A stretch of 64,000 nucleotides of DNA from Cytophagaceae bacterium (GTDB lineage Bacteria > Bacteroidota > Bacteroidia > Cytophagales > Spirosomataceae), in contig JAIXWL010000005.1 in the NCBI GenBank assembly GCA_027491315.1, positions 62,001 to 126,000 of the forward strand. The letters are read 5' to 3'. Shown piece after piece: positions 1 through 64,000 of the stretch. Positions within the stretch are counted from its first letter, which is position 1; each line of letters starts with the position of its first letter. The notes beneath the pieces were generated by a model that searched no databases, was not told the origin of the DNA, and saw only the letters and a program-made list of their open reading frames with translations. Made by a program: the position numbers and the translations under genes.

Positions 1-1
1 T

Positions 2-958
2 ATTGTATTGATGTATATCTTAAAAAAAACCATTAAGAATAAAGAAATATTTAAGGAGCCTAAAAAGAATTCCCCTCCTCCCCTTTGGATTCGTGCTATA
101 CTGATTACTACCTGTACTTTAGTTTCTTTTTTCCATGGACGTAACGATGGTCAAAAGGGAATCGGCCTAGTAATGGTTATCCTAATCGCCTTTTTACCAG
201 GCTATTTTGCCATCAATTCTACCTTGGATTTACAGCGATTACAAAAAGATTTGAATCAAGTTGAAATCATTTCAGCCAAAATCGATACCACTACCTTATC
301 CATCAAAGAGCAGGAAAGTTACCGCACCGTAATGGTCTCTTCTAAAGCATTGCACGAACTACTTTTAACAAAAAACATTCAAACTAGTAATTTAAGTACC
401 AAGCAGAAATTTGAAATTAGAAAAGCCGCATTGAACATCAATAAGCATGCCAAAAAGCTGATTGAAAGTGAGGCTGTCGCATTATCGGAAGCTGATAAAA
501 AAGCATTCAAAAAAGCTACCGCAGGAGATAAGGCTGCATTTTTTGCATTTGGTGCTACTTCAGGTACAGGGATTGCCGCAGTAACAGACTTTGCTCCAAA
601 CTGGGTGATGTGGATGGTGGCTTTATCCCTAGGACTAGGAACCATGGTAGGCTGGAAGCGCATCGTAGTAACCATTGGAGAAAAAATCGGTAAACACCAT
701 TTAACCTATGCTCAGGGTGCTTCTGCCGAATTAATTGCCTCGGTAACCATCGGACTAGCCACTGCCTACAAATGGCCAGTTAGTACTACGCATGTATTGA
801 GTTCGGGTATTGCAGGAACCATGGTAGCCTCGAAAGGAATCAAAAATTTACAAGGCGGAACCGTCAAAAATATTGTGATGGCTTGGGTATTAACCCTACC
901 AGTTACCATCATATTGGCCGCAGGTTTATTTGTCTTTTTCCGCTGGATAACGGGCTAA
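2..958 (+). CDS. Inorganic phosphate transporter, PiT family (5' end outside window)
   Basis: This is the C-terminal part of a PiT-type permease, which imports inorganic phosphate across the inner membrane using a cation gradient. The reading frame is open to the first base of the window, so the N-terminus is missing and the early ATG at base 11 is probably internal. A hydrophobic helix followed by the family signature HGRNDGQKG lies about 45 residues into the visible part. A hydrophilic, partly helical central domain of about 110 residues follows. The second membrane half then contains the conserved segment AQGASAELIAS and the PVSTTHVLSS stretch. A clear terminator follows the stop codon. 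The family call is firm; whether phosphate is the only substrate cannot be told from sequence. Confidence 0.9.
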   Translation: MVLMYILKKTIKNKEIFKEPKKNSPPPLWIRAILITTCTLVSFFHGRNDGQKGIGLVMVILIAFLPGYFAINSTLDLQRLQKDLNQVEIISAKIDTTTLSIKEQESYRTVMVSSKALHELLLTKNIQTSNLSTKQKFEIRKAALNINKHAKKLIESEAVALSEADKKAFKKATAGDKAAFFAFGATSGTGIAAVTDFAPNWVMWMVALSLGLGTMVGWKRIVVTIGEKIGKHHLTYAQGASAELIASVTIGLATAYKWPVSTTHVLSSGIAGTMVASKGIKNLQGGTVKNIVMAWVLTLPVTIILAAGLFVFFRWITG

Positions 959-970
959 ACATACTCCATG

Positions 971-1002
971 AAAGGGAAGCAAATATGGCTTCCCTTTTTT
1001 TT
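971..1002 (+). terminator. Intrinsic terminator after the phosphate transporter
   Basis: A ten-base stem AAAGGGAAGC pairs with GCTTCCCTTT across a short AT-rich loop and is followed by a T run. It begins 13 bases after the transporter stop codon. Confidence 0.85.
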
Positions 1003-1103
1003 ATCTAATTCTTGGGAATAGATTTTATAGAAATCCATCTCCCGATCCCAGTGAATCTCCACATATCAAATCTGGAAACATTCTTTTAAACAAGGCATTT
1101 GCG

Positions 1104-1111
1104 TATCTTTG
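1104..1111 (+). promoter_or_regulatory. Bacteroidetes-type -7 box for rsmG
   Basis: TATCTTTG matches the Bacteroidetes housekeeping -7 consensus TAnnTTTG. It lies 14 bases before the rsmG ATG, so the transcript would have a very short leader. No good TTTG -33 box is seen at the expected spacing. Confidence 0.6.
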
Positions 1112-1125
1112 CACTTTGAAAAAAA

Positions 1126-1752
1126 ATGAAATCAGATATCATCAAAAATTACTTTCCAGAATTGAATCCAAAACAATTGGAACAATTGGAAATGCTGTAT
1201 CCATTGTACCAAGAATGGAATGAAAAAATCAATGTAATTTCTAGGAAGGATATCGATAATCTGATGCTACATCATGTGCTTCATTCTTTAGGAATAGCCA
1301 AAATTATTAACTTTAGACCTGGTACGGAGATTCTAGATGTAGGTACAGGGGGAGGATTCCCTGGTATCCCATTGGCCATATTATTTCCGCAGTGTACTTT
1401 TACTTTGGTAGATAGTATAGGTAAAAAAATCAAAGTAGTAGAAGGTGTAGCTAGTGCTTTAGGGCTAGAAAATGTAACTGCCTTACATACCCGGGCCGAA
1501 GATTTAGATCAAGACTTTGAGTTCGTTGTTAGTAGAGCTGTGACACGCATTACACCCTTTTATTATTGGGTCAAAAATAAGATTAGTCCAAACCACTTTC
1601 ACACCCAAAGAAACGGTATTCTTTGCCTAAAAGGCGGAGATTTAACGGAAGAATTAGCCGAGTTTGGGAAAAAGCATAAAATATTTGAGTTGGGAGAAAT
1701 CTTCCAAGAAGAATTTTTTGAAACTAAAAAAGTGGTTTACGTTCCTATGTAA
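1126..1752 (+). CDS. rsmG: 16S rRNA (guanine-527-N7) methyltransferase RsmG
   Basis: RsmG (GidB) methylates N7 of G527 in 16S rRNA in the cytoplasm, using S-adenosylmethionine. The 208-residue length fits the family. The SAM-binding loop ILDVGTGGGFPG lies around residues 69-80, and the VSRAV motif typical of RsmG follows near residue 130. The ATG sits just after a promoter-like TATCTTTG, supporting this start. The gene appears monocistronic or weakly linked to the glycosyltransferase that starts 40 bases downstream. Loss of this enzyme gives low-level streptomycin resistance in other bacteria; here the frame is intact. Confidence 0.95.
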   Translation: MKSDIIKNYFPELNPKQLEQLEMLYPLYQEWNEKINVISRKDIDNLMLHHVLHSLGIAKIINFRPGTEILDVGTGGGFPGIPLAILFPQCTFTLVDSIGKKIKVVEGVASALGLENVTALHTRAEDLDQDFEFVVSRAVTRITPFYYWVKNKISPNHFHTQRNGILCLKGGDLTEELAEFGKKHKIFELGEIFQEEFFETKKVVYVPM

Positions 1753-1792
1753 ACAAGGTTTATTCCATATATTGAATTTTTAATCTGTTTGA

Positions 1793-2779
1793 ATGCCCCA
1801 TATTTCAGTTGCTCTTTGTACCTATAACGGCGAAAAATACCTACCATATCAACTGGAGAGTATAGCTTCACAAACTCAAGCCATTGATGAACTTGTGGTC
1901 TTTGACGATGGCTCCAGCGACAAAAGCATTGAAATTTTAGAAGCTTTCAAACAAAAAGTCCCTTTTGACGTCCACATACATCAGAATGAAAAGAATGTGG
2001 GAAGTAGTAAGAACTTTGAACTTTGCGTTCAAGCATGCCAAGGTGATTTAATCTTTTTTAGTGATCAAGATGACCTTTGGCTTCCTCATAAGGTAGAAAC
2101 CTTGGTTCGATATTTCAAAAACTATCCTGAAATAGATGCTGTTTTTTCCAATGCCATCATGATTGACCGATCTGGAAAGCCTACCGGCAAAACCAGTTTT
2201 GAACAAATTGAATTCATAGAACCTTTACAGGAACTTTGGAAATCGGGGCATGCTTTTGATATTTTATTGAAAGGCTACGTAGTCACTGGAGCAACCTTGG
2301 CTATTCGTTCCCAGGTAAAAGCTGAAGTTTTCCCTACACCACACATTATTCCAGAACTCATTCACGATGGCTGGATAGCCTTGTATTTGGCCATGACGAA
2401 TCGGATTGCCTTTGTAAAAGAAGCCTTGATTCAATACCGTGAACATGAAAGCCAGCAGGTGGGGCTTAAAAGCGAGAAAAAAGCCGTATCTCTTCTGGAT
2501 AGACTTAAGCGCTCTAGGAAGACCAAATTGGCACAAATAGAAAAAAAAGCCACAGATTCTGCTGCCCTATTCACCTATTTGTCATCTCATGGGAAAGCAC
2601 CTGAGGGTGCCTTAAAAAAAGTAGCCAGCCGAATGTCTCATTACCAAATGCGCGCTAGTCTAGCTGATAACCGATTACTAAGAATTTGGCCAGTCATGAA
2701 AGGAGTTTTGCAAGGAGATTATAAATTGCATGACGGAGGCAAGTGGTGGCATCCTGTATTAGGAGATATCGTTGAATAA
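1793..2779 (+). CDS. Family 2 glycosyltransferase
   Basis: This is a 328-residue GT2 (GT-A fold) enzyme that transfers a sugar from a nucleotide sugar, most likely for a surface polysaccharide or O-antigen. The N-terminal domain has the typical ALCTYNGEKYL strand, the nucleotide-binding FDDGSSD motif near residues 36-42, and an SDQDD metal-binding motif near residue 90. The C-terminal third is basic and helical, without clear membrane spans. Its stop codon is one base from the ATG of a DUF5672 gene, so the two are translationally linked and probably act on the same glycan. Donor and acceptor cannot be predicted. Confidence 0.88.
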   Translation: MPHISVALCTYNGEKYLPYQLESIASQTQAIDELVVFDDGSSDKSIEILEAFKQKVPFDVHIHQNEKNVGSSKNFELCVQACQGDLIFFSDQDDLWLPHKVETLVRYFKNYPEIDAVFSNAIMIDRSGKPTGKTSFEQIEFIEPLQELWKSGHAFDILLKGYVVTGATLAIRSQVKAEVFPTPHIIPELIHDGWIALYLAMTNRIAFVKEALIQYREHESQQVGLKSEKKAVSLLDRLKRSRKTKLAQIEKKATDSAALFTYLSSHGKAPEGALKKVASRMSHYQMRASLADNRLLRIWPVMKGVLQGDYKLHDGGKWWHPVLGDIVE

Positions 2780-2780
2780 G

Positions 2781-3509
2781 ATGCAAACATTAGTGGGAAT
2801 CGTTATTCCTATTTACAAAGAATCCATTTCTGAATTGGAGCAAAAGTCTTTGCTTCAATGTAAAAAAATTTTAGGTCATTACCCCATTCATTTTGTATTA
2901 CCTGAAGGCCTACATGCTCCTTATGTTAAGGAATATTTCCCAACAGCTAGTATAGAATATTTTGCGCCGACATTCTTTACAAGTACCAAATCATACAATC
3001 ATCTATTGATAGATCCAGCTTTCTACGAGCGATTTATTCAGCATGAGTTCATTTTAATCTACCAATTGGATGCCTATGTATTCCAAGACGATTTAATCGC
3101 TTGGTGCCAAAAAGACTTTGACTATATAGGTGCCCCCAAACTGAAAAAAAAGCATTGGGAGAACAAGAATGCCTTTCAATGGCCCTTGATTGAGCCTATT
3201 ATGATGAATGGGGGCCTATCCTTACGAAAAGTGGCCCCCATCATTAAATTCTTGAATTGGTATCATCGACTATTTGGCACTTGGCCTGCCAATGAAGATT
3301 CGCTTTTTTCTGTTTACCATAAAAGAGCTTTCCCCCTTCGATTTTTGCTCAAATTACCTAATTGGAAAGAGGCCCTAGCCTTTGCCTTTGAACAAAACCC
3401 CCAAATTAGCCTTCAACTCAATGAGGGAAAATTACCATTTGGTTGTCATGCTTGGGAAAAATACAATCCCCAATTTTGGAAACCTTACATGGAAGAAAAA
3501 GAATCTTAG
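2781..3509 (+). CDS. DUF5672 family protein, likely glycan-related
   Basis: This 242-residue protein has the features of DUF5672, which usually sits among glycosyltransferases in polysaccharide loci. It shows the core segment YQLDAYVFQDDL followed by DYIGAPKL near residues 100-120, and then NGGLSLRK and a NEDSLFSV segment. These resemble DxD and acceptor regions of GT-A enzymes. An upstream in-frame TTG would overlap the preceding gene; the ATG chosen starts one base after its stop. The last four bases overlap the convergent isomerase gene. A transferase role is inferred from context. Confidence 0.75.
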   Translation: MQTLVGIVIPIYKESISELEQKSLLQCKKILGHYPIHFVLPEGLHAPYVKEYFPTASIEYFAPTFFTSTKSYNHLLIDPAFYERFIQHEFILIYQLDAYVFQDDLIAWCQKDFDYIGAPKLKKKHWENKNAFQWPLIEPIMMNGGLSLRKVAPIIKFLNWYHRLFGTWPANEDSLFSVYHKRAFPLRFLLKLPNWKEALAFAFEQNPQISLQLNEGKLPFGCHAWEKYNPQFWKPYMEEKES

Positions 3510-4366
3510 AAATTTTTCTTCGCTAAATAATCACGACTGATCTTTAAACTTTCAAATGGATCGCGCTTACTAACGTCTTGCTCTACAAACCAGTATTTCA
3601 AGCCTGCAGCTTTTCTAGCAGCAAAAATTCGATCAAAATCAATGGTGCCATTTCCTACTTCGGTAAACACTTTAGTTCCTGCCTCCATGTCTTTTACATG
3701 CCAAAGTGGGAAACGACCTGGATGCTTTTCAAAATAAGCTACAGGATCTACTCCAGCCCGACCAAACCAATATAAATCAGCTTCCATTTTTACCAAGTCT
3801 GCTGATGTATTTTGTAAAATGAAGTCATAAGGCACAAAATCTGCCGACTTCACAAATTCAAAATCATGGTTATGGTAGGCAAATTGAATACCTGCCGATT
3901 TTGTTGCTTCGCCTGAACTCGTCAATAAACTAGGAAGGGCTTTATAATGATCAGCGCTACGCTCATTGGGGAATAAGAAAGCACAAACCATGTACTCTGC
4001 ACCTACATGATGTAAATCTTCTACTGCTTTTTGCCAACCGTCAGACAAAGTACCTTTGGACTTAATGGCAATACCTGAGGTATGGTGAGAACTAACCACT
4101 TTTAAACCTACACGGTCTAAAATACCTTTAAATTCATGTGCGGTTTTCCCAAAAAATGTACCATTGTATCCGTAGATTTCTAAGTTTTTATATCCTAGGC
4201 CTGCTAATTTTTCTAAAGACCCTTCAAGATCCCTGGCAACAGCATCACGTACCGTGTATAATTGTACACCCAAAGGTCCTAAATAGGGATTGGATGCTAA
4301 GCTGGAGTGAGCATATAAGCCAGAAACTCCTAAGGCTAAGCCTTTTAAAAATATTCTTCTTTCCAT
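3506..4366 (-). CDS. Sugar phosphate isomerase/epimerase, exported TIM-barrel protein
   Basis: This is an AP endonuclease-2 superfamily (xylose isomerase-like) TIM barrel of 286 residues with an N-terminal twin-arginine-like leader MERRIFLKG. It is probably placed in the periplasm. Family features include GVQLYTVRD near residue 33, SSHHTSG, FAYHNHDFEF and the late metal-ligand segments MEADLYWF and WHVKDM. Related proteins of Bacteroidota are annotated as sugar phosphate isomerases/epimerases, but a periplasmic protein is unlikely to act on phosphorylated sugars; a free sugar or keto-sugar is more plausible (inference). It is convergent with the DUF5672 gene and shares four bases at the stops. 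Confidence 0.82.
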   Translation of the reverse strand: MERRIFLKGLALGVSGLYAHSSLASNPYLGPLGVQLYTVRDAVARDLEGSLEKLAGLGYKNLEIYGYNGTFFGKTAHEFKGILDRVGLKVVSSHHTSGIAIKSKGTLSDGWQKAVEDLHHVGAEYMVCAFLFPNERSADHYKALPSLLTSSGEATKSAGIQFAYHNHDFEFVKSADFVPYDFILQNTSADLVKMEADLYWFGRAGVDPVAYFEKHPGRFPLWHVKDMEAGTKVFTEVGNGTIDFDRIFAARKAAGLKYWFVEQDVSKRDPFESLKISRDYLAKKNF

Positions 4367-4481
4367 TGTATTAATATGATAAAATAGATATCTACGAATT
4401 TAACTATTCGCATAAATAAATGAAATTAATTGGGTAATTAGTTTTACTATCCTCAATATTTCAGGAGATACGTAGAATTCA

Positions 4482-4522
4482 AAGTCTTGCTTTTCGACAA
4501 GATTTCATCGAAAAACAGACTT
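4482..4522 (-). other. Imperfect hairpin downstream of the LytTR gene
   Basis: The sequence AAGTCT-GTTTTTCGA on the minus strand pairs imperfectly with TCGAAAAGC-AAGACTT around a ten-base loop, about 40 bases past the LytTR stop. No strong U tract follows, so it may be a weak terminator or an RNA 3' structure. Confidence 0.35.
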
Positions 4523-4560
4523 CTATAGATTAAAAGAACAAAGGAATACAAAAAATGAAT

Positions 4561-4926
4561 TTATGAGGCCACGATCAAGGCTTGGGCAGTCATGAAGTCG
4601 CGCAGTGGTCTAACTTGTCGCCGGGATATGGAAATATTCATGTCATTTGTCAACTTGATAACTTTATCATGTTTTAAATCAACAGAGGAAATACTTTTAG
4701 GGTTTACTAATGCAGATTTGGAAGGACGAATGAATCCATACCCTTGTAATAAAGTTTCGTAAAATTTTAAGGTACGGCAGGAAAGAACTTTACGACCGTC
4801 ATTCAGAAAAATATTGGAATAATTGCCCTCTCCGCGGATGAACAAGATACAAGATGGGCAAACTTTAAAAGTTCCTAAATTAATTAATAACTTTTCGTCT
4901 TGATTAACAGGTTTAACATTATTCAT
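4561..4926 (-). CDS. Stand-alone LytTR DNA-binding domain protein
   Basis: The 121 residues consist almost only of a LytTR domain, the DNA-binding module of AlgR/AgrA/LytR regulators. Diagnostic segments are the ILFIRGEGNYSNIFL strand near residue 28, SCRTLKFYETLL, and the FIRPSKSALVNPKSI stretch, then the SISRRQVRPLRDF end. No receiver domain, sensor domain or membrane helix precedes it, and no histidine kinase lies nearby. Regulation would therefore have to come from expression level or an unknown partner. It is divergent from the aldo/keto reductase across a 289-base AT-rich region, in which I see only a candidate -7 box TACCTTTA before the reductase. Confidence 0.85.
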   Translation of the reverse strand: MNNVKPVNQDEKLLINLGTFKVCPSCILFIRGEGNYSNIFLNDGRKVLSCRTLKFYETLLQGYGFIRPSKSALVNPKSISSVDLKHDKVIKLTNDMNISISRRQVRPLRDFMTAQALIVAS

Positions 4927-5215
4927 AAATTTGAGTAGATTAGTGTAACACAGGGAACTAATACGATGTAAAGCTAGGCAATGTTCTCAAATAAAATCTA
5001 ACCATTCGCGTTATTTGTGTTATTAACGCATTTAAAGTGCATGAAGGCCAATAAAATTCTAATTTTAATCTCAAAAAAATAATCTGTACAAACATATTTC
5101 TTTACATAATTTCAATCATATTGAGAAAAATAAGTTCTTACAATATACCCAAATACTTATTTAACAGGTCAAAGTCCTTTTAGAAAATCCATACCTTTAA
5201 GAAAAAAAAACAACT

Positions 5216-6187
5216 ATGAAATACAGACGTTTTGGCAAAACAAATTGGCAAATAAGTGAAGTAGGCTATGGCATGTGGGGTCTAGCTGGTTGGACGGGCT
5301 CCGATGATAATGAAGTACAAAAATCCCTAGAATTATCGGTAGAATTAGGTTGTAATTTCTTCGACACTGCCTGGGGCTATGGTGAAGGATTATCCGAACA
5401 AATTTTAGGGTCCTTGCTCAAAAAACATGCAGATAAGCAATTGTATGCTGCCACTAAAATCCCACCAAAAAATTTTATTTGGCCCTCGAAATCACATTTT
5501 GAATTAAAGGATTGTTTCCCTGCTCAACACATCATTGAATACACCGAAAAAAGTTTGAAAAACTTAGGTGTAGAGCAAATTGATCTTCAACAATTCCATG
5601 TTTGGGAAGATGCTTGGGCGGACAACGATGATTGGAAAGAAGCTGTCCAAAAATTAACCCAAGAAGGAAAAGTAAAACATTGGGGAATCTCTGTGAATCG
5701 TTGGGAACCTGCTAATTGTTTGCGTTCATTAGAAACCAATTTATTTTCAGCGGTACAGGTGATTTACAATATCTTTGACCAAAACCCAGAAGACCAATTG
5801 TTTCCACTATGTCAAAAATTAGACATCGGCATCATTGCACGTGTACCCTTAGACGAGGGTAGTTTAACCGGTTTATTGGATTATAATACCACTTTTCCTG
5901 CGGACGACTGGCGTTCTACCTATTTTGTTCCTGAAAATTTGATATCAAGTGTAGATCATGCAAATGCATTGAAACCACTGGTTCCTGCCAATATGGATAT
6001 GCCTGAAATGGCACTTCGATTTATATTGTCGAATCCTGATGTGGGAACGATTATTCCAGGAATGAGAAAAATCAAACACGTGAAAAGTAATATCGGAACT
6101 TCAGATGGACATGGATTAAGCCCAAGCCTATTGGAAGAATTGAAAAAACACCGCTGGGAAAGACAGCCTACCGAGTGGTCCCAATAG
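5216..6187 (+). CDS. Aldo/keto reductase
   Basis: This is an NADPH-dependent oxidoreductase of the aldo/keto reductase superfamily, 323 residues, cytoplasmic. The N-terminal MKYRRFGKTNWQISEVGYG is typical. The catalytic tetrad is visible: Asp and Tyr in FFDTAWGYGEG near residue 50, Lys in ATKIPPK near residue 83, and His in QQFHVWEDA near residue 120. The cofactor segment IIPGMRKIKHVKSNI is near residue 280. It belongs to the YajO/Tas-like subgroup by general appearance, and the substrate is unknown. The 3' end overlaps the convergent rhodanese-thioredoxin gene by 20 bases, so the two transcripts are complementary at their ends. Confidence 0.9.
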   Translation: MKYRRFGKTNWQISEVGYGMWGLAGWTGSDDNEVQKSLELSVELGCNFFDTAWGYGEGLSEQILGSLLKKHADKQLYAATKIPPKNFIWPSKSHFELKDCFPAQHIIEYTEKSLKNLGVEQIDLQQFHVWEDAWADNDDWKEAVQKLTQEGKVKHWGISVNRWEPANCLRSLETNLFSAVQVIYNIFDQNPEDQLFPLCQKLDIGIIARVPLDEGSLTGLLDYNTTFPADDWRSTYFVPENLISSVDHANALKPLVPANMDMPEMALRFILSNPDVGTIIPGMRKIKHVKSNIGTSDGHGLSPSLLEELKKHRWERQPTEWSQ

Positions 6188-6887
6188 ACTGATCAAATAG
6201 TTCCTTTAACTGAGCCTCTTCACGGAATCCCGATGTTTTTTGGAGTAATTTTCCTCCTTGGAAAACCAAAAAGCTCGGGATTTCATCAATTCCGAATGAC
6301 TGTAAGATCGCCTGATTCCCATCAGCCTCCACTTTCAAGACTGTCACCTTTCCTGCGTAATCTTGAGTCAATTTATCGACGGTGGGCATCATTTTTAAAC
6401 ATGGGGCACACCATTTGGCATAAAAATCAACGACCACTGCTTTTTCTTGTTGGACTTTCTTGGTAAATTCTGCTAAATCCCAGCCTTTATCATGGGCTAC
6501 TTGAGGAACACCCTCCAAAGGTTTTAACTTAGTTGTCCATTTCAAATAACCGCCTTTCAGCTCCGTCACTTGAAAGCCTTCCTTTCGCATCAATTCCGCA
6601 GCTTGTGCCGAACGTCCTCCAGACAAACAGTATATTAAAACCGGCTTATCCTTCGGCAATTTTTTGATTTGCTCCGAAAAATCAGCTGACCTGAAATCAA
6701 TGTTTAATGCCTTTGGCAAATGGCCACCTCCAAATTCACCGGATGTTCTAACGTCTAGTAAAATAGCATTGGGAGTTTCTTGAATCTTTTTTTCAAAAAC
6801 CTCAACCTCAGCAGACTGAGCATGAAGCGAAGAAGTTAATAAAAGAGCAAAGGCGAAAAGAGTAGGAAAAAGTATTTTAGCTTTCAT
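6168..6887 (-). CDS. Periplasmic rhodanese-thioredoxin fusion protein
   Basis: A signal peptide ending around SSLHAQ is followed by two domains. The first, about residues 30-125, is a rhodanese with LLDVRTSGEF and an active-site loop CLSGGRS containing the catalytic Cys. The second, about residues 135-239, is a thioredoxin with the redox motif WCAPC and the cis-proline segment IPSFLVF. Export suggests a role in periplasmic sulfur transfer or thiol-disulfide handling. Both active sites look intact, so sulfane sulfur on the rhodanese Cys could be released by the attached thioredoxin (inference). No redox partner such as a DsbD protein is nearby. Confidence 0.9.
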   Translation of the reverse strand: MKAKILFPTLFAFALLLTSSLHAQSAEVEVFEKKIQETPNAILLDVRTSGEFGGGHLPKALNIDFRSADFSEQIKKLPKDKPVLIYCLSGGRSAQAAELMRKEGFQVTELKGGYLKWTTKLKPLEGVPQVAHDKGWDLAEFTKKVQQEKAVVVDFYAKWCAPCLKMMPTVDKLTQDYAGKVTVLKVEADGNQAILQSFGIDEIPSFLVFQGGKLLQKTSGFREEAQLKELFDQSIGTTR

Positions 6888-6952
6888 TATTATTTCATTA
6901 ATTATCAGCGATTTAAGTAGCTGACTTTCGGTAAATCAGTGATATTATCTAA

Positions 6953-8302
<1,350 letters not shown>

Positions 8303-8306
8303 GAAT

Positions 8307-8624
8307 ATGGACCGCATTAAAGGGCTTTTTCTTGGACAATATCGTTTCTACGTAATTTCAACCAGCATCTTGTTGATTTGGATGTTCTTTTTAGATACGA
8401 ATGACCTTAGAGTCCAGTATCGACTTTGGAACGAACTTAGGGTGATGAAAAATGAAAAAGCTTTTTACCAACAAAAATTAAAAGAACTGGAAAAAGAGCG
8501 CCGAATGGTGATTGGAAACCCAGCCTTGTTGGAAAAATATGCGCGAGAAAAATATCTGATGAAACGACCCAATGAGGATATTTTTGTCATCGTTGATGAG
8601 GAAAATAAGCCCTTGGAACCTTAA
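8307..8624 (+). CDS. FtsB/DivIC-type septum formation protein
   Basis: This is a 105-residue bitopic membrane protein: a short cytoplasmic N-terminus, one transmembrane helix (about residues 15-30, FYVISTSILLIWMFFL), then a periplasmic coiled coil (about residues 38-66), and the conserved YAREKYLMKRPNEDIFVI stretch. This is the usual FtsB/DivIC layout, in which the protein forms a complex with FtsL and FtsQ at the division site. It directly follows eno, an arrangement common in many bacteria (eno-ftsB). A strong terminator closes the pair. Confidence 0.88.
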   Translation: MDRIKGLFLGQYRFYVISTSILLIWMFFLDTNDLRVQYRLWNELRVMKNEKAFYQQKLKELEKERRMVIGNPALLEKYAREKYLMKRPNEDIFVIVDEENKPLEP

Positions 8625-8625
8625 T

Positions 8626-8658
8626 AAAAAAAGCTCCCTTTGAATGGGAGCTTTTTTT
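8626..8658. terminator. Bidirectional intrinsic terminator after eno-divIC
   Basis: Arms AAAAAAAGCTCCC and GGGAGCTTTTTTT flank a seven-base loop, giving a 13-base perfect stem with A and T tracts on both sides. Confidence 0.9.
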
Positions 8659-8724
8659 ATTGCTTTGAATCAATTTCTTTATCAAGAAATTGGACAATAT
8701 GGTAAAATCTTAAACGTTTTCCAC

Positions 8725-8757
8725 AACGCTGTCAAGGTTTGGAACCTTGCCAGCGTT
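8725..8757 (+). repeat. Interspersed 33-bp palindrome, copy 1
   Basis: AACGCTGTCAAGGTTT is followed by GG and then AACCTTGCCAGCGTT. Arms pair except for one conserved T/C opposition (GTC against GCC). It lies between two convergent transcription units. Confidence 0.9.
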
Positions 8758-8781
8758 AAGGGAAAAAATCAATTTCATTAA

Positions 8782-9441
8782 CTAAAACTTCAAGTCCTTA
8801 CTGGAAATAGTTGATTTCTCTGCCGCATTTCCTTTCCAAACACTCCAAGGCTCTGTTCTTTGCTTCATGACCGTAGCGCCCATACTCACAAAAGTTCCTT
8901 CGCCAATCACTGAGCTATCTCGGATGGTGGCATTTACGCCAAAGAAACAATAATCATTCACCTGGCAATTTCCCGAAAGAACAATTTGTGAGGTGAAAAA
9001 TACATGGTTCCCAATTTTGCTATGATGACCAATGTGATTTCCTGACCATAATACGCAGTTATTTCCAATCTGAACGTATGGTTGAATGGTGTTGTCTTCC
9101 AAAATAAAACAGTTTTCTCCTATTTTATCGGTTAGGACAGTCGCATGTGAACTGATGTATGAAATGTATTTATAGCCTTTTTCAAGACCTTGCTCATAAA
9201 CTCTGGCTCGAACTTGATTCATTCCTGCCGCCGTCATAGGCGCAAAAAATAGGTATTCCGCAGGAGGAAAACGCTGTTCCACCGTTTCAAACGGAACCAA
9301 AGGCAAACCATGAAATTCATTCTCTTTGATATACTGCTCCTCCACAGTAAAACCAGCTACTTCATGTTCACTATCGTTCTTTAAGTAATATAATGCTAAT
9401 TCGGCAGACTGTGTATTTCCAAAAATGATAACCTTTCCCAT
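8782..9441 (-). CDS. NeuD-like hexapeptide acetyltransferase
   Basis: This is a 219-residue sugar O- or N-acetyltransferase of the NeuD/PglD/WbbJ type. The first 80 residues form a Rossmann-like domain (GKVIIFGNTQSAELALYYL at the start). From about residue 100 a left-handed beta-helix of hexapeptide repeats follows, with segments such as IGENCFILEDN, IGNNCVLWSGNHIGHHSKIG and VIGEGTFVSMGATVM. The HIGHHS segment carries the His expected at the acetyl transfer site. It stands alone, not in a polysaccharide cluster. It is probably cytoplasmic; the acceptor is unknown. Confidence 0.82.
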   Translation of the reverse strand: MGKVIIFGNTQSAELALYYLKNDSEHEVAGFTVEEQYIKENEFHGLPLVPFETVEQRFPPAEYLFFAPMTAAGMNQVRARVYEQGLEKGYKYISYISSHATVLTDKIGENCFILEDNTIQPYVQIGNNCVLWSGNHIGHHSKIGNHVFFTSQIVLSGNCQVNDYCFFGVNATIRDSSVIGEGTFVSMGATVMKQRTEPWSVWKGNAAEKSTISSKDLKF

Positions 9442-9495
9442 ATATTCAATCGATAGAATGATTCAAACACAAAACGTAAATGTGCCAGAAATTAT

Positions 9496-11016
9496 TTAAA
9501 ATAACGCAACGCCTGTCATCTCTTTAGGTTGCTCTACTCCCATCAATTTTAATATGGTAGGGGCAATATCTCCTAATTTTCCGTTGGACAAGCTTGGGTG
9601 ATCATGAGCATCCACTAAAATGCAAGGTACTAAGTTGGTGGAGTGAGCTGTATTAGGTGAACCATCTTCATTTATCATGACATCCGCATTACCGTGATCA
9701 GCAATGATGATGAAAGTATAACCATGAGCTAAACCTGCTTTAACCACTGCCTCGGCACAGCGATCAACTGTTTCTACCGCTTTCACTACCGCAGAAAACA
9801 CACCCGTATGACCCACCATGTCAGGATTTGCAAAATTTAAACACACAAAATCTACTTCTCCTTTCTCCAATTCCGGAATCAAAGCATCTCTTAAATCAGC
9901 CGCAGACATTTCAGGTTGCAAATCATAAGTAGCCACTTTCGGTGAATTTCTTAGGATGTTGGTTTGCCCAATAAAAGGCGTCTCTCGACCTCCTGAAAAG
10001 AAGAATGTTACGTGTGGGTATTTCTCTGTTTCCGCAATTCGAATCTGCTTTTTACCTGCTCCTTCCAAAACCTCTCCTAAAGTCATCGGTAAATTAGAAT
10101 CATTGAAAATGACATGAACATTCGTAAACTCTTTGTCGTACTCCGTCATAGTCAAATAATACAAATTCAACTTATGCATGTTTTCCTCATGGAAATCCTT
10201 TTGCGTCAAAGCTTGGGTGATTTCTCGCCCACGATCCGTACGGAAATTGAAACATATCACCACATCTCCTTCTGTAATCTTGGCTAAAGGCACCCCATTG
10301 GCATCTGTGGCTATGATGGGCTTAATAAATTCGTCCGTCACATCGGCAGCATAACTATCCTTGATAGATTGAATAACATCTTGTGTCAAATGACCTTCTG
10401 CATCCACCATGGCATGGTAGGCTAAAGCCACACGCTCCCAACGATTATCTCTGTCCATGGCAAAGTAACGACCCGTTACCGAGGCAACATGGGCTCCCGT
10501 TTTTTCACAATGCTGAACTAAATCAGTCATGAACTTCAATCCTGACTTAGGGTCCGTATCACGTCCATCTGTAAATGCATGTACAAAGACCTTAGGCAAT
10601 TCTGCTTCTTGAGCCGTACTTAATAAAGACTTTAAATGTTCAATATGGGCATGAACTCCGCCATCAGAAACAAGACCCATAAAATGAACCGCCTTGCCCT
10701 CTTTTTTGGCATAGTCAAATGCTTTTGCCAATTCGGGTTCTTGTCCTAAGGTATTTTCAGTCACCGCTTTATTAATCCTAACCAAATTTTGGTAAACGAT
10801 TCGACCAGCACCTAGGTTCATGTGACCTACTTCTGAATTACCCATTTGACCTTCAGGAAGACCAACGGCCAATCCTGAGGCCTCTAATTTAGCATGTGGG
10901 TATTGGGTATATAAGGACTTAACAAATGGGATATTGGCTGCATCTATGGCAGAAACCTTTGGGTTGGTAGCAATTCCCCAACCATCTAATATCATTAGTA
11001 CAACTTTCTTATTCAC
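9496..11016 (-). CDS. gpmI: 2,3-bisphosphoglycerate-independent phosphoglycerate mutase
   Basis: GpmI interconverts 3- and 2-phosphoglycerate, the step before enolase in glycolysis, and needs two Mn ions. The 506-residue length and motifs are canonical: LMILDGWG at residues 7-14, the phosphorylated Ser61 in QMGNSEVGHMNLGAGR, the HAFTDGRDT segment, and the metal-binding NFANPDMVGHTG and IADHGNAD stretches near residues 395 and 445. It lies 1.2 kb from eno but on the opposite strand. The ATG start agrees with the usual N-terminus. Confidence 0.97.
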   Translation of the reverse strand: MNKKVVLMILDGWGIATNPKVSAIDAANIPFVKSLYTQYPHAKLEASGLAVGLPEGQMGNSEVGHMNLGAGRIVYQNLVRINKAVTENTLGQEPELAKAFDYAKKEGKAVHFMGLVSDGGVHAHIEHLKSLLSTAQEAELPKVFVHAFTDGRDTDPKSGLKFMTDLVQHCEKTGAHVASVTGRYFAMDRDNRWERVALAYHAMVDAEGHLTQDVIQSIKDSYAADVTDEFIKPIIATDANGVPLAKITEGDVVICFNFRTDRGREITQALTQKDFHEENMHKLNLYYLTMTEYDKEFTNVHVIFNDSNLPMTLGEVLEGAGKKQIRIAETEKYPHVTFFFSGGRETPFIGQTNILRNSPKVATYDLQPEMSAADLRDALIPELEKGEVDFVCLNFANPDMVGHTGVFSAVVKAVETVDRCAEAVVKAGLAHGYTFIIIADHGNADVMINEDGSPNTAHSTNLVPCILVDAHDHPSLSNGKLGDIAPTILKLMGVEQPKEMTGVALF

Positions 11017-11067
11017 AGTATTTCATTTATTTCCTATAAAATTAGCCAAATTCAGGGAAAAAATCGG

Positions 11068-11751
11068 CTATTCATCCTTCAGAACTTTCGATAATCGAAC
11101 AATATCTGCTACTTCTATGGCAGTTTTGTCATAACCATGAATGGTAACAGCAATCATCGCTTGCCCTAACTCCTTCAAGGTACAAACCATATTGGGGGCC
11201 GCCCAACGTAAAAATGGGTACATCCAATTGATGTATTTATAAAATGGTAAAGCGTGTTGTAAACCCTCCGTAGGATGAAGCATTCCAGGTCTAAATGCAT
11301 AAGCCGCTTTAAAACGTAATTTTCTTAGGTCATTTTCCGTTTTTCCTTTGACCCTTGCCCACATTAAACTCCCTTTCTCCGTTGAATCGGTACTTTTCCC
11401 CGAAACATAGATAAACGTAAGCTTGGGATTATTTTTTTCAATAGACTTCGCAAATCCCAAAGTCAAGTCGTAAGTCAACCGCGTGTACACTGCTTCATTT
11501 TTACCGATGGACGTAACTCCCAAACAAAAATAACATGCATCATATCCCTTTACTTGGTCTTGCAATTCCTCCGTTTGATAAAAATCTTTCAAAATAATCT
11601 CCTTTAATTTGGGGTGGGATTTACCTGAAGGACGGCGACTTATGACCAATACTTCTTCTACATGAGGTGATAGCAAACATTCCTGCAAGACTCCTTCCCC
11701 CACCATACCGGTAACCCCCGTTACGATTACTTTGATTTTTGAATTTTTCAT
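11068..11751 (-). CDS. NAD(P)H-binding Rossmann protein, short-chain dehydrogenase-like
   Basis: This 227-residue protein has the atypical SDR fold seen in HTATIP2/YbjT-like proteins. The nucleotide-binding loop TGVTGMVGEGVLQECL is near residue 11, VLVISRRPSGK near residue 34, the CYFCLGVTS segment near residue 72, and a YVSGKSTDSTEKG segment near residue 115 that replaces the classic YxxxK. The late AFRPGMLHPTEG stretch is also typical. It likely senses or uses NAD(P)H in the cytoplasm; the substrate is not known. It is divergent from the Dabb gene. Confidence 0.75.
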   Translation of the reverse strand: MKNSKIKVIVTGVTGMVGEGVLQECLLSPHVEEVLVISRRPSGKSHPKLKEIILKDFYQTEELQDQVKGYDACYFCLGVTSIGKNEAVYTRLTYDLTLGFAKSIEKNNPKLTFIYVSGKSTDSTEKGSLMWARVKGKTENDLRKLRFKAAYAFRPGMLHPTEGLQHALPFYKYINWMYPFLRWAAPNMVCTLKELGQAMIAVTIHGYDKTAIEVADIVRLSKVLKDE

Positions 11752-11797
11752 GGTAGAATTGAATTAAAATAATTTGAGTTTAAATTTAAATGAACAC

Positions 11798-12193
11798 ATG
11801 AACAATCGTCGCGAATTTTTACAACAATCTGGCCTATTAGCCGCAGGTTCAGCACTAACAGGTTCAGCAGCTACTCCTTCTATGAATTTCATCCACCACG
11901 TTTTATTTTGGGCCAAAAATCCAAGTAACGAAGCCGAAAAAACCCAACTTTTCAAAGCGCTCAAAGCGCTAGGAGGCCTTCCAATGATCCAATCTGCTCA
12001 TGTGGGCAAACCGATCATTACGGAGTTTGACAAACCAGTTACTGAGGGAAGTTATACTTTTTCTGTCGTATTGACTTTTGCCGATGCAGAAAAGGAAAAA
12101 GAATATTTATATCACCCTTTACATAAAAAGTTCATAGATGACAACAAGCATTTGTGGGGGAAGGTTCAAGTAATTGACTCTCAAGCTATATAA
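11798..12193 (+). CDS. Exported Dabb (stress-responsive A/B barrel) protein
   Basis: A twin-arginine-like leader MNNRREFLQQSG with a short hydrophobic stretch precedes a dimeric alpha-beta barrel (Dabb) domain of about 95 residues, with the typical start MNFIHHVLFWAKN and the HPLHKKFID end. An upstream in-frame TTG would add eight residues, but the ATG chosen starts right at the leader. Dabb domains bind small hydrophobic molecules in some proteins, but no function can be assigned here. The gene is followed 24 bases later by a GH109-like gene with a similar leader, so both are probably co-transcribed and exported. Confidence 0.8.
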   Translation: MNNRREFLQQSGLLAAGSALTGSAATPSMNFIHHVLFWAKNPSNEAEKTQLFKALKALGGLPMIQSAHVGKPIITEFDKPVTEGSYTFSVVLTFADAEKEKEYLYHPLHKKFIDDNKHLWGKVQVIDSQAI

Positions 12194-12217
12194 TTTGAAT
12201 AAAACCTATTAAAAACT

Positions 12218-13615
12218 ATGAATAATAATCGAAGAGATTTTCTCAAACTAAGTGGATTAGCCGCATTAGGTGGATCCGCTAAATGGGAAATTAAAGACTT
12301 GGCTACGAGCATGCAAGTAGAACAAGGCAAGCAAACTTTTAACATGTCGGGCTATGCCGCGCCAAAAATTGAAACCGTACGTATTGGATTTATCGGTTTG
12401 GGAAACCGTGGTTCTGGTGCTATTACCCGCGTCAATCGCATTGATGGAGTAAAGACGGTTGCGGTTTGTGATATCCGAAAAGAAAAAACGGATGCCGCAT
12501 TGAAAGCCTTGGGTAAAATGGGTATTCAACCTATCGTTTACACCGAGAAAGAGGAAGCTTGGAAAGCGATGTGTGATCGACCGGACATTGATTTGATCTA
12601 CATTGCCACCCCTTGGCATTTACATACCCCTATGGCAGTATATGCCATGAAACAAGGCAAGCATGTGGCGGTAGAAGTACCGGCAGCCACCACCTTAGAA
12701 GAATGCTGGCAATTGGTCGAGACTTCTGAGAAGACTAAAAAGCATTGTATGATGCTGGAAAATTGCTGCTATGACTTCTTTGAGTTATTAACTCTCAACA
12801 TGGCTCGCCAGGGATACTTTGGAGAAATTATCCATGCAGAAGGTGCTTATTTGCATGATTTATTAGACCATAATTTCACGCAAAGTACCTATTATCAAAG
12901 CTGGCGATTAAAAGAAAACCTACGCAATGGCAATTTATACCCAACCCACGGCCTGGGACCAATTTGCCAATTATTGGATATTAACCGAGGTGATCAAATG
13001 GATTATTTGGTATCTACCTCTACCAATGATTTCTCTATGCACCAGCGAGCGGTAGAGTTAGCCCAAAAAGACCCTTTCTACCAACAATTCACCAATAAGA
13101 GTTTCCGTGGGAATATGAATACCACCACGATTCGTACCGTGAAAGGTAAAACCATGATGGTTCAACATGATGTTTCTACACCTCGCCCCTATTCCCGAAT
13201 CCATTTGTTAAGTGGAACTAAAGGCATGGCTGTAAAATATCCTGATCCTAAAATTTCTGATCACCACCATAACTGGATTTCAGCCGCTGAGATGGCAGAA
13301 TTGGAGAAAAAATATGCGCCACCGATTGTAGCCAAGATAGGTGAATTAGCCAAGCAAATAGGCGGACATGGAGGCATGGACTTCATGATGGACTGGCGAT
13401 TAATTGATTGCCTACGCAATGGATTGCCTTTGGATCAAAATGTTTACGATGCCGCCGCTTGGAGCTCGATAGGACCATTAAGTGAAATGTCCGTTAAAAA
13501 CAGATCTAGATCCATGAACGTCCCTGATTTTACCCGCGGAAGTTGGAAATCCAATACCCCGGTGGATATCACTTTAGCACAAGGAGGAACTACGGGAGTA
13601 AAAGCCCAAAAATAA
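12218..13615 (+). CDS. Gfo/Idh/MocA protein resembling GH109 glycosidases
   Basis: The 465-residue protein starts with a twin-arginine leader MNNNRRDFLKLSG and has an NAD-binding Rossmann domain (VRIGFIGLGNRGSG near residue 57). The segment VAVEVPAATTLEEC (EVP instead of EKP) and the stretch YPTHGLGPICQ with INRGDQMDYL match family GH109 alpha-N-acetylgalactosaminidases, which use a redox NAD mechanism. It probably works in the periplasm on alpha-linked hexosamines or related sugars. The neighbouring Dabb protein is likely co-expressed. Family assignment is good; substrate is inferred only. Confidence 0.82.
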   Translation: MNNNRRDFLKLSGLAALGGSAKWEIKDLATSMQVEQGKQTFNMSGYAAPKIETVRIGFIGLGNRGSGAITRVNRIDGVKTVAVCDIRKEKTDAALKALGKMGIQPIVYTEKEEAWKAMCDRPDIDLIYIATPWHLHTPMAVYAMKQGKHVAVEVPAATTLEECWQLVETSEKTKKHCMMLENCCYDFFELLTLNMARQGYFGEIIHAEGAYLHDLLDHNFTQSTYYQSWRLKENLRNGNLYPTHGLGPICQLLDINRGDQMDYLVSTSTNDFSMHQRAVELAQKDPFYQQFTNKSFRGNMNTTTIRTVKGKTMMVQHDVSTPRPYSRIHLLSGTKGMAVKYPDPKISDHHHNWISAAEMAELEKKYAPPIVAKIGELAKQIGGHGGMDFMMDWRLIDCLRNGLPLDQNVYDAAAWSSIGPLSEMSVKNRSRSMNVPDFTRGSWKSNTPVDITLAQGGTTGVKAQK

Positions 13616-13618
13616 GCT

Positions 13619-14857
13619 TTACTTTTTCTTTTTCCCCCAAAACTTCTTACCTCCTTTTTTAGGTCCAGAAAAATTTCGCCCCTTATCGCCAGCCTTTTGT
13701 AAGGCTGGCTCATAAGCGGGGCCAGCTCCAAACTCTTCTGGAATAGGTGATTTTGTCACTTCTTTTTCTAACAACTTTTCAATACTCGCAAATTTTCTCT
13801 GTTCGGCAGGACTGATTAAAGTATAGGCGGTACCTTGACTTTCTGCCCTTGCCGTACGACCAATGCGGTGAATATAATCCTCTCCATCATTAGGGACGTC
13901 GTAATTGATGACCAACTCAATTTCGTCGATGTCAATGCCTCGACTTAAAATATCTGTGGCTACTAAAATAGTCGTCTTTTTATTTCTAAAATCCTGTAAT
14001 ACTTGTTCACGAACATCTTGTTCCAAATCCGAATGGATTTCCTCTACTTTGAATTTGGCCCTCTTTAAATCGTTAGTAAGTGTTTTTACGTTTTGCTTTC
14101 TGGAACAAAAAATAATCACACGACTATACTCTTTTAATCGCAATAGGTGCTTAATCAAAGGTGATTTTTGCTCCTCAAAAACTACAAAAGCTTCTTGAAC
14201 AATTTGCTCAGGGGGTTTTGAAACAGCAATATTTATCTCTACAGGATTTTTCAATAACTTTCTGGCCAATTCCCGCATTTTATGCGGCATAGTAGCTGAA
14301 AATAAGAGGTTTTGACGCTCTGGACTTAAAAAAGAGGTGATTTTGATTAGATCATCTTGGAAGCCCATATCCAACATCCGATCAGCCTCATCCAACACCA
14401 AGTATTTGACCTCTTTGAGATTAACATAACCCATATTTAAGTGGGCAATCATACGACCAGGCGTACAAACTACAATATCGCAACCACTGGTTAAAGCGGT
14501 TTTCTCCGTCGTAAAAGACTGGCCATCCCCACCACCATAAACGGCGATGCACGATACATTAGTAAAATACCCTAAACCTTCCATATTATCCGCAATTTGT
14601 ATGGCCAATTCACGGGTAGGAACAATGATTAGAGCATTGATTTTATTTTCAGCATGTGGCTCAGTGATGATTTTATTTACAATAGGCAGCAAAAAAGCAG
14701 CAGTTTTACCCGTACCTGTTTGTGCTGATGCAATAATATCTCTCCCCTCCAAAATCGGTTGAATAACTTGAGACTGTACGGGAGTTGCGGTCTTATAGCC
14801 CATGGAATCAATTCCTGCTAAAAGGCTGTCGGCCAGACCTAATTCTTTAAATGTCAA
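13619..14857 (-). CDS. DEAD-box ATP-dependent RNA helicase
   Basis: This is a 412-residue RhlE-like RNA helicase that remodels RNA or ribosome assembly intermediates in the cytoplasm. Motifs in order: Q motif region LTFKELGLADSLLAGIDSMG, motif I AQTGTGKT, PTRELAIQIA, DEADRMLDMGF (motif II), SAT (motif III), IIFCSRKQN, ATDILSRGIDIDE and HRIGRTAR (motif VI). A Lys/Gly-rich tail ends the protein, as is common for RNA binding. No ATG precedes the Q motif; a TTG just before TFKEL was chosen, and another TTG 51 bases further upstream is the alternative. Confidence 0.93.
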   Translation of the reverse strand: MTFKELGLADSLLAGIDSMGYKTATPVQSQVIQPILEGRDIIASAQTGTGKTAAFLLPIVNKIITEPHAENKINALIIVPTRELAIQIADNMEGLGYFTNVSCIAVYGGGDGQSFTTEKTALTSGCDIVVCTPGRMIAHLNMGYVNLKEVKYLVLDEADRMLDMGFQDDLIKITSFLSPERQNLLFSATMPHKMRELARKLLKNPVEINIAVSKPPEQIVQEAFVVFEEQKSPLIKHLLRLKEYSRVIIFCSRKQNVKTLTNDLKRAKFKVEEIHSDLEQDVREQVLQDFRNKKTTILVATDILSRGIDIDEIELVINYDVPNDGEDYIHRIGRTARAESQGTAYTLISPAEQRKFASIEKLLEKEVTKSPIPEEFGAGPAYEPALQKAGDKGRNFSGPKKGGKKFWGKKKK

Positions 14858-14962
14858 AATCGTTTGATTAAAATGATGCCTCTTCCGAAGATGGAATTGG
14901 AAAGACAAATTTACGCCTTATATCTCACATTTCTTTCACTTTACCTTTGGACACCCTACAGA

Positions 14963-15634
14963 CTAGGCTTTGACCTGTCTTTTAGCCAGGAAGTACATTC
15001 CTAAGCCGGAAAATACTAGTAAAACCACACTTGCTCCGTCTTGCCAGGTAAACGATTCTGGATGATGCAAAAGATATTTCCAACTCTTTGCTTGAGTCCC
15101 TGTCCAAACAGCCAAAGCGGTTCTTGGTAACATACCTATCATTCCTGCCAAACAAAAATCCAGGAAACTTACTCCTAAAAACGACATCATGGCATTGGTG
15201 ATAGCAAAAGGAAATATAGGCGAAAGGCGAGCTAAAAATACCCATGAAAATGATTGCGCCTGCACATTGGACAAAAATTGTGCACCTTTTTTCGTACGTT
15301 TTATCCAACGAATCATGGCTTGACCTTTCCATAATTTGGCCATACCAAAACCCAACATTGACGCTAAACTATAGGCAAAAATCAAAGGCCAAATACCTTG
15401 AAAACCCCAAATATAGCCTACAAATAAGGCCAAAAAAGTAGTTGGGCACAAGGCCAAACCCATCACAAATACAGTAGCTAACCAAAATAATATTTGTTGA
15501 CTTAAACTAAAGTCTAAAAAAAAGCTTGGATTAGATACGGCAAAATAACCTAAGGCTAAACTTGAAATAAAAGGTAATAGACCCATCCACAAAAGGTAAG
15601 CCATTTCTAAAAAAAGTTTTTTACGAAAGCGCAT
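14963..15634 (-). CDS. TVP38/TMEM64 (VTT/DedA-like) membrane protein
   Basis: A 223-residue integral inner-membrane protein with about five or six hydrophobic helices. The central segment FLALFVGYIWGFQGIWPLIF, followed by ARLSPIFPFAITN and later MIGMLPRTALAVWTGTQA, is typical of the VTT (SNARE-associated/DedA-like) family. Such proteins are implicated in lipid scrambling or membrane homeostasis. The ATG preceding RFRKKLF was chosen over an upstream one that would add 13 residues not typical of the family. It is divergent from the his operon, with 92 bases between the starts. Confidence 0.85.
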   Translation of the reverse strand: MRFRKKLFLEMAYLLWMGLLPFISSLALGYFAVSNPSFFLDFSLSQQILFWLATVFVMGLALCPTTFLALFVGYIWGFQGIWPLIFAYSLASMLGFGMAKLWKGQAMIRWIKRTKKGAQFLSNVQAQSFSWVFLARLSPIFPFAITNAMMSFLGVSFLDFCLAGMIGMLPRTALAVWTGTQAKSWKYLLHHPESFTWQDGASVVLLVFSGLGMYFLAKRQVKA

Positions 15635-15690
15635 GTGGTATGAGATAGAACAACAAAGATAGGGGAATTTCATAATCCAGCCTATTTGCC

Positions 15691-15698
15691 TACCTTTG
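15691..15698 (+). promoter_or_regulatory. -7 box of the hisHAF-hisIE operon
   Basis: TACCTTTG is a perfect match to the Bacteroidetes -7 consensus TAnnTTTG, 28 bases before the hisH ATG. A TTTC 19 bases upstream may serve as the -33 box. No attenuator-like His-rich leader peptide is seen. Confidence 0.65.
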
Positions 15699-15726
15699 CA
15701 AGGCTGTTTACCCAGAAAGAAAGCCC

Positions 15727-16314
15727 ATGGAAATTGCCATCGTTAAATACAATGCCGGGAATGTTGCCTCCGTGATGTACGCACTTGATCGAATCGGAGT
15801 GCCGTATCGCTGGACAGACGATGAGACGATTTTACGCCAAGCAGATAAGGTGATTTTTCCTGGCGTAGGAGAAGCTAGTACGGCCATGGCGCATTTAAAA
15901 GAGAAGGGCTTAGATTTACTTATTCCTCAGTTAAAGCAACCCGTTTTAGCTACTTGCATTGGTATGCAACTTCTTTGTAAACACTCAGAAGAAAACGATA
16001 CAACTTGCATGGGAGTATTTGATGTGGAAGTAAAACGTTTTCAGTCGCAGGACTTAAAAATCCCGCATGTAGGATGGAATTCCATCCAGGCCAATCAAGC
16101 GAATCCTTTGATGGAAGGCTTAAAAAATGAAGAATACGTTTATTTTGTTCACTCGTATTATGTGCCTGTAAACCCTCTGACCACAGCCATATGTGATTAT
16201 GTACAGCCATTTTCAGCCATGCTTCACCAAGACAACTTTTATGCTGCCCAGTTTCACGCAGAAATTAGTGGAATGGCAGGCCAACGAATTATAGAAAATT
16301 TTCTCGCATTATAA
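15727..16314 (+). CDS. hisH: Imidazole glycerol phosphate synthase, glutaminase subunit
   Basis: HisH hydrolyses glutamine and channels ammonia to HisF in histidine biosynthesis. The class I glutamine amidotransferase triad is visible: Cys77 in LATCIGMQLLC, and His177 and Glu179 in QFHAEISG. The N-terminal IVKYNAGNVASV and the VGWNSIQ segment are typical, and the 195-residue length is normal. It is the first gene of a tightly packed operon with hisA (three bases between stop and start), hisF and hisIE. The earlier-pathway genes hisG, hisD, hisC and hisB are not in this window. Confidence 0.96.
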   Translation: MEIAIVKYNAGNVASVMYALDRIGVPYRWTDDETILRQADKVIFPGVGEASTAMAHLKEKGLDLLIPQLKQPVLATCIGMQLLCKHSEENDTTCMGVFDVEVKRFQSQDLKIPHVGWNSIQANQANPLMEGLKNEEYVYFVHSYYVPVNPLTTAICDYVQPFSAMLHQDNFYAAQFHAEISGMAGQRIIENFLAL

Positions 16315-16317
16315 ATC

Positions 16318-17052
16318 ATGTTTCAACTTATCCCCGCTATAGATTTAATTGGAGGCCAATGTGTTCGCTTGACCCAGGGTGATTATGCTCAAAAAAAGGT
16401 ATATCATTCGGACCCATTGGAGATTGCAAAGGAATTTGAGGGGGCAGGTATCCAACGATTGCATTTGGTAGATTTGGACGGGGCAAAGGCTAAAAAAATT
16501 GTCAATGCGCATGTTTTGGAAAGAATTGCCAAAGGAACGAACCTTCACATTGATTTTGGTGGAGGTGTACAATCCGACGAAATGATTGATATCGCCTTTT
16601 CAGCAGGAGCCCAACAGATTACGGCTGGTAGCATTGCCGTTAGTCAGCCAGAATTAGTAAGAAGTTGGTTGAAAAAATACGGTGCTGACAAAATCATTTT
16701 AGGCGCTGATGCCCACAATGAGCAAATTGCCGTTTCAGGCTGGCAGGAAAATTCCCAAATTTCCATCTTTGATTTCCTAAGAGACTATTGTGCTGCAGGA
16801 GTAAAATATGTGATATCAACGGATGTGGCCAAAGATGGCTTATTGCAAGGACCTAGTTTTGATTTGTACGAAAAAATACAAGCTCAAGAGCCTGACTTAC
16901 AGCTCATTGCAAGTGGCGGGGTGGCTTGTTTAGATGATTTATACCGACTGCGCGACATGAACATTTTTGGTGTGATAGTTGGAAAAGCCTTTTATGAAGG
17001 ACGAATTAGTTTAGCTGAATTAGCCACCTTTGCCAAAGAATCTGCATGTTAA
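16318..17052 (+). CDS. hisA: ProFAR isomerase HisA
   Basis: HisA opens the ribose of ProFAR to PRFAR, the substrate of HisF-HisH. The TIM barrel of 244 residues has a catalytic Asp near residue 9 in [19 protein letters not shown], phosphate-binding IDFGGGVQS and the second catalytic Asp in [10 protein letters not shown], followed by [13 protein letters not shown]. The last seven bases overlap the first codons of hisF, indicating translational coupling. Confidence 0.96.
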
Positions 17053-17801
17053 CCAAAAGAATCATTCCTTGTTTGGACATCAAAGATGGGAGGACCGTCA
17101 AAGGAACCAATTTTGTGGATTTACGTGATGCAGGAGATCCTGTAGAGCTTGGAGCTTTATATGCTCAAGAAGGAGCCGATGAATTGGTTTTCTTGGATAT
17201 CACTGCTACCGTAGATGACAGGAAGACCTTGGTTAATTTGGTACGAGAAGTGGCAAGACATGTGAATATTCCCTTCACCGTGGGAGGGGGAATATCTTCT
17301 ATACAGGATGTTTCAGCCTTATTAAACGCTGGGGCAGATAAAGTTTCAATCAACTCCTCAGCTGTTAGAAATCCTGATTTAATTGATGAATTAGCCTTAC
17401 AATTTGGCTCACAATGTATCATTGTGGCCATTGACACCCGTTGGGTTGATGGAACAGATTGGGTACATACTCATGGAGGAAGAAAAATTACGGATATCCA
17501 AACCATTCCATGGGCCAAAGAAGTTGAGAATCGAGGTGCTGGAGAAATTCTATTGACTAGCATGGATGCTGATGGAACGAAAGCTGGATTTGCCAATAAA
17601 TTGACATCTACAATCTCGCTTAATTCCTCCATACCGATCATCGCCTCGGGTGGAGCGGGTAGCATGGAACATTTTTATGAAGTATTTACGGAAGGGAAAG
17701 CCGATGCCGGATTGGCGGCCAGCATTTTCCACTTCAAAGAAATCGATATTTTAGATTTAAAGAATTACCTAGCCAGCAAAGGAATTCCGATGCGTATTTA
17801 A
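17046..17801 (+). CDS. hisF: Imidazole glycerol phosphate synthase, cyclase subunit
   Basis: HisF joins ammonia to PRFAR and forms imidazole glycerol phosphate and AICAR. The TIM barrel of 251 residues has the catalytic Asp11 in [17 protein letters not shown], the phosphate-binding segment PFTVGGGI and [10 protein letters not shown], the second catalytic Asp in VAIDTRW, and [14 protein letters not shown]. It overlaps hisA by seven bases and precedes hisIE by 25 bases. Confidence 0.97.
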
Positions 17802-17826
17802 TAAATTCACCAGTATTTTTGACAAA

Positions 17827-18423
17827 ATGAACTCAAGCCCCGACTTTTCTAAAGGATTAATACCTGCTGTTATTCAGGATGCCTCCACTCTACAAGTATT
17901 AATGCTTGGCTATATGAATGAGGAAGCCTATGTAAAAACACAGTCAGAAAATATTGTCACTTTCTATTCTCGATCAAAAGAGCGATTATGGACCAAGGGA
18001 GAAACTTCCGGAAATTTCTTTCATGTTAAAAATATTCATTTGGATTGTGACCAAGATACCCTGTTAATCCAAGTTAACCCGGTAGGCCCTGCTTGCCATA
18101 CAGGTGCAGATACCTGCTTTAATACCTCTAACCAAGACAATGCCGCTTGGCTTGACTATTTAAAACACATCATTCGCTCTAGAAAAGGAGCTTCTGCCGA
18201 TACTTCATATACCGCATCTTTATTCCAAAAAGGAACCAATAAGGTAGCTCAAAAAGTAGGAGAAGAAGCCGTAGAACTCGTGATAGAAGCTATGTCAACT
18301 AACGATGAATTATTTAAAGGTGAGGCGGCAGACTTAGTTTTTCACTTATTGGTTTTATTAGAAGACCGAGGAATTGGATTGGAAGAAATCATAAAATTAT
18401 TACAGCAAAGACACGCGAAATAA
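17827..18423 (+). CDS. hisIE: Bifunctional phosphoribosyl-AMP cyclohydrolase / phosphoribosyl-ATP pyrophosphatase
   Basis: This fused enzyme carries out the second and third steps of histidine biosynthesis. The N-terminal HisI domain, about residues 1-105, has VLMLGYMNEEAY, the substrate region SRSKERLWTKGETSGN, and the Zn ligands in CDQDT and GPACHTGADTC. The C-terminal HisE domain, about residues 110-198, has the helix GTNKVAQKVGEEAVELVIEA with acidic Mg ligands, then GEAADLVFHLLVLL. The start ATG follows hisF by 25 bases. Fusion of hisI and hisE is common in Bacteroidota. Confidence 0.96.
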   Translation: MNSSPDFSKGLIPAVIQDASTLQVLMLGYMNEEAYVKTQSENIVTFYSRSKERLWTKGETSGNFFHVKNIHLDCDQDTLLIQVNPVGPACHTGADTCFNTSNQDNAAWLDYLKHIIRSRKGASADTSYTASLFQKGTNKVAQKVGEEAVELVIEAMSTNDELFKGEAADLVFHLLVLLEDRGIGLEEIIKLLQQRHAK

Positions 18424-18424
18424 C

Positions 18425-18763
18425 ATGATAGGGTTCATCATTCGATACATCATCATTGCAGGGGTCATTTTAATCATCCCGCGCTATTTAAAGGGAATTG
18501 TCGTTGACGGATTCACCACTGCCCTCTTAGTAGCCTTAGCCATGGGCTTTTTAAACTCATTTGTAAAACCCTTTTTGCAAATCATTAGCTTTCCTATCAC
18601 CTTTATGACCTTGGGATTGTTTTCTTTGGTCATCAATGTGGCCATGGTTTACTTGACAGAATTATATGTTCCAGGTTTTCAAGTAAGTGGTTTTGTGGCT
18701 CCCTTAATCTTTAGTTTTCTCGTAAGTTTTTCTAGCACCGTGGTGGGCTGGTTTACCAAATAA
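18425..18763 (+). CDS. Small phage-holin-like (Phage_holin_4_2) membrane protein
   Basis: A 112-residue protein made almost wholly of four hydrophobic helices. The sequence, with its GFLNSFVKPFLQIISFPI and LGLFSLVINVAMVYL segments, is typical of the YvlD/phage holin family 4 superfamily widely found in bacterial chromosomes. There is no endolysin or other phage gene nearby, so a lytic role is unlikely. It starts one base after hisIE and is co-transcribed with the his genes, which looks like an accidental rather than functional link. It ends directly against a convergent lipoprotein gene. Confidence 0.8.
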   Translation: MIGFIIRYIIIAGVILIIPRYLKGIVVDGFTTALLVALAMGFLNSFVKPFLQIISFPITFMTLGLFSLVINVAMVYLTELYVPGFQVSGFVAPLIFSFLVSFSSTVVGWFTK

Positions 18764-19153
18764 TCATGGCAAACCACGTTGAAAGGTGATTTCAGTAGCT
18801 AAACCTATGGCACTGAAACGAAATGCCATGGAATAAGCTTGTGATGGATTTGTCATTTTATCACAATGAGGTCCTTTTTCCAAAAAATACACATAGTATT
18901 CTTGATTTCGATCAGCCAATTGTTGGATATCCGGTTTGCCAAAAATATCCTCAATATCATTGGAACTAACCCCCTTTAAATTCTCTTTGTGAGATTTCAA
19001 CCAATCAACTTGAGAGCCTCTGCTACCTTGACATCCAGCTTCATCTTGTACAAATTTATTGACATCAAAACCACTTAAATCGGGCTGTTTGGTACAAGAG
19101 GACAAAAGCCCTATTAGTAACAAAAAGCAGGATATTCGAAATGAAAACGACAT
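18764..19153 (-). CDS. Putative lipoprotein, function unknown
   Basis: The 129-residue protein has a signal peptide with a lipobox LLSSC (Cys near residue 20), so it is probably a lipoprotein of the periplasmic face. The rest is hydrophilic and contains four further Cys-free helices plus two Cys (in EAGCQGS and GPHCDKM) that might pair. The segments DIEDIFGKPDIQ and YYVYFLEKGP recall small SmpA/BamE-like proteins, but this likeness is weak. Its start region overlaps possible upstream extensions of the divergent glycerate kinase, which supports a downstream start for that gene. I do not recognise its family. Confidence 0.65.
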   Translation of the reverse strand: MSFSFRISCFLLLIGLLSSCTKQPDLSGFDVNKFVQDEAGCQGSRGSQVDWLKSHKENLKGVSSNDIEDIFGKPDIQQLADRNQEYYVYFLEKGPHCDKMTNPSQAYSMAFRFSAIGLATEITFQRGLP

Positions 19154-19266
19154 ATGGCTTTATTTATTTATTCAAAAATACCAAAAGGATTCCCGTCAGG
19201 AAAGCACTCGAGGATAAATTCATGGATTTAAACAAATTGTTGGTAAATTCAGGTCAAATTCACGTG

Positions 19267-20373
19267 ATGCGCATATTACTTTGTCCTGATAAATTTAAAG
19301 ATTCCCTTAGTGCCGCCGAGGTTTGCCAGGCTTTAGCCAAAGGGATTAAAAAATCCTATCCAGATGCTATCATCCAGTCGCTGCCATTAGCAGATGGTGG
19401 AGAAGGGACCTTGGATGTCATTCACGAAATTTTTGGAGGAGAATGGATGCATGTCAAGGTCAATAACCCACTCTTTCAACCTATTCATGCCCCCTACCTT
19501 TGGGTAAAAGAAAAAAAACAGGCATTTATTGAGATGTCAAGAGCCTCGGGGATAGAATTATTAGCACCCAAAGATCGTAATCCTGCATTAACGAGTACCT
19601 ATGGCACGGGAGAGCTAATCCGACATGCCTTAGAATTAGGGGCTAAAAAAATCACCTTAACCGTGGGTGGATCTGCCACGAATGATGCAGGAATGGGTAT
19701 GGCGGCCGCTTTAGGTTTCCGTTTTTTAGATGAACAAGGAAATGAGTTAGCTCCGATTGGAGAAAATTTGAGACATATTCATCGAATATTGCCTAGTAAT
19801 TTAAAGGATCAATTAAGTCTGATTCAGTTTCAAGTAGCCACAGATGTTCGCAATGTTTTGCATGGGCCTCAGGGTGCAGCATACGTTTTTGCCAAGCAAA
19901 AAGGAGCTGACGAAACCATGATTGAGCAATTAAATGAAGGTTTAATACATCTAGCTACATTCTTTCCAAATGCTAGCATGGCACATACACCTGGAGCAGG
20001 AGCAGCAGGAGGTTTAGGAGCAGGAGCCTTGTTTTTTCTTCAAGCTAGTATTCACCTCGCTTCTGAGTGGATATTAGAATTAGTGTCATTTGACCAGCAT
20101 GCTGCCCAAGCAGATGTCATCATCAGTGGTGAAGGAAAAATTGATGTCCAATCTTGGGAAGGGAAATTAATATCTACCCTAATTCAACATAGTCAAGCCT
20201 GCCAAAAGCCCATCATCCTAATTTGTGGTGGACTACAAGATGTAGGGAAAATTCCTGCATCGATGCAACACATACCTGTTTATCCCATTTTGGTGCCTCC
20301 CATTCGATTAGAGGATGCCATGACTCATGCCGCAGACTATCTAAGCCAAATAGGGCAAAAATTAATCTTATAA
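19267..20373 (+). CDS. Glycerate kinase (GckA/GlxK type I)
   Basis: This enzyme phosphorylates glycerate with ATP, feeding glyoxylate or serine degradation products into glycolysis. Family signatures are present: RILLCPDKFKDSLSAAEV at the N-terminus, LPLADGGEGTLDV, IEMSRASGIELL, and GGSATNDAGMGMAAALGF near residue 135. The late stretch GAGAAGGLGAGALFF and ISGEGKID are also typical. An upstream in-frame ATG would add 42 residues that overlap the divergent lipoprotein gene and fit no family member, so the ATG before RILLCP is taken as the start. Length is 368 residues. Confidence 0.92.
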   Translation: MRILLCPDKFKDSLSAAEVCQALAKGIKKSYPDAIIQSLPLADGGEGTLDVIHEIFGGEWMHVKVNNPLFQPIHAPYLWVKEKKQAFIEMSRASGIELLAPKDRNPALTSTYGTGELIRHALELGAKKITLTVGGSATNDAGMGMAAALGFRFLDEQGNELAPIGENLRHIHRILPSNLKDQLSLIQFQVATDVRNVLHGPQGAAYVFAKQKGADETMIEQLNEGLIHLATFFPNASMAHTPGAGAAGGLGAGALFFLQASIHLASEWILELVSFDQHAAQADVIISGEGKIDVQSWEGKLISTLIQHSQACQKPIILICGGLQDVGKIPASMQHIPVYPILVPPIRLEDAMTHAADYLSQIGQKLIL

Positions 20374-21513
20374 TTGAACGAGTCTTGCAGCCGCTTCCAA
20401 TAAAACCTCATCCGATTTGGCGAAGCAAAAACGCAAAATTGTATCACCGGGAGCCTTTTCATAAAAAACAGAAATAGGAATAGACGCCACTTGGATTTCT
20501 TTAGTTAACCTTTCTGCTAAATCTACATCTCGTTCTTGGCTGATTGCACTATAATCCATGCATTGGAAAAAACTGCCATGACTTGGTAATAATTTCCATT
20601 TACTTCCTTCAAAAGCCGAAGCAAATAAATCCCTTTTTCTTTGGTAAAATTCAGAAAGTCCCAAATAATGTGCCGGTTCTTTTAAGTAGTCCGCAAGGGC
20701 ATATTGCAATGGAGTGGCACTGGAAAAAGTCACCCATTGGTGTAGTTTTTGAAACTCCTTGGTCAAATAGGCGGGCGCCAAACAGTAACCAATTTTCCAA
20801 CCCGTTATGTGATAGGTTTTACCAAAAGAACCACAAACAAAACTTCGTTGACGAAGCCCTGGGTGCAACAATACGGAATAATGCTTTTGACCGTCAAAAA
20901 CTATGTGTTCATATACCTCATCGGAAATAATCAGGATATTGGTCCCTTTCACTATTTCAGCCAAGGCATTTAAATCATTTTCAGTCCAAATGGAGCCCGT
21001 TGGATTATGCGGACTATTCACCATGATGGCCCGTGTCTTGGGACCAATGGTACGAGCCAGCTCTTCCCAATCTATTTGAAAGCCCCGCTGCGCATCCATG
21101 GATAAATGAATGGGTATGCCGCCCGCCAAACGAACAGCAGGGTCATAAGCATCATAACTGGGGTCAAACATGATGACTTCATCACCCGGAAAAACGCAAC
21201 AATGAATGGCACAAAATAAAGCTTCTGTAGCCCCGGAAACAACTGTTACTTCCTTATTAGCATCGACGTCAATACCATAAAACAAACTAGTTTTATCCGC
21301 TATGCTTTGTTTAAAAACGGGCACTCCAGCCATAGGAGCATATTGATTATGGCCTTTGGAATAGAATGCCAACAAAGATTGAAGTTCTTCCGAACAGTCA
21401 AACCCAGGAAAGCCTTGCGACAAATTTAAGGCATTGTGCTCGGCTGCTAGAGCCGACATTTTAGTGAAGATAGTGGTTTGTACTTGCGCTTGTTTGGAAG
21501 GAAAACTAATCAT
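20368..21513 (-). CDS. PLP-dependent aminotransferase, methionine/kynurenine type
   Basis: A 381-residue class I/II aminotransferase of fold type I. Key features: LNLSQGFPGFDCSEEL near residue 31, YAPMAGVPVFKQSIA, the NSPHNPTGSIW segment, ISDEVYEHIVF and the PLP-Lys in CGSFGKTYHITGWKIGYCLAP near residue 234. The order resembles YbdL-type methionine aminotransferases, which act in the methionine salvage pathway and accept kynurenine or glutamine in some bacteria. It sits one base upstream of nagA stop-to-start in the same orientation as nagA and the GGT gene, with very short spacing, so these three likely form an operon. Substrate is inferred. Confidence 0.88.
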   Translation of the reverse strand: MISFPSKQAQVQTTIFTKMSALAAEHNALNLSQGFPGFDCSEELQSLLAFYSKGHNQYAPMAGVPVFKQSIADKTSLFYGIDVDANKEVTVVSGATEALFCAIHCCVFPGDEVIMFDPSYDAYDPAVRLAGGIPIHLSMDAQRGFQIDWEELARTIGPKTRAIMVNSPHNPTGSIWTENDLNALAEIVKGTNILIISDEVYEHIVFDGQKHYSVLLHPGLRQRSFVCGSFGKTYHITGWKIGYCLAPAYLTKEFQKLHQWVTFSSATPLQYALADYLKEPAHYLGLSEFYQRKRDLFASAFEGSKWKLLPSHGSFFQCMDYSAISQERDVDLAERLTKEIQVASIPISVFYEKAPGDTILRFCFAKSDEVLLEAAARLVQL

Positions 21514-21514
21514 A

Positions 21515-22606
21515 TTAATCCATCAAAGGTTCACCGTCCAACCATACTTGTTGAACTTTTAAATCGTCACTCATATGTATCAAGCAGGCCTTTTTCCCTA
21601 CTTCGACCGATCCTATTTCTCGATCTAAATTGGCCACTTGGGCTGGATAAAGGGTAGCCATACGAATGGCTTCTTCCACATCTATCCCCACCTGATGCAC
21701 GCAATTTTGAACGGCCTGTTCCATCGTTAAAGCAGAGCCCGAAAGCGTACCCGATTCATTAGAAAACTTTCCATCCTTTTTTTCAAATAAATAAGGGCCA
21801 GACACATCATGAGTCACGGCATCGGTAATCAAAAATAAACGATGTTTCTTCAATTCTTTGGCCAACTTCACAGAACGAAAATCACAGTGTAAGCCGTCCA
21901 CGATAATACTAGTCCAGGCATCGCTCGACAAACTAGCTCCCACAAGCCCCAATGCTCGGCTTTGCCACTGTGACATGGCATTAAATAAATGTGTAATCCG
22001 ATGAGCCCCCTTGGATAAAGCATTATTTGCTTGGTCAATAGTTGCATCTGAATGCCCCAAAGAAACCATGATGGGGCTTTTGATGATATAATCTAATTCC
22101 TCTTCCGAAAACATTTCCGGAGCGATGGTCATGTAGATAGGCAAATCACCAGCACGATGCACAATTTCTTGGATGTAGTCAATGGAAGGCTTTTGTACAA
22201 ATTCTTCTTTATGAGCCCCCTTTCGTATAGGGTTGAAAAAGGGCCCTTCTAAATGTAAACCAATCAAACCTTTGCCTCCCTTTGCCAGATAGGCTTTACA
22301 AGCATCAATAGCCTTCCACATGGTTTCCTTTGGGGAGCAGTTCAAGGTAATCTGAAAATGGCTTGTCCCTGTTTGCTGATGCTCTTCAAAAGTTTTGGCT
22401 ATAGCCGCTTCAGTAGGATGGTTGGAAAATAAAATTTCGCCTCCACCATACACTTGCAAATCAATAAAACCGGCACAGATAAAACCAGATCCCTCTAAAT
22501 CACCTTCCACTGATTTAATCTCCTGAATACGACCCTGATGCACATGAATTTGTTGATCGATCAACCATTCATGTCCCGTAAAAACGCGTTTTGCTAATAT
22601 AACCAT
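21515..22606 (-). CDS. nagA: N-acetylglucosamine-6-phosphate deacetylase
   Basis: NagA removes the acetyl group of GlcNAc-6-phosphate, which feeds amino sugars from peptidoglycan or chitin into glycolysis. The amidohydrolase TIM-barrel motifs are present: GFIDLQVYGG near residue 47, LHLEGPFFNPIRKGAH, LGHSDATIDQA, THLFNAMSQW and the catalytic Asp in LITDAVTHD. The 363-residue length is normal. It lies between the GGT gene upstream (nine bases) and the aminotransferase downstream (one base), pointing to co-transcription. No nagB is adjacent. The metal-binding His residues appear intact. Confidence 0.93.
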   Translation of the reverse strand: MVILAKRVFTGHEWLIDQQIHVHQGRIQEIKSVEGDLEGSGFICAGFIDLQVYGGGEILFSNHPTEAAIAKTFEEHQQTGTSHFQITLNCSPKETMWKAIDACKAYLAKGGKGLIGLHLEGPFFNPIRKGAHKEEFVQKPSIDYIQEIVHRAGDLPIYMTIAPEMFSEEELDYIIKSPIMVSLGHSDATIDQANNALSKGAHRITHLFNAMSQWQSRALGLVGASLSSDAWTSIIVDGLHCDFRSVKLAKELKKHRLFLITDAVTHDVSGPYLFEKKDGKFSNESGTLSGSALTMEQAVQNCVHQVGIDVEEAIRMATLYPAQVANLDREIGSVEVGKKACLIHMSDDLKVQQVWLDGEPLMD

Positions 22607-22615
22607 TGACCTTTA

Positions 22616-24304
22616 TTAATAACCAGCTGCTTGTCCGTCTTTTCTAGACTCAGACGCGCCAAAATAAACTTTTCGAACGGGATCCCATTTGATGGCTTGA
22701 TAACCACCATAAATTCCATTCATAAAACCAACTTGATGACCTTTTTGTAATAATTCTCGAATGACTTCATAAGGGTATCCGCTTTCCAGCGTAATTGTTC
22801 CACCCGTCAATTCCATCGCCTCCCCAGTAGGTTCAGAAGACCCTTCGTGATTTAACCTTGGCGCATCTCCAGCTTCTTGAATATTCATACCAAAGTCCAC
22901 TACATTCATCACAATCTGCACGTGGCCCATCGGCTGAAAAGCTCCACCCATAACACCAAAGCTTAAAAAAGGCTGACCATCCTTGGTAACAAAAGCCGGA
23001 ATGATGGTATGAAATGGACGTTTTCCAGGGGCATAGGTATTATTTTCTCCTTCATTTAAACTATACATTTCCCCACGATCTTGGAACATAAATCCGAGTC
23101 CATCCGGCATCATACCAGAACCAAATCCACGGTAATTACTTTGAATCAATGAGACCATGTTGCCATCTTTATCGGCTACTGTCAAATAGATGGTATCTCC
23201 CTCTTTTAAAGCTGGATTTCCTGCGTCATAATGCCTAGCAGCACGGTTCGCTTGAATTAGTTTTCTTCGCTCAGCTGCATAGGATTTTGAGATTAAATTA
23301 GCCACTGGAATTTTGGCAAATTCAGGGTCGGCATAGTATTTAGCTCGATCTTCAAACACCAATTTTTTGGCCTCTGTAAATAAGTGAATGTGCTCTGCAC
23401 TACCATGCTTTATTTTGGAAAAATCGTAACCTTCTAAAATATTTAACATTTGTAAAGCTGCAATTCCCTGACCATTGGGTGGCAATTCCCAAACGTCATA
23501 ACCACGGTAATTAACCGACACAGGATCAATCCAAGTGGAGGTATGGGTCGCTAAATCCTCATAGCTTAAAAATCCACCATTCTTTTTCATAAATGCATCC
23601 ATGGTTCTTGCCATATCGCCTTTATAAAACACATCTCGGCCTTCCTTTCCGATTCTTTCTAAGGTATTTGCCAAGTTAGGGTTTTTAAACACATCCCCCA
23701 CAACAGGAGCTTTTCCAGAAGGATAATAGTGTTGTGCTACATTGGGAAACCTTCCATAATTCGCTTCTACCCGTTGCAAGGCTGAGGCAAATTCCCCATG
23801 CACAGGAAATCCATTTTTAGCATAGGAAACAGCCTTTTCCAAGACCTTTGACATAGGCATGGATCCAAATTTTTTATGTAATTCAAACCATGCATCGACG
23901 CAGCCCGGTACACTAACAGGTAAGGGACCTGTGCTTGGAATATGTTTCAATCCTCTTTTCTTCAATTCAGCAAGGGTCAAGGATTTAGGTGATCTACCAG
24001 AACCATTTAATCCGTATAATTTTTTGGTTTTCGCATCCCAAACGATCGCAAACAAGTCGCCACCAATTCCATTTACATGGGGCTCCACAACACCTTCCAT
24101 GGCATTGGCAGCAATGGCGGCATCGATGGCGTTCCCACCAGCCTTTAAAACATCCAAGGCCGCTTGGGTAGATAATGGATGGGAAGTAGCAGCCATTCCG
24201 TTTTGGGCTATAACCTCAGAACGGGTAGCCCATAATTTTCCATATGGCCTATCTTGAGCCCAAAGGCTCACAGGAAATAACAATAATAAGAGTAGTTTTT
24301 TCAT
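22616..24304 (-). CDS. Gamma-glutamyltransferase family protein
   Basis: A 562-residue Ntn-hydrolase precursor with a signal peptide (MKKLLLLLLFPVSLWAQ), hence periplasmic. The N-terminal part (SHPLSTQAALDVLKAGGNA) and the Gly-rich VNGIGGDLF loop are typical. The expected autocleavage Thr is retained near residue 370 in GDTIYLTVADKDGNMVSLIQ, but the usual second Thr and His of TTH are Ile and Tyr here. This variant is seen in YwrD-like GGTs and cephalosporin acylase-like members. It probably degrades glutathione or gamma-glutamyl peptides, but the altered site leaves substrate open. It heads a likely operon with nagA and the aminotransferase. Confidence 0.85.
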   Translation of the reverse strand: MKKLLLLLLFPVSLWAQDRPYGKLWATRSEVIAQNGMAATSHPLSTQAALDVLKAGGNAIDAAIAANAMEGVVEPHVNGIGGDLFAIVWDAKTKKLYGLNGSGRSPKSLTLAELKKRGLKHIPSTGPLPVSVPGCVDAWFELHKKFGSMPMSKVLEKAVSYAKNGFPVHGEFASALQRVEANYGRFPNVAQHYYPSGKAPVVGDVFKNPNLANTLERIGKEGRDVFYKGDMARTMDAFMKKNGGFLSYEDLATHTSTWIDPVSVNYRGYDVWELPPNGQGIAALQMLNILEGYDFSKIKHGSAEHIHLFTEAKKLVFEDRAKYYADPEFAKIPVANLISKSYAAERRKLIQANRAARHYDAGNPALKEGDTIYLTVADKDGNMVSLIQSNYRGFGSGMMPDGLGFMFQDRGEMYSLNEGENNTYAPGKRPFHTIIPAFVTKDGQPFLSFGVMGGAFQPMGHVQIVMNVVDFGMNIQEAGDAPRLNHEGSSEPTGEAMELTGGTITLESGYPYEVIRELLQKGHQVGFMNGIYGGYQAIKWDPVRKVYFGASESRKDGQAAGY

Positions 24305-24374
24305 GATGAATGTAAGTTAAGGGCCTGAATTTAATGAGATTAATTTGATTATTTATGCGGATGTACCAAGCCTT

Positions 24375-24407
24375 AACGCTGGCAAGGTTCAAAACCTTGA
24401 CAGCGTT
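24375..24407 (-). repeat. Interspersed 33-bp palindrome, copy 2 (inverted orientation)
   Basis: AACGCTGGCAAGGTTC then AAAACCTTGACAGCGTT. The asymmetric position (GGC left, GAC right) is reversed relative to copy 1, so this copy is in the opposite orientation. It lies between the efflux operon end and the GGT gene start. Confidence 0.9.
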
Positions 24408-24523
24408 GCGTTTTAACGATTAAATTTTCAAATATATTGTCCAGCAAATTGATAATCATTTAGCGTAAAAAAACCATGAGTATTGAGTCAAATGTCCTAT
24501 TTCTAGGAGTTTCCAGCTATACA

Positions 24524-24553
24524 AAAAGACCTCGGACAGCGCCCGAGGTCTTT
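24524..24553 (-). terminator. Intrinsic terminator of the efflux operon
   Basis: Minus-strand arms AAAGACCTCGG and CCGAGGTCTTT around a short loop, then a U-rich tail; it starts 32 bases past the RND gene stop. Confidence 0.85.
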
Positions 24554-24584
24554 CGTTTAATCCCCAAAATATAAAATAAGTGTA

Positions 24585-27500
24585 CTATGCTGTTTTACGG
24601 ATTTTTTGCTTGATACGTTCCGACAAATAATACATACAGGGAACGATAATCAAGGTCAAAGCCGTTGAAAATGTTAATCCAAAAATGATGGTCCAAGCTA
24701 AAATCCCCCAGAATACGGCTGAATCAGACCCAAAGAAAATGTGTGGGTTCAATTCTGTAAACATAGCGGCAAAGTCAATACTCAAACCTAATGCCAAAGG
24801 AATCAAACCAAGCACGGCAGCCGATGCTGTTAATAACACTGGCGTTAATCGAATTCCCCCTCCTTCAATGATGGCTTCTTTTAAATCATAACCACGCTTG
24901 AAACGAAGTTCTTCGATAAACTCAATTAACAAAATACCATTTTTCACCACGATACCTGCTAGAGCAATCACTCCCACACCTGACATCAATACAGAGAAAG
25001 TCATGCCAAAAGCTAAGAATCCTAAAATTACTCCCACCAATGAAAGCAAAATAGTGGCGAAAATAATGACAGGTTTTATCGCAGAGTTAAATTGAGTTAC
25101 TAAAATTAAGTAGATCAAAATCAAGGCAGAAATAAAGGCAATTCCTAAGAATGCACCTGTTTCTTGCTGCTGCTCTTGTTCTCCTCCCATTTTAATTTTA
25201 TATCCCTGAGGCAATTCCATCGTTTCAAATAGACCATTCAATTCCGCCACAATCTCGTTGGCATTATATCCTTCAATCACATCTGATCCCAATGTCACAA
25301 CACGCTCTTGATTTTTACGGTTAATCTGGCTAAAAGAAGAGGCATAACGAATATCAGCCACCGAGCTTAAAGGAACTTGACGAAGCATCCCGCCAGAATT
25401 CATATCACGGTAGGTAATATTCATTGAAAGTAATTTTTCAATCTGATTTCTAGAATTACCTTTTAAACGCAATTGAATAGGATACTCATCTTTAACATCA
25501 CGGTATTTAGATATTTCAACGCCAAATAAGGCGCCACGTATGGCCATAGCTACTTGAGCTGAAGAAATTCCTTCCCGACTAGCCTTCTCGCGATTGACAT
25601 CCACGATAATTTCGGGCTTATTTGTCACCAAATCCGATTTCAATTCTTGGATACCTTGGATACCCGCCTTTTGAATTGAATTCAATACTTTTTTCTCCAA
25701 ATCCAACAACACACCGAAATCATCACCGGAAATTTCGATCGAGATTGGCTTACCAGTAGGTGGTCCATTTCTTTCACGCTCGATAGCCATCTCAACACCT
25801 GGAATTGGACTAGACTTAAACGAATTTTGTAGTTTGGTCAATAAATCTTGTGTCGATAAGCCTCCTCGCATTTGAACTTTCTCAAAGGCGATCGTCACCT
25901 TACTTTTATGCGGAGTAGCACTACGATCTGGGTTCATTGGATCGCCTGCGTTCTTTCCTACGTTGGAAATAACCGAATTGACAATACCCATGGCTTTTTC
26001 TTTTTTCAAGAAAGTAAACACGCGTCCTTCGATGACCTTGGTCATGGAATCCGTCACAACGGCATCTGTTCCAATGGGCATTTTGGCATAGATATAAACA
26101 TAATCCGGATCTCCAGAAGGGAAGAATATCACTTTTGGTTTAACGATTCCAAATAAGACGAAAGAGAAAACCAATAGTCCGAAAGAAGCCAAGACAGCAT
26201 AAACCGGTCTGCGACCCTCCAATACCCATGAAATAACCCGACGGTATGCATTTTTAAACGCTGGTAAGGTTTTATCTTGGAATGGAACAATCCATTTAGG
26301 CGTAACCACAAAGTGATTAAAGACATAAATGATGATGGCAAAAAGGAAAAAATTACCAAAGCCAAAATGACCTAATTGAAAACCTATCAAATATCCTCCT
26401 AAGGTAAGACTCAGTAAAATCACGACCGTTTTACGGATATCAGAGAATTTAGGATTCTTGACATCATTCACCTCTTCATCATGACGTTTCATGAATGACA
26501 TAGCAAAAACAGGATTCATCACATAGGCAACGAATAAAGAAGCAAACAAGGTAATAATCAAGGTGATTGGTAGGAATTTCATGAATTCCCCAACAATACC
26601 AGGCCAAAATAATAAAGGTAAGAAAGGCGAGATGGTCGTTAAGGTTCCTGATAATACCGGAACAAAAACTTCAGAAGCTGCTAATTTAACCGCTTCTACA
26701 ATGGTCAATTTTTTGAAATTATTAAATAAACGGTGGGCATTTTCTATAACCACAATTGCATCGTCCACCACAATTCCTAAACTGAGTAAGAAAGCAAATA
26801 ACACAATGGTATTCAAGGTGAAGTCGAAACTCGGCATGAACAAGAATGTCAATAAAGCCGATAAAGGCACAGATAATCCTACAAAAGCAGCATCACGAAC
26901 ACCCATAAAGAACATCAATACAATCACCACAAAAACGAAACCAAGAATAACTGTATTAATTAAATCAGCAATATCTCCACGGGTTCTTTCCGACTGATCC
27001 GCTGTAATAGACACGGTCAAACCACTTGGGAAACGTGTTTCTTTATATTCATCAATGGTTTTTTCAATTCTATCAGCTGCATCAATTAAGTTGGAACCAG
27101 CCCTCTTGATAACGTTTAGGGTAATTACCGACTTATTATTTAAACGAGCAAAATCTTGTTTTTCCTCAAAACTATCTTGTACATCCGCTACGTCTTTTAG
27201 TCTCACTACCGCACCTGTACTAGAGCGAATGATGATATTAGACAATTGCTCCATGCTTTTAAATTCTCCAGTTACTCGCAAGGCCCGTCTAACACCATTG
27301 ACAGGAAGTTCTCCTCCTGATATGTTCACGTTTTCCCCTTGTACAACGGATTGAATGTCGTAAAAGGTTAAACCATAGCTTTGCATTTTCGCCAGATCCA
27401 AGTTTATTTGAATCTCACGCTTGAGGGCACCAATGATGTCCACCCGATTAATTTCAGGCATTCCTTCGATTTCATCCTGCAAGTCTTCGGCATATTTCTT

Positions 27501-28010
27501 CAATTTATCCAATGGGTAATCCCCGGCAATATTGATGTTCATGATGGGGAACTCCGAAAAGTTCACTTCCGCTACCGAAGGTTGTCTTGTTAGATCCTTA
27601 GGTAAGTCCGTGACAGACTTATCTACCGCATCCTGTACACGTTGTTTGGCCACTGGAACTGTTACATCGGTATTAAACTCAACGATGATCACAGAAACGT
27701 CTTGCAAGGCATTCGACTTCACACTTTTTACCCCAGTAATAGCTTTTAACTGCTTTTCTATGGGCTTGTTAATTACATTTTCAATGTCTGTTGGCGTAGT
27801 ACCAGCATAGACTGTTTGAATGACCATTTGTGGCACGACAATATCCGGGAATTGCTCCTTGGGCAATTGCTTGTAGATACCCATACCCGCCACAAAAATG
27901 ATGAAGGTAAAGATGTATATGGTGGTACGATTTTGCCCCAACCAATCTATCATGTGATAGATAAGTCCTTTTCCTTCGGGCAGTTGCTCGTTTTTTATAT
28001 TTTTTTCCAT
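24585..28010 (-). CDS. RND-family multidrug/metabolite efflux permease
   Basis: This 1141-residue inner-membrane pump exchanges protons for substrates and works with the adaptor and TolC protein encoded just upstream. RND hallmarks: the first helix TIYIFTFIIFVAGMGIY, the porter-domain start EQFPDIVVPQMVIQTVYAG, the TM4 segment with VVDDAIVVIENA, and the repeat in the second half with GIVVKNGILLIEFIEE. The loop after TM6, about residues 505-575, contains two extra hydrophobic stretches (TVVILLSLTLGGYLIG and NFFLFAIIIYVFNHFVV) absent from AcrB. It is longer than the usual 1030-1050 residues. The substrate is unknown; a TetR regulator leads the operon. Confidence 0.92.
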   Translation of the reverse strand: MEKNIKNEQLPEGKGLIYHMIDWLGQNRTTIYIFTFIIFVAGMGIYKQLPKEQFPDIVVPQMVIQTVYAGTTPTDIENVINKPIEKQLKAITGVKSVKSNALQDVSVIIVEFNTDVTVPVAKQRVQDAVDKSVTDLPKDLTRQPSVAEVNFSEFPIMNINIAGDYPLDKLKKYAEDLQDEIEGMPEINRVDIIGALKREIQINLDLAKMQSYGLTFYDIQSVVQGENVNISGGELPVNGVRRALRVTGEFKSMEQLSNIIIRSSTGAVVRLKDVADVQDSFEEKQDFARLNNKSVITLNVIKRAGSNLIDAADRIEKTIDEYKETRFPSGLTVSITADQSERTRGDIADLINTVILGFVFVVIVLMFFMGVRDAAFVGLSVPLSALLTFLFMPSFDFTLNTIVLFAFLLSLGIVVDDAIVVIENAHRLFNNFKKLTIVEAVKLAASEVFVPVLSGTLTTISPFLPLLFWPGIVGEFMKFLPITLIITLFASLFVAYVMNPVFAMSFMKRHDEEVNDVKNPKFSDIRKTVVILLSLTLGGYLIGFQLGHFGFGNFFLFAIIIYVFNHFVVTPKWIVPFQDKTLPAFKNAYRRVISWVLEGRRPVYAVLASFGLLVFSFVLFGIVKPKVIFFPSGDPDYVYIYAKMPIGTDAVVTDSMTKVIEGRVFTFLKKEKAMGIVNSVISNVGKNAGDPMNPDRSATPHKSKVTIAFEKVQMRGGLSTQDLLTKLQNSFKSSPIPGVEMAIERERNGPPTGKPISIEISGDDFGVLLDLEKKVLNSIQKAGIQGIQELKSDLVTNKPEIIVDVNREKASREGISSAQVAMAIRGALFGVEISKYRDVKDEYPIQLRLKGNSRNQIEKLLSMNITYRDMNSGGMLRQVPLSSVADIRYASSFSQINRKNQERVVTLGSDVIEGYNANEIVAELNGLFETMELPQGYKIKMGGEQEQQQETGAFLGIAFISALILIYLILVTQFNSAIKPVIIFATILLSLVGVILGFLAFGMTFSVLMSGVGVIALAGIVVKNGILLIEFIEELRFKRGYDLKEAIIEGGGIRLTPVLLTASAAVLGLIPLALGLSIDFAAMFTELNPHIFFGSDSAVFWGILAWTIIFGLTFSTALTLIIVPCMYYLSERIKQKIRKTA

Positions 28011-28028
28011 GTTGTGGATTCTTTCAGA

Positions 28029-29141
28029 TTAGAATGAAATGGCTTGACCGTCAACTAAGTCTTGGTATCCTTGGGTAATCACTTGATCTCCCACTTTAAT
28101 ACCCGAAGTAATCTCGGCTTGACCATTGTAAGATAAGCCAATGGTTACTTGACGAGCACGGGCCACTTTCTTGCCAGCTTCGTCTACTGCTACATAAATC
28201 AAATTCCCTTTTTCAGTTTTTTGAATTAGGTTCTCATCCAATACAATGGCATTCGCTTTGGAAACATCATTGATATTGATAACAGCTAATTGATTTGGCT
28301 TTAACTCATTGCCTACATTTGGTATACGAGCCTCGATATCAAATGTACGAGACAAAGGATTTACCAATTGGGAAACCAAGGTAATTTTTGCTTTCAGCTC
28401 CTTGTTGATATCTGGGAATTTAATCACGATTGGATCGCCAACTTTAACAGAACCAACATAGGTATCCGAAATCTTAGCCGCTACTTTTAAGTTTCCTAAA
28501 TTCACAATCTGAACGATGGGTAAACCTGGAGAAGCCATTTCACCAGCTTTTTGACGAACAATTTCTATCGTTCCAGAAATAGGCGCAATGACTTTCGACA
28601 TGGCCAATTGAGCTTGTAAGGTAACCAAACGTTTTTCTAAGGATTCTTTGTTTGACTTAGCACTCAAATACTGTACTTCTGTACCAATTTGTTGATCCCA
28701 AAGTGACTTTTGCTTATCAAAAAGGATTTTGGCTAAAGACAATTGGTGTTTCACTTCTTCCATTGACTCCTTTAAAATATTATTATCAAGCGTTGCAATC
28801 AATTGTCCTTTTTTAATCGCTTGACCTGCCACAACCGGCAAAGTAAGGATGGCTCCAGCAGTTTGCGGGCTAACTAAAACCGTATTTTCAGCTAATACGG
28901 ATCCTTGAGCTTCTACAAAATGGTTGAAATTTTGAGCTTGAATTGGACTTACCCCAACAGCCACTACTTTTTCAGCAGCTTTAGGATTTTCCTTGCCAAT
29001 CTCCTTTTCGATAGCAGTAATTTTTGCATTAATTTCTTGAGCTTGCTTTTTCAAATCAGCTAACTCTTGTTTTTTATCTACTGACTTGGTGCAAGCTGCA
29101 ACAAGCAATACGGCGGCTAATAATATGGTAAGATTTTTCAT
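28029..29141 (-). CDS. RND efflux periplasmic adaptor (membrane fusion protein)
   Basis: A 370-residue lipoprotein with lipobox AACTKS (Cys near residue 17) that bridges the RND pump and TolC in the periplasm. A coiled coil just after the signal (residues 22-50) is followed by the lipoyl-like GSVLAENTVLVSPQTAGAIL, hairpin, IAPISGTIEIVRQKAGEMASPG and beta-barrel segments. The C-terminal part has ITQGYQDLVDGQAISF, typical of membrane proximal domains. It sits between the TolC gene (21 bases) and the pump (18 bases). Confidence 0.92.
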   Translation of the reverse strand: MKNLTILLAAVLLVAACTKSVDKKQELADLKKQAQEINAKITAIEKEIGKENPKAAEKVVAVGVSPIQAQNFNHFVEAQGSVLAENTVLVSPQTAGAILTLPVVAGQAIKKGQLIATLDNNILKESMEEVKHQLSLAKILFDKQKSLWDQQIGTEVQYLSAKSNKESLEKRLVTLQAQLAMSKVIAPISGTIEIVRQKAGEMASPGLPIVQIVNLGNLKVAAKISDTYVGSVKVGDPIVIKFPDINKELKAKITLVSQLVNPLSRTFDIEARIPNVGNELKPNQLAVININDVSKANAIVLDENLIQKTEKGNLIYVAVDEAGKKVARARQVTIGLSYNGQAEITSGIKVGDQVITQGYQDLVDGQAISF

Positions 29142-29162
29142 GAGATGTTTGTTAAAATCGTG

Positions 29163-30503
29163 TTATTCTGAGTATAGGGTACCGTTGGCCTTTTCTAATT
29201 CAACCTTGGCAATCAAGGCATTATATAGGGAGGTGAAATAATTTGCTTGAGATTCTTTGATGGAAGTTTCTGCATTTAATACTTCCAAGTTAGACCCCAC
29301 ACCTTGCTGGTATTTCACGCGAGTCACTCTGGAAATTTCATTGGCTAAATCCAAATTAGCCTTTTGCTCCTTCAATGATTCCAATGAGTTTTTCAAGGTA
29401 ATTAAAGATTGGCTGCGTTGTAGGTCAATGGAAGATTTCACTAAATCATAGCTTTGACGAACCTTTTGAAGGTTATTTTGCGATTGAATGGTTTTATATT
29501 TCTTCGAGAAACCATCAAATATGGGAATCTGAAGTGAAAAACCTAAAGTCGAATTATCAAACCAAGATTGACTAACCAAATCACTAAAAGTTTTACGTCC
29601 ATTGGTAAAACCATAATTGAGGTTGAACAATAATCTAGGAAGATAACCGGCTTTCTGACTACGCACATCAAGCTCAGCTAATCCTTCTTGGGTTTTAAGA
29701 ATCGAATACTCAATGCGGTTGCCATAATTAAAGGGCAAATTTTCATCAATGGCATTGAATTTTAAGTCTACTTGCTCCAAAGTCAAGGATAATCGAATAG
29801 GCTCATCCATAGGATAACCCATTTGGAATTTCAATAAAGAATATCCCAAATCTTGAATACGAATCACATTTTCCAATTCTGTTTTCAAGTTATTGGATTG
29901 AACTTCTAATCGCTGAACATCAATTTTTTCAACAAATCCCTGCTTATTCAAAGCTCTGGTTTCTTTCAATAAAGAATCCAAGCGGCCCACATTGGCTTGT
30001 AAGATCTGTAAGCGTTTCTCGTTAACCAGAATACCGTAATAAGCTTTCATTACGCCTTCGGCAACTTGTTGCTTAGTCTGAAGTAAATTTTTTGTAGACA
30101 ACTCCTTATAAACCTCAGAAGCTTTTAAGCCTAATAAATAGGTTCCGTCAAAAACCAATTGACTTAGGCCGACATTAGCCATGGCTGAGTTCTTAACACC
30201 AAATTCAGCCGCAATGATTTCTCCTTCTGCTGCAGCAGGATTAAAGGTTTTGGCAGGAATAAACATTCTTTGAATGATCAAGTTATTGGTGTAATTCACC
30301 CCAGCATTAACTTGAGGTAATCCTATAGCCTTGATTTCATTAATTTTGGCACTTGCATTCTGCAAATCCAAATGGCTATTTTTTACTTGAACATGATGGT
30401 TGATAGCATAATCAACAGCCTCTTTTAGACTGAAACTTTGTGCCAATCCCGACCATGACAAGAAACAAAATAGCCCGATAAAATTGAGTTTTTGGCGAAT
30501 CAT
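29163..30503 (-). CDS. TolC family outer-membrane efflux protein
   Basis: A 446-residue outer-membrane channel with signal peptide ending in SGLAQS. It contains the two helical repeats of the family: LKEAVDYAINHHVQVKNS near residue 26 and the mirrored TRVKYQQGVGSNLEVLNAETS near residue 393. These form the periplasmic tunnel that docks with the adaptor. Its start follows the TetR stop by one base, so regulator and pump components are one transcript. Confidence 0.92.
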   Translation of the reverse strand: MIRQKLNFIGLFCFLSWSGLAQSFSLKEAVDYAINHHVQVKNSHLDLQNASAKINEIKAIGLPQVNAGVNYTNNLIIQRMFIPAKTFNPAAAEGEIIAAEFGVKNSAMANVGLSQLVFDGTYLLGLKASEVYKELSTKNLLQTKQQVAEGVMKAYYGILVNEKRLQILQANVGRLDSLLKETRALNKQGFVEKIDVQRLEVQSNNLKTELENVIRIQDLGYSLLKFQMGYPMDEPIRLSLTLEQVDLKFNAIDENLPFNYGNRIEYSILKTQEGLAELDVRSQKAGYLPRLLFNLNYGFTNGRKTFSDLVSQSWFDNSTLGFSLQIPIFDGFSKKYKTIQSQNNLQKVRQSYDLVKSSIDLQRSQSLITLKNSLESLKEQKANLDLANEISRVTRVKYQQGVGSNLEVLNAETSIKESQANYFTSLYNALIAKVELEKANGTLYSE

Positions 30504-30504
30504 G

Positions 30505-31104
30505 TTAGTTGTTATTTTGGTAAGATAAGTAGAGAGATAGACCTTTTTCTGTGAGAATGCCTCGCATAAAATGATCTAGTAAAATTTGTTGTGTATCAAA
30601 AAATGAAAGTTTACTATGGGAATAAAAATTAGGATCAAAGGATAAATCCACTTCTCCCATACGTAGTCGAGCTATTAATTCCACTTCCAATTCAGGGCGA
30701 AAATAGCCCTGCTCAATTCCCGTTCTTAAATCCACTTGGAGGGTATTCAAAATACAATCTTCCTTATACTTGGAAAATAATTCATACGCTTTCGGAAAAT
30801 ATTTCTTTACCTCATACAATAAACGCGGATTCATTTCAGATAAAGTAGACTTCATAATTTCCAAGGATTGCAAGGTTTTATGAATCACATCCTTGGAGGT
30901 TTTATCCAACTCTTCCCATTTAGATAAGTCATTTTGAATGAATGATTCCAATACCTGGTATACCATGGCATCTTTATCTGGAAAATGTTGATAAATCGTT
31001 TTTTTAGAAATGCCCAATTCTGAAGCAATTGTATCCATCGTTACGGATCTTACCCCGTATCGGAAGTACAATTCTGCCCCCTTTTCAAGTATTCTACATT
31101 TCAT
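30505..31104 (-). CDS. TetR/AcrR-type repressor of the efflux operon
   Basis: A 199-residue regulator with an N-terminal HTH (YGVRSVTMDTIASELGISKKTIYQHFPDK, seen as the segments VTMDTIASELGISKKTIYQ and HFPDK, residues 17-47) and a helical C-terminal ligand domain without recognisable identity. It is the first gene of the operon, and an inverted repeat lies over the promoter just upstream. Autorepression relieved by a pump substrate is the natural model. Confidence 0.92.
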   Translation of the reverse strand: MKCRILEKGAELYFRYGVRSVTMDTIASELGISKKTIYQHFPDKDAMVYQVLESFIQNDLSKWEELDKTSKDVIHKTLQSLEIMKSTLSEMNPRLLYEVKKYFPKAYELFSKYKEDCILNTLQVDLRTGIEQGYFRPELEVELIARLRMGEVDLSFDPNFYSHSKLSFFDTQQILLDHFMRGILTEKGLSLYLSYQNNN

Positions 31105-31133
31105 GCTCTAAAATTAATTTAAATTCGAGAGCG

Positions 31134-31164
31134 TAAAACTAAGGAAACTTTTAAGTACTACAAA
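31134..31164 (-). promoter_or_regulatory. Promoter of the TetR-efflux operon
   Basis: On the minus strand a TTTG box is followed by a 19-base spacer and TAGTTTTA, one mismatch from the Bacteroidetes TAnnTTTG -7 box. The expected start is some 24 bases before the tetR ATG. Confidence 0.6.
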
Positions 31165-31168
31165 GTTT
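31145..31168. promoter_or_regulatory. Candidate TetR operator
   Basis: Arms AAACTTT and AAAGTTT are separated by ten bases whose centre AGTACT is itself palindromic, giving 20 of 24 symmetric positions. The repeat covers the -33 box and spacer of the operon promoter, the usual place for TetR repression. Confidence 0.6.
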
Positions 31169-31220
31169 TTTGTATTATTTTTAGATTATCGGCTTGAAGA
31201 AATGATGAATGGTAATGGCA

Positions 31221-31730
31221 TTAGCGACCAAAATCATCCTGTAAACGAACGATATCAGATTCATCGGATGGATTCTCCAAATCAGTATGTTGCCAAATTT
31301 CTGCTACTAAGCCCCATTGATCCAAACCAATAAGGCGATGTCTTTGCCCTTTGGGTAATTCAATGACATCCTGTTCTTGATATATCCCATAATCGCCTTG
31401 TACATCCGTGGAAGAAATGGCAACGCCGATAGGTCCACGGACAACTGTCCATATTTCAGCGCGTCGGAAGTGATATTGCCAAGAAATTCGCTGATGTGGG
31501 GCCACTACTAAGAATTTGGGGCTGAGCTTCTGGGTGATTTGAATATCATCCAGGCTTAATTGAGGGAAATACTGAGATACAAATTTTGCCACTTGGCTTT
31601 CATCCAGAACAAAAAATCCACCCCAGGGTCTAGTGAAATCTTGATCGATGATGTGGAATCCTGCCTTTTCAATATAGGCTTGGACTTCTTGAAAAATAGC
31701 TGCTTTAGGCAAATTTGAGTCAAAATGCAT
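31221..31730 (-). CDS. Cupin protein like mannose-6-phosphate isomerase type II
   Basis: The 169-residue protein ends in a cupin barrel resembling the C-terminal half of ManC: PKFLVVAPHQRISWQYHFRRAEIWTVVRG (seen as the segments VVAPHQRISWQYHFRRAEIW and the VRGPIGVAI strand), then ELPKGQRHRLIG. Metal-ligand His and Glu positions (HQRISWQYHFRRAE) are present. The first 70 residues carry the N-terminal RPWGGFFVLDES strand common in Bacteroidota members, some annotated as phosphoheptose or phosphomannose isomerase. It probably isomerises a sugar phosphate in the cytoplasm; the exact substrate is uncertain. Confidence 0.72.
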   Translation of the reverse strand: MHFDSNLPKAAIFQEVQAYIEKAGFHIIDQDFTRPWGGFFVLDESQVAKFVSQYFPQLSLDDIQITQKLSPKFLVVAPHQRISWQYHFRRAEIWTVVRGPIGVAISSTDVQGDYGIYQEQDVIELPKGQRHRLIGLDQWGLVAEIWQHTDLENPSDESDIVRLQDDFGR

Positions 31731-31757
31731 ACGTAGAAATTAATTAGGCAAAAATAG

Positions 31758-31787
31758 AAAAAGGACGGGGATTTACCCGTCCTTTCA
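31758..31787 (-). terminator. Intrinsic terminator after the Gfo/Idh oxidoreductase
   Basis: AAAGGACGGG and its complement CCCGTCCTTT flank a six-base loop, with a T-rich tail on the minus strand, 22 bases past the stop. Confidence 0.8.
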
Positions 31788-31808
31788 TTATTTACCTGGT
31801 AAAAGATA

Positions 31809-33242
31809 TTACAAAGTCCAGCCTGCGCGGTATTCTCTTCTGACAAATTGGTTAGCAGGGTCAAAATTGGTAATACGCATATTCGTTGCATCCCAATTTA
31901 ACTTTTGACGGCCAATGTACTTGGCAGTACGACCTTCTCCTTCACGTAACATATAGGAACGAATAGCTAAGTTACCCATCAAAACGGATTCCGTAAATGG
32001 ACCTGCATAGTCAAACGGAGAACTAACCTCCATTTTTCCAAAACCTGCTTTACAAGCTTCTACCCATTGTGTATTATGACCACCATCTCCGCCAACTACC
32101 CGTGGTAATTTAGCTTTTGGAAGTTCTTCTGCAGGAACTTGTTTTCCATTTTTGAAAACTTTTGGATACATACCATAAGTTCCACAAGTCATAATACCTT
32201 TTGAACCTATCAAAATAACTCCATTTGATCCATCTGGGTCCCCAATGGTCTCTGTGGATGGAATTCCATCTGGATGAGGGGCACGTAAACCACCATCATA
32301 CCAAGTTAAGGTAACAGGTGAAGGATTACGTTTCGTGGCCGCATAATGTAGCGTAACCATGGATGATGGAGGACATCCTTCAGGAATCCACTCAGGTACC
32401 CAATCATTCAAAAATACGGATCCAACAGAACATTCCACGTCAATAGCGTCTCGGATACCCAATACTTTAAACGGAGGATCTAAAAGGTGACAACCCATAT
32501 CTCCTAAAGCACCTGTACCATAGTCCCACCAACCTCTCCATTTAAATGGCAATAAGGCAGGATTATACTCTCTATATTTAGCTGGTCCCAACCATAAATC
32601 CCAATCTAATTCTTTAGGTACTTCAAAGCCTGCAGAAGGGTATTTAATCCCTTGTGGCCAAACAGGACGGTTTGTCCACACTTGTACCGTATGAACTTTA
32701 CCAATAACACCACCGTCAAACCATTCGATCATAGTTCTAACACCATCTCCTGAAGAGCCTTGATTTCCCATTTGAGTAACCACTTGCATTTCACGAGCTT
32801 TTTCAGCGATCACACGAGCCTCATAAATGTCGTGAGCCAAAGGCTTTTGAACATATACGTGTTTCTTACGACGCATAGCCTCCATGGCGATGGTTGCGTG
32901 GGTATGGTCAGGAGTAGACACGATGACTGCGTCTACATTGTTTCCTTCTTTGTCTAAAGCAGCACGAAAGTCTTTATAAAAATTTGCTTTAGGTAAGTCT
33001 TTCTTAATTCTAGCTACTTGGCGGTCATCTACATCCACAACCGCTACAATATTTTCAGCTCCTTTGTTATAGGAATTCATGATATCACTATATCCTTTTC
33101 CTCCTCCACCAATACCCATGATATTTAATTTATCAGATGGGGCTTGATATCCTTTTCCAAGTACATGGCGAGGGACAATGTAAAACGAGGCAGCTGCGAC
33201 GGACGCATTTTTAATAAAATCTCGCCTTGAATGATTACTCAT
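31809..33242 (-). CDS. Exported Gfo/Idh/MocA family oxidoreductase
   Basis: A 477-residue NAD(P)-dependent sugar oxidoreductase with a twin-arginine leader (MSNHSRRDFIKNAS), so probably periplasmic. The Rossmann segment LNIMGIGGGGKGYSDI is near residue 48, VDAVIVSTPDHTHATIAMEA near residue 110, and the VYVQKPLAH motif carries the family Lys (QKP for EKP). An upstream in-frame ATG would add 12 residues before the leader and was not used. A 31-base palindrome sits 38 bases before this start. The substrate is not predictable; related proteins act on glycan-derived sugars. Confidence 0.85.
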   Translation of the reverse strand: MSNHSRRDFIKNASVAAASFYIVPRHVLGKGYQAPSDKLNIMGIGGGGKGYSDIMNSYNKGAENIVAVVDVDDRQVARIKKDLPKANFYKDFRAALDKEGNNVDAVIVSTPDHTHATIAMEAMRRKKHVYVQKPLAHDIYEARVIAEKAREMQVVTQMGNQGSSGDGVRTMIEWFDGGVIGKVHTVQVWTNRPVWPQGIKYPSAGFEVPKELDWDLWLGPAKYREYNPALLPFKWRGWWDYGTGALGDMGCHLLDPPFKVLGIRDAIDVECSVGSVFLNDWVPEWIPEGCPPSSMVTLHYAATKRNPSPVTLTWYDGGLRAPHPDGIPSTETIGDPDGSNGVILIGSKGIMTCGTYGMYPKVFKNGKQVPAEELPKAKLPRVVGGDGGHNTQWVEACKAGFGKMEVSSPFDYAGPFTESVLMGNLAIRSYMLREGEGRTAKYIGRQKLNWDATNMRITNFDPANQFVRREYRAGWTL

Positions 33243-33279
33243 AGTATTTGCTAGTTTTAAAAGGTTATTACTTGTCAAA

Positions 33280-33310
33280 GATTTGTCAACGTTGACAACG
33301 TTGACAAATC
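33280..33310. repeat. Divergent palindrome related to the 33-bp family
   Basis: A 31-base sequence with 15-base perfect arms and a single central base: GATTTGTCAACGTTG, A, CAACGTTGACAAATC. It shares the skeleton TGTCAAxGTT-3-AACxTTGACA with the 33-bp repeats, with G/C swapped to C/G on both arms. The TTGTCAACGTTGACAA part with a central CG also looks like a LacI-type operator, so it could be regulatory for the adjacent oxidoreductase gene. Confidence 0.6.
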
Positions 33311-33432
33311 TACATTTATCTTAGTAAAATTGTCAAAAAATCTTCAAATGACAAATCTATTTCTTGATATTTTACCAATTGCGAATTATGAATCAAGTTA
33401 TTAATATTTGCCCATCAAAACCGATAAGACAT

Positions 33433-33463
33433 AAAAAAAGGGGCTTGCTCTCGCAAACCCCTT
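33433..33463 (-). terminator. Intrinsic terminator of rpsA
   Basis: On the minus strand AAGGGGTTTGC pairs with GCAAGCCCCTT (one mismatch) and is followed by a run of seven T; it begins 20 bases past the rpsA stop. Confidence 0.8.
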
Positions 33464-33482
33464 CCAGCAAACCTTAATTTAC

Positions 33483-35315
33483 TTATTCAGCTTTCTTGGA
33501 TTTTTTCTCCAATTTTTTGATCGCTTGAGCACGCTCAGCACCTTCCATCTGCTCTTTCAAGGCAGATAAAGCTCCGATATCACCCATTGTTGATTTTTCT
33601 GCTGTTACCGTTGTCTTCTCAGAAGACTTAGCGGCTGCCTTTTTCTTTTCAGGCTTAGCAGCTGCTGCGGTTTCCTCTGCAGTTGGTGCAGTGAAAGTAC
33701 GTGTGTGAGAAAGAATAATCTTACGATCATCTTTTTGGAATTCAGTTACAATGAAATCCAAAGCCTCACCCACTTCCGCTACTGAATCATCTGATTTAGT
33801 CAATTGCTTCAATGGTGCTAATCCTTCGATACCGTATGGCAATTCTAACACAGCCATTTTATCATTTTTCGAGATGATAGTAGCTTTGTGAGAAGAACCT
33901 ACTGTAAATACACTTTCAAATGTATCCCAAGGATTCTCTTCTAATTGTTTGTGTCCAAGAGCCAAACGACGGTTATCAGCATCTAATTCGATTACGATAA
34001 CATCTAATGAATCTCCAACTTTTACAAACTCAGATGGATGTTTGATTTTCTTAGTCCAAGATAAGTCTGATACGTGAACAAGACCATCGATACCTTCTTC
34101 TAACTCAAGGAATAAACCAAAGTTAGTTAAGTTGCGAACAGTTCCTTTGTGCTTTGTACCTACTGCATATTTAGACAACAAGTCAGTTTTAGTCCAAGGA
34201 TCTTCTGTCAATTGCTTAATACCTAAAGACATCTTGCGCTCGGCACGATCTAATGTTAACACAACGGCTTCCATTTCATCACCTACTTTCAAGAAATCTT
34301 GTGGATTACGTAAGTGCTGAGACCATGACATTTCTGACACGTGGATTAACCCTTCAACACCTGGTAAAACCTCTAAGAATGCACCGTAATCTGCTACGTT
34401 AACAATCTTACCTTTTACCTTAGATCCTACTTCTACGTCAGCCGCTAAAGCTTCCCAAGGATGAGCTTGTAATTGCTTCATACCTAAAGAAATACGCTTC
34501 TTGTTTTCGTCGAAATCTAATACTACAACTTGGATCTTCTGATCTAATTTCAACACCTCTTGTGGGTGGTTGATACGACCCCATGAGATATCTGTAATGT
34601 GCAATAAACCATCTACACCACCTAAGTCGATGAACACACCGAAATTAGTCATGTTTTTGATCACACCTTCTAATACTTGACCTTTGTCTAAGTTGTTCAA
34701 GATCAACTGACGTTGCTCCTCTAGATCTTTCTCAATCAATACCTTATGAGAAACAACTACGTTATCATTCGTATGGTTAATCTTAACTACTTTAACCTCC
34801 ATGTTCTTTCCAACAAAAATGTCGAAATCACGGATTGGCTTAACATCAATTTGAGAACCTGGCAAGAATGCCTCGATTCCAAAAATATCTACGATCAAAC
34901 CACCTTTAGTACGACGCTTAACGAAACCATTGATAATGGTATCTTCTTCTAAAGCACGCTCAATATTGATCCATGCTCCCATTACTTTCGCAAGCTTACG
35001 AGAAAGAATCAATTGGCCGTTTGAATCTTCTTGGTTTTCAATATACACTTCTACCTCGTCACCTGCCTTTAAATCAGGCATATCACGAAACTCTGAAGCA
35101 GATACCAAACCGTCAGATTTGAATCCAATGTTTACAATAACTTCACGGTCAGTTTTGCTCACTACAATACCTTTCACCACTTCCTTCTCTGTAACCGAAT
35201 TCAAAGTAGCCTCAATGGCTGCTTCCATTTGTTTCTTTTGCTCAGCAGTGTAATTACCGCCGAAACCTTTACCATCGATCTGATCCCAGTCGAAATCTTT
35301 TTGTTTATTAGACAT
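33483..35315 (-). CDS. rpsA: 30S ribosomal protein S1
   Basis: S1 recruits mRNA to the small ribosomal subunit. The protein has 610 residues and about six consecutive S1/OB-fold repeats, shown by recurring segments such as GGLIVDIFGIEAFLPGSQI, NFGVFIDLGGVDGLLHI, DYGAFLEVLPGVEGLIHVSE and NFGLFLELEEGIDGLVHVSD. A Lys/Ala/Glu-rich tail ends the protein. The ATG before SNKQKDF was selected; an upstream in-frame ATG would add 13 residues with no family support. Codon usage is strongly biased. Bacteroidota lack strong Shine-Dalgarno dependence, so S1 is especially relevant for start selection. Confidence 0.95.
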   Translation of the reverse strand: MSNKQKDFDWDQIDGKGFGGNYTAEQKKQMEAAIEATLNSVTEKEVVKGIVVSKTDREVIVNIGFKSDGLVSASEFRDMPDLKAGDEVEVYIENQEDSNGQLILSRKLAKVMGAWINIERALEEDTIINGFVKRRTKGGLIVDIFGIEAFLPGSQIDVKPIRDFDIFVGKNMEVKVVKINHTNDNVVVSHKVLIEKDLEEQRQLILNNLDKGQVLEGVIKNMTNFGVFIDLGGVDGLLHITDISWGRINHPQEVLKLDQKIQVVVLDFDENKKRISLGMKQLQAHPWEALAADVEVGSKVKGKIVNVADYGAFLEVLPGVEGLIHVSEMSWSQHLRNPQDFLKVGDEMEAVVLTLDRAERKMSLGIKQLTEDPWTKTDLLSKYAVGTKHKGTVRNLTNFGLFLELEEGIDGLVHVSDLSWTKKIKHPSEFVKVGDSLDVIVIELDADNRRLALGHKQLEENPWDTFESVFTVGSSHKATIISKNDKMAVLELPYGIEGLAPLKQLTKSDDSVAEVGEALDFIVTEFQKDDRKIILSHTRTFTAPTAEETAAAAKPEKKKAAAKSSEKTTVTAEKSTMGDIGALSALKEQMEGAERAQAIKKLEKKSKKAE

Positions 35316-35393
35316 AATTTTTGCCCTTGCTACATCAACATGCTGGGCTAACATGCTGAAATTTAGATTAATAATTAATTTTTAAATGGGGTG

Positions 35394-35424
35394 CAAAGAT
35401 AAATAAAATAATTTCAAATTCAAC
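35394..35424 (-). promoter_or_regulatory. rpsA promoter
   Basis: On the minus strand GTTG, 19 bases, then TATCTTTG, a perfect -7 box. The leader from the expected start to the rpsA ATG is about 70 bases, enough room for autoregulation, though no specific fold is evident. Confidence 0.75.
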
Positions 35425-35462
35425 TGAATTCCTTAAATTAGAAGCCTCAAGACCATGACAAC

Positions 35463-36611
35463 ATGAAAAAAATCGCCATTTGGCTACCAATTGCCTTCCT
35501 TTGTACTCAAATTTTATCAATTTCTTTATTAGCAAAACCTATTCAAGGCCCTATGTCCCTTACATCCAAACCATTTGGCAAAACTCAAGCCGGAGAACCT
35601 GTTACTTTATATACCCTGAAAAACAAATCTGGCATGGAAGTTCAGATTATGAACTACGGTGGTATTATTACCAAAATTTTATGCCCAGATAAAAACAACA
35701 AAATTGAAGATGTTGTATTAGGCTATGAAACTCTTCAAGAATACGAAAAAGGATCCCCATATTTTGGGGCCATCATCGGAAGATATGGCAACCGTATTGC
35801 CAAAGGAAAATTTACTTTAGATGGCAAAACCTATGAATTGTATACCCAAAATATGGGAAACCACCTGCATGGTGGCAAAGTAGGCTTTGATAAAGTTGTC
35901 TGGAAAGTCTTAGCCGCAGAAGGTGACGACAAAGGATCCAAATTAGTATTATCCTACCTATCAAAAGATGGTGAAGAAGGTTATCCTGGTAATCTACAAG
36001 TTCAAGTAACCTACACGCTGAGCCCTTCTAATGAATTGGGCATTGAATATAAAGCCACGACTGACAAGGCAACCGTACTTAACTTAAGCAATCATACCTA
36101 TTTTAACTTGTCAGGAAATGCCAAAAGGGATATTACTGGACATCAAGTTCAACTAAATGCCAATAAATTAGTAGCTGTCGATGAAACCTTGATCCCTACA
36201 GGTGAGCTCATTGATGTAAAAGGTGGAGCATTTGATTTTCTTCAACCACACTTGATTTCAGAGCGAGTTGACGCAGATGATATTCAAATCAAACGGGGTG
36301 GCGGATATGACCACTGTGTCGTTTTTGATAAAGCTCCAGGAGTTTTTGCCAAAGTTGGTAAGGTTGTTGATCCAGTATCAGGAAGAAGTGTAGAATTATC
36401 AACTTCTGAACCAGCTACCCAGTTTTATACCGGTAACTTTTTAAATGGCACCTACTCTGGCAAATACGGGGTTAGTTATACCAAAAGAATGGGATTTTGC
36501 CTAGAAACGGAACATTTCCCAGATTCCCCTAACCACCCAAGTTTCCCTAGCACCGTATTACGTCCGGGTGAAACATATTCGAGTAAAACAGTTTATCAGT
36601 TTGCTCATTAA
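35463..36611 (+). CDS. galM: Aldose 1-epimerase (mutarotase)
   Basis: GalM interconverts the alpha and beta anomers of sugars such as galactose. The protein has 382 residues including a signal peptide (ends near LLAKP), so it probably acts in the periplasm, as is common in Bacteroidota. Signatures: MNYGGIITKILCPD near residue 60, YFGAIIGRYGNRIAKGKF, the NHLHGGKVGFDKVVW segment with catalytic His, LSNHTYFNLSG with the second His, and the late FCLETEHFPDSPNHPSFPS stretch with the catalytic Glu. The gene ends 50 bases before the mazG stop (convergent), and a palindromic repeat fills the junction. Confidence 0.94.
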   Translation: MKKIAIWLPIAFLCTQILSISLLAKPIQGPMSLTSKPFGKTQAGEPVTLYTLKNKSGMEVQIMNYGGIITKILCPDKNNKIEDVVLGYETLQEYEKGSPYFGAIIGRYGNRIAKGKFTLDGKTYELYTQNMGNHLHGGKVGFDKVVWKVLAAEGDDKGSKLVLSYLSKDGEEGYPGNLQVQVTYTLSPSNELGIEYKATTDKATVLNLSNHTYFNLSGNAKRDITGHQVQLNANKLVAVDETLIPTGELIDVKGGAFDFLQPHLISERVDADDIQIKRGGGYDHCVVFDKAPGVFAKVGKVVDPVSGRSVELSTSEPATQFYTGNFLNGTYSGKYGVSYTKRMGFCLETEHFPDSPNHPSFPSTVLRPGETYSSKTVYQFAH

Positions 36612-36646
36612 AAAATAACCTTAATGTCAAATTTACCCTGTAACTT

Positions 36647-36679
36647 AACGCTGTCAAGGTTTTAAACCTTGCCAGCGTT
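36647..36679 (+). repeat. Interspersed 33-bp palindrome, copy 3, overlapping the mazG 3' end
   Basis: AACGCTGTCAAGGTTT then TAAACCTTGCCAGCGTT. On the minus strand the right half reads as the last five mazG codons (Asn-Ala-Gly-Lys-Val) and its TAA stop. Confidence 0.9.
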
Positions 36680-37462
36680 GCTTTTTTTAGCCTCCTCCCA
36701 ATATACATCCATCTCCGCTAAAGTCATTTCAGAGAGAATTTTCCCCGCTTCTTTTGCTTTCTTTTCCAAGTACTGAAATCGATAAATGAATTTACGATTG
36801 GTTCGCTCAACAGCCGTTTCTGGATTAATATCAATAAAGCGAGCAAAATTAACTAAACTGAAAATCAAATCACCCAATTCCCCTTCTGCCATCTCTTTTT
36901 CTTCATCAGATAGCTTCTTGCCTACAAATGTCTCCTTAAATTCTCCTAATTCTTCTTCTACCTTGGCCCAAACCTGCTCTTTTTCTTCCCAATCAAAACC
37001 TGCTCCGCGTGCCTTTTCTTGAATTCTCATTGCCTTCACCAATGCAGGCAATGACCCAGGCACTCCTGATAAAACAGATTCGTTCCCCTCTTTGAGTTTT
37101 AATGCCTCCCAATTGGCCTTAACTTCTTCCTCTGTATCTGCTTTAGCATCTCCATAAATATGCGGATGTCGTGAAATCAACTTTTCGGCTATGCTATCAA
37201 GTACATCTTTAACATTAAAAGCATGGTTTTCTGATCCGATTTTACTGTAAAAAACCAAATGCAAAAAAAGATCTCCAATCTCCTTTTTAACCTCCATTTG
37301 ATCGCCATCTAAGATAGCATCTGATAATTCATAGGTTTCTTCAATGGTCAGATGACGTAAAGAATCCATGGTTTGTTTCTTATCCCATGGGCATTTTTCC
37401 CTTAAATCATCCATGATACATAAAAGTCTGTCAAATGCTTCTGCAGCCTCAGGATATCTCAT
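36662..37462 (-). CDS. mazG: Nucleoside triphosphate pyrophosphohydrolase MazG
   Basis: MazG hydrolyses nucleoside triphosphates to monophosphates and pyrophosphate, cleaning non-canonical nucleotides or lowering ppGpp. Two all-alpha MazG domains are present: LREKCPWDKKQTMDSLRHL with EETYELSDAI and KKEIGDLFLHLVFY in the first, and EKEMAEGELGDLIFSLVNF with the EEELGEFKE segment in the second. The Glu/Asp metal ligands (EExxE and EIGD) look intact. The last five residues and the stop are provided by a dispersed palindromic repeat, suggesting the original C-terminus was altered. Starts at 37483 or 37501 are alternative upstream ATGs. Confidence 0.93.
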   Translation of the reverse strand: MRYPEAAEAFDRLLCIMDDLREKCPWDKKQTMDSLRHLTIEETYELSDAILDGDQMEVKKEIGDLFLHLVFYSKIGSENHAFNVKDVLDSIAEKLISRHPHIYGDAKADTEEEVKANWEALKLKEGNESVLSGVPGSLPALVKAMRIQEKARGAGFDWEEKEQVWAKVEEELGEFKETFVGKKLSDEEKEMAEGELGDLIFSLVNFARFIDINPETAVERTNRKFIYRFQYLEKKAKEAGKILSEMTLAEMDVYWEEAKKSNAGKV

Positions 37463-37506
37463 AGTATTGTTGTTTGTAAGCATATATTCCAAAATAATCA
37501 ATCAAT

Positions 37507-37620
37507 TTAAGCTGGTAAACCTAAATCATCTACTCCCATAAAATCTTTACCGTTTCCGTCAAAGGCAATAACAGCAATAAACACCTCTTGCATTGAATAC
37601 TTTGTTAAGTCGAAAAAATG
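37507..37620 (-). pseudogene. Possible remnant of a secreted protein C-terminus
   Basis: An open frame of 37 codons ends with a TAA stop; its last 28 codons begin with an ATG at 37593. The peptide (for example the segment EVFIAVIAFDGNGKDFMGV) resembles the last beta strands of an extracellular jelly-roll or choice-of-anchor type domain and has no signal or start of its own upstream of a TAG. It is either a decayed gene end or a short peptide gene. It lies directly upstream of mazG, between two copies of the 33-bp palindrome. Confidence 0.4.
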
Positions 37621-37690
37621 CTACATGATTAATATCAATTACTTGATTAAAATGATGCAATTATTTTGAAGAAAAAAACGTTGTAGCCTT

Positions 37691-37723
37691 AACGCTGTCA
37701 AGGTTTAGAACCTTGCCAGCGTT
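37691..37723 (+). repeat. Interspersed 33-bp palindrome, copy 4
   Basis: AACGCTGTCAAGGTTT, then AGAACCTTGCCAGCGTT, in the same orientation as copy 3. It lies 11 bases after the GH16 gene stop and upstream of mazG. Confidence 0.9.
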
Positions 37724-37733
37724 GAGAAAAAAT

Positions 37734-38597
37734 TTAATTATTTAACCCATACACCCGCACATAATCAACCAGCATCTTGGCTGGGAAAATAGCATCATCT
37801 ACCCCTTTTTGTCCTCCCCAATTTCCCCCAACAGCTATATTTAAAAGTAAATGTTGCTTTTTATCAAATGGCCACTCTTCCCACCCTTTGCTGGTGTTTT
37901 GAAAGGTAAAATATAACTTACCATCAATAAAGGCCTTGATGTAGTCTGGAGTCCAATCGATTCGATATTCGTGAAATGATTGATCAAAATCTGACACCAG
38001 TTGCGTAGCCGCTTTTTGCGTATTGATCACATGATTAAAAGCTTTGGTATGCACGGTAGCATGTACCACTCCGGGATCATATCCCACATGCTCCATGATA
38101 TCTATTTCGCCGTTATCTGGCCAATAAGTACTGCCATATTCCGAATGACTGGCTAAAGTCCAAATAGCGGGCCAAGTTCCTCGACCCGAGGGCAATTTGG
38201 CTCTTACTTCAATGCGACCATATAAAAAATCTTTTTTACCCTTTGTCACCAACCTAGCAGATGTAAAATTTCTATTTACGAAGCTCTCTTTTCTAGCTTC
38301 AATAGTTAAATACCCATTTTTCACAAAAGCATTGTCCAAATCCGCTTTGGTATAAAACTGAAGTTCATTATTTCCCCAACCTGAACCTCCCACATCATAA
38401 GACCAGATTTTTTCGTCAGGCAATCCTGATTGCTCAAATTCATCTGACCAAACCGGGTTTTGAGTAAAACTATACTCTTTGGCCGCTACGCTTTGAATAT
38501 TTTGAATATTCAAAGGCTCTGGAACATCTGAACCTTGTTTACAGGCTAAAAAAATTAGTAAAATAAGTCCCCCCAATAAGGATATTTGCTTTTTCAT
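37734..38597 (-). CDS. GH16 family endo-glucanase lipoprotein
   Basis: A 287-residue family GH16 glycosidase with a lipoprotein signal (lipobox LACKQ, Cys near residue 19), thus probably displayed at the cell surface or periplasm. The catalytic motif GEIDIMEHVG places the nucleophile at Glu154 and the acid/base at Glu159, the E-x-D-x-x-E pattern of laminarinases and lichenases. Supporting stretches are WSDEFEQSGLPDEKIWSYDVG, YGRIEVRAKLPSGRGTWPAIW and the WGNNELQFYT segment. It likely cuts beta-1,3-glucans such as laminarin (family inference). It stands alone. Confidence 0.9.
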   Translation of the reverse strand: MKKQISLLGGLILLIFLACKQGSDVPEPLNIQNIQSVAAKEYSFTQNPVWSDEFEQSGLPDEKIWSYDVGGSGWGNNELQFYTKADLDNAFVKNGYLTIEARKESFVNRNFTSARLVTKGKKDFLYGRIEVRAKLPSGRGTWPAIWTLASHSEYGSTYWPDNGEIDIMEHVGYDPGVVHATVHTKAFNHVINTQKAATQLVSDFDQSFHEYRIDWTPDYIKAFIDGKLYFTFQNTSKGWEEWPFDKKQHLLLNIAVGGNWGGQKGVDDAIFPAKMLVDYVRVYGLNN

Positions 38598-38675
38598 TTT
38601 TGACTATTTTAATATTAAATTAAGGAGAATCAGCTCAAAATTCCTAATTTGATTCGCGATTTTACCCGCCTACAC

Positions 38676-40700
38676 ATGGACTTCCAATTAGTATCTTCTT
38701 ATCAACCTACGGGTGACCAACCTACTGCTATACAACAGCTGGTAGAAGGGGTTCAAAAAAATGAAGCCGCTCAAACGCTTTTGGGAGTAACTGGCTCTGG
38801 TAAAACCTTTACCATTGCCAATGTCATTCAACAAATCAATAGGCCAACGCTTATTTTGAGCCATAATAAAACTTTAGCCGCCCAGTTGTACGGAGAATTT
38901 AAATCTTTCTTCCCTGAAAATGCGGTTGAATATTTCATTTCCTATTATGACTATTACCAGCCTGAAGCTTTTATACCTACCACTGGGACTTACATAGAAA
39001 AAGATCTTTCTATTAATCAGGAAATAGAAAAACTGAGATTAGCCACCACCTCTTCGCTCATGTCGGGCAGGAGGGATATCATTGTGATTGCTTCGGTTTC
39101 CTGCATTTATGGAATGGGAAATCCTGATGAATACCGAAATTCCATATTAAGAATTGGCGTGGGAGAAACCATTTCAAGAAATCAATTCTTATTCCGCTTG
39201 GTGGAAATATTATATGCGCGTACCGAAGGTGAATTTTTACGAGGTACTTTTCGCGTAAAAGGAGATACGGTTGACATCTTTTTGGCCTATGCGGACTTCG
39301 GTTACCGATTCATCTTTTTTGGGGATGAAATCGAAGAAATCCATCGGATAGACCCATGGACGGGGAAGAAAATTTCTACCGAAAAAATGGTGGCAATATT
39401 CCCTGCCAACTTATTTGTCACAGGGAGAGAAACTTTAAACCAAGCCATTTCCTTCATTCAAGCTGATTTAGTTGCCCAAATTAAACACTTTGAATCAGAA
39501 GGCCGATTATTAGAGGCAGAGCGTATCAAGCAAAGAACGGAATTTGACCTAGAAATGATGCGGGAATTGGGTTATTGTTCGGGAATTGAGAATTATTCTA
39601 GGTACTTTGATCAAAGGAAGGCAGGCCAAAGGCCATTCTGTTTACTTGACTTCTTCCCAGAAGACTTCCTCATGGTAGTAGACGAAAGTCATGCTACCAT
39701 GCCTCAAATTAGGGCCATGTGGGGTGGCGACCGCTCGCGCAAGGAATCTCTGGTGGAATATGGCTTCAGGCTTCCATCTGCCATGGATAACCGACCACTT
39801 ACTTTCCAAGAATTCGAGGATATCATTGGGCAAACCATTTTTGTTTCTGCTACTCCCTCCGACTATGAATTACGACGATCTGAAGGTGTAGTTGTGGAAC
39901 AAATCATTCGTCCAACAGGCCTTCTAGATCCTAAAATTGAGGTTCGTCCAACTAAAAATCAAATTGATGATTTACTGGATGAAATATATGATCGCGTCAA
40001 GAAGAAAGAAAGAGTTCTTATTACCACCTTAACCAAAAGAATGGCGGAAGAACTTTCCAAATACTTAGACCGCGTGGGAGTAAAAGGACGGTATATTCAC
40101 TCGGAAATTAAATCCTTAGAGCGTGTAGAGATATTACGTGAACTCCGACTCGGGGTTTTTGATGTGTTGGTAGGGGTTAATCTCTTGCGAGAGGGTCTAG
40201 ATTTGCCAGAAGTGTCGCTCGTGGCCATCATGGATGCCGATAAAGAAGGATTCTTGCGTGATATCCGATCACTGATTCAAACCATAGGAAGAGCGGCCAG
40301 AAATGAAAATGGGAAGGTATTGATGTATGCCGACCGTATCACAGGATCCATGGAAAAAGCCATATCTGAAACAAATCGAAGAAGAGCGATTCAAATGGAA
40401 TACAATGAAGCGCATGGCATTACTCCTAAAACCATTTGGCGTAGCCATGATGAGATTTTGGAACAAACCTCCATTGCAGATCGTATGGCTAAACCTACTA
40501 AAAACTATTTGATTCAACCAGAAGAAAAACTAGCCGCAGCCGATCCATTGTTGGCCTATATGTCGAAAGGCGACTTGGTCAAACAACGCGACAGCATTCG
40601 AAAAGAGATGGAAAAGGCCGCCAAAGAGATGGACTTCCCATTGGCTGCTAAATTTAGGGATGAATTATTGGCAGTAGAAAAACTTATTTCCGAAAAGTAA
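38676..40700 (+). CDS. uvrB: UvrABC excinuclease subunit B
   Basis: UvrB loads at DNA lesions and directs incision in nucleotide excision repair. The 674-residue protein starts with [20 protein letters not shown] and has Walker [12 protein letters not shown], the beta-hairpin region [34 protein letters not shown] with the DEAH-like motif, [20 protein letters not shown], and QTIGRAARN (motif VI). A UVR domain ([24 protein letters not shown]) ends the protein. The ATG preceding DFQLVSS was preferred to an upstream TTG. A bidirectional terminator separates it from the convergent pdhA gene. Confidence 0.97.
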
Positions 40701-40724
40701 ATAATTCATTTTCCTCAGGGACAA

Positions 40725-40757
40725 AATAAAAAATGCCCGAATTTCTTCGGGCATTCC
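40725..40757. terminator. Bidirectional terminator between uvrB and pdhA
   Basis: A ten-base perfect stem AATGCCCGAA / TTCGGGCATT with a TTTC loop and T/A-rich flanks, placed between convergent genes. Confidence 0.85.
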
Positions 40758-40776
40758 TTCGATTTATCTTGGACTC

Positions 40777-41787
40777 TTATTCTTCAATAAAAGGATAATC
40801 CTCCTGAACATAAACATCTTTGTAAGCTTCATCTTTCGATGGGAACGGAGAGTTTTCTGCAAATTCCACTGATTCTTGTACTTGAATTTTGATCTTAGCG
40901 TCTATCTCGTCCAATTCCGCTTGGGTCATAATATTATTTTCTAAAATGGTCATTTTAACCTGCTCGATTGGATCACGCTCTTTGTAAGCTTCTACCTCTT
41001 CCTTAGAACGGTATTTTTGAGGATCTGACATCGAGTGTCCACGATAACGATAGGTTCTAAATTCTAAGAAAGTAGGCCCTTCTCCTGCACGTGCTCTTGC
41101 CGCAGCGCGAGAAACTGCCTCATGTACTGCTTCCACGTCCATCGCATCTACTGGCTCAGATGGCATATCATAAGCCTCACCAATGGTGTATAAATCAGTT
41201 ACATTGGAAGTTCTAGCAACCGAAGTTCCCATGGCATAACCATTGTTCTCTACCACAAAAATTACAGGAATTTTCCAAGTCATCGCAATGTTGAATGTCT
41301 CATGCAAAGCTCCTTGGCGAACCGCACCATCACCAAAATAACAGATAGCTAAATTTCCTGTTTTATTATATTTCTCAGCAAATCCTAAACCAGCCCCCAA
41401 AGGAATCTGAGCACCTACGATACCGTGTCCTCCTACAAATCCTACACTCTTATCAAAGATGTGCATCGATCCACCTTTACCTTTGGATGCTCCCGTGATT
41501 TTTCCATATAACTCCGCCATAATAGCGTTAGGTGATGTTCCTAAAGCTAATGGGATACCATGATCACGGTAAGCAGTGATGTATTTATCTCCTTCTCTTA
41601 AAGCTGATTTTGAACCAGAAGAACATGCTTCCTGTCCAATGTATAAGTGGCAAAAGCCTTTAATTTTTTGCATTCCATACAATTGACCGCACTTCTCTTC
41701 AAACTTACGTTGCAACTGCATCGACTCATACCAATAGCGGTAGGTCTCTTTCGAATACTTAGGAGCTTTTGTTTCTTTCTTTGCCAT
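40777..41787 (-). CDS. pdhA: Pyruvate dehydrogenase E1 component alpha subunit
   Basis: PdhA with PdhB forms the thiamine-diphosphate-dependent E1 that decarboxylates pyruvate and passes the acetyl group to the lipoyl E2. The 336-residue protein shows the family N-terminus (YRYWYESMQLQRKFEEKC), RDHGIPLALG, the TPP-binding motif GDGAVRQGALHETFNIA ending in VVENNGYAMGT, and the phospho-loop region TYRYRGHSMSDPQKYR. pdhB is not adjacent downstream; it lies elsewhere. The ATG before AKKETKA was chosen over an upstream one giving four more residues. Confidence 0.94.
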   Translation of the reverse strand: MAKKETKAPKYSKETYRYWYESMQLQRKFEEKCGQLYGMQKIKGFCHLYIGQEACSSGSKSALREGDKYITAYRDHGIPLALGTSPNAIMAELYGKITGASKGKGGSMHIFDKSVGFVGGHGIVGAQIPLGAGLGFAEKYNKTGNLAICYFGDGAVRQGALHETFNIAMTWKIPVIFVVENNGYAMGTSVARTSNVTDLYTIGEAYDMPSEPVDAMDVEAVHEAVSRAAARARAGEGPTFLEFRTYRYRGHSMSDPQKYRSKEEVEAYKERDPIEQVKMTILENNIMTQAELDEIDAKIKIQVQESVEFAENSPFPSKDEAYKDVYVQEDYPFIEE

Positions 41788-41967
41788 GATTTTATTCAAA
41801 AATTCATTTGGTTAGTCGAATGGGGAAATACCCATTGACCGAATCAGCTACGAAATTAAAACAAAAGCATTAAGCTGCCAAAAAATGAATGGATTTAGCC
41901 AAAATCAATCCGTAAAATCCATGATTATTCCTTATTTTTACGATTCAAGCCTTATTTCTAAGCCCGC

Positions 41968-43071
41968 ATGTACCTTAAATCATTACAGGTCAAACAATTT
42001 AAGTCCTATGCGGAAGCTCAATTTGATTTTATCTCCAACATCAATTGTATCGTAGGTGAAAATGGAATCGGTAAAACCAATCTGTTGGATGCCATACATT
42101 TTCTATCCATGACTAAAAGTGCACGGGGCTTAGGAGATCCTCTTTGTATACAACATGGAGAAGATTATTTCATGATTCAGGGAAATTTTGTTTACAAAAA
42201 ACAAGATGATACAAAGATCCCAGCCAGTGAAACACAGATAACCTGTGCCTACCAACGAGGGCAGAAGAAGACTTTTCTTCGAGACCAAAAAGCCTACCCT
42301 CGTTTGGCTGACCACATAGGTAATTTCCCGGTTGTGCTGATGGATCCGTATGACACCGACTTAATCCGTGAGGGGAGTGAAGAACGTCGACGATTTTTCG
42401 ATGGAATGATGGCTCAAATGGACCGTGGTTTTTTAGATAATTTACTTCGATACAATCGAATCGTCCAACAAAGAAATACCTTATTAAAACACTTTGCTGA
42501 GCGAGGAAGCATAGATCGAATACAGCTCGACAGTTACCATGATCCGATGGTGCAACTTGGAGAAAGTATCGCGCTTGCTCGCGCCGAATTTCTAACTAAA
42601 TACCTCCCCAATTTTCAATCGCACTATGCCAAATTATCCGATGACCGAGAACAGGTCAACATTCAAATAGAAAACACCTTCCCTTTAGGAGAGCTAGATA
42701 ATTCATTAAGAAAAGCGGAAGCCCAAGATCTAGCTGCACAAAGAAGTACCTTGGGTATACATCGAGATGATTTTAGCTTTGAAATCAATGGATTTCCCTT
42801 GAAAAAATTCGGCTCTCAAGGACAGCAAAAAAGCTTTGTGGTGGCCTTAAAACTTGCTCAATTTGATACTTTGGCACAAGCCCACCCTAGAAAACCGCTC
42901 CTATTATTGGATGATATTTTTGATAAGCTGGATGACCGAAGGATTCAACGATTGGTACAAATGATGGCGGAGGATCATTTTGGACAAGTATTCATTACGG
43001 ATGCTAGACCTGAAAGAACCAAATCACTACTCAAAAACCTTCAAGGCGAAATTAAGTACTTGGCCTTATAA
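41968..43071 (+). CDS. recF: DNA replication and repair protein RecF
   Basis: RecF is an SMC-like ATPase that loads RecA at gapped DNA with RecO and RecR. The 367-residue protein has YLKSLQVKQFKSYAEAQF at the N-terminus, Walker A VGENGIGKTNLLDAIHFL near residue 30, the ABC signature region FGSQGQQKSFVVALKLAQ near residue 278, and Walker B LLLLDDIFDKLDDRR near residue 310. Its last six bases overlap the convergent glycosyltransferase gene. Confidence 0.96.
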   Translation: MYLKSLQVKQFKSYAEAQFDFISNINCIVGENGIGKTNLLDAIHFLSMTKSARGLGDPLCIQHGEDYFMIQGNFVYKKQDDTKIPASETQITCAYQRGQKKTFLRDQKAYPRLADHIGNFPVVLMDPYDTDLIREGSEERRRFFDGMMAQMDRGFLDNLLRYNRIVQQRNTLLKHFAERGSIDRIQLDSYHDPMVQLGESIALARAEFLTKYLPNFQSHYAKLSDDREQVNIQIENTFPLGELDNSLRKAEAQDLAAQRSTLGIHRDDFSFEINGFPLKKFGSQGQQKSFVVALKLAQFDTLAQAHPRKPLLLLDDIFDKLDDRRIQRLVQMMAEDHFGQVFITDARPERTKSLLKNLQGEIKYLAL

Positions 43072-44250
43072 AAATAGGCCTTGGTATAAGGTTTCGGCAA
43101 AGGCCTGTTCAGAGTTTTCATGCGCCATTTTTTCCATTTGCTCTTTGGAAAAACCTATGCCTAGATTCAAAAATTGCTCCAACTGCTCAGCTATTTGAAC
43201 GGGGGATTGGGCATCTACTACAATTCCCAAATGCATGCTTTGAATTAATTTTCCAAGAAGGCCAAAGTTAGTACCCAAAACTACTTTTTGGGAAATACTT
43301 GCACGCACCAAGACTGAACTCATTCCCACGTGATTTTGATATAACATCAACACTAAATCGGCTGCTTCAAAACACAACTGAATTTCTTTGCCTTTCAATT
43401 CTTGAAAGATGGAAATGACCTCTAGCTCGGGATATTGGGGGAATAGTTCTTCCAAATGTTTTTGATAGGCTGGGCTTATTGCCCCTGCCACCAAGAGACA
43501 AATTTGATTTAACTCTTCTTGATTTAAATGTTGGGTCGACTGCAAATATGCTTCTATTCCTTTTCTAGGATCTAGGTAACCGAAAATTAAGCATAGCTTT
43601 TTGTTGGCAGGTAATTTCCACTTCTCTTTAAAATCCTCTACGTCAGCCGAACTCAGCTCATAAGCTCTTACTGGATCTGAAATTCTTAAGACTTGAGTTT
43701 TTCCAACCCATGGACGAATATGTTTGACAGCCTTATGATCTAAACTGAATAAGACTTTCATGGAAGATCTCCAAGTGGAGAATCGCAACATCCATTTTTT
43801 AATCAAGGCACTTTTCCAAGAAGCTTTACGATAGTAAAAATTGGGTCTAAAATAAATTCCTCCCAACTGAAAATGAGCTTTTTTGCCAAACAAAATCCCC
43901 AACTGGAAATAATCAAAATACATTAACAAACCATGAGATGCTTGCCAGGCTTCACTTATGTCCACATATAAATTCCATTCAGCTATGGACCTTTTATAGA
44001 TGGATTGTCCATGCAAGCGCTCAATTGTAGAGGCATCTAAGGGATGAAAATGGATATTATTCCCTAAATCAAAACCCCAATTTTCACGATGATTTTTGAA
44101 ACTTTGAATAAAGTTTTCTGGAACAATAAGTAAAAGCTCTACATCAGGCTTTTGGCTAAATTGATGTATCAAGTATGCTAGATAATCCGCATGATGACCG
44201 TCATCAATGGAGTCAAAAATACTTAATCGATACGTTGTAGAGCTCGCCAT
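43066..44250 (-). CDS. GT-B type glycosyltransferase
   Basis: A 394-residue protein with the two-domain GT-B layout. The C-terminal half shows LCLIFGYLDPRKGIEAYLQ near residue 215, and the donor-domain segment LVLMLYQNHVGMSSVLVRASI with a Ser/Glu-poor variant of the usual E-x7-E motif. The N-terminal domain starts with YRLSIFDSIDDGHHADYLAY. No membrane segment is obvious. Sequence similarity to known GT4 families appears remote, so the sugar donor is open. It is divergent from the large exported esterase gene. Confidence 0.65.
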   Translation of the reverse strand: MASSTTYRLSIFDSIDDGHHADYLAYLIHQFSQKPDVELLLIVPENFIQSFKNHRENWGFDLGNNIHFHPLDASTIERLHGQSIYKRSIAEWNLYVDISEAWQASHGLLMYFDYFQLGILFGKKAHFQLGGIYFRPNFYYRKASWKSALIKKWMLRFSTWRSSMKVLFSLDHKAVKHIRPWVGKTQVLRISDPVRAYELSSADVEDFKEKWKLPANKKLCLIFGYLDPRKGIEAYLQSTQHLNQEELNQICLLVAGAISPAYQKHLEELFPQYPELEVISIFQELKGKEIQLCFEAADLVLMLYQNHVGMSSVLVRASISQKVVLGTNFGLLGKLIQSMHLGIVVDAQSPVQIAEQLEQFLNLGIGFSKEQMEKMAHENSEQAFAETLYQGLFL

Positions 44251-44302
44251 AAGGTATCAAAATTAAGAATAAAATGCGTAATTTTACATTTATTGTATCC
44301 TT

Positions 44303-47300
44303 GTGTTAACGCGCCGTCTTTACCTATTTTTCCTTACCCTTGCACTCTTTTTCTTTGAATTGAAACAATCGAGGAGTCAAAGAATAGGAGGTTTTTTATT
44401 TGATAAATTACCTCAAGACTATCAATTATATCCCAGAAATCATCAAAACAATGGCCTGATCTCCATTGCTGGTACTTCCGATTCGAATCAATGGACGAAT
44501 ATATCCATTGTAGTAAATAGAAATAAGGATCGGTATTCCTATTCAAAAATCAAATTAAACTTCCAACAAGGTCTAGGTTTTTTCAATACGCAAATCAGCA
44601 TCAAAGCAGAGTTAGCTGAATACGAAATTCAAATTTACGCCATACAACAACAGGACTCTATTCTAATCGTCAACAGAAAAAACATTGTGGCGGGTGATGT
44701 CTTTTTAGTCAGTGGACAGTCCAACTCGTATAATGGGAAAGAGAACAAAAAAGTCTACAAGGGTGAATTTGCCCGGAGTTTTGGAAAATATGCCAACTAT
44801 ACCAATACAGTGCCATATAACCCCTCAGACACTTTGTGGTCTATCTCCAATAGTCCCGCAGATGTAGGTTTATGGGCTTCTCAAATCCAAAAACATATCA
44901 TAGAGGAACAAAAAATCCCAGTCTGCATCATCAATGGAGGCTCTGGAGGTTCATCCATGGAATATAATCTGGCAAGAGGAGTAGAAAAAGCAGATCTGTC
45001 GCAGTCGAGCGGTAGATTGTATTATAAAGTCATGAAAGCAGGCTTATTGAATGCAGCAAAGGCTTTTATCTATCGGCAGGGGGAAAATGATTCCAATGGA
45101 AATGCTTTGGGCTGGCTGGAAAACTTTAAAAAGCATGTTGATTTGTTAAAAAAGGAATATCCGAGTATTCAGAAAATTTATTTACCTCAAATCAATGTCG
45201 TGGATGGGAATTATGCCATGCAAGGGTATTTGAGAAATGATCAACGCAAAATTCTTCAAGAGAACCACTTCATTCAAGGATTTGCTACGGTGGGTACCCA
45301 AGGATACGATGGAATTCACTATACACCAGAAGGTTATTTTCAAAGTGCATGGGAGATGTATCGATTATTGGATCGTGATTTCTACAGTAAAAAAATCAAT
45401 GCGGCTTATGAAAGTCCAAATCTAAAAAGGGCCTATTTTGGCTCAGCAGATAAAAAATTGATTGTTTTGGAATTTGACGATAAACAAGAAATGGTGGTAC
45501 AGCAAGACACCACGCTCATGACCAAGCAAGGCCAAAACTTGCTGAGGTCAATCCAAGAGAATTTCTATTTAACGGGTATTTCTTTACCTCAACTCAAATT
45601 TCAAGAAATACAAGCAGTCAAGGCTTATGGAAACAAGGTTGTAATACGTTTGGAAAAAGCTCCCTTAGAAGAAGTTATTTCTTACTTACCAAGCTATTTT
45701 CCCAAAGACAATTTCAATCAATTTTCTGGACCTTATTTGAAAAACAAAGGAGGTATGCGGGCTTTTAGTTTTGAAAATATTCGAATTGAGCCAATAGAAC
45801 TTTTCGATACATTAGCCAGTGTGCATACTTTTTATACGATTCCTCAAGACTACCAATTATTTCCCCGAAATAAAAAAACGAATTTAGGAGAAATTACCTT
45901 GGCAGGGAATGAAAGAAGTGGCCATTATAAGGCTATTTCAGCAATTTTAAAAACAATTAATGGGATTCAGTCATACCAAAGATTGAATTTGGTTTATCAA
46001 AATAATAGAGCGGAATGGACTTTAAAATTGCCCATAAAAGCAGAAAAAGTAAATCATACCTTAGAAATATTTGTCCATAAATCATCCATAGATTCTGTGA
46101 AAATTGCCTCTAGAGGGCATCTGGTGGCAGGAGATATCATTCTGGTGAACGGAGGAATTAATGCAAGTGCCTCTTTTAATGAATCGGAAACGGATGAATT
46201 TTCCCGGACATTTGGGAGAAATTCCATCCAACATAATGGGGAGGAATACGCTCTGTCAGATACCATTTGGTCCGTCGCTAATTCCGCGGGTTATGCCAAT
46301 AATGTAGGCCCATTAGCTTATTCTTTACAAAAAAACTTATCCGAATCCCTTCAAATTCCCATTGCCCTATTGAATCTTAGCGACCATCACTCTACCACGG
46401 AAGGATTATTGAAATCGGCCATGGACACTTTATCGCTAAGAACGAACTATGGCAAAATGCTCTATCGAATCGAAAAAGCTGGACTAAAGAATCAGGTTAA
46501 AGCCTATATTTTCCGACATGGTGAAATCGATTCGGATAAGATAGCTCAGTCGACCATCGCTTCTGTAAATCAGCTAATTCAGGATTTAAAAGATGATTTC
46601 CCGGGCTTAGAGAAAATCGTACTTTGTCAAAATGACATTGGCGACCACCCTAGTGAAAATGGCGCTATTTTACGAGAATTTCAAAGGACCATTACCCGAA
46701 AATTCCCCATGGTAATCCCTTTCAGTACGCTGGGAACTAAGGGTTTTACAGGTTCCATTTATTCCAAAGAAGGATACCAAAGTAATGGTAGAGAAATTGC
46801 CCAACTATTACTTCTGCAAGTCTATCAGCTAGGAAATTCTGATGTTGAAAACGGAGCGCCCAATTTAAAAAAGGTGTACCAATCACGCACGAATCCGGAA
46901 AAATTGACCTTAGAATTTGAAAAAGGTCAAAACATTCAGTTTCCAGGTACCTTCACTCATCCCTCTGGCAAAAAATTGGAAATCAATGAATTTATCAATG
47001 TGGATAATTTTGCCTTTCAAATTAAAAAAGCCACAGTCAATGGTCATAAAATTGAATTGGATTTAGTTTCTAATACCCCCAAAAATACGATCTCATATTT
47101 ACCTTCTTTCGTTAGTAGCAATTACTATTTTTTTCCCTATTTAGGCCCATATATCCAAAATTCTAAAGGGAAAAATGCCTTTTCATTTTACCAAGTTAAA
47201 ATTCAAAAAGCTCTAGGTGCGCCCAAAATACTAGAAAAGCAGAAAAAATGGGATTTGATTTCCATTCAATGGGAGAATTTACCTCAGGCCTCATCCTACC

Positions 47301-48010
47301 AACTTCTAAGAAAAAAATCAGGTGAGACTAATTTCCAAGTAATGGGTCTATATTCGTCATCAACGAATTCATTTAGTGAGATTCCAGCAAAGCTCAACAC
47401 GTCGTATGAATACCAATTGATTGCCCAAAATGATTCCACAGAATCTGATCCTGCCATGATTACCATAAGTGTACCTGACTCGTTAAATAGTATTCCGTTG
47501 AGTTTAGTCAAGCAAGAAAAACTAAGTATTCCATTAATCTGGCCTAAAGTCGCTGATGCTAGTAAATATGTCTTATCAAGACAAGGGCCAGGAGAACCTT
47601 TTAAGACTATTTATCAAGGAAACGAGATACAATTTGAAGATAAAGAAATTACTGCTGGAATAAGTTATCTGTACAAAATGCAATACTTTACGGAGACAGG
47701 AATATCTCAAACTAGTTATTTAAAAGCCAAAACAGAATTAACCTTAGGTACCGAAAATGAAGCTAAAAATGGTATTCGCATTTTCCCTAATCCGAGTAAA
47801 AATCTAATGACCATAGAATTTGGGGAGCAAATTTCAGGTCAAGTTTTCCTAGTTAATATGAACGGAATGCGCTTAAAACATTGGGGGATTTTTCATCAAA
47901 ATTCCTTAGAGATTTCTTTGGCAGATTACCCAGAAGGCAGCTATTTCATCCAAATTCAAAACGAGCAATGGCCCTCAGATTTAATATATAAAGTTGTACG
48001 TATACCTTAG
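44303..48010 (+). CDS. T9SS-exported protein with tandem SGNH/SASA esterase domains
   Basis: A 1235-residue secreted protein. It begins with a GTG codon and a signal peptide ending near SRSQ. Two homologous halves of about 480 residues follow. In the first, the SGNH esterase residues are intact: GQSNS (Ser140), RQGEND (258-263) and DGIH (Asp336, His339), as in sialate O-acetylesterases. In the second, the matching positions are Ile619, Thr816 and Ile819, so it is almost certainly inactive. Two FN3-like domains (about residues 985-1145) and a T9SS type A sorting domain (IRIFPNPSKNLMTIEF near residue 1157) complete it. It probably deacetylates surface or dietary glycans. Confidence 0.85.
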   Translation: MLTRRLYLFFLTLALFFFELKQSRSQRIGGFLFDKLPQDYQLYPRNHQNNGLISIAGTSDSNQWTNISIVVNRNKDRYSYSKIKLNFQQGLGFFNTQISIKAELAEYEIQIYAIQQQDSILIVNRKNIVAGDVFLVSGQSNSYNGKENKKVYKGEFARSFGKYANYTNTVPYNPSDTLWSISNSPADVGLWASQIQKHIIEEQKIPVCIINGGSGGSSMEYNLARGVEKADLSQSSGRLYYKVMKAGLLNAAKAFIYRQGENDSNGNALGWLENFKKHVDLLKKEYPSIQKIYLPQINVVDGNYAMQGYLRNDQRKILQENHFIQGFATVGTQGYDGIHYTPEGYFQSAWEMYRLLDRDFYSKKINAAYESPNLKRAYFGSADKKLIVLEFDDKQEMVVQQDTTLMTKQGQNLLRSIQENFYLTGISLPQLKFQEIQAVKAYGNKVVIRLEKAPLEEVISYLPSYFPKDNFNQFSGPYLKNKGGMRAFSFENIRIEPIELFDTLASVHTFYTIPQDYQLFPRNKKTNLGEITLAGNERSGHYKAISAILKTINGIQSYQRLNLVYQNNRAEWTLKLPIKAEKVNHTLEIFVHKSSIDSVKIASRGHLVAGDIILVNGGINASASFNESETDEFSRTFGRNSIQHNGEEYALSDTIWSVANSAGYANNVGPLAYSLQKNLSESLQIPIALLNLSDHHSTTEGLLKSAMDTLSLRTNYGKMLYRIEKAGLKNQVKAYIFRHGEIDSDKIAQSTIASVNQLIQDLKDDFPGLEKIVLCQNDIGDHPSENGAILREFQRTITRKFPMVIPFSTLGTKGFTGSIYSKEGYQSNGREIAQLLLLQVYQLGNSDVENGAPNLKKVYQSRTNPEKLTLEFEKGQNIQFPGTFTHPSGKKLEINEFINVDNFAFQIKKATVNGHKIELDLVSNTPKNTISYLPSFVSSNYYFFPYLGPYIQNSKGKNAFSFYQVKIQKALGAPKILEKQKKWDLISIQWENLPQASSYQLLRKKSGETNFQVMGLYSSSTNSFSEIPAKLNTSYEYQLIAQNDSTESDPAMITISVPDSLNSIPLSLVKQEKLSIPLIWPKVADASKYVLSRQGPGEPFKTIYQGNEIQFEDKEITAGISYLYKMQYFTETGISQTSYLKAKTELTLGTENEAKNGIRIFPNPSKNLMTIEFGEQISGQVFLVNMNGMRLKHWGIFHQNSLEISLADYPEGSYFIQIQNEQWPSDLIYKVVRIP

Positions 48011-48030
48011 TACAAAAAACTAATAAATAA

Positions 48031-48057
48031 AAAAAGGGGCTCGATGAGCCCCTTTCT
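48031..48057. terminator. Bidirectional terminator between esterase and GMC genes
   Basis: A perfect ten-base stem AAAGGGGCTC / GAGCCCCTTT with a GAT loop and A/T tracts on both sides, in a convergent gap of 62 bases. Confidence 0.9.
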
Positions 48058-48072
48058 ACTAAGATTAATTCA

Positions 48073-49791
48073 TTATAAATTACGCTTCTTCAATTCACTC
48101 ACGGCAAAATCAGCCGCACGAGCAGTTAATGCCATGTAAGTCAATGATGGGTTCACGCAAGAAGCCGAAGCCATTGCAGCACCGTCAGTGACAAATACGT
48201 TTTTAACGTTGTGAATCTGGTTATGCTTATTCAATACCGAGGTCTTAGGATCACGACCCATACGAGCAGTACCCATTTCGTGAATACCTAAACCGATATG
48301 TGTATTAGAATTATTGTAGGCATTGATATTTTTAAAACCAGCTGCTTCTAACATTTCAGCCGCGTCATTCATCATATCCTGACGCATTCTAATTTCATTT
48401 TCACCAAATTCTGCTTCAAACTCTAAAACTGGAAGGCCCCACTTATCTTTTTGTGTTTGACTTAAAACAAAACGGTTATTAGGATTTGGAAGAATTTCTC
48501 CAAAACCACCGAAACCAATAGTCCATGAACCTGGCTGAGTTAAACTCTCTTTAAACTCAGCTCCAAATCCATCCATGTTGGTACCACGTCCCCAGCCTGC
48601 ACGGCTAGCTCCACCTTGGTAACCGAAACCACGAATATAGCTACGCTTATCATTACCCCAGTTACGGAAACGAGGGATATATAGACCATTTGGACGGCTT
48701 CCAAACATGTAATCGTCGTTAAATCCTTCAATTTGAGCAGATGCCCCTACACCTAAATGGTGGTCCATGATGTTGCGGCCTAATTGATCGCTATCATTTC
48801 CTAAACCATTGGTGAAGCGGCTCGACTTAGAGTTCATCAAAATGGAGGTAGAACCTATGGCCCCTGCATTAACAAAAATGATTTTAGCAAAATATTCCGT
48901 CACTGCCATCGTGTTTTGGTCAATCACTCGAACACCTTTTGCCTTTTGAGTAGCCTCGTCATAAATAATTTCAGAAACGATGGCATTATGAATCATGGTC
49001 AAGCGTTTAGTACGCATGGCAGCGGGTAAAGTAGCCGAAAGTGAACTAAAATAACCACCATATGGACATCCACGCATACATTTGTTACGATACTGGCATG
49101 CACCTCTACCCAAAGCCGTGTGGTGAGCACCAGGCTGGGTTAAGTGAGCTACACGACCGATAGTAACCGGACGACCTAATTTCTTATTTAATTGCTCTTT
49201 GAAATATACTTCTGGGGCAGTTAAAGCCATAGCCGGTAAGAATTCGGAATCAGGCAATACGTCCAAACCTTCTCTTTGACCTGATATACCAGCAAATTTT
49301 TCTACATAAGAATACCATGGAGCTAAATCCTCGTAGCGAATAGGCCAATCTGTCCCAATACCATCCTTGGCATTTGCTTCAAAATCTTCTTTATTCCAAC
49401 GATAGGATTGACGTCCCCAAAGTAATGATTTACCACCCGTATGATAAGCACGAATCCAGTCGAAACCACCCTTTTTCTCGATGTAGGGATTTTGCTTATC
49501 GTTTTCAAATAAGTAACGATGCTCTTCATTGGGTGTATAACCGGTACGCATACCTGCCCAATATTCTTCCGCCGCCATATTGGTTGGACGACCACGGTGA
49601 GGGAAATCCCAAGGATCTTTCAATGCGGTCTCATAGCCCTCTACGTGTTTAATTTCACGGCCACGCTCTAGCACAGCTACTTTTAATCCTTTTTCAGTTA
49701 ATTCTTTGGCAGCCCAGCCACCTGATATACCAGAGCCTACGACAATAGCATCGAAGGTCTGACTTTTTATTGCATCTATGTTAAGATTCAT
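48073..49791 (-). CDS. GMC family FAD-dependent oxidoreductase
   Basis: A 572-residue flavoprotein that oxidises an alcohol or sugar. It shows the FAD-binding AIVVGSGISGGWAAKELTEKG near residue 15, the GGKSLLWGRQSYRW segment, CRNKCMRGCPYGG typical of sugar dehydrogenases, and the late catalytic HIGLGIHEMGTARMG and VNPSLTYMALTARAADF stretches. There is no export signal of its own; in this family the small subunit, encoded 23 bases upstream, carries the twin-arginine signal and can take the large subunit along. Together they resemble gluconate 2-dehydrogenase-like enzymes without an obvious cytochrome subunit here. Confidence 0.9.
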   Translation of the reverse strand: MNLNIDAIKSQTFDAIVVGSGISGGWAAKELTEKGLKVAVLERGREIKHVEGYETALKDPWDFPHRGRPTNMAAEEYWAGMRTGYTPNEEHRYLFENDKQNPYIEKKGGFDWIRAYHTGGKSLLWGRQSYRWNKEDFEANAKDGIGTDWPIRYEDLAPWYSYVEKFAGISGQREGLDVLPDSEFLPAMALTAPEVYFKEQLNKKLGRPVTIGRVAHLTQPGAHHTALGRGACQYRNKCMRGCPYGGYFSSLSATLPAAMRTKRLTMIHNAIVSEIIYDEATQKAKGVRVIDQNTMAVTEYFAKIIFVNAGAIGSTSILMNSKSSRFTNGLGNDSDQLGRNIMDHHLGVGASAQIEGFNDDYMFGSRPNGLYIPRFRNWGNDKRSYIRGFGYQGGASRAGWGRGTNMDGFGAEFKESLTQPGSWTIGFGGFGEILPNPNNRFVLSQTQKDKWGLPVLEFEAEFGENEIRMRQDMMNDAAEMLEAAGFKNINAYNNSNTHIGLGIHEMGTARMGRDPKTSVLNKHNQIHNVKNVFVTDGAAMASASCVNPSLTYMALTARAADFAVSELKKRNL

Positions 49792-49814
49792 ATAAGTAAT
49801 GATATTTGATCAGA

Positions 49815-50417
49815 TTAATATTGATATGCTTTTTGGCCCGGCTTCAATTTGGTTGGTTCAAATTTGCCTGGAACTGTTACATATTCAAAAGAAGAGGTAA
49901 TTCCTTTTTCAGAAGTAAAGTAACCCAAAAGCGTTAGCTCTTTGATTAATCTCCAGAATGGGACTCCATTATTTCCTTCCAAGGTTTCTTTATCGACATT
50001 ATCGCCCACTTTTTGTTGTTTCAAACGATAGGAACTCATGAGCTCTTTGGTGTTGCTTTCCAACAATTTCAGCATGGCTATTTGACCACTTGCGTTTTGA
50101 CTTAAAAAACCAGCCTTGTCTAAATCAGAAACCCCTTTTAGAAAGCTTCTTTGCTCGGCCAATTTATAGCAATCAGTTAACATTAATTCAATAAATGCAG
50201 GAACTCCAGCTTCAATAGCTCCTGGGGTGGACGTTTTAGGAATAATGTGTTCTGATACGGCAGCCACTATTTTCCTTTGAGTCTCCGACAAGCTAAATGA
50301 TTCAGCCAAGTTAGCCTTGCCAAGGTGTTTCGCTTCCATAGCCATTAATGTCGGAGCGGTAATTGCACCCCCTAACATCACAGCTATTTGTGAGATAGCA
50401 TCTCTTCTTGTAAGCAT
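49815..50417 (-). CDS. Gluconate 2-dehydrogenase subunit 3-like protein
   Basis: A 200-residue small subunit with a twin-arginine-like leader (MLTRRDAISQIAVMLGG). The core shows VAAVSEHIIPKTSTPGAIEAGVP (given here by the shorter segments VSEHIIPKTSTPGA and VPAFIELML), WRLIKELTLLGYFTSEKGI, and the end YEFVTV-like ditto SSFEYVTVPGKFEP, all typical of family Gluconate_2-dh3. It pairs with the GMC enzyme encoded next. A terminator and palindrome lie between this gene and susD, so it is likely transcribed separately. Confidence 0.88.
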   Translation of the reverse strand: MLTRRDAISQIAVMLGGAITAPTLMAMEAKHLGKANLAESFSLSETQRKIVAAVSEHIIPKTSTPGAIEAGVPAFIELMLTDCYKLAEQRSFLKGVSDLDKAGFLSQNASGQIAMLKLLESNTKELMSSYRLKQQKVGDNVDKETLEGNNGVPFWRLIKELTLLGYFTSEKGITSSFEYVTVPGKFEPTKLKPGQKAYQY

Positions 50418-50478
50418 AATTTTATGGGTTAATAAGTTCTTTAAAGTATCCGTTTACTCAATCAAATCGATACGAAAA

Positions 50479-50486
50479 CAAAATTA
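50479..50486 (-). promoter_or_regulatory. Possible -7 box for the GMC operon
   Basis: TAATTTTG on the minus strand matches TAnnTTTG 62 bases before the small-subunit ATG. No TTTG -33 box is seen; the upstream DNA is an A/T tract. Confidence 0.35.
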
Positions 50487-50522
50487 ATCAGAATATTGAT
50501 TTTTTTTTTTTTTTTACAAAAA

Positions 50523-50550
50523 AAAGGGGCTGATTTGATTCAGTCCCTTT
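50523..50550 (-). terminator. Terminator downstream of susD
   Basis: AAAGGGACTGA and TCAGCCCCTTT (minus strand) form a near-perfect stem with a G-T wobble, followed by a run of T and a further 16-base A tract. Confidence 0.7.
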
Positions 50551-50652
50551 ATAAATAATTAAATCAACGAATGTATTCTCAAAAAAGAGAACCTATTCAT
50601 TTTTTATCAAGTAGTTGAATAGGTTTAGAGGGGATTTTGGGGGATTTTTACC

Positions 50653-50685
50653 AACGCTGTCAAGGTTTTAAACCTTGACAGCGTT
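50653..50685. repeat. Interspersed 33-bp palindrome, copy 5 (fully symmetric)
   Basis: Here both arms are perfect (GTC left, GAC right). The symmetry extends to 24-base arms around one base, from 50645 to 50693. T runs outside the stem make it terminator-like on either strand, 16 bases past the susD stop. Confidence 0.9.
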
Positions 50686-50700
50686 GGTAAAAAAACAGAT

Positions 50701-52368
50701 TTAGTATCCCGGATTTTGTTTTAAATAACCCGTTAAGTTAGATGCTCCATCAATCGCAGTTTGAGGAATAGGGAACAAACGCATGTTTTTATCCGTATTA
50801 TTTTTCTCTGTCCAAGAATCTTCATATTTACCAAAACGAATTAAATCCGTTCTACGTTGATTCTCCCAATAGAATTCAAAACCACGCTCACGAAGTAAAG
50901 TATTTAAATCAATACTTGTTAAAGCTGGAGCTGGCTTGGTACGTGCTGCACGAACAGCATTAACATCTACCAAGGCACCTGCTGCATCTGACTTACGTAA
51001 TTTAGCTTCTGCACGCATTAAGTAAGCATCAGCTAAACGAATAATCACGATATCTGCCTCACCAAAGTTACGTCCAGAAGAAGACTTCTTGGAGAATTCA
51101 TATTTCTCCACGCGATAGCCTGTGCTGTAATCACTACCTGCAGTAGTAAAGTTCACTGTCTCTGTATGAATAACTAAAGGATAAGGTGCTTTACCACGCG
51201 TATTATACAATGGACCTACTTTAAATTTACCATCTGGACATTTCACAAAGGCTCCGCTTTGAAAAACCAAGCCATATTGTTGACCTCTTAAAATACCACG
51301 GTCAATATTATATGAATTACCATCCACACACTCAACTTTAGGGTCTACATTTCTTCTATAAAAACGAGGATCTGCATCAGCTGGATCAACATTTCCATAA
51401 GCATTTACCCATGAACGATAAAAATCTGGAGTAATGGCAGGACCATCTGTACCATTAGCTGCTGGATAAGCAGGTAGAGGACGCTGGTCATTAGCTAAAG
51501 AGAAATAAGCCATACGGTTATGACCATTCAATTCAGCACGTTGATCTACTGCAAAAACCAATTCCTTATTGGAGTGATTATCATTACCAAAAATTGCAAA
51601 ATAATCTGCTGATAAGGCATACTGACCAGAACTAATAATCTTAGTTGTATATTCAATCACTTTATCCATATCAGCTGCTGAATGGTTTAACGTAGCTCCA
51701 TAAGGATCACGGTAAGCAGCTGCATTTAGGTGCAATTTGGCTAATAAACCCCAAACAGCTCCTTTAGTAATACGACCCGGACCTGTAGTTGTTTCTACAA
51801 TTGGCTCAATAGCTAATAATTCAGTACGAATATATTCCACTGCCTTATCCGTTCTCAAAATGGTAGAAACATCTCCCAAATCTTCCTTTTGAAAAGCAAC
51901 ACCAAATAAATCCAACATCAATAAATTGTAGAATGCACGCATACCACGAGCTTCAGCAATGTAAAGCGTAGATGAGGCATCTTTGTTCACCTTTAAGGAA
52001 TTAATGGCTGTAACCGAGCGAGAAATTCCTTGTAAAATAAGGTTCCAAGTATTTCTTACGTTAGGATCTGTACTCGTCGTTTGGTGACGGTGTAAAGACA
52101 AATAGATACCATTATCACCCCAGTCTGTACCTCCACGATATGGAAGGATAGCCTCATCTGTTGAAATTTCAGTTAAGGCAAACAAATTGGTATGCTGGTA
52201 AATACTAGGCAATAAAGCATAAGCTGGCGCCAAAATTCCATCAGCCGCCTGTTTATCGGTCACTTTAGTAGCATTATACTCATCTAAAATGATTTCATTC
52301 AAATTGGTACAGCTATAAAAAGCCATCATACCAAAAAGAACTATGGTTATTTTTCCTATCTTTTTCAT
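50701..52368 (-). CDS. SusD/RagB family surface glycan-binding lipoprotein
   Basis: A 555-residue lipoprotein (signal ending in AFYSCTN, Cys near residue 20) that forms the lid of the SusC porin and binds the imported glycan or peptide. Typical SusD segments are present: AEARGMRAFYNLLMLDLFG near residue 138, the TPR-like helices with AVWGLLAKLHLNAAAYRD, and the C-terminal RLADAYLMRAEAKLRKSDAAGALVDVNAVR with LRERGFEFYWENQRRTDLIRFG. It follows SusC by 13 bases. The GMC and LacI genes flank the pair. Confidence 0.94.
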   Translation of the reverse strand: MKKIGKITIVLFGMMAFYSCTNLNEIILDEYNATKVTDKQAADGILAPAYALLPSIYQHTNLFALTEISTDEAILPYRGGTDWGDNGIYLSLHRHQTTSTDPNVRNTWNLILQGISRSVTAINSLKVNKDASSTLYIAEARGMRAFYNLLMLDLFGVAFQKEDLGDVSTILRTDKAVEYIRTELLAIEPIVETTTGPGRITKGAVWGLLAKLHLNAAAYRDPYGATLNHSAADMDKVIEYTTKIISSGQYALSADYFAIFGNDNHSNKELVFAVDQRAELNGHNRMAYFSLANDQRPLPAYPAANGTDGPAITPDFYRSWVNAYGNVDPADADPRFYRRNVDPKVECVDGNSYNIDRGILRGQQYGLVFQSGAFVKCPDGKFKVGPLYNTRGKAPYPLVIHTETVNFTTAGSDYSTGYRVEKYEFSKKSSSGRNFGEADIVIIRLADAYLMRAEAKLRKSDAAGALVDVNAVRAARTKPAPALTSIDLNTLLRERGFEFYWENQRRTDLIRFGKYEDSWTEKNNTDKNMRLFPIPQTAIDGASNLTGYLKQNPGY

Positions 52369-52381
52369 TTTTGTTTAACGA

Positions 52382-55300
52382 TTAAAATGTAAGATTTAAG
52401 CCGAAGATGACAGATTTAGCTTTTGGATAGCTTAAGTAGTCAATTCCATAAGATAATACTCCGTTCATAGAGCTATCTTTATTTACCTCTGGATCAAATC
52501 CATCGTAATTGGTAGCAATCCATAAGTTTTGTCCTGTTACAGATAAGCGTAAAGTTGAAACCCACTTACTAATTCCTAGTTTTTGTGTGTCAAACGTGTA
52601 TCCCAAAGTAGCGTTGTTCAAACGTAAGAAACCGCCATCTTTTAAGAAACGAGTAGACACAGGAGCTGCATTACTGTTCGATTCTCTTGAATCAGCAAAT
52701 GCTGCCGGCGTTGTATTGGAGTTTTTCGCAATTTTCAACTTATAGAAATTCGAGTTGGCTGTATTATCATAAATTTTATTTCCAGCAACTCCGTTGAATT
52801 GTAAAGACAAGTCAAATCCTTTGTAAGCTAAATTTCCAAAGAAGTTATACTGTGTTGATGGCAAGGCTGTTCCTGCTGCAATACGATCTTTATCTGTTAC
52901 AATTCCATCACCATCCACATCACGGTAAACACTCATACCTTTGTCATCATATCCAGTAAATTCTTTCAAGAAGAATGTACCGATAGGCTGTCCATTGATA
53001 TAACCATTGATGGTAGCTGATGTCAAACCTGAACCAGAGGCAGAACCTGAAGGTATTACTGTGTAAGGTGAGCCTACAACTTCGTTTTTAATCAAAGTCA
53101 AGTTACCACCTAAACTATATTTCCAACCAGTTTCAGTCGTTCCTTTATATTCCAAATCCAATTCTAAACCACTGTTATTGATTTTCATATCTTTCACGTT
53201 TGCCCAAACTGATGAAGCAGGTTGAACAGGATCTGAAGGAATTACTTCCAATAACATGTTGTTAGAAACTTTGTTGAAATAATCTATCGATCCAGAGAAT
53301 GCTCCATTTCCGAATGCAAAATCCAAACCAATGTTACTTTGCGTTGAAACCTCCCATTGAATATCTGGATTAGCTAAACGAGAATAGGTAATTCCTGATG
53401 GGAAAGTTGAAGTATTATCCAAAGGATAAGAAGTTGTTCCAGAGATGGTCGAAGTAAACAAAGGCTGTGTAATTTTCGAAGGTATCTCTTGGTTACCTGT
53501 TTGTCCCCAACCTGCACGTAATTTCAAGTTGCTGATATCGGTATTCTTCAAGAAAGCTTCTTCAGAAATTCTCCATCCTAAAGAGAAGGAAGGAAACACA
53601 CCGTATTTGTTATTAGCACCAAATTTAGATGAACCGTCAGCACGAACAGTGGCTGTCACCAAGTACTTATCTTTATATTGGTAGTTAAAACGACCAAAAT
53701 AAGATTGTAACTCATTGATAAATGCTGAACCACCTGGTTTATTCGTTGCCATCGTTAATTCTTGACCTACACCTGGGTTATAGATTGGGTCAATTGGCAA
53801 ATCCGCAGGGAATTTATTGATACTCCAGTTACGGTATTGAACTTTAATTTTTTGATATGAATGACCTACCAAAGCAGAGAAATTATGATCTCCGTTGTCA
53901 TAGGTATACGTCAAATAGTTCTCAACCAAACGGTTGTTATTATTAGCTAAATATGAATCTAAACGACCATCTTGTTTTGGAATGTTACTACCTAATGATT
54001 GAATATCACGCGTTGAAGTTGAATTATCCAAACCAAAGTTCAAACGATACACTAAGCCTTTCACAATTTTCAAGGATGGTGAAATGCTAGCAATCGTACG
54101 GTTGATGGTTGTAATGTCTTTAAACAAAGTCAATCCTAACAAAGGGTTAGAAGCTGTGGCATAACGAGCCAAAGATCCATCTGCCGCATAAGCAGGGAGT
54201 GTCGGGTTGTTCGCAATGGCTGTTCCTAACAATCCTTCAATGGATGGACGCTCATTATTAGTATTGGTTACATTTAAATTAGCATCAACAACCAAACGAT
54301 CCTCCCAAAACTTCTGAGTCACATTGATACGACCTGTGTAACGATCTAATTGGTTATTTTTCAATATGCCTTCTTGAGTTTGTGCTCCAAAAGAAGCATA
54401 GTAAGAAAGCTTATTGGCTCCACCACCCAAACTCAAGTTATAGTTTTGAGTTAAAGCCTGACGTGTAACTTCTTTTTGCCAATCTGTATTTCCTCCGAAA
54501 TCTTCCAAGTTACCGCCATTGGCTACTACTTGTTTACGGAATTCAGATGCTGATAAAACAGGTAATGCACGAGCGATGTTTGAAACAGCTAAACTAGAGC
54601 TGAAATTCAAAGTTGAAACACCCGCCTTACCCTTTTTAGTAGTAATTAAAACTACACCATTGGCACCACGAGCACCATAAATAGCAGTGGCAGATGCATC
54701 TTTTAACACGTCAATGGTTTCAATGTCCTGAGGATTCAAGAAGTTCAATGGATTTCCTCCACCTGTACTTGAATTATCCAAAGCTAAACCATCAATGACA
54801 AATAATGGAGTACTCCCAGTACGAATACCTCCTGGTCCACGAATCGTAATTCCTTGATTACCACCTGGCTCACCCGTGGCAGAGGTAACATTAACACCAG
54901 CCACTTTACCCTGTAATAATTGCTCTGGAGAGTTGATGATACCTTTATTAAAGGCCGCGCTTTGAACCGACTTAACAGAACCTGTTACATCACGCTTGTT
55001 TTGTGTACCATAACCTACCACAACTACCTGTGCCAAGTCAGCGGCATTGGCCACCATGGCAATTTCTAATGATGATTTAGAACCTACGCTTACTTCTTGA
55101 GTAGCATAACCAAGGTAGCGAACTACCAATACCGCGTTGTCATTTGGTACTGAAATAGTAAATGCACCATTTACATCCGTGCTTACTCCTTTGGTTGTAC
55201 CCTTAAGAATTACGTTACCGCCGATGAGTGCCTCTTTGGTAGTGGCATCAAACAATCGACCTTTAATTTGTTTACCCGCTTGTGCATTCAAATTGAATGT

Positions 55301-55399
55301 CCCAAGCATGATGATACTGGCTACAAAAAATAGTACTATCCGAGTACTTGCATTTCGTAACAAAGCACACCATAATGGATCGTGTAATTGTTTTTTCAT
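52382..55399 (-). CDS. SusC/RagA family TonB-linked outer-membrane transporter
   Basis: A 1005-residue TonB-dependent porin for oligomer import, working with SusD. Order: signal peptide, a CarboxypepD-like N-terminal domain (KGRLFDATTKEALIGGNVIL), the TonB-box and plug start (VVVGYGTQNKRDVTGSVKSV), the plug motif VIDGLALDN with LKDASATAIYGARGANGVVLI, and the 22-strand barrel ending KSVIFGLNLTF. The ATG before KKQLHDPL was chosen; a further upstream one would add 26 residues without signal features. A LacI-type operator lies 88 bases upstream, so sugar-responsive control is likely. Substrate cannot be deduced. Confidence 0.94.
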   Translation of the reverse strand: MKKQLHDPLWCALLRNASTRIVLFFVASIIMLGTFNLNAQAGKQIKGRLFDATTKEALIGGNVILKGTTKGVSTDVNGAFTISVPNDNAVLVVRYLGYATQEVSVGSKSSLEIAMVANAADLAQVVVVGYGTQNKRDVTGSVKSVQSAAFNKGIINSPEQLLQGKVAGVNVTSATGEPGGNQGITIRGPGGIRTGSTPLFVIDGLALDNSSTGGGNPLNFLNPQDIETIDVLKDASATAIYGARGANGVVLITTKKGKAGVSTLNFSSSLAVSNIARALPVLSASEFRKQVVANGGNLEDFGGNTDWQKEVTRQALTQNYNLSLGGGANKLSYYASFGAQTQEGILKNNQLDRYTGRINVTQKFWEDRLVVDANLNVTNTNNERPSIEGLLGTAIANNPTLPAYAADGSLARYATASNPLLGLTLFKDITTINRTIASISPSLKIVKGLVYRLNFGLDNSTSTRDIQSLGSNIPKQDGRLDSYLANNNNRLVENYLTYTYDNGDHNFSALVGHSYQKIKVQYRNWSINKFPADLPIDPIYNPGVGQELTMATNKPGGSAFINELQSYFGRFNYQYKDKYLVTATVRADGSSKFGANNKYGVFPSFSLGWRISEEAFLKNTDISNLKLRAGWGQTGNQEIPSKITQPLFTSTISGTTSYPLDNTSTFPSGITYSRLANPDIQWEVSTQSNIGLDFAFGNGAFSGSIDYFNKVSNNMLLEVIPSDPVQPASSVWANVKDMKINNSGLELDLEYKGTTETGWKYSLGGNLTLIKNEVVGSPYTVIPSGSASGSGLTSATINGYINGQPIGTFFLKEFTGYDDKGMSVYRDVDGDGIVTDKDRIAAGTALPSTQYNFFGNLAYKGFDLSLQFNGVAGNKIYDNTANSNFYKLKIAKNSNTTPAAFADSRESNSNAAPVSTRFLKDGGFLRLNNATLGYTFDTQKLGISKWVSTLRLSVTGQNLWIATNYDGFDPEVNKDSSMNGVLSYGIDYLSYPKAKSVIFGLNLTF

Positions 55400-55486
55400 G
55401 AATTGATTTTTTGAAATGGTAATTTTTGGGTTTAAAAATTTTTGAAATTTACCGATTAATAATTGTAATATCTTCACAAATTTTTA

Positions 55487-55500
55487 CGCAAACGTTTGCA
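55487..55500. promoter_or_regulatory. LacI-type operator upstream of susC
   Basis: CGCAAACGTTTGCA contains the perfect 12-base palindrome GCAAACGTTTGC with central CG, typical of LacI/GalR-family operators. It sits between the lacI gene and susC, the expected place for control of susC-susD. Confidence 0.75.
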
Positions 55501-55591
55501 TTTGAGGCCATATGGCTATTACAATCCCGTAAAAGTAGAATGCAATGGTGATTACTCCATAAATACCATATTAAGGTATTGTTAACAAAAA

Positions 55592-56611
55592 CTAGGATCG
55601 AAGGGAGGATTCCCGAATGATTAACTTGGGATCCAGAGAAATAGTAACCGGATCTAGCTTTTGATCTTTTTTGGATAAAAACAATTTGGCAGCTTCTTCT
55701 CCTATCTTTCTACTTTGTCTGGAAACAGAACTCAGAGGAGGATGACCAAAGGAAGCAAGTGGAATATCATCAAATCCAACAATGGCTACTTCTTCTGGAA
55801 CAGCTATACCCATTTCCCTCAATACATACATCGCCGCTATACATACTTCATCATTCACCCCAAAAATGGCATCCGGCTTGATTGTCCCCTGCATTAAATA
55901 TCGGGTTGCCTCAATGGCACTTTCCGCCGAAAAGTGAACATATTCAATCAGGTCTACATCCACTTGCCGTCCATGCGCCTTCAAACAATCTTGGTACCCC
56001 ATAAAACGCTGTTGAGACACACTAATTCCTGAAGGACCATGCAAATGAGCAATGCGCTGACAGCCCATGTCAATCAAATGTTGGGTGGCCATATAAGCCC
56101 CTTGGTAGTCATCTGTCACTACGCGGTCCGAAGCCACACCATGATTAGGGCGATCAATAAAAATCACAGGCAATGACCTTTGAATGACCCGATCAATATG
56201 CTCACCCAATTGTTGGTCATAACTTTCCTGGGCCATGGAAATAAACAAGCCATCTACCCGATTGGCCAATAATCGATCTATATATTCTTTTTCAATAGTG
56301 TGCGACTCGTTACTTACGCAGATATTCAACAAATAACCTGATTTCAGTAGAATTTCTTCCATTCCTTCCAATATGGAAGACTCATGATAGTGGGTAATTG
56401 ATGGCAAAACAAGTCCCAAAGTCATGGAACAATTATTCAACAAACTAAGCGAAAGGGTATTTTTTTGATAACCGACCTTTAGGGCATATTCTTGAATGGT
56501 TTTCCTCGTTTCAATATTAATAGCAGGATGATCATTCAATGCCCGCGAGATAGTAGATGGCGCACATTTAAACTTCTTAGCTATATCTTTTATAGAAACA
56601 GAATTATTCAA
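55592..56611 (-). CDS. LacI family transcriptional regulator
   Basis: A 339-residue regulator with an N-terminal HTH (VSIKDIAKKFKCAPSTISRAL and NDHPAINIETR, residues 5-36), a hinge, and a periplasmic-binding-protein-like ligand domain with MTLGLVLPSI, RVDGLFISMAQES, RPNHGVASDRVVTDDY, AHLHGPSGISVSQQRF and VAIVGFDDIPLASFGHPPLSSV. It is in the same orientation as the susC-susD genes, and a good operator lies between, so it likely controls them in response to a sugar. It is also divergent from the MFS-DUF1501 operon, which might be a second target. Confidence 0.93.
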   Translation of the reverse strand: MNNSVSIKDIAKKFKCAPSTISRALNDHPAINIETRKTIQEYALKVGYQKNTLSLSLLNNCSMTLGLVLPSITHYHESSILEGMEEILLKSGYLLNICVSNESHTIEKEYIDRLLANRVDGLFISMAQESYDQQLGEHIDRVIQRSLPVIFIDRPNHGVASDRVVTDDYQGAYMATQHLIDMGCQRIAHLHGPSGISVSQQRFMGYQDCLKAHGRQVDVDLIEYVHFSAESAIEATRYLMQGTIKPDAIFGVNDEVCIAAMYVLREMGIAVPEEVAIVGFDDIPLASFGHPPLSSVSRQSRKIGEEAAKLFLSKKDQKLDPVTISLDPKLIIRESSLRS

Positions 56612-56674
56612 GTTATCAGTATATTGGTAAGTATTTCAAATATATAATTTTTTTGTGTGAAAAATCGTTTTCAA

Positions 56675-56716
56675 GCCTAAAGGCTGTCAAGGTTTGAAAC
56701 CTTGCCAGCCTTAGGC
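56675..56716 (+). repeat. Interspersed palindrome, copy 6, with compensated stem change
   Basis: The core TGTCAAGGTTT / AAACCTTGCCA is the same, but the outer stem AACG/CGTT is AAGG/CCTT, so both arms changed and pairing is kept. Additional flanking bases (GCCTAA and TTAGGC) lengthen the stem. It lies between lacI and the MFS gene, in the divergent region. Confidence 0.85.
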
Positions 56717-56787
56717 GGAGAGTTCTTTTTAGATTAGGATTTTCAAGGCAATGTTGTTAATTTCATATTTTCTAAACCTTTAGTTAT

Positions 56788-58158
56788 ATGACTACTTCGA
56801 ATCCTGAATTCGATAATAATAAGATTCCCGTAAAGAAACTTTGGCAAGTAATCATCGCCTCCTCCGTTGGAACCGTCATTGAATGGTATGATTTCTATAT
56901 TTTTGGTAGCCTTTCAGCCATCATCTCTCTTTCCTTTTTCCCAAAAGATGATCCTACTGCTGCCTTTATCTCCACATTGGCTGCCTTTGGGGCAGGTTTT
57001 GTAGCCCGGCCGTTTGGTGGTATCATATTCGGTCGACTAGGCGATCGGATAGGCAGAAAATATACATTTTTATTAACCCTGGTTTTAATGGGTGGTTCTA
57101 CCTTTGCCATAGCCTTTATTCCAAGTTATTCAGATATTGGAATCATAGCACCGGCCATATTACTTTTATTAAGGATTATTCAAGGGCTAGCACTAGGTGG
57201 AGAATACGGAGGTGCTGCTACCTATGTAGCCGAATATGCCCCTGATGCGCATCGTGGTAAATACACGGCCTATATTCAAACTACGGCTACTTTAGGTTTC
57301 TTTGTTTCCATCATCGTTATTTTGATTTGCCAAAAAATCATGGGAGATGTAGAATTCAAAGCTTGGGGCTGGCGTATTCCCTTTGCTCTATCAGGAATTT
57401 TGGTCATCGTTTCCTATTTCATTCGTAGAAATATGCATGAATCCCCTCTTTTTGCCCGACTGAAAAAAGAAGGCCGTCTATCTGAAAACCCATTAAGAGA
57501 AGCATTTGCTAGCAAGTCCAATCGTCGATTGATGCTGATTGCTATGTTTGGGGCCATTGTTGGACAAGGGGTCGTTTGGCATACGGGTCAATTCTATGCT
57601 CAAATTTTCATTAATAAAATTTTGATGGTCGATTTCACGACCACCAATTTAATTATTGCGGCATCTTTGGTCGTAGGGACTCCCCTCTTTGTTGTTTTTG
57701 GAAGTTTATCTGACCGAATTGGTAGAAAAAAAATCATGCTAGGCGGAATGGCCTTAGCAGCCATAAGCTATTATCCTTTGTTTGCTTGGATGTCTGATAT
57801 CGTGGCGCAAGAAGGAACCTTGGTGGATGGAGTCTATTTATTAACTACCACAGGAACAGTCAAATTAGCATTCATATGCATCTTGTTGGTCACCTTTGCG
57901 GCTATGGCCTATGGACCTATTGCCGCTTTTTTAGTGGAATTATTCCCTACTAAAATTCGCTATACTTCTCTATCAATTCCTTACCATTTTGCCAACGGGG
58001 TATTTGGGGGTTGTGCTCCCTTTGTGGCTACTTGGTTAGGTGCCATAACACATTCCAATTTCTCTGGTATATTTTATCCCATCACGCTAGCTGCACTTAC
58101 AGTTATCATTGGGGCTATTTATTTACCAGAAACAAAAGGACGAGCTATAATGGATTAA
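56788..58158 (+). CDS. MFS metabolite:H+ symporter (MHS family)
   Basis: A 456-residue inner-membrane symporter with twelve predicted helices. MHS-family signatures: the first helix SVGTVIEWYDFYIFG, the GRPFGGIIFGRLGDRIGRKYTF region (as FGRLGDRIGRK near residue 82), the PxGGEYGG-like IIQGLALGGEYGGAATY, and the matching SLSDRIGRKKIMLGG in the second half. Members import organic acids, osmolytes or aromatic compounds with protons. It is the first gene of a five-gene operon; the next gene starts four bases after its stop. Regulation could come from the divergent LacI protein. Confidence 0.9.
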   Translation: MTTSNPEFDNNKIPVKKLWQVIIASSVGTVIEWYDFYIFGSLSAIISLSFFPKDDPTAAFISTLAAFGAGFVARPFGGIIFGRLGDRIGRKYTFLLTLVLMGGSTFAIAFIPSYSDIGIIAPAILLLLRIIQGLALGGEYGGAATYVAEYAPDAHRGKYTAYIQTTATLGFFVSIIVILICQKIMGDVEFKAWGWRIPFALSGILVIVSYFIRRNMHESPLFARLKKEGRLSENPLREAFASKSNRRLMLIAMFGAIVGQGVVWHTGQFYAQIFINKILMVDFTTTNLIIAASLVVGTPLFVVFGSLSDRIGRKKIMLGGMALAAISYYPLFAWMSDIVAQEGTLVDGVYLLTTTGTVKLAFICILLVTFAAMAYGPIAAFLVELFPTKIRYTSLSIPYHFANGVFGGCAPFVATWLGAITHSNFSGIFYPITLAALTVIIGAIYLPETKGRAIMD

Positions 58159-58162
58159 GGTC

Positions 58163-59632
58163 ATGAACAAAATTATACAAGAAGCTATCCAACGAGAGGC
58201 CCAACTAGCTACAAGAAGGCACTTTTTAAGTAGTCTGGGTACAGGACTTGGCTCTTTGGCTCTTGGTAGTTTTTTGACCAATTGTAGTTCCGATACAGGT
58301 AAGCAATTTGCTTCTCCCTTGGCCGCAAAAAGTTCCCCAAAACTAGGTAAAGCCAAGTCGGTCATTTTTTTACACATGGCAGGGGCTCCGTCCCAGCTTG
58401 AGTTATTTGATTACAAGCCAAGTTTGGCCAAATTTGATGGTAAAGAATGTCCGCAAGAATTATTGGCTGGCAAGAAATTCGCCTTCATTCGCGGAGTGCC
58501 TAATTTACTTGGCCCCAAAGCTCATTTCGAACAAAGAGGACAAGCTGGGCACTGGATTTCAGACTACCTTCCACATTTAGCTAGTCAAGCAGATCGTGTA
58601 AGCTTCCTAAAAGGGATGCATACTGACCAGTTTAACCATGCCCCAGCACAACTTTTAATGCATACAGGATCAGCTCGCCTAGGCAGACCCAGCATGGGTT
58701 CATGGGTGAGTTATGGCCTTGGAACAGAAAATCAAAATCTACCTGGATTCGTGGTATTGGCCTCCGGTGGAAAAAATCCGGATGCTGGAAAATCAGCCTG
58801 GGGAAGTGGATTTTTACCCTCCATTTACCAAGGCGTGCAATGTCGCTCAGAGGGAGAACCCATCCTATTTATTCAAAACCCTCAGGGGATCAATGCTGAT
58901 GTTCGAAAAGCAAGTATTGAAACCATCAACCAAATCAACCAAGAAACATACCAAGAATTTGGTGACCCCGAAACCGTAGCCCGCATTGCCCAGTACGAAA
59001 TGGCCTATAAAATGCAAAGCTCCGTACCCGAGGTGATGGATATCAATAAAGAACCTGCCTATATCCATGAAATGTACGGCACCGAACCAGGAAAAGAATC
59101 TTTTGCCAATAACTGTTTATTGGCTAGAAAGCTGGTGGAGCAAGGGGTACGCTTTGTGCAACTGTTCGACTGGGGATGGGATACCCATGGAACGGGATTA
59201 GATGGTTCTGTGGATTATGGTTTACATCAAAAATGCCGACAAATAGATAAAGCATCCACTGCGCTATTAGTGGATTTGGAGCAACGTGGTTTATTGGATG
59301 AAACCTTAGTTGTTTGGGGAGGAGAGTTTGGTCGAACACCCATGCAAGAAAATAGAGAGGGAAAACAACTCGCTTACTTTGGAAGAGACCATCATACAGA
59401 AGCCTTTACTATGTGGTTAGCAGGAGGAGGGATCAAACCTGGGGTTTCTTATGGTGAAACGGATGATTTAGGCTATTCAACCATTTCCGGAAAAACTTCG
59501 GTTTATGATTTACAGGCTACCATTCTCCAATGTTTAGGTTTTAACCATGAGGAATTTACCTATCCATTCCAAGGTCGTAATTTCCGATTAACCGATGTTT
59601 TTGGCAAAGTAATTGATCCTATTTTGGCATGA
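58163..59632 (+). CDS. DUF1501 (sulfatase/phosphatase-fold) exported protein
   Basis: A 489-residue protein with a twin-arginine-like leader (TRRHFLSSLGTGLGSLALGS) and a lipobox-like TNCSS after it. It has the DUF1501 features: SVIFLHMAGAPSQLELFDYKP near residue 70, SFLKGMHTDQFNHAPAQLLMHTG near residue 150, NLPGFVVLASGGKNPDAGKSAWGSGFLP, and LVVWGGEFGRTPMQEN with the HHTEAFTMWLAGGGIKPG end. The family has an alkaline phosphatase-like fold but is not characterised. It overlaps the start of the next gene by four bases (ATGA), indicating coupling. Confidence 0.88.
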   Translation: MNKIIQEAIQREAQLATRRHFLSSLGTGLGSLALGSFLTNCSSDTGKQFASPLAAKSSPKLGKAKSVIFLHMAGAPSQLELFDYKPSLAKFDGKECPQELLAGKKFAFIRGVPNLLGPKAHFEQRGQAGHWISDYLPHLASQADRVSFLKGMHTDQFNHAPAQLLMHTGSARLGRPSMGSWVSYGLGTENQNLPGFVVLASGGKNPDAGKSAWGSGFLPSIYQGVQCRSEGEPILFIQNPQGINADVRKASIETINQINQETYQEFGDPETVARIAQYEMAYKMQSSVPEVMDINKEPAYIHEMYGTEPGKESFANNCLLARKLVEQGVRFVQLFDWGWDTHGTGLDGSVDYGLHQKCRQIDKASTALLVDLEQRGLLDETLVVWGGEFGRTPMQENREGKQLAYFGRDHHTEAFTMWLAGGGIKPGVSYGETDDLGYSTISGKTSVYDLQATILQCLGFNHEEFTYPFQGRNFRLTDVFGKVIDPILA

Positions 59633-62418
59633 AAAACCTCATCATTATCTCCATTATAAGTATTGTAGGCTTTTTTGTCGTCAGGCCATTTTGGGGAAAT
59701 GATACACGCATTGATTATAATACCCAAGTAAAACCCATCTTAAATAAAAACTGCATAAGCTGCCATGGTGGAGTCAAAAAACAAGGCGGTTTCAGTCTTT
59801 TGTTCAGAGAAGAGGCTTTAGGGAAAACAAAATACAATGCTGCGGCTATTATCCCAGGGCATCCTGAAAAATCGAGCTTCATTCGTCGTTTGACCTTGAA
59901 GGATCCAGAAGAAAAAATGCCTTATAAAAGGCCTGCTTTATCTCAAAAAGAAATCGATATTTTAACCCAATGGGTCAAAGAAGGTGCTCAATGGGGGGAA
60001 CATTGGGCCTATCAACCCATAAAAAAACCATCCGTCCCTTACAGCTCTTGGTGGAAACAAGCTCTTTCATGGATAGGCATCAATGCCGGATGGGAGGAAA
60101 ATGAAATAGACCATTTTGTAGGAGCTAAGCAATCAGAAATGGGACTGGGCCATCAGTCTAAGGCTGAGAAGGCCGACTTACTAAGGCGGTTAAGTTTAGA
60201 TTTAACTGGACTTAGCCCCACAGAGGCAGAATACAGGGCATTCGAAAAAAATGATTCCAAAGATGCTTATGAAAAAAAGGTGGATGAATTATTGAATTCC
60301 CCCAGATTTGGAGAAAAATGGGCCAGTATGTGGATGGATTTGGCCAGATATGCGGATACCAAAGGATATGAAAAAGACGACAAACGAAGTATCTGGAGAT
60401 ACCGCGATTATGTCATTGAATCCTTTAATCAGAACAAAGCTTATGACCAATTCATTACAGAACAATTAGCTGGTGATTTATTACCCAATCCCAAAGAAAG
60501 TCAATACGTGGCAACTGCCTTTCATCGAAATACAGCGAATAATGATGAAGGTGGAACAGAGGATGAAGAATTCAGGGTGGCGGCCATCCTGGACCGGGTA
60601 AATACCACCTGGGAGGCACTGCAAGGAACGAGTTTTTCTTGCGTTCAATGCCATTCCCACCCTTATGACCCAATCCGCCATGAGGAATATTATCAATACA
60701 TGGCTTATTTCAATAATACTAGAGATGAAGATGTTCCAGACGAATCTCCCTATTATCGACATTTCAAATCATCTGATCAACAACGTGTTGATTCCCTATT
60801 ACAATTTATCCAAGTCAAATATCCAAAAGACCATCAAGCTTGGAAACGAAGTATTCAATTTGTTGAACCCAAAATACATCCTCATTGGGCCGATGAATTT
60901 GTCAATGGTGCCCTACAAGACAATAAGTATTTAGCTGTCCGTCCGGGTGGATCAGTCCGATTTAAAGCCGTACCGATGAATGGCAAAACAGAAATGTTAA
61001 TTGCCTATAAAAATACCAATGAGGCTCCGTCTCAATTAGTGATTCGGCAGGGCTCATTACAGGGTAAGGTGATTAGCCAAATAAAACTAGATACCACTTT
61101 ATCCGAAAAAGAAGGCCTGAAAAAAGGTAATTGGGCACATGGCTGGACTTATGCCTTTTTCACCCTACCTGCCTTGGAAGGAAAACAAGATTTATATTGG
61201 TCATTTAGCAATAAAACCTGCCAAGCAGATCAAAATACGGCCGTCATTGCATATTGGATGTTATTACCCAAAACACCGGAAGCTTTAAAAAACACGAACT
61301 TTTTATCAACAGTTAAACGATTAATCAGTACGCAACCTGATGGCACAACGCCTATCTTATTAGAAAATCCAGAAGAATATACCCGCAAGACCCCCGTATT
61401 CGAAAGAGGAAGCTGGTTGGTACCAGGTAAATACGTAGAGCGATCTATCCCTCATTTATTTGCCAAGCAATACAATAAACCTGTCCGAAATCGATTGGAA
61501 TTAGCTCAATGGATGAGCAGCCCACAGAATCCTCTCACAGCGCGAGTGGCGGTAAATCGTTTTTGGGAACAACTGTTTGGCACGGGCCTAGTGGAAACTT
61601 TAGAAGATTTAGGAAGTCAAGGCCTTTCTGCCAGCCACCAAGACCTATTGGATTTTTTAGCTTACCAATTTCAATTTACCTTTCAATATAAGCCCAAAGA
61701 ATTTATCAAATACGTGGTAATGTCTGCTACGTACCAGCAAAGCTCCGAACATACTAAAGAGTCCATAGAAAAAGATCCGAACAACCGCTATTTGAGCCAT
61801 GGACCTAGAATCCGCTTAAGCCCTGAGCAGCTTCGCGATCAAGCCTTATTGTGGTCAGGATTATTATCCTCTAAAGTAGGTGGCCCAAGTGTCATGCCGG
61901 AGCAACCAGAAGGAATATGGAATGCTCCATACAGTGGCATGAAATGGACTAAAAGTGATGGGGAAGATCAATGGCGACGTTCCCTGTATACCTATTGGCG
62001 ACGTAGCAGTCCTTATCCCACACAGGTTACTTTTGATGCAGGAACTCGTGATATTTGTTTATCCAGACGAATCCGAACCAATACCCCGATGCAGGCACTG
62101 AACACCTTAAATGACCCTGTTTTTATGGAATGTGCTTTATTCTTTGCTAGAAAATTTCCGAAACAAGATGAGGAGAAATTCATTGAGAAGGCATTTTTTC
62201 AACTTTTTGGCAAGGAAATCAGTTCGGCAAAAAAGAAATATTTAGTGAATTTTTATCAAAAGGTACTTCCTATCTACCAAAAAGACCAAGGTAAGTGTCG
62301 AGAATTTTTACATCTTTGTCCAGATAATACCATGCCGCAAGAGGCCCCTGCTTTAATTGCTCGAACCCTTGTCAGCAATGTATTATTTAACCTAGATGAA
62401 AGTGTCAATAAACCTTAA
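59629..62418 (+). CDS. Planctomycete-type cytochrome c / DUF1549 / DUF1553 protein
   Basis: A 929-residue exported protein of the PSD1 and planctomycete cytochrome C type. A signal anchor is followed by a c-type cytochrome-like domain with CISCHGG (residues 44-50), then DUF1549 (around RRLSLDLTGLSPTEAEYRAF and WMDLARYADTKGYEKDDKR) with a second heme-type motif CVQCHSHPYDP. A beta-rich insert of about 150 residues resembling a carbohydrate-binding module follows, then DUF1553 (ARVAVNRFWEQLFGTGLVETLEDLGSQG, with RTNTPMQALNTLNDP). It overlaps the DUF1501 gene by four bases. A redox or glycan-degradation role is inferred from context. Confidence 0.88.
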   Translation: MKNLIIISIISIVGFFVVRPFWGNDTRIDYNTQVKPILNKNCISCHGGVKKQGGFSLLFREEALGKTKYNAAAIIPGHPEKSSFIRRLTLKDPEEKMPYKRPALSQKEIDILTQWVKEGAQWGEHWAYQPIKKPSVPYSSWWKQALSWIGINAGWEENEIDHFVGAKQSEMGLGHQSKAEKADLLRRLSLDLTGLSPTEAEYRAFEKNDSKDAYEKKVDELLNSPRFGEKWASMWMDLARYADTKGYEKDDKRSIWRYRDYVIESFNQNKAYDQFITEQLAGDLLPNPKESQYVATAFHRNTANNDEGGTEDEEFRVAAILDRVNTTWEALQGTSFSCVQCHSHPYDPIRHEEYYQYMAYFNNTRDEDVPDESPYYRHFKSSDQQRVDSLLQFIQVKYPKDHQAWKRSIQFVEPKIHPHWADEFVNGALQDNKYLAVRPGGSVRFKAVPMNGKTEMLIAYKNTNEAPSQLVIRQGSLQGKVISQIKLDTTLSEKEGLKKGNWAHGWTYAFFTLPALEGKQDLYWSFSNKTCQADQNTAVIAYWMLLPKTPEALKNTNFLSTVKRLISTQPDGTTPILLENPEEYTRKTPVFERGSWLVPGKYVERSIPHLFAKQYNKPVRNRLELAQWMSSPQNPLTARVAVNRFWEQLFGTGLVETLEDLGSQGLSASHQDLLDFLAYQFQFTFQYKPKEFIKYVVMSATYQQSSEHTKESIEKDPNNRYLSHGPRIRLSPEQLRDQALLWSGLLSSKVGGPSVMPEQPEGIWNAPYSGMKWTKSDGEDQWRRSLYTYWRRSSPYPTQVTFDAGTRDICLSRRIRTNTPMQALNTLNDPVFMECALFFARKFPKQDEEKFIEKAFFQLFGKEISSAKKKYLVNFYQKVLPIYQKDQGKCREFLHLCPDNTMPQEAPALIARTLVSNVLFNLDESVNKP

Positions 62419-62443
62419 TACTAATCAACCTCTTAAAATACCT

Positions 62444-63517
62444 ATGAACAAGTCCATTCAACGCAGAGATTTTTTAAAAACTAGCTCCGTTTTAGTTGGC
62501 GGTAGCCTCTTATCAACCTCAAATACTATGAAAAAAATTGCCCCAAAACCTGGCGAAATCGTGATAGGTCACAACAATTTTAAATTTAAGGTCATTCCCA
62601 ACTGGGGAATCCTAGATGCTGGCAAAAACCCTGTCAACGACTGCCATGAAATGGTGGAAGACGCCAAGGGTCGTTTGTTTTTATTAACCAATGAAACCAA
62701 AAACAATGTTTTGATTTATGATAAATCAGGAAAGTTATTAGACTCTTGGGGACATACCTATCCGGGAGCACATGGTTTAACTATTTTAAATGAAGGTGGA
62801 GAACAGTTTTTATTGATTTGCGATAACACTCGCCATCAGGTCATCAAAACAGATTTAAAAGGTAAGGAAATTTTCAAAATCGAATATCCTAAAGAAACGG
62901 GAGTCTATGACCATCCGCATCAATTCGTTCCAACGGAAACGGCGGTTAATCCTAAGAATGGGGATATCTACGTAGCTGATGGTTATGGAGCAAATTATAT
63001 TATTCAATATGATGCAAAGGGAAAATACATTCGTCATTTTGGAGGAAAGACAAACGACTATGATGATAATTTATTCAATTGCTGCCATGGTGTTTTAGTG
63101 GATACACGAGATCCTAAAAATTGGACACTCTTAGTGACAGACCGTGTGAATAATAGTTTTAAACGATTCACCTTAGACGGAAAATTCATTACTCGTTACC
63201 ATTTACCGGGTTCCTTTGTATGCCGTCCTAACTTACATGGAGATCATATTGTAGCCGCATGTTTCCGCAGTGGAGATGGTAATTGGCCGGGATCTGGTTA
63301 TGTACAGATTTTAGATAAAGACATGAAAGTAGTCTCTACCCCTGGAGGTTCAGAGCCTATTTATAAAAATGGTGTTTTACAAAGACAGCACAAAGATGAC
63401 GAGAATAAGGTATTCATTCATCCTCATGATGTTTATGCCGATTCTGATCATAATATCTATGTAGCACAATGGGCATCTCAAAAGACTTACCCTATTAAAT
63501 TGGAACGTATCGGCTAA
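62444..63517 (+). CDS. Exported NHL-repeat / six-bladed beta-propeller protein
   Basis: A 357-residue protein with leader MNKSIQRRDFLKTSS (twin-arginine-like). The rest consists of repeated propeller strands: GRLFLLTNETKNNVLIYDKSGKLL, DNTRHQVIKTDLKGKEIFKIE, NGDIYVADGYGANYIIQYDAKGKYIRHFGG and NIYVAQWAS. The DGYGxNYI and HDVYAD signatures are typical of NHL propellers. It follows the cytochrome gene by 25 bases and the DUF2231 gene by one base. An upstream in-frame ATG overlaps the previous gene and was not used. It may bind a ligand or catalyse a lyase reaction; I cannot say which. Confidence 0.85.
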   Translation: MNKSIQRRDFLKTSSVLVGGSLLSTSNTMKKIAPKPGEIVIGHNNFKFKVIPNWGILDAGKNPVNDCHEMVEDAKGRLFLLTNETKNNVLIYDKSGKLLDSWGHTYPGAHGLTILNEGGEQFLLICDNTRHQVIKTDLKGKEIFKIEYPKETGVYDHPHQFVPTETAVNPKNGDIYVADGYGANYIIQYDAKGKYIRHFGGKTNDYDDNLFNCCHGVLVDTRDPKNWTLLVTDRVNNSFKRFTLDGKFITRYHLPGSFVCRPNLHGDHIVAACFRSGDGNWPGSGYVQILDKDMKVVSTPGGSEPIYKNGVLQRQHKDDENKVFIHPHDVYADSDHNIYVAQWASQKTYPIKLERIG

Positions 63518-63518
63518 T

Positions 63519-64000
63519 ATGGTGCTTGTGTTGGACTCGGAGCTAACTCCAGATTGGATTCTATTTTTTGGTCATTTTCATCCCATGTTGGTGCATTTAC
63601 CTATCGGTATGCTCCTCATGGGAATGATTTTATATGTATTTTCCAAAAAAGAGGAAGTTTCCAGACAAAAGTCCATCGCCCCAATTTTATTGAGTACTGG
63701 AATCACCGCAGGTATTTCATGTGCTATGGGCTGGAGCCTCTCTTTGGCCGGCGAATATGATGTGGATACCTTGTTTTTACATCAATGGCTAGGAATAAGT
63801 CTAGCTATTAGCTCAGTAGCACTAGCTTACATGGCACAGTATTGGTCTCAGGATGCAATAATGTCTCGCTTTTTCAAACCTGGATTAATCATTACATTTA
63901 TCTTGGTTATGGCAACTGGTCATTTAGGAGGAAATCTAACCCATGGTTCGGATTATTTGAGTACCTACTTACCTCAACCCATGCGGGCGTGGTTTGGCAT
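63519..64000 (+). CDS. DUF2231 membrane protein (3' end outside window)
   Basis: An open frame of 160 codons from ATG to the edge of the window, starting one base after the NHL gene stop. It shows the DUF2231 pattern: FGHFHPMLVHLPIGMLLM with a first helix, further helices with ITAGISCAMGWSLSLAGEY and WLGISLAISSVALAYMA, and the ATGHLGGNLTHG motif near residue 140. Conserved His residues in membrane segments suggest heme binding. In other genomes such proteins are often fused to a C-terminal cytochrome c domain, so a heme domain may follow outside this window (inference). Confidence 0.8.
   Translation, partial: MVLVLDSELTPDWILFFGHFHPMLVHLPIGMLLMGMILYVFSKKEEVSRQKSIAPILLSTGITAGISCAMGWSLSLAGEYDVDTLFLHQWLGISLAISSVALAYMAQYWSQDAIMSRFFKPGLIITFILVMATGHLGGNLTHGSDYLSTYLPQPMRAWFG

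Follow-up and report, generated by a model that had tools for sequence, protein, structure and literature searches.

A putative cell-surface acetylesterase of Aquirufa carries a homologous second unit that has lost its catalytic residues

In the stretch of 64,000 nucleotides that was analysed (the window), the gene at 44303..48010 on the + strand encodes a tandem of CE20/SASA-like units, of which the first has its catalytic residues intact and the second is a pseudoesterase that, by alignment, has lost all of them. We consider it moderately likely that the product combines a surface acetylesterase with a pseudoesterase that has come to bind glycan. The ORF, stop included, starts with GTG and encodes 1235 aa, with the boundaries given in the initial annotation, and orthologs are found at the same locus in genomes G002 and G016. 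The host is an Aquirufa sp. (Spirosomataceae), a freshwater bacterium with a genome of 2.9 Mb; PMC10821818 assigns Aquirufa to the Spirosomataceae.

The protein consists, in order, of a signal-like N terminus, unit 1, unit 2, two Fn3-like repeats and a T9SS type A tail, and all coordinates below refer to the + strand. The signal-peptide-like N terminus (aa 1-25; 44303..44377) is a hydrophobic stretch in the translations of 3/3 orthologs, and its cleavage is putative. Unit 1 (aa 26-503; 44378..45811) was delimited by alignment, Pfam scan, AF2 model and structure match, and unit 2 (aa 511-968; 45833..47206) by alignment, model and structure match. The two units are homologous, approximately 470 aa each, and share a three-part architecture of a beta-sandwich, an SGNH core and a C-terminal beta region; the linker between them is approximately 7 aa long. 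The Fn3-like repeats (aa 969-1159; 47207..47779) were recognized by their similarity (E 6e-28) to the tail of L065, a protein that has Pfam fn3 matches; a Pfam scan of the window protein itself gave no fn3 match. The sorting tail (aa 1160-1235; 47780..48007) scored above cut-off for PF18962 and TIGR04183, and SprA, PorU and PorV were likewise detected above cut-off in the genome. These findings agree with an earlier proposal of T9SS export, and the protein is predicted to be exported by this route and probably resides at the cell surface.

The two halves had been described as homologous from their very starts, and this was borne out: residues 37-46 (PQDYQLYPRN) correspond to residues 514-523 (PQDYQLFPRN), the halves align over their full length, and a phmmer search with half 1 retrieved half 2 from a small database with 202 bits (E 1.5e-61). 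Our alignment also reproduced the reported fate of the catalytic triad, in which S140, D336 and H339 of unit 1 are retained and their counterparts in unit 2 are I619, T816 and I819. The motifs GQS140N, RQ259GE and D336GIH339 of unit 1 thus appear in unit 2 as GGI619N, RH739GE and T816GSI819. At the nucleotide level, Q139-S140 of GQSN, the predicted oxyanion Gln and nucleophile (44717..44722), is replaced by G618-I619 (46154..46159); Q259 of the block III RQGE (45077..45079) by H739 (46517..46519); and D336-G-I-H339 of block V, containing the catalytic acid and base (45308..45319), by T816-G-S-I819 (46748..46759). Two losses therefore come in addition to those noted initially, namely the oxyanion Gln of GQSN (Q139 to G618) and the Gln of QGE (Q259 to H739). 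Family-invariant residues that flank these positions are kept (G617/N620, G740/E741 and Y820/G824), which makes the alignment there unambiguous. In the SASA family, the oxyanion site is made up of the Gln of GQSN and the QGE motif (PMC9487903), and CE20 enzymes likewise use the GQSN Gln (PMC12313940). Unit 2 therefore lacks the nucleophile and the base, the acid, and both of the Gln residues. It very probably has no classical esterase activity, and unit 1 is predicted to be catalytically active. The question of whether relatives show the same active/dead asymmetry was answered affirmatively by 3/3 available Aquirufa orthologs, of which L012 and L013 are 73% and 70% identical to the window protein and have the same intact/dead split, and by a separate tandem lineage described below.

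To what extent unit 2 keeps the fold was assessed with AF2 models built on the window and locus sequences, which had a pLDDT of 92.0 for unit 1 and 93.3 for unit 2. The best structural match of both units was the CE20 enzyme XAC1771 (7kmm_A), with Z 27.7, rmsd 4.7 and 396 aligned residues for unit 1 and Z 28.3, rmsd 4.7 and 399 aligned residues for unit 2; a phage tailspike scored equally, and further CE20 members and SIAE came next. This shared best PDB match, used in place of direct superposition of the halves, supports the initial view that the fold outlived the triad; as far as prediction can tell, the dead unit retains the fold, and both modelled units have the fold of the CE20 catalytic chain. 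Consistent with this assignment, the family sequence profile retrieved bacterial CE20 proteins at E 1.4e-11 to 5e-8 and SIAE from E 7e-7, with matches to 9ega, 9h4u and 7kmm. Scanned alone, unit 1 matched SASA (PF03629) at 30.3 bits, above the gathering cut-off of 24.8, and unit 2 gave no match to this family, despite its clear homology to unit 1. Of the active-site features of CE20-like enzymes, unit 1 has the GQSN Ser, the block V His, the oxyanion Gln and QGE, and unit 2 has none (I619, I819, G618 and H739, respectively, and T816 for the Asp). As a separate observation, phage tail proteins match the SGNH module structurally, among them the Pan3 tailspike (9vyh, Z ~27-28) and, in the case of unit 2, the phage N4 tail (9lc0) as well.

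The window protein thus shares with CE20 enzymes (XAC1771, Fl8CE20_II and PpCE20_II) and mammalian SIAE the three-part fold around an SGNH core and, in unit 1, the GQSN and QGE motifs. It differs from them in having D-x-x-H rather than D-x-H, and in combining two units in one chain, one without catalytic residues, with a T9SS tail. The bacterial CE20 pair characterised in PMC12313940 has an ancillary domain inserted in the SGNH core, and no such insert is seen in a unit of approximately 470 aa here; CE20 members lacking it, such as SIAE, are known.

The loss of catalytic residues from unit 2 is selective, well above chance. We used as reference 52 columns conserved in at least 95% of 60 intact domain sequences from relatives. 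Unit 2 keeps 44/52 of these columns in all three Aquirufa orthologs and has lost 8/52 in all of them, and 5/5 catalytic columns are among the eight (hypergeometric 2e-5, a guide only, as columns were treated as independent). The N-terminal sandwich accounts for the remaining three lost columns, which are R73, A105 and Y107 when numbered as in unit 1. Purifying selection acts on unit 2, less tightly than on unit 1: pN/pS between orthologs was 0.24-0.26 for unit 2 and 0.14-0.17 for unit 1, this being the only usable ratio since dS was saturated. No frameshift or stop interrupts unit 2 in the three species. Within its SGNH core, the loops of the former catalytic blocks are better conserved between species (45/58 positions) than the rest (97/178; p = 0.002), and this held when family-variable columns alone were counted (26/37 versus 73/147; p = 0.03); the test used sequence windows rather than 3D distances and three orthologs, and the loops themselves contribute to the fold. 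Among the residues of these loops, D694, H695, H696 and H739 in blocks II and III are new and invariant in the three orthologs, with D694-H695-H696 in the old block II loop at 46382..46390 by alignment. Purifying selection and the additional conservation of the old catalytic loops make it likely that unit 2 has a retained role, and they do not distinguish binding from scaffolding.

The initial annotation had regarded unit 2 as a second copy that became a binding or structural module. The units are homologous and the catalytic residues of the second are gone; however, unit 2 falls in another subfamily and is not a decayed copy of unit 1. Grouping both Aquirufa halves in one clade was rejected (AU p = 6e-5), and therefore the tandem does not stem from a recent duplication within the gene. 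In a tree of 54 domains, the Aquirufa unit 2 was instead sister to the second unit of L065 (support 99/93, stem branch 1.74). L065 is a protein of 1499 aa from another genus (G152) in which both units have intact catalytic residues; it is co-linear with the window protein, with 41% identity in a single alignment that spans aa 6-1065 and a similar tail. Phylogenetic placement thus traces unit 2 to a catalytically intact lineage, with the residues lost on the branch toward Aquirufa. The tandem may be common to Aquirufa and G152 through descent or through transfer.

Catalytic loss of this kind happened twice. In a second tandem lineage, six genomes of genus g2 have two intact units, and four genomes of genus g11 have a dead second unit, in which S-D-H has become T-D-Q, T-N-Q or G-Y-Y; of the 52 columns, only S140, Q259 and H339 were lost in 4/4 of these dead units. 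A single shared loss for all dead copies was rejected (AU p = 2e-4), and this test is conservative, because convergent loss would draw the dead copies together in the tree. Our survey covered 124 distinct domains, 123 of them complete at the catalytic sites. The Ser, His and both Gln were invariant except in seven domains, all of which are C-terminal copies of tandem proteins; the corresponding chance figure of 5e-8 overstates the evidence, as the seven represent two events. The reconstruction accordingly places two independent losses, each in the C-terminal copy only. Intact tandems and two losses that left the scaffold columns almost untouched amount to a repeated natural experiment in the conversion of an enzyme domain into a non-catalytic module. 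The pairs of intact and inactivated sisters, G152 versus Aquirufa unit 2 and g2 versus g11, allow testing of whether catalytic loss improves glycan binding. In SASA/CE20 annotation, such proteins should be counted as having one active site, not two. Literature searches in an open-access library yielded no tandem SGNH pseudoesterases, although such proteins may have been described elsewhere.

In the mechanism that we propose, unit 1 would act at the cell surface as a carbohydrate O-acetylesterase of the CE20/SASA kind, with Ser140 attacking the acetyl ester, His339 and Asp336 serving as the base, and Gln139 and the QGE motif forming the oxyanion site. Unit 2, descended from an intact esterase unit and devoid of catalytic residues, would be incapable of this chemistry and would be kept as a folded non-catalytic module, the old substrate cleft of which would most likely bind an acetylated glycan, either the same one or one close by, and so keep unit 1 near its substrate. 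Glycan binding by unit 2 is suggested by analogy, since the fold is kept, the cleft is constrained, and CtCE2 provides a precedent. In this CE2 SGNH esterase of Clostridium thermocellum, cellulose binding takes place in the active site itself (PMC2661963), and the affinity for cello-oligosaccharides rose nearly 8-fold with one substitution that eliminated activity (PMC7828330). The likeness lies in the use of an SGNH cleft for non-catalytic polysaccharide binding beside another catalytic module; CtCE2 differs in keeping a Ser-His dyad and activity and in belonging to a different family, and binding was measured in CtCE2, whereas for unit 2 we only infer it. PgaB is likewise described as having tandem esterase-related domains, the C-terminal one being an inactive pseudoesterase (PMC7828330). 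It resembles the window protein in joining an active N-terminal deacetylase to a C-terminal domain to which glycan binding but no catalysis was ascribed, although PgaB belongs to CE4 and is not an SGNH protein. The precedent is weak, because the C-terminal domain has reportedly been assigned glycoside hydrolase activity since then. CtCes3 of C. thermocellum has two CE3 SGNH domains in tandem (PMC9487903) and is thus similar in having two SGNH esterase domains per protein, but its domains are 97% identical and no dead copy was reported.

The main rival explanation is that unit 2 is a ligand-free structural module, that is, a spacer, a dimerisation surface, or a stabiliser or regulator of unit 1, which we regard as possible but doubtful. 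It would account for the nature of the 44/52 retained columns, which are mostly scaffold residues, for the looser constraint relative to unit 1, and for a linker of only ~7 aa, with which the units probably pack together. It does not readily explain why the old catalytic loops, including their family-variable columns, are better conserved than the remaining core, and the Fn3-like repeats already act as a spacer in the window protein and its relatives. The same loop conservation is compatible with a new functional site in the old cleft, catalytic or metal, composed of D694, H695, H696, H739 and E741, all five of which are invariant in the three orthologs and the first four of which are substitutions located exactly within the block II/III loops. 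If so, the protein would pair an esterase with a neofunctionalised sister domain, not a passive binder. We consider such a site unlikely, given that the invariance comes from three orthologs only, that the proximity of the residues is putative, and that the independent dead lineage g11 lacks such His residues.

Two further possibilities carry still less weight. That unit 2 is a decaying relic heading for loss from a dispensable gene would fit its long stem branch (1.74) and the close relatives that lack the gene at the same locus, but a pN/pS of ~0.25, an uninterrupted reading frame in three species, 44/52 columns kept and a pLDDT of 93 make this very unlikely. That unit 2 is still an esterase, using other nucleophile and base residues, is the most improbable: the triad acid does vary among SGNH enzymes, as in the water-mediated contact of CE20 and the Ser-His dyad of SIAE (PMC12313940), but such variants all retain Ser and His, whereas unit 2 has neither of these, nor either Gln of the oxyanion site.

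In 3/3 carriers, the gene is on its own, with a glycosyltransferase-like gene on one side and a GMC oxidoreductase gene on the other, each encoded on the opposite strand. Three close relatives with the same flanks (G004, G005 and G013) have a site without the gene, of only about 155-350 bp, and a search for gene remnants at these empty sites yielded only short, chance-level matches. Carriers and non-carriers stand side by side in the flank tree, and therefore the gene was probably lost or gained more than once. It is present in 3/38 genomes of the genus; the same gene was found in Aquirufa aurantiipilula 15D-MOB, and a scan of genome contigs with unit 2 as the query gave a hit in A. aurantiipilula only. 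The module occurs in 161/222 genomes of the family and is sparse elsewhere in the phylum. Adjoining the gene at 48073-55477 (- strand) are genes for the GMC oxidoreductase, a small partner protein, SusD and SusC, which are ~88-97% conserved between species where the esterase gene is only 70-73% identical. A functional link to these GMC oxidoreductase/SusCD genes was considered and not supported, as they lie on the opposite strand and are kept in genomes without the gene. Between the same flanks, another Aquirufa genome (G007) has an alpha/beta hydrolase (BD-FAE) fused to a GDSL lipase domain (L118:8732-10378). The locus may be a site of surface-esterase swapping.

Several other relatives of the module were observed. 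A protein of 1416 aa in G123 (L066:3670-7917) has one recognisable SGNH unit followed by ~900 aa without an identified domain. A relative of unit 1 with 45% identity (L064:3135-5195; also L041; G174) contains two in-frame TAA codons and represents a pseudogene or a sequencing error. The single-unit, 700-aa proteins L014 and L015 were not supported as the ancestral form of the tandem, as they occupy a different locus and have an unlike C terminus except for the sorting tail; by eye, the region toward their C terminus carries, instead of Fn3, an Asp-rich stretch of the form DxDxDG that is reminiscent of the calcium-binding thrombospondin type 3 repeats. The genome of the window also encodes, on contig C8, a single-unit paralog (L010:1486-3225) with an intact triad, a T9SS tail and 40% identity to unit 1, and paralogs of this type are found in most Aquirufa genomes.

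Follow-up and report, generated by a model that had tools for sequence, protein, structure and literature searches.

We propose that the operon at the end of the DNA analysed here (the window; 64,000 nucleotides from a Cytophagaceae bacterium) is one instance of an exported module that recurs in related genomes and is predicted to process carbohydrate in the periplasm, probably oxidatively, and to deliver the electrons to the membrane. We place the probability of this reading at roughly 0.45.

The five-gene, tightly packed forward-strand operon described in an earlier sequence-only reading is confirmed, spanning 56788-65003, and the gene families named there are borne out by Pfam (Table 1). 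Four bases separate the MFS and DUF1501 genes, the DUF1501 and PSD1 genes overlap by ATGA, and a single base lies between the NHL and DUF2231 genes. The first ATG of NHL (62396) gives a 23-base overlap with the PSD1 gene and a start at 62444 gives a 25-base gap; the latter matches the arrangement in a sister species and is likely the true start. The DUF2231 gene crosses the window end and stops at 65003 (locus L007, 8519-10003), the next open reading frame of at least 80 amino acids begins about 650 bases further on, and at the stop or beyond it there are two terminator-like sites, with 0.4 expected from shuffles. The LacI gene is divergent from the operon. Judged by co-occurrence and common strand, the clustering of the operon is more than chance.

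Table 1. Features of the operon and of the divergent locus (window positions; L012, locus coordinates).
Feature	Position	Strand	Detail
GMC oxidoreductase (FAD), final gene of divergent SusC-SusD locus	48073..49791	-	L012 12073-13791; PF05199 5.3e-22, PF00732 8.9e-12
Gluconate 2-dehydrogenase subunit 3-like protein	49815..50417	-	L012 13815-14417; PF13618 2e-27
SusD-family lipoprotein	50701..52368	-	PF07980 5e-25
SusC/RagA TonB-linked receptor	52382..55477	-	TIGR04056 739 bits
Perfect palindrome GCAAACGTTTGC, putative LacI operator, upstream of SusC	55488..55499	.
LacI-family regulator	55592..56611	-	PF13377 5e-30; PF00356 27.3 bits, cutoff 27
Palindrome TGAAAAATCGTTTTCA, putative second LacI site, between LacI and MFS	56658..56673	.
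MFS transporter, metabolite/H+ symporter-like	56788..58158	+	351 bits, below TIGR00883 cutoff of 443
DUF1501, Tat-motif protein	58163..59632	+	PF07394 493 bits, cutoff 27
PSCyt1-PSCyt2-(CBM6-like)-PSD1 protein, two CxxCH heme c motifs	59629..62418	+	Pfam 46.5, 269 and 284 bits for PSCyt1, PSCyt2 and PSD1, each above cutoff
First heme c motif C42-x-x-C45-H46 (PSCyt1)	59752..59766	+	Met97-Pro98 downstream
Second heme c motif C338-x-x-C341-H342 (PSCyt2)	60640..60654	+	invariant, 40/40
Embedded beta-sandwich, CBM6-like, PSD1 protein residues 413-548	60865..61272	+
NHL propeller, Tat motif; putative metal lyase resembling peptidyl-hydroxyglycine lyase	62396..63517	+	3fvz 7.9e-11
DUF2231-PSCyt1-LRR membrane protein	63519..64000 (to 65003 on contig)	+	first 160 of 494 aa in window

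Among 194 genomes of the order, 46 have a strong NHL match, 54 have PSD1 and 44 have both (Fisher 2.5e-31), a test in which every genome is taken as an independent case. Counting by genus is fairer and places PSD1 in 21 of 22 NHL genera (7e-16). Two NHL genomes have no visible PSD1, and at one of these two the locus has a masked stretch that is not scorable. The co-occurrence holds also where the two genes stand apart. The DUF2231-PSCyt1-LRR protein (DUF2231c) is found in 58 of the 194 genomes; at least 55 of these match in its membrane part, 53 of them together with PSD1. Among the 58, G166 matches in the heme part alone, and the matches in G046 and G074 are weak. Core gene order is shuffled among related genomes, and the strand is the same at all 20 NHL loci with any core gene nearby. 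Counting against the module, 21 of 41 NHL loci have no core gene within 9.5 kb and a strong NHL match is absent from 10 of the 54 PSD1 genomes; moreover, no NHL was found in two of six tested Bacteroidota genomes. The sequence-only reading had held that a lack of co-occurrence elsewhere would speak against a common system; no such lack was found for NHL, PSD1, DUF1501 and DUF2231c, which occur together beyond this genome. Across several phyla, 68 of 80 DUF1501 genes have PSD1 within 5 kb and in the same orientation, and DUF2231c is present at 12 of 16 Bacteroidota loci versus 2 of 63 others, so that the label 'Planctomycete-like' suits the PSD1-DUF1501 pair, common to those phyla, but not the mostly Bacteroidota DUF2231c. 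Relatives of NHL at about 30% identity occur in genomes of other phyla, a sample with no PSD1-free control, and therefore no co-occurrence is claimed there. This genome has six DUF1501 and five PSD1 genes, the latter as four cassettes plus one fused form, with four PSD1 genes outside the window at three places.

The transporter, earlier called dedicated, and the LacI regulator, earlier named as a possible one, are local: they accompany NHL at 2 of 41 loci, both within this genus, and the five-family set was rejected as a conserved unit. One possibility is that the operon is transport-centred, with MFS and LacI setting an acid or sugar substrate which the other genes would serve. The tight gene packing and the common palindromes would fit this; however, the core persists without both genes, and we hold such an arrangement to be decidedly unlikely.

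The PSD1 protein has two heme c motifs and an inserted CBM6-like fold, and is a putative two-heme protein. In an alignment of 40 sequences, C42, C45, H46 and M97 of PSCyt1 are at least 90% conserved and P98 is invariant, as is His344, which follows the second heme c motif. Profile matches to cytochromes c were obtained (FoxE, 6.4e-6; 4rlr, 0.0084), and NCBIfam gave a weak cytochrome-domain match alone for PSD1 and no match for either DUF1501 or DUF2231. The embedded beta-sandwich aligns with 2v4v (Z 17.2, rmsd 1.8, 118 aligned) and, by Foldseek, with 1gmm (1.5e-6). With E values up to 10 allowed, residues 401-572 matched no Pfam family, CBM_6 included, and we use the term CBM6-like, not CBM6, because the fold fits but the Pfam match is absent. 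The insert filled the lists of PDB matches, and the helical core is not called new. Against DUF1800 profiles, the C-terminal half of the comparison scores 34-40 versus nulls of at most 20.6, with HHalign's own probability at 10-61%, and from these profiles PSD1 is probably a distant relative of DUF1800, a heme-free family that lies beside other DUF1501 proteins. Homology of PSCyt2 to the N-terminal half of DUF1800 is not claimed (score 24, null 25).

Its partner DUF1501 has, on the predicted model (pLDDT 89.4), the fold of the alkaline phosphatase (AlkP) superfamily, with Z 19-20 to ENPP and PafA over about 245-285 residues. The C-terminal core alone aligns significantly with sulfatases; a significant N-terminal alignment with them was rejected (profile score 13.2). 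His159 is invariant (94/94), and the DUF1800-paired type also has His (26/26). Motif spacing, with P at +2 and TG at +9/+10, puts His159 at the apparent nucleophile position; the DUF1800-paired type has R at +2 and T/S at +9, each in 24 of 26. The Ser, Thr or Cys (formylglycine) nucleophile of hydrolytic AlkP members was not found in DUF1501, no Asp is among the commonest residues following the first strand, and Asp340, His342, Glu388 and His410 are invariant. A DUF1501 gene adjoins heme-free DUF1800 at 26 of 30 DUF1800 loci among the matches listed, and therefore not every DUF1501 needs electrons; one pair of this type occurs in the present genome, where the DUF1501 protein bears a T9SS tail.

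These data bear on a non-redox explanation, according to which DUF1501 would be an AlkP-superfamily metal enzyme, a hydrolase or lyase, that cleaves carbohydrate, PSD1 would be its substrate-binding partner, and the hemes would be structural or redox-sensing. The fold of DUF1501, the CBM6-like domain, the likeness of PSD1 to DUF1800, which may be a substrate-binding partner elsewhere, and the heme-free pairs are all consistent with it. Set against this are the invariant His at the apparent nucleophile position in both types and the missing Asp, and two heme c motifs together with a near-constant, cytochrome-like membrane partner are hard to call structural. We regard non-redox cleavage as rather unlikely.

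The NHL protein matches the propeller of peptidyl-alpha-hydroxyglycine alpha-amidating lyase (PAL), the lyase portion of PAM in eukaryotes, over residues 104-268 (3fvz; 45 bits, E 7.9e-11). His126, Tyr197, His231, Arg250, His344 and Asp345 are present in 41 of 41 aligned orthologs, at positions which we take to be those of the PAL active site (Zn-binding His triad, Tyr, Arg and Asp), with His344 and Asp345 aligned through a second, weak segment. One more Arg of that site found no place in the NHL alignment. From this resemblance to peptidyl-hydroxyglycine lyase, NHL is a putative metal lyase.

DUF2231c is a 494-residue protein that by Pfam joins DUF2231 to a heme c domain (PSCyt1) and LRR. His21, His26 and His88 are conserved in 30 of 30 sequences and His135 and His142 in 29 of 30; from this conservation, the cluster is possibly a heme b site. 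The same genome encodes a fusion of DUF2231 with two PSCyt1, PSCyt2 and PSD1 domains (L008, 14427-17282), and a weak b561 profile match (0.0021) is confined to this paralog. Heme c motifs in one membrane-linked and one exported protein could also serve reductive or extracellular electron transfer, running from quinol through DUF2231c and PSD1 to an outside acceptor, and one study discusses porin-multiheme extracellular electron transfer, as a separate system, for the MAGs in which it describes PSCyt/PSD1 proteins (He et al., 2017; PMC5615132). However, each protein here has just one or two heme motifs, and the CBM6-like domain, the lyase-like NHL and the link to LacI/SusCD favour carbon use, which makes this direction of flow very doubtful.

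The palindromes, which are of the LacI-operator type, putatively link the operon with the divergent SusC/SusD/GMC locus. GCAAACGTTTGC occurs exactly once in the 2.92 Mb genome and is present too in a sister species (G086), as is TGAAAAATCGTTTTCA. The N-terminus of the subunit 3-like protein reads as Tat-type. By plain proximity, oxidoreductases lie near three cassette loci: GMC in the divergent unit of the window, FAD_oxidored at L009 and a glucose/sorbosone-dehydrogenase-cytochrome at L010. GMC with Gluconate_2-dh3 was rejected as an obligate electron donor, because Gluconate_2-dh3, found in 42 of 54 PSD1 genomes, also occurs in 43 of 140 without PSD1 and is absent from 12 PSD1 genomes. An exported redox pathway for a carbon source had been suggested for this operon; the CBM6-like domain and the palindromes favour an exported heme-motif set that acts on a carbon source, and the redox part we infer.

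In the oxidative module that we prefer, PSD1 would hold the sugar through its CBM-like domain and form a complex with DUF1501, taking the place that DUF1800 has beside other DUF1501 proteins. Either this complex or a dehydrogenase encoded nearby (at this locus GMC with subunit 3) would carry out an oxidation and feed electrons to the PSCyt1 domain of PSD1. From there they would reach the DUF2231c heme c and then the quinone pool or an oxidase, the onward step being carried by the conserved His cluster, possibly with heme b. The NHL lyase would work on the oxidised product, the MFS symporter would take up a small acid or sugar fragment, and LacI would sense the product and govern both divergent units. 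A more specific and quite unlikely version has PSD1/DUF1501 as a heme-coupled enzyme of a new kind on an AlkP scaffold, with the invariant His replacing the hydrolytic nucleophile at a metal site. The enzyme would oxidise a glycan-linked group; the product, hydroxylated and hemiacetal- or hemiaminal-like, would be split by the PAL-like NHL lyase, with electrons leaving through the PSD1 hemes to the DUF2231c membrane cytochrome. If true, bacteria would here have a heme-driven equivalent of the oxidative PHM-PAL cleavage in peptide amidation, put to use in carbon capture.

A carbohydrate or redox role of these cytochromes has been proposed earlier. Published studies describe PSCyt/PSD1 proteins with conserved uncharacterised neighbours, CBM-type domains and a possible carbohydrate role (He et al., 2017; PMC5615132), suggest redox reactions for them and count two domains at 41 copies each for Rhodopirellula baltica (PMC2754498), and cite DUF1501 genomic clusters (PMC4452313, which names Kamneva et al., 2012). 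Among the matches listed in the open-access literature, no functional study of the PSD1-DUF1501 pair was found. The Planctomycete-specific PSCyt/PSD1 proteins of R. baltica and freshwater Verrucomicrobia and the PVC DUF1501 clusters have the same domains, whereas here they stand in Bacteroidota, with DUF2231-PSCyt1-LRR, a lyase-like NHL and a SusCD/LacI setting. New here are the PAL likeness of NHL, the DUF1501 His site, the CBM6-like domain of PSD1 and its probable distant DUF1800 kinship, the DUF2231, heme c and LRR make-up, the PSD1-fused paralog, and the palindrome link to SusC/SusD/GMC. These families are very numerous in Planctomycetota, and a 2.9 Mb Bacteroidota genome is a small system for testing function, with one PSD1 cassette in a defined LacI/SusCD setting and with experimental handles in the lyase-like NHL, the altered active site of DUF1501, the CBM-like insert of PSD1 and the candidate membrane cytochrome.

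Among other known systems, one report describes a DUF1800-DUF1501 pair beside bacterial chitin synthases, with a twin-arginine motif in that DUF1501 (PMC5122149). There, too, DUF1501 adjoins a partner probably distantly related to PSD1, but no heme motifs were matched and DUF2231c is absent. With PAL, NHL has the propeller and the six presumed active-site residues in common, although the match covers part of the propeller and the Pfam matches of the operon include no PHM-like monooxygenase. DUF1501 has the fold of the AlkP superfamily (NPP/ENPP, PafA, sulfatases), whose nucleophile is Ser, Thr or formylglycine and not, as motif spacing suggests for DUF1501, His. The heme module is not known to belong to the Bacteroidota 3-keto-glycoside pathway. 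Likenesses to that pathway are the GMC and subunit 3 gene pair on the divergent unit, a candidate link, AP_endonuc_2 TIM-barrel genes after DUF1501 in some relatives, and a neighbour that reads as Gfo/Idh at an NHL locus without PSD1 (L052).

All five genes that the sequence-only reading had joined in one tight unit lie where it placed them and form a single close-packed operon, the last gene of which is truncated by the window and ends at 65003 on the contig; its 494-aa product combines DUF2231, PSCyt1 and leucine-rich repeats (DUF2231c). About 650 bases past the operon lies a long repeat protein, adhesin-like on reading, that extends off the contig end. The own genome (2.92 Mb) holds six DUF1501 genes and five PSD1 genes, the latter with six PSD1 matches between them, and four of the other five DUF1501 genes sit in comparable cassettes (two in L008, one each in L009 and L010). 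One paralog fuses DUF2231, two PSCyt1, PSCyt2 and PSD1, which ties the membrane part (DUF2231) to PSD1. Flanking another PSD1 cassette are a glucose/sorbosone dehydrogenase (GSDH) that carries a cytochrome domain and a further GSDH-like protein. The sixth DUF1501 gene adjoins a DUF1800 gene and its product carries a T9SS secretion tail, so the DUF1800-paired type may, judged from sequence, act outside the cell.

Relatives of the NHL protein were searched in 194 genomes of the order Cytophagales, where a match (E up to 0.001) was found in 66 and a strong one (over 230 bits) in 46. PSD1 occurs in 54 of the 194, together with a strong NHL match in 44 (Fisher 2.5e-31), and at genus level in 21 of the 22 genera with NHL; DUF2231c occurs in 58, at least 55 of them through its membrane part. 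Two NHL genomes have no PSD1 match, one of these loci being unscorable owing to a masked stretch. Within 9.5 kb of 41 NHL loci (our own and 40 others drawn from the strong matches) PSD1 was found at 19, DUF1501 at 20, DUF2231c at 17, all three at 16 and none at 21; at each of the 20 linked loci the genes all run in one direction, though in varying order. Thus the families stay together at genome level, also when NHL is encoded away from the others. That all five families form one conserved unit was not supported, since MFS and LacI occur at only 2 of the 41 loci and the transporter is therefore local.

Beyond the order, a DUF1501 scan of GTDB species genomes gave 583 confirmed matches, and of the best 80, 68 have PSD1 on the same strand no more than 5 kb away (by record title, 14/16 Bacteroidota, 53/63 others and 1/1 contig labelled Beijerinckiaceae); in 3 of the remaining 12 DUF1501 sits at a contig end. 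In these 80 loci DUF2231c is near DUF1501 in 12/16 Bacteroidota versus 2/63 others, NHL is present at two and DUF1800 at none. The genomes of 40 of these loci were checked for NHL, with a match in 36, mostly at ~30% identity (35-46% in several Verrucomicrobiota), and none in two of the six Bacteroidota. The Beijerinckiaceae-titled contig carries a Bacteroidota-type operon with a 66% identical DUF1501, and is perhaps misbinned or transferred. Four loci have a ~300-aa gene immediately after DUF1501, followed in L114, L121 and L122 by DUF2231c.

Features and their coordinates
Feature	Strand	Window	Other stretch	Remark
Palindrome GCAAACGTTTGC		55488		upstream of SusC; sole exact copy in genome
Palindrome TGAAAAATCGTTTTCA		56658		between LacI and MFS
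Hairpins		36655, 50661, 56688		intergenic; core CAAGGTTT-n-AAACCTTG, matching flanks
1235-aa protein	+	44303-48010	L012 8303-12010	SASA (acetylesterase) domains, T9SS tail; adjoins GMC gene
Long repeat protein			L007 10655-13672	
Fusion paralog			L008 14427-17282	
Glucose/sorbosone dehydrogenase			L010 3818-5230	
Second, GSDH-like protein			L010 15085-16341	
DUF1800-DUF1501 pair			L011 7633-10543	
~300-aa gene			L114 4589-5521	AP_endonuc_2 TIM barrel match
~300-aa gene			L118 11744-12613	AP_endonuc_2 TIM barrel match
~300-aa gene			L121 11655-12569	no Pfam match; reads like L114
~300-aa gene			L122 11501-12379	resembles L114 on reading

The AlphaFold model of DUF1501 (pLDDT 89.4) has an alkaline-phosphatase fold, closest to ENPP6 (Z 19.8) and PafA (19.4). 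Compared by profile with 26 sulfatases drawn from 30 loci in relatives, DUF1501 reached a probability of 94-95% (39% for the DUF1800-paired type). The sulfatase C-x-P-S-R-x4-T-G aligns with H159-A-P-A-Q-x4-T-G, an N-terminal match of motif spacing alone, which places the invariant His159 (94/94 DUF1501, 26/26 DUF1800-paired type) in the nucleophile position; Asp340, His342, Glu388 and His410 are also invariant. Sulfatase matches number 12 in the own genome (2.9 Mb); twelve other genomes of the genus, which vary in completeness, have from 0 to 18.

The PSD1 protein (model pLDDT 88.6) has two heme c motifs and an embedded domain (413-548) resembling CBM6 (Z 17.2) that a Pfam scan of this region did not detect. 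Its C-terminal half scores 34-40 against DUF1800 versus nulls of at most 20.6 (HHalign's own probability 10-61%) and is probably a distant relative; DUF1800 adjoins DUF1501 in 26 of 30 loci among the matches listed, from 73 positive genomes of 118.

The NHL protein is related by sequence to peptidyl-hydroxyglycine lyase (7.9e-11), and in all 41 aligned orthologs His126, Tyr197, His231, Arg250, His344 and Asp345, which we take to align with the lyase active site, are invariant, as is the Tat motif Arg23-Arg24. In DUF2231c His21, His26, His88, CxxCH and Met254 are present in 30/30 and His135 and His142 in 29/30; by hydropathy the conserved histidines lie towards the side on which the heme c domain sits, a placement that fits a putative heme b or metal site.

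We favour a module that would process carbohydrate in the periplasm and pass electrons to the membrane, for which an oxidation step, complex formation, a lyase substrate and import are inferred. Three points count most against this reading: the DUF1800 type has no need of heme, none of the dehydrogenases is singly obligate as a neighbour, and some PSD1 genomes (10 of 54) have no strong NHL match.

The palindromes upstream of SusC and in the LacI-MFS gap, both found in the sister species, suggest that a single LacI protein governs the operon and the divergent SusC-SusD-subunit 3-GMC unit. The genome holds seven further one-mismatch copies of the former (backward control, three at up to one mismatch). 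The three hairpins are a putative interspersed repeat or terminator-like element; one lies in the gap between SusD and subunit 3, another in that separating LacI from MFS.

A lyase-like partner, an altered AlkP site, a DUF1800 link, a DUF2231c cytochrome and a promoter link are absent among the literature matches listed, and the available part of PMC5673643 mentions neither DUF1501 nor DUF1549. PMC2754498 suggested redox reactions, with 41 copies per domain, PMC5122149 described the DUF1800-DUF1501 pair, PMC4452313 cites DUF1501 clusters in PVC bacteria and PMC11495043 uses PSCyt1 as a cytochrome label. He et al. (2017; PMC5615132) found PSCyt/PSD proteins adjoining two unknown gene families, noted CBMs and suggested a carbohydrate role, stating that the functions were wholly obscure. 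Given these earlier papers, the family and the conservation of its neighbours were already on record, as was the carbohydrate idea.
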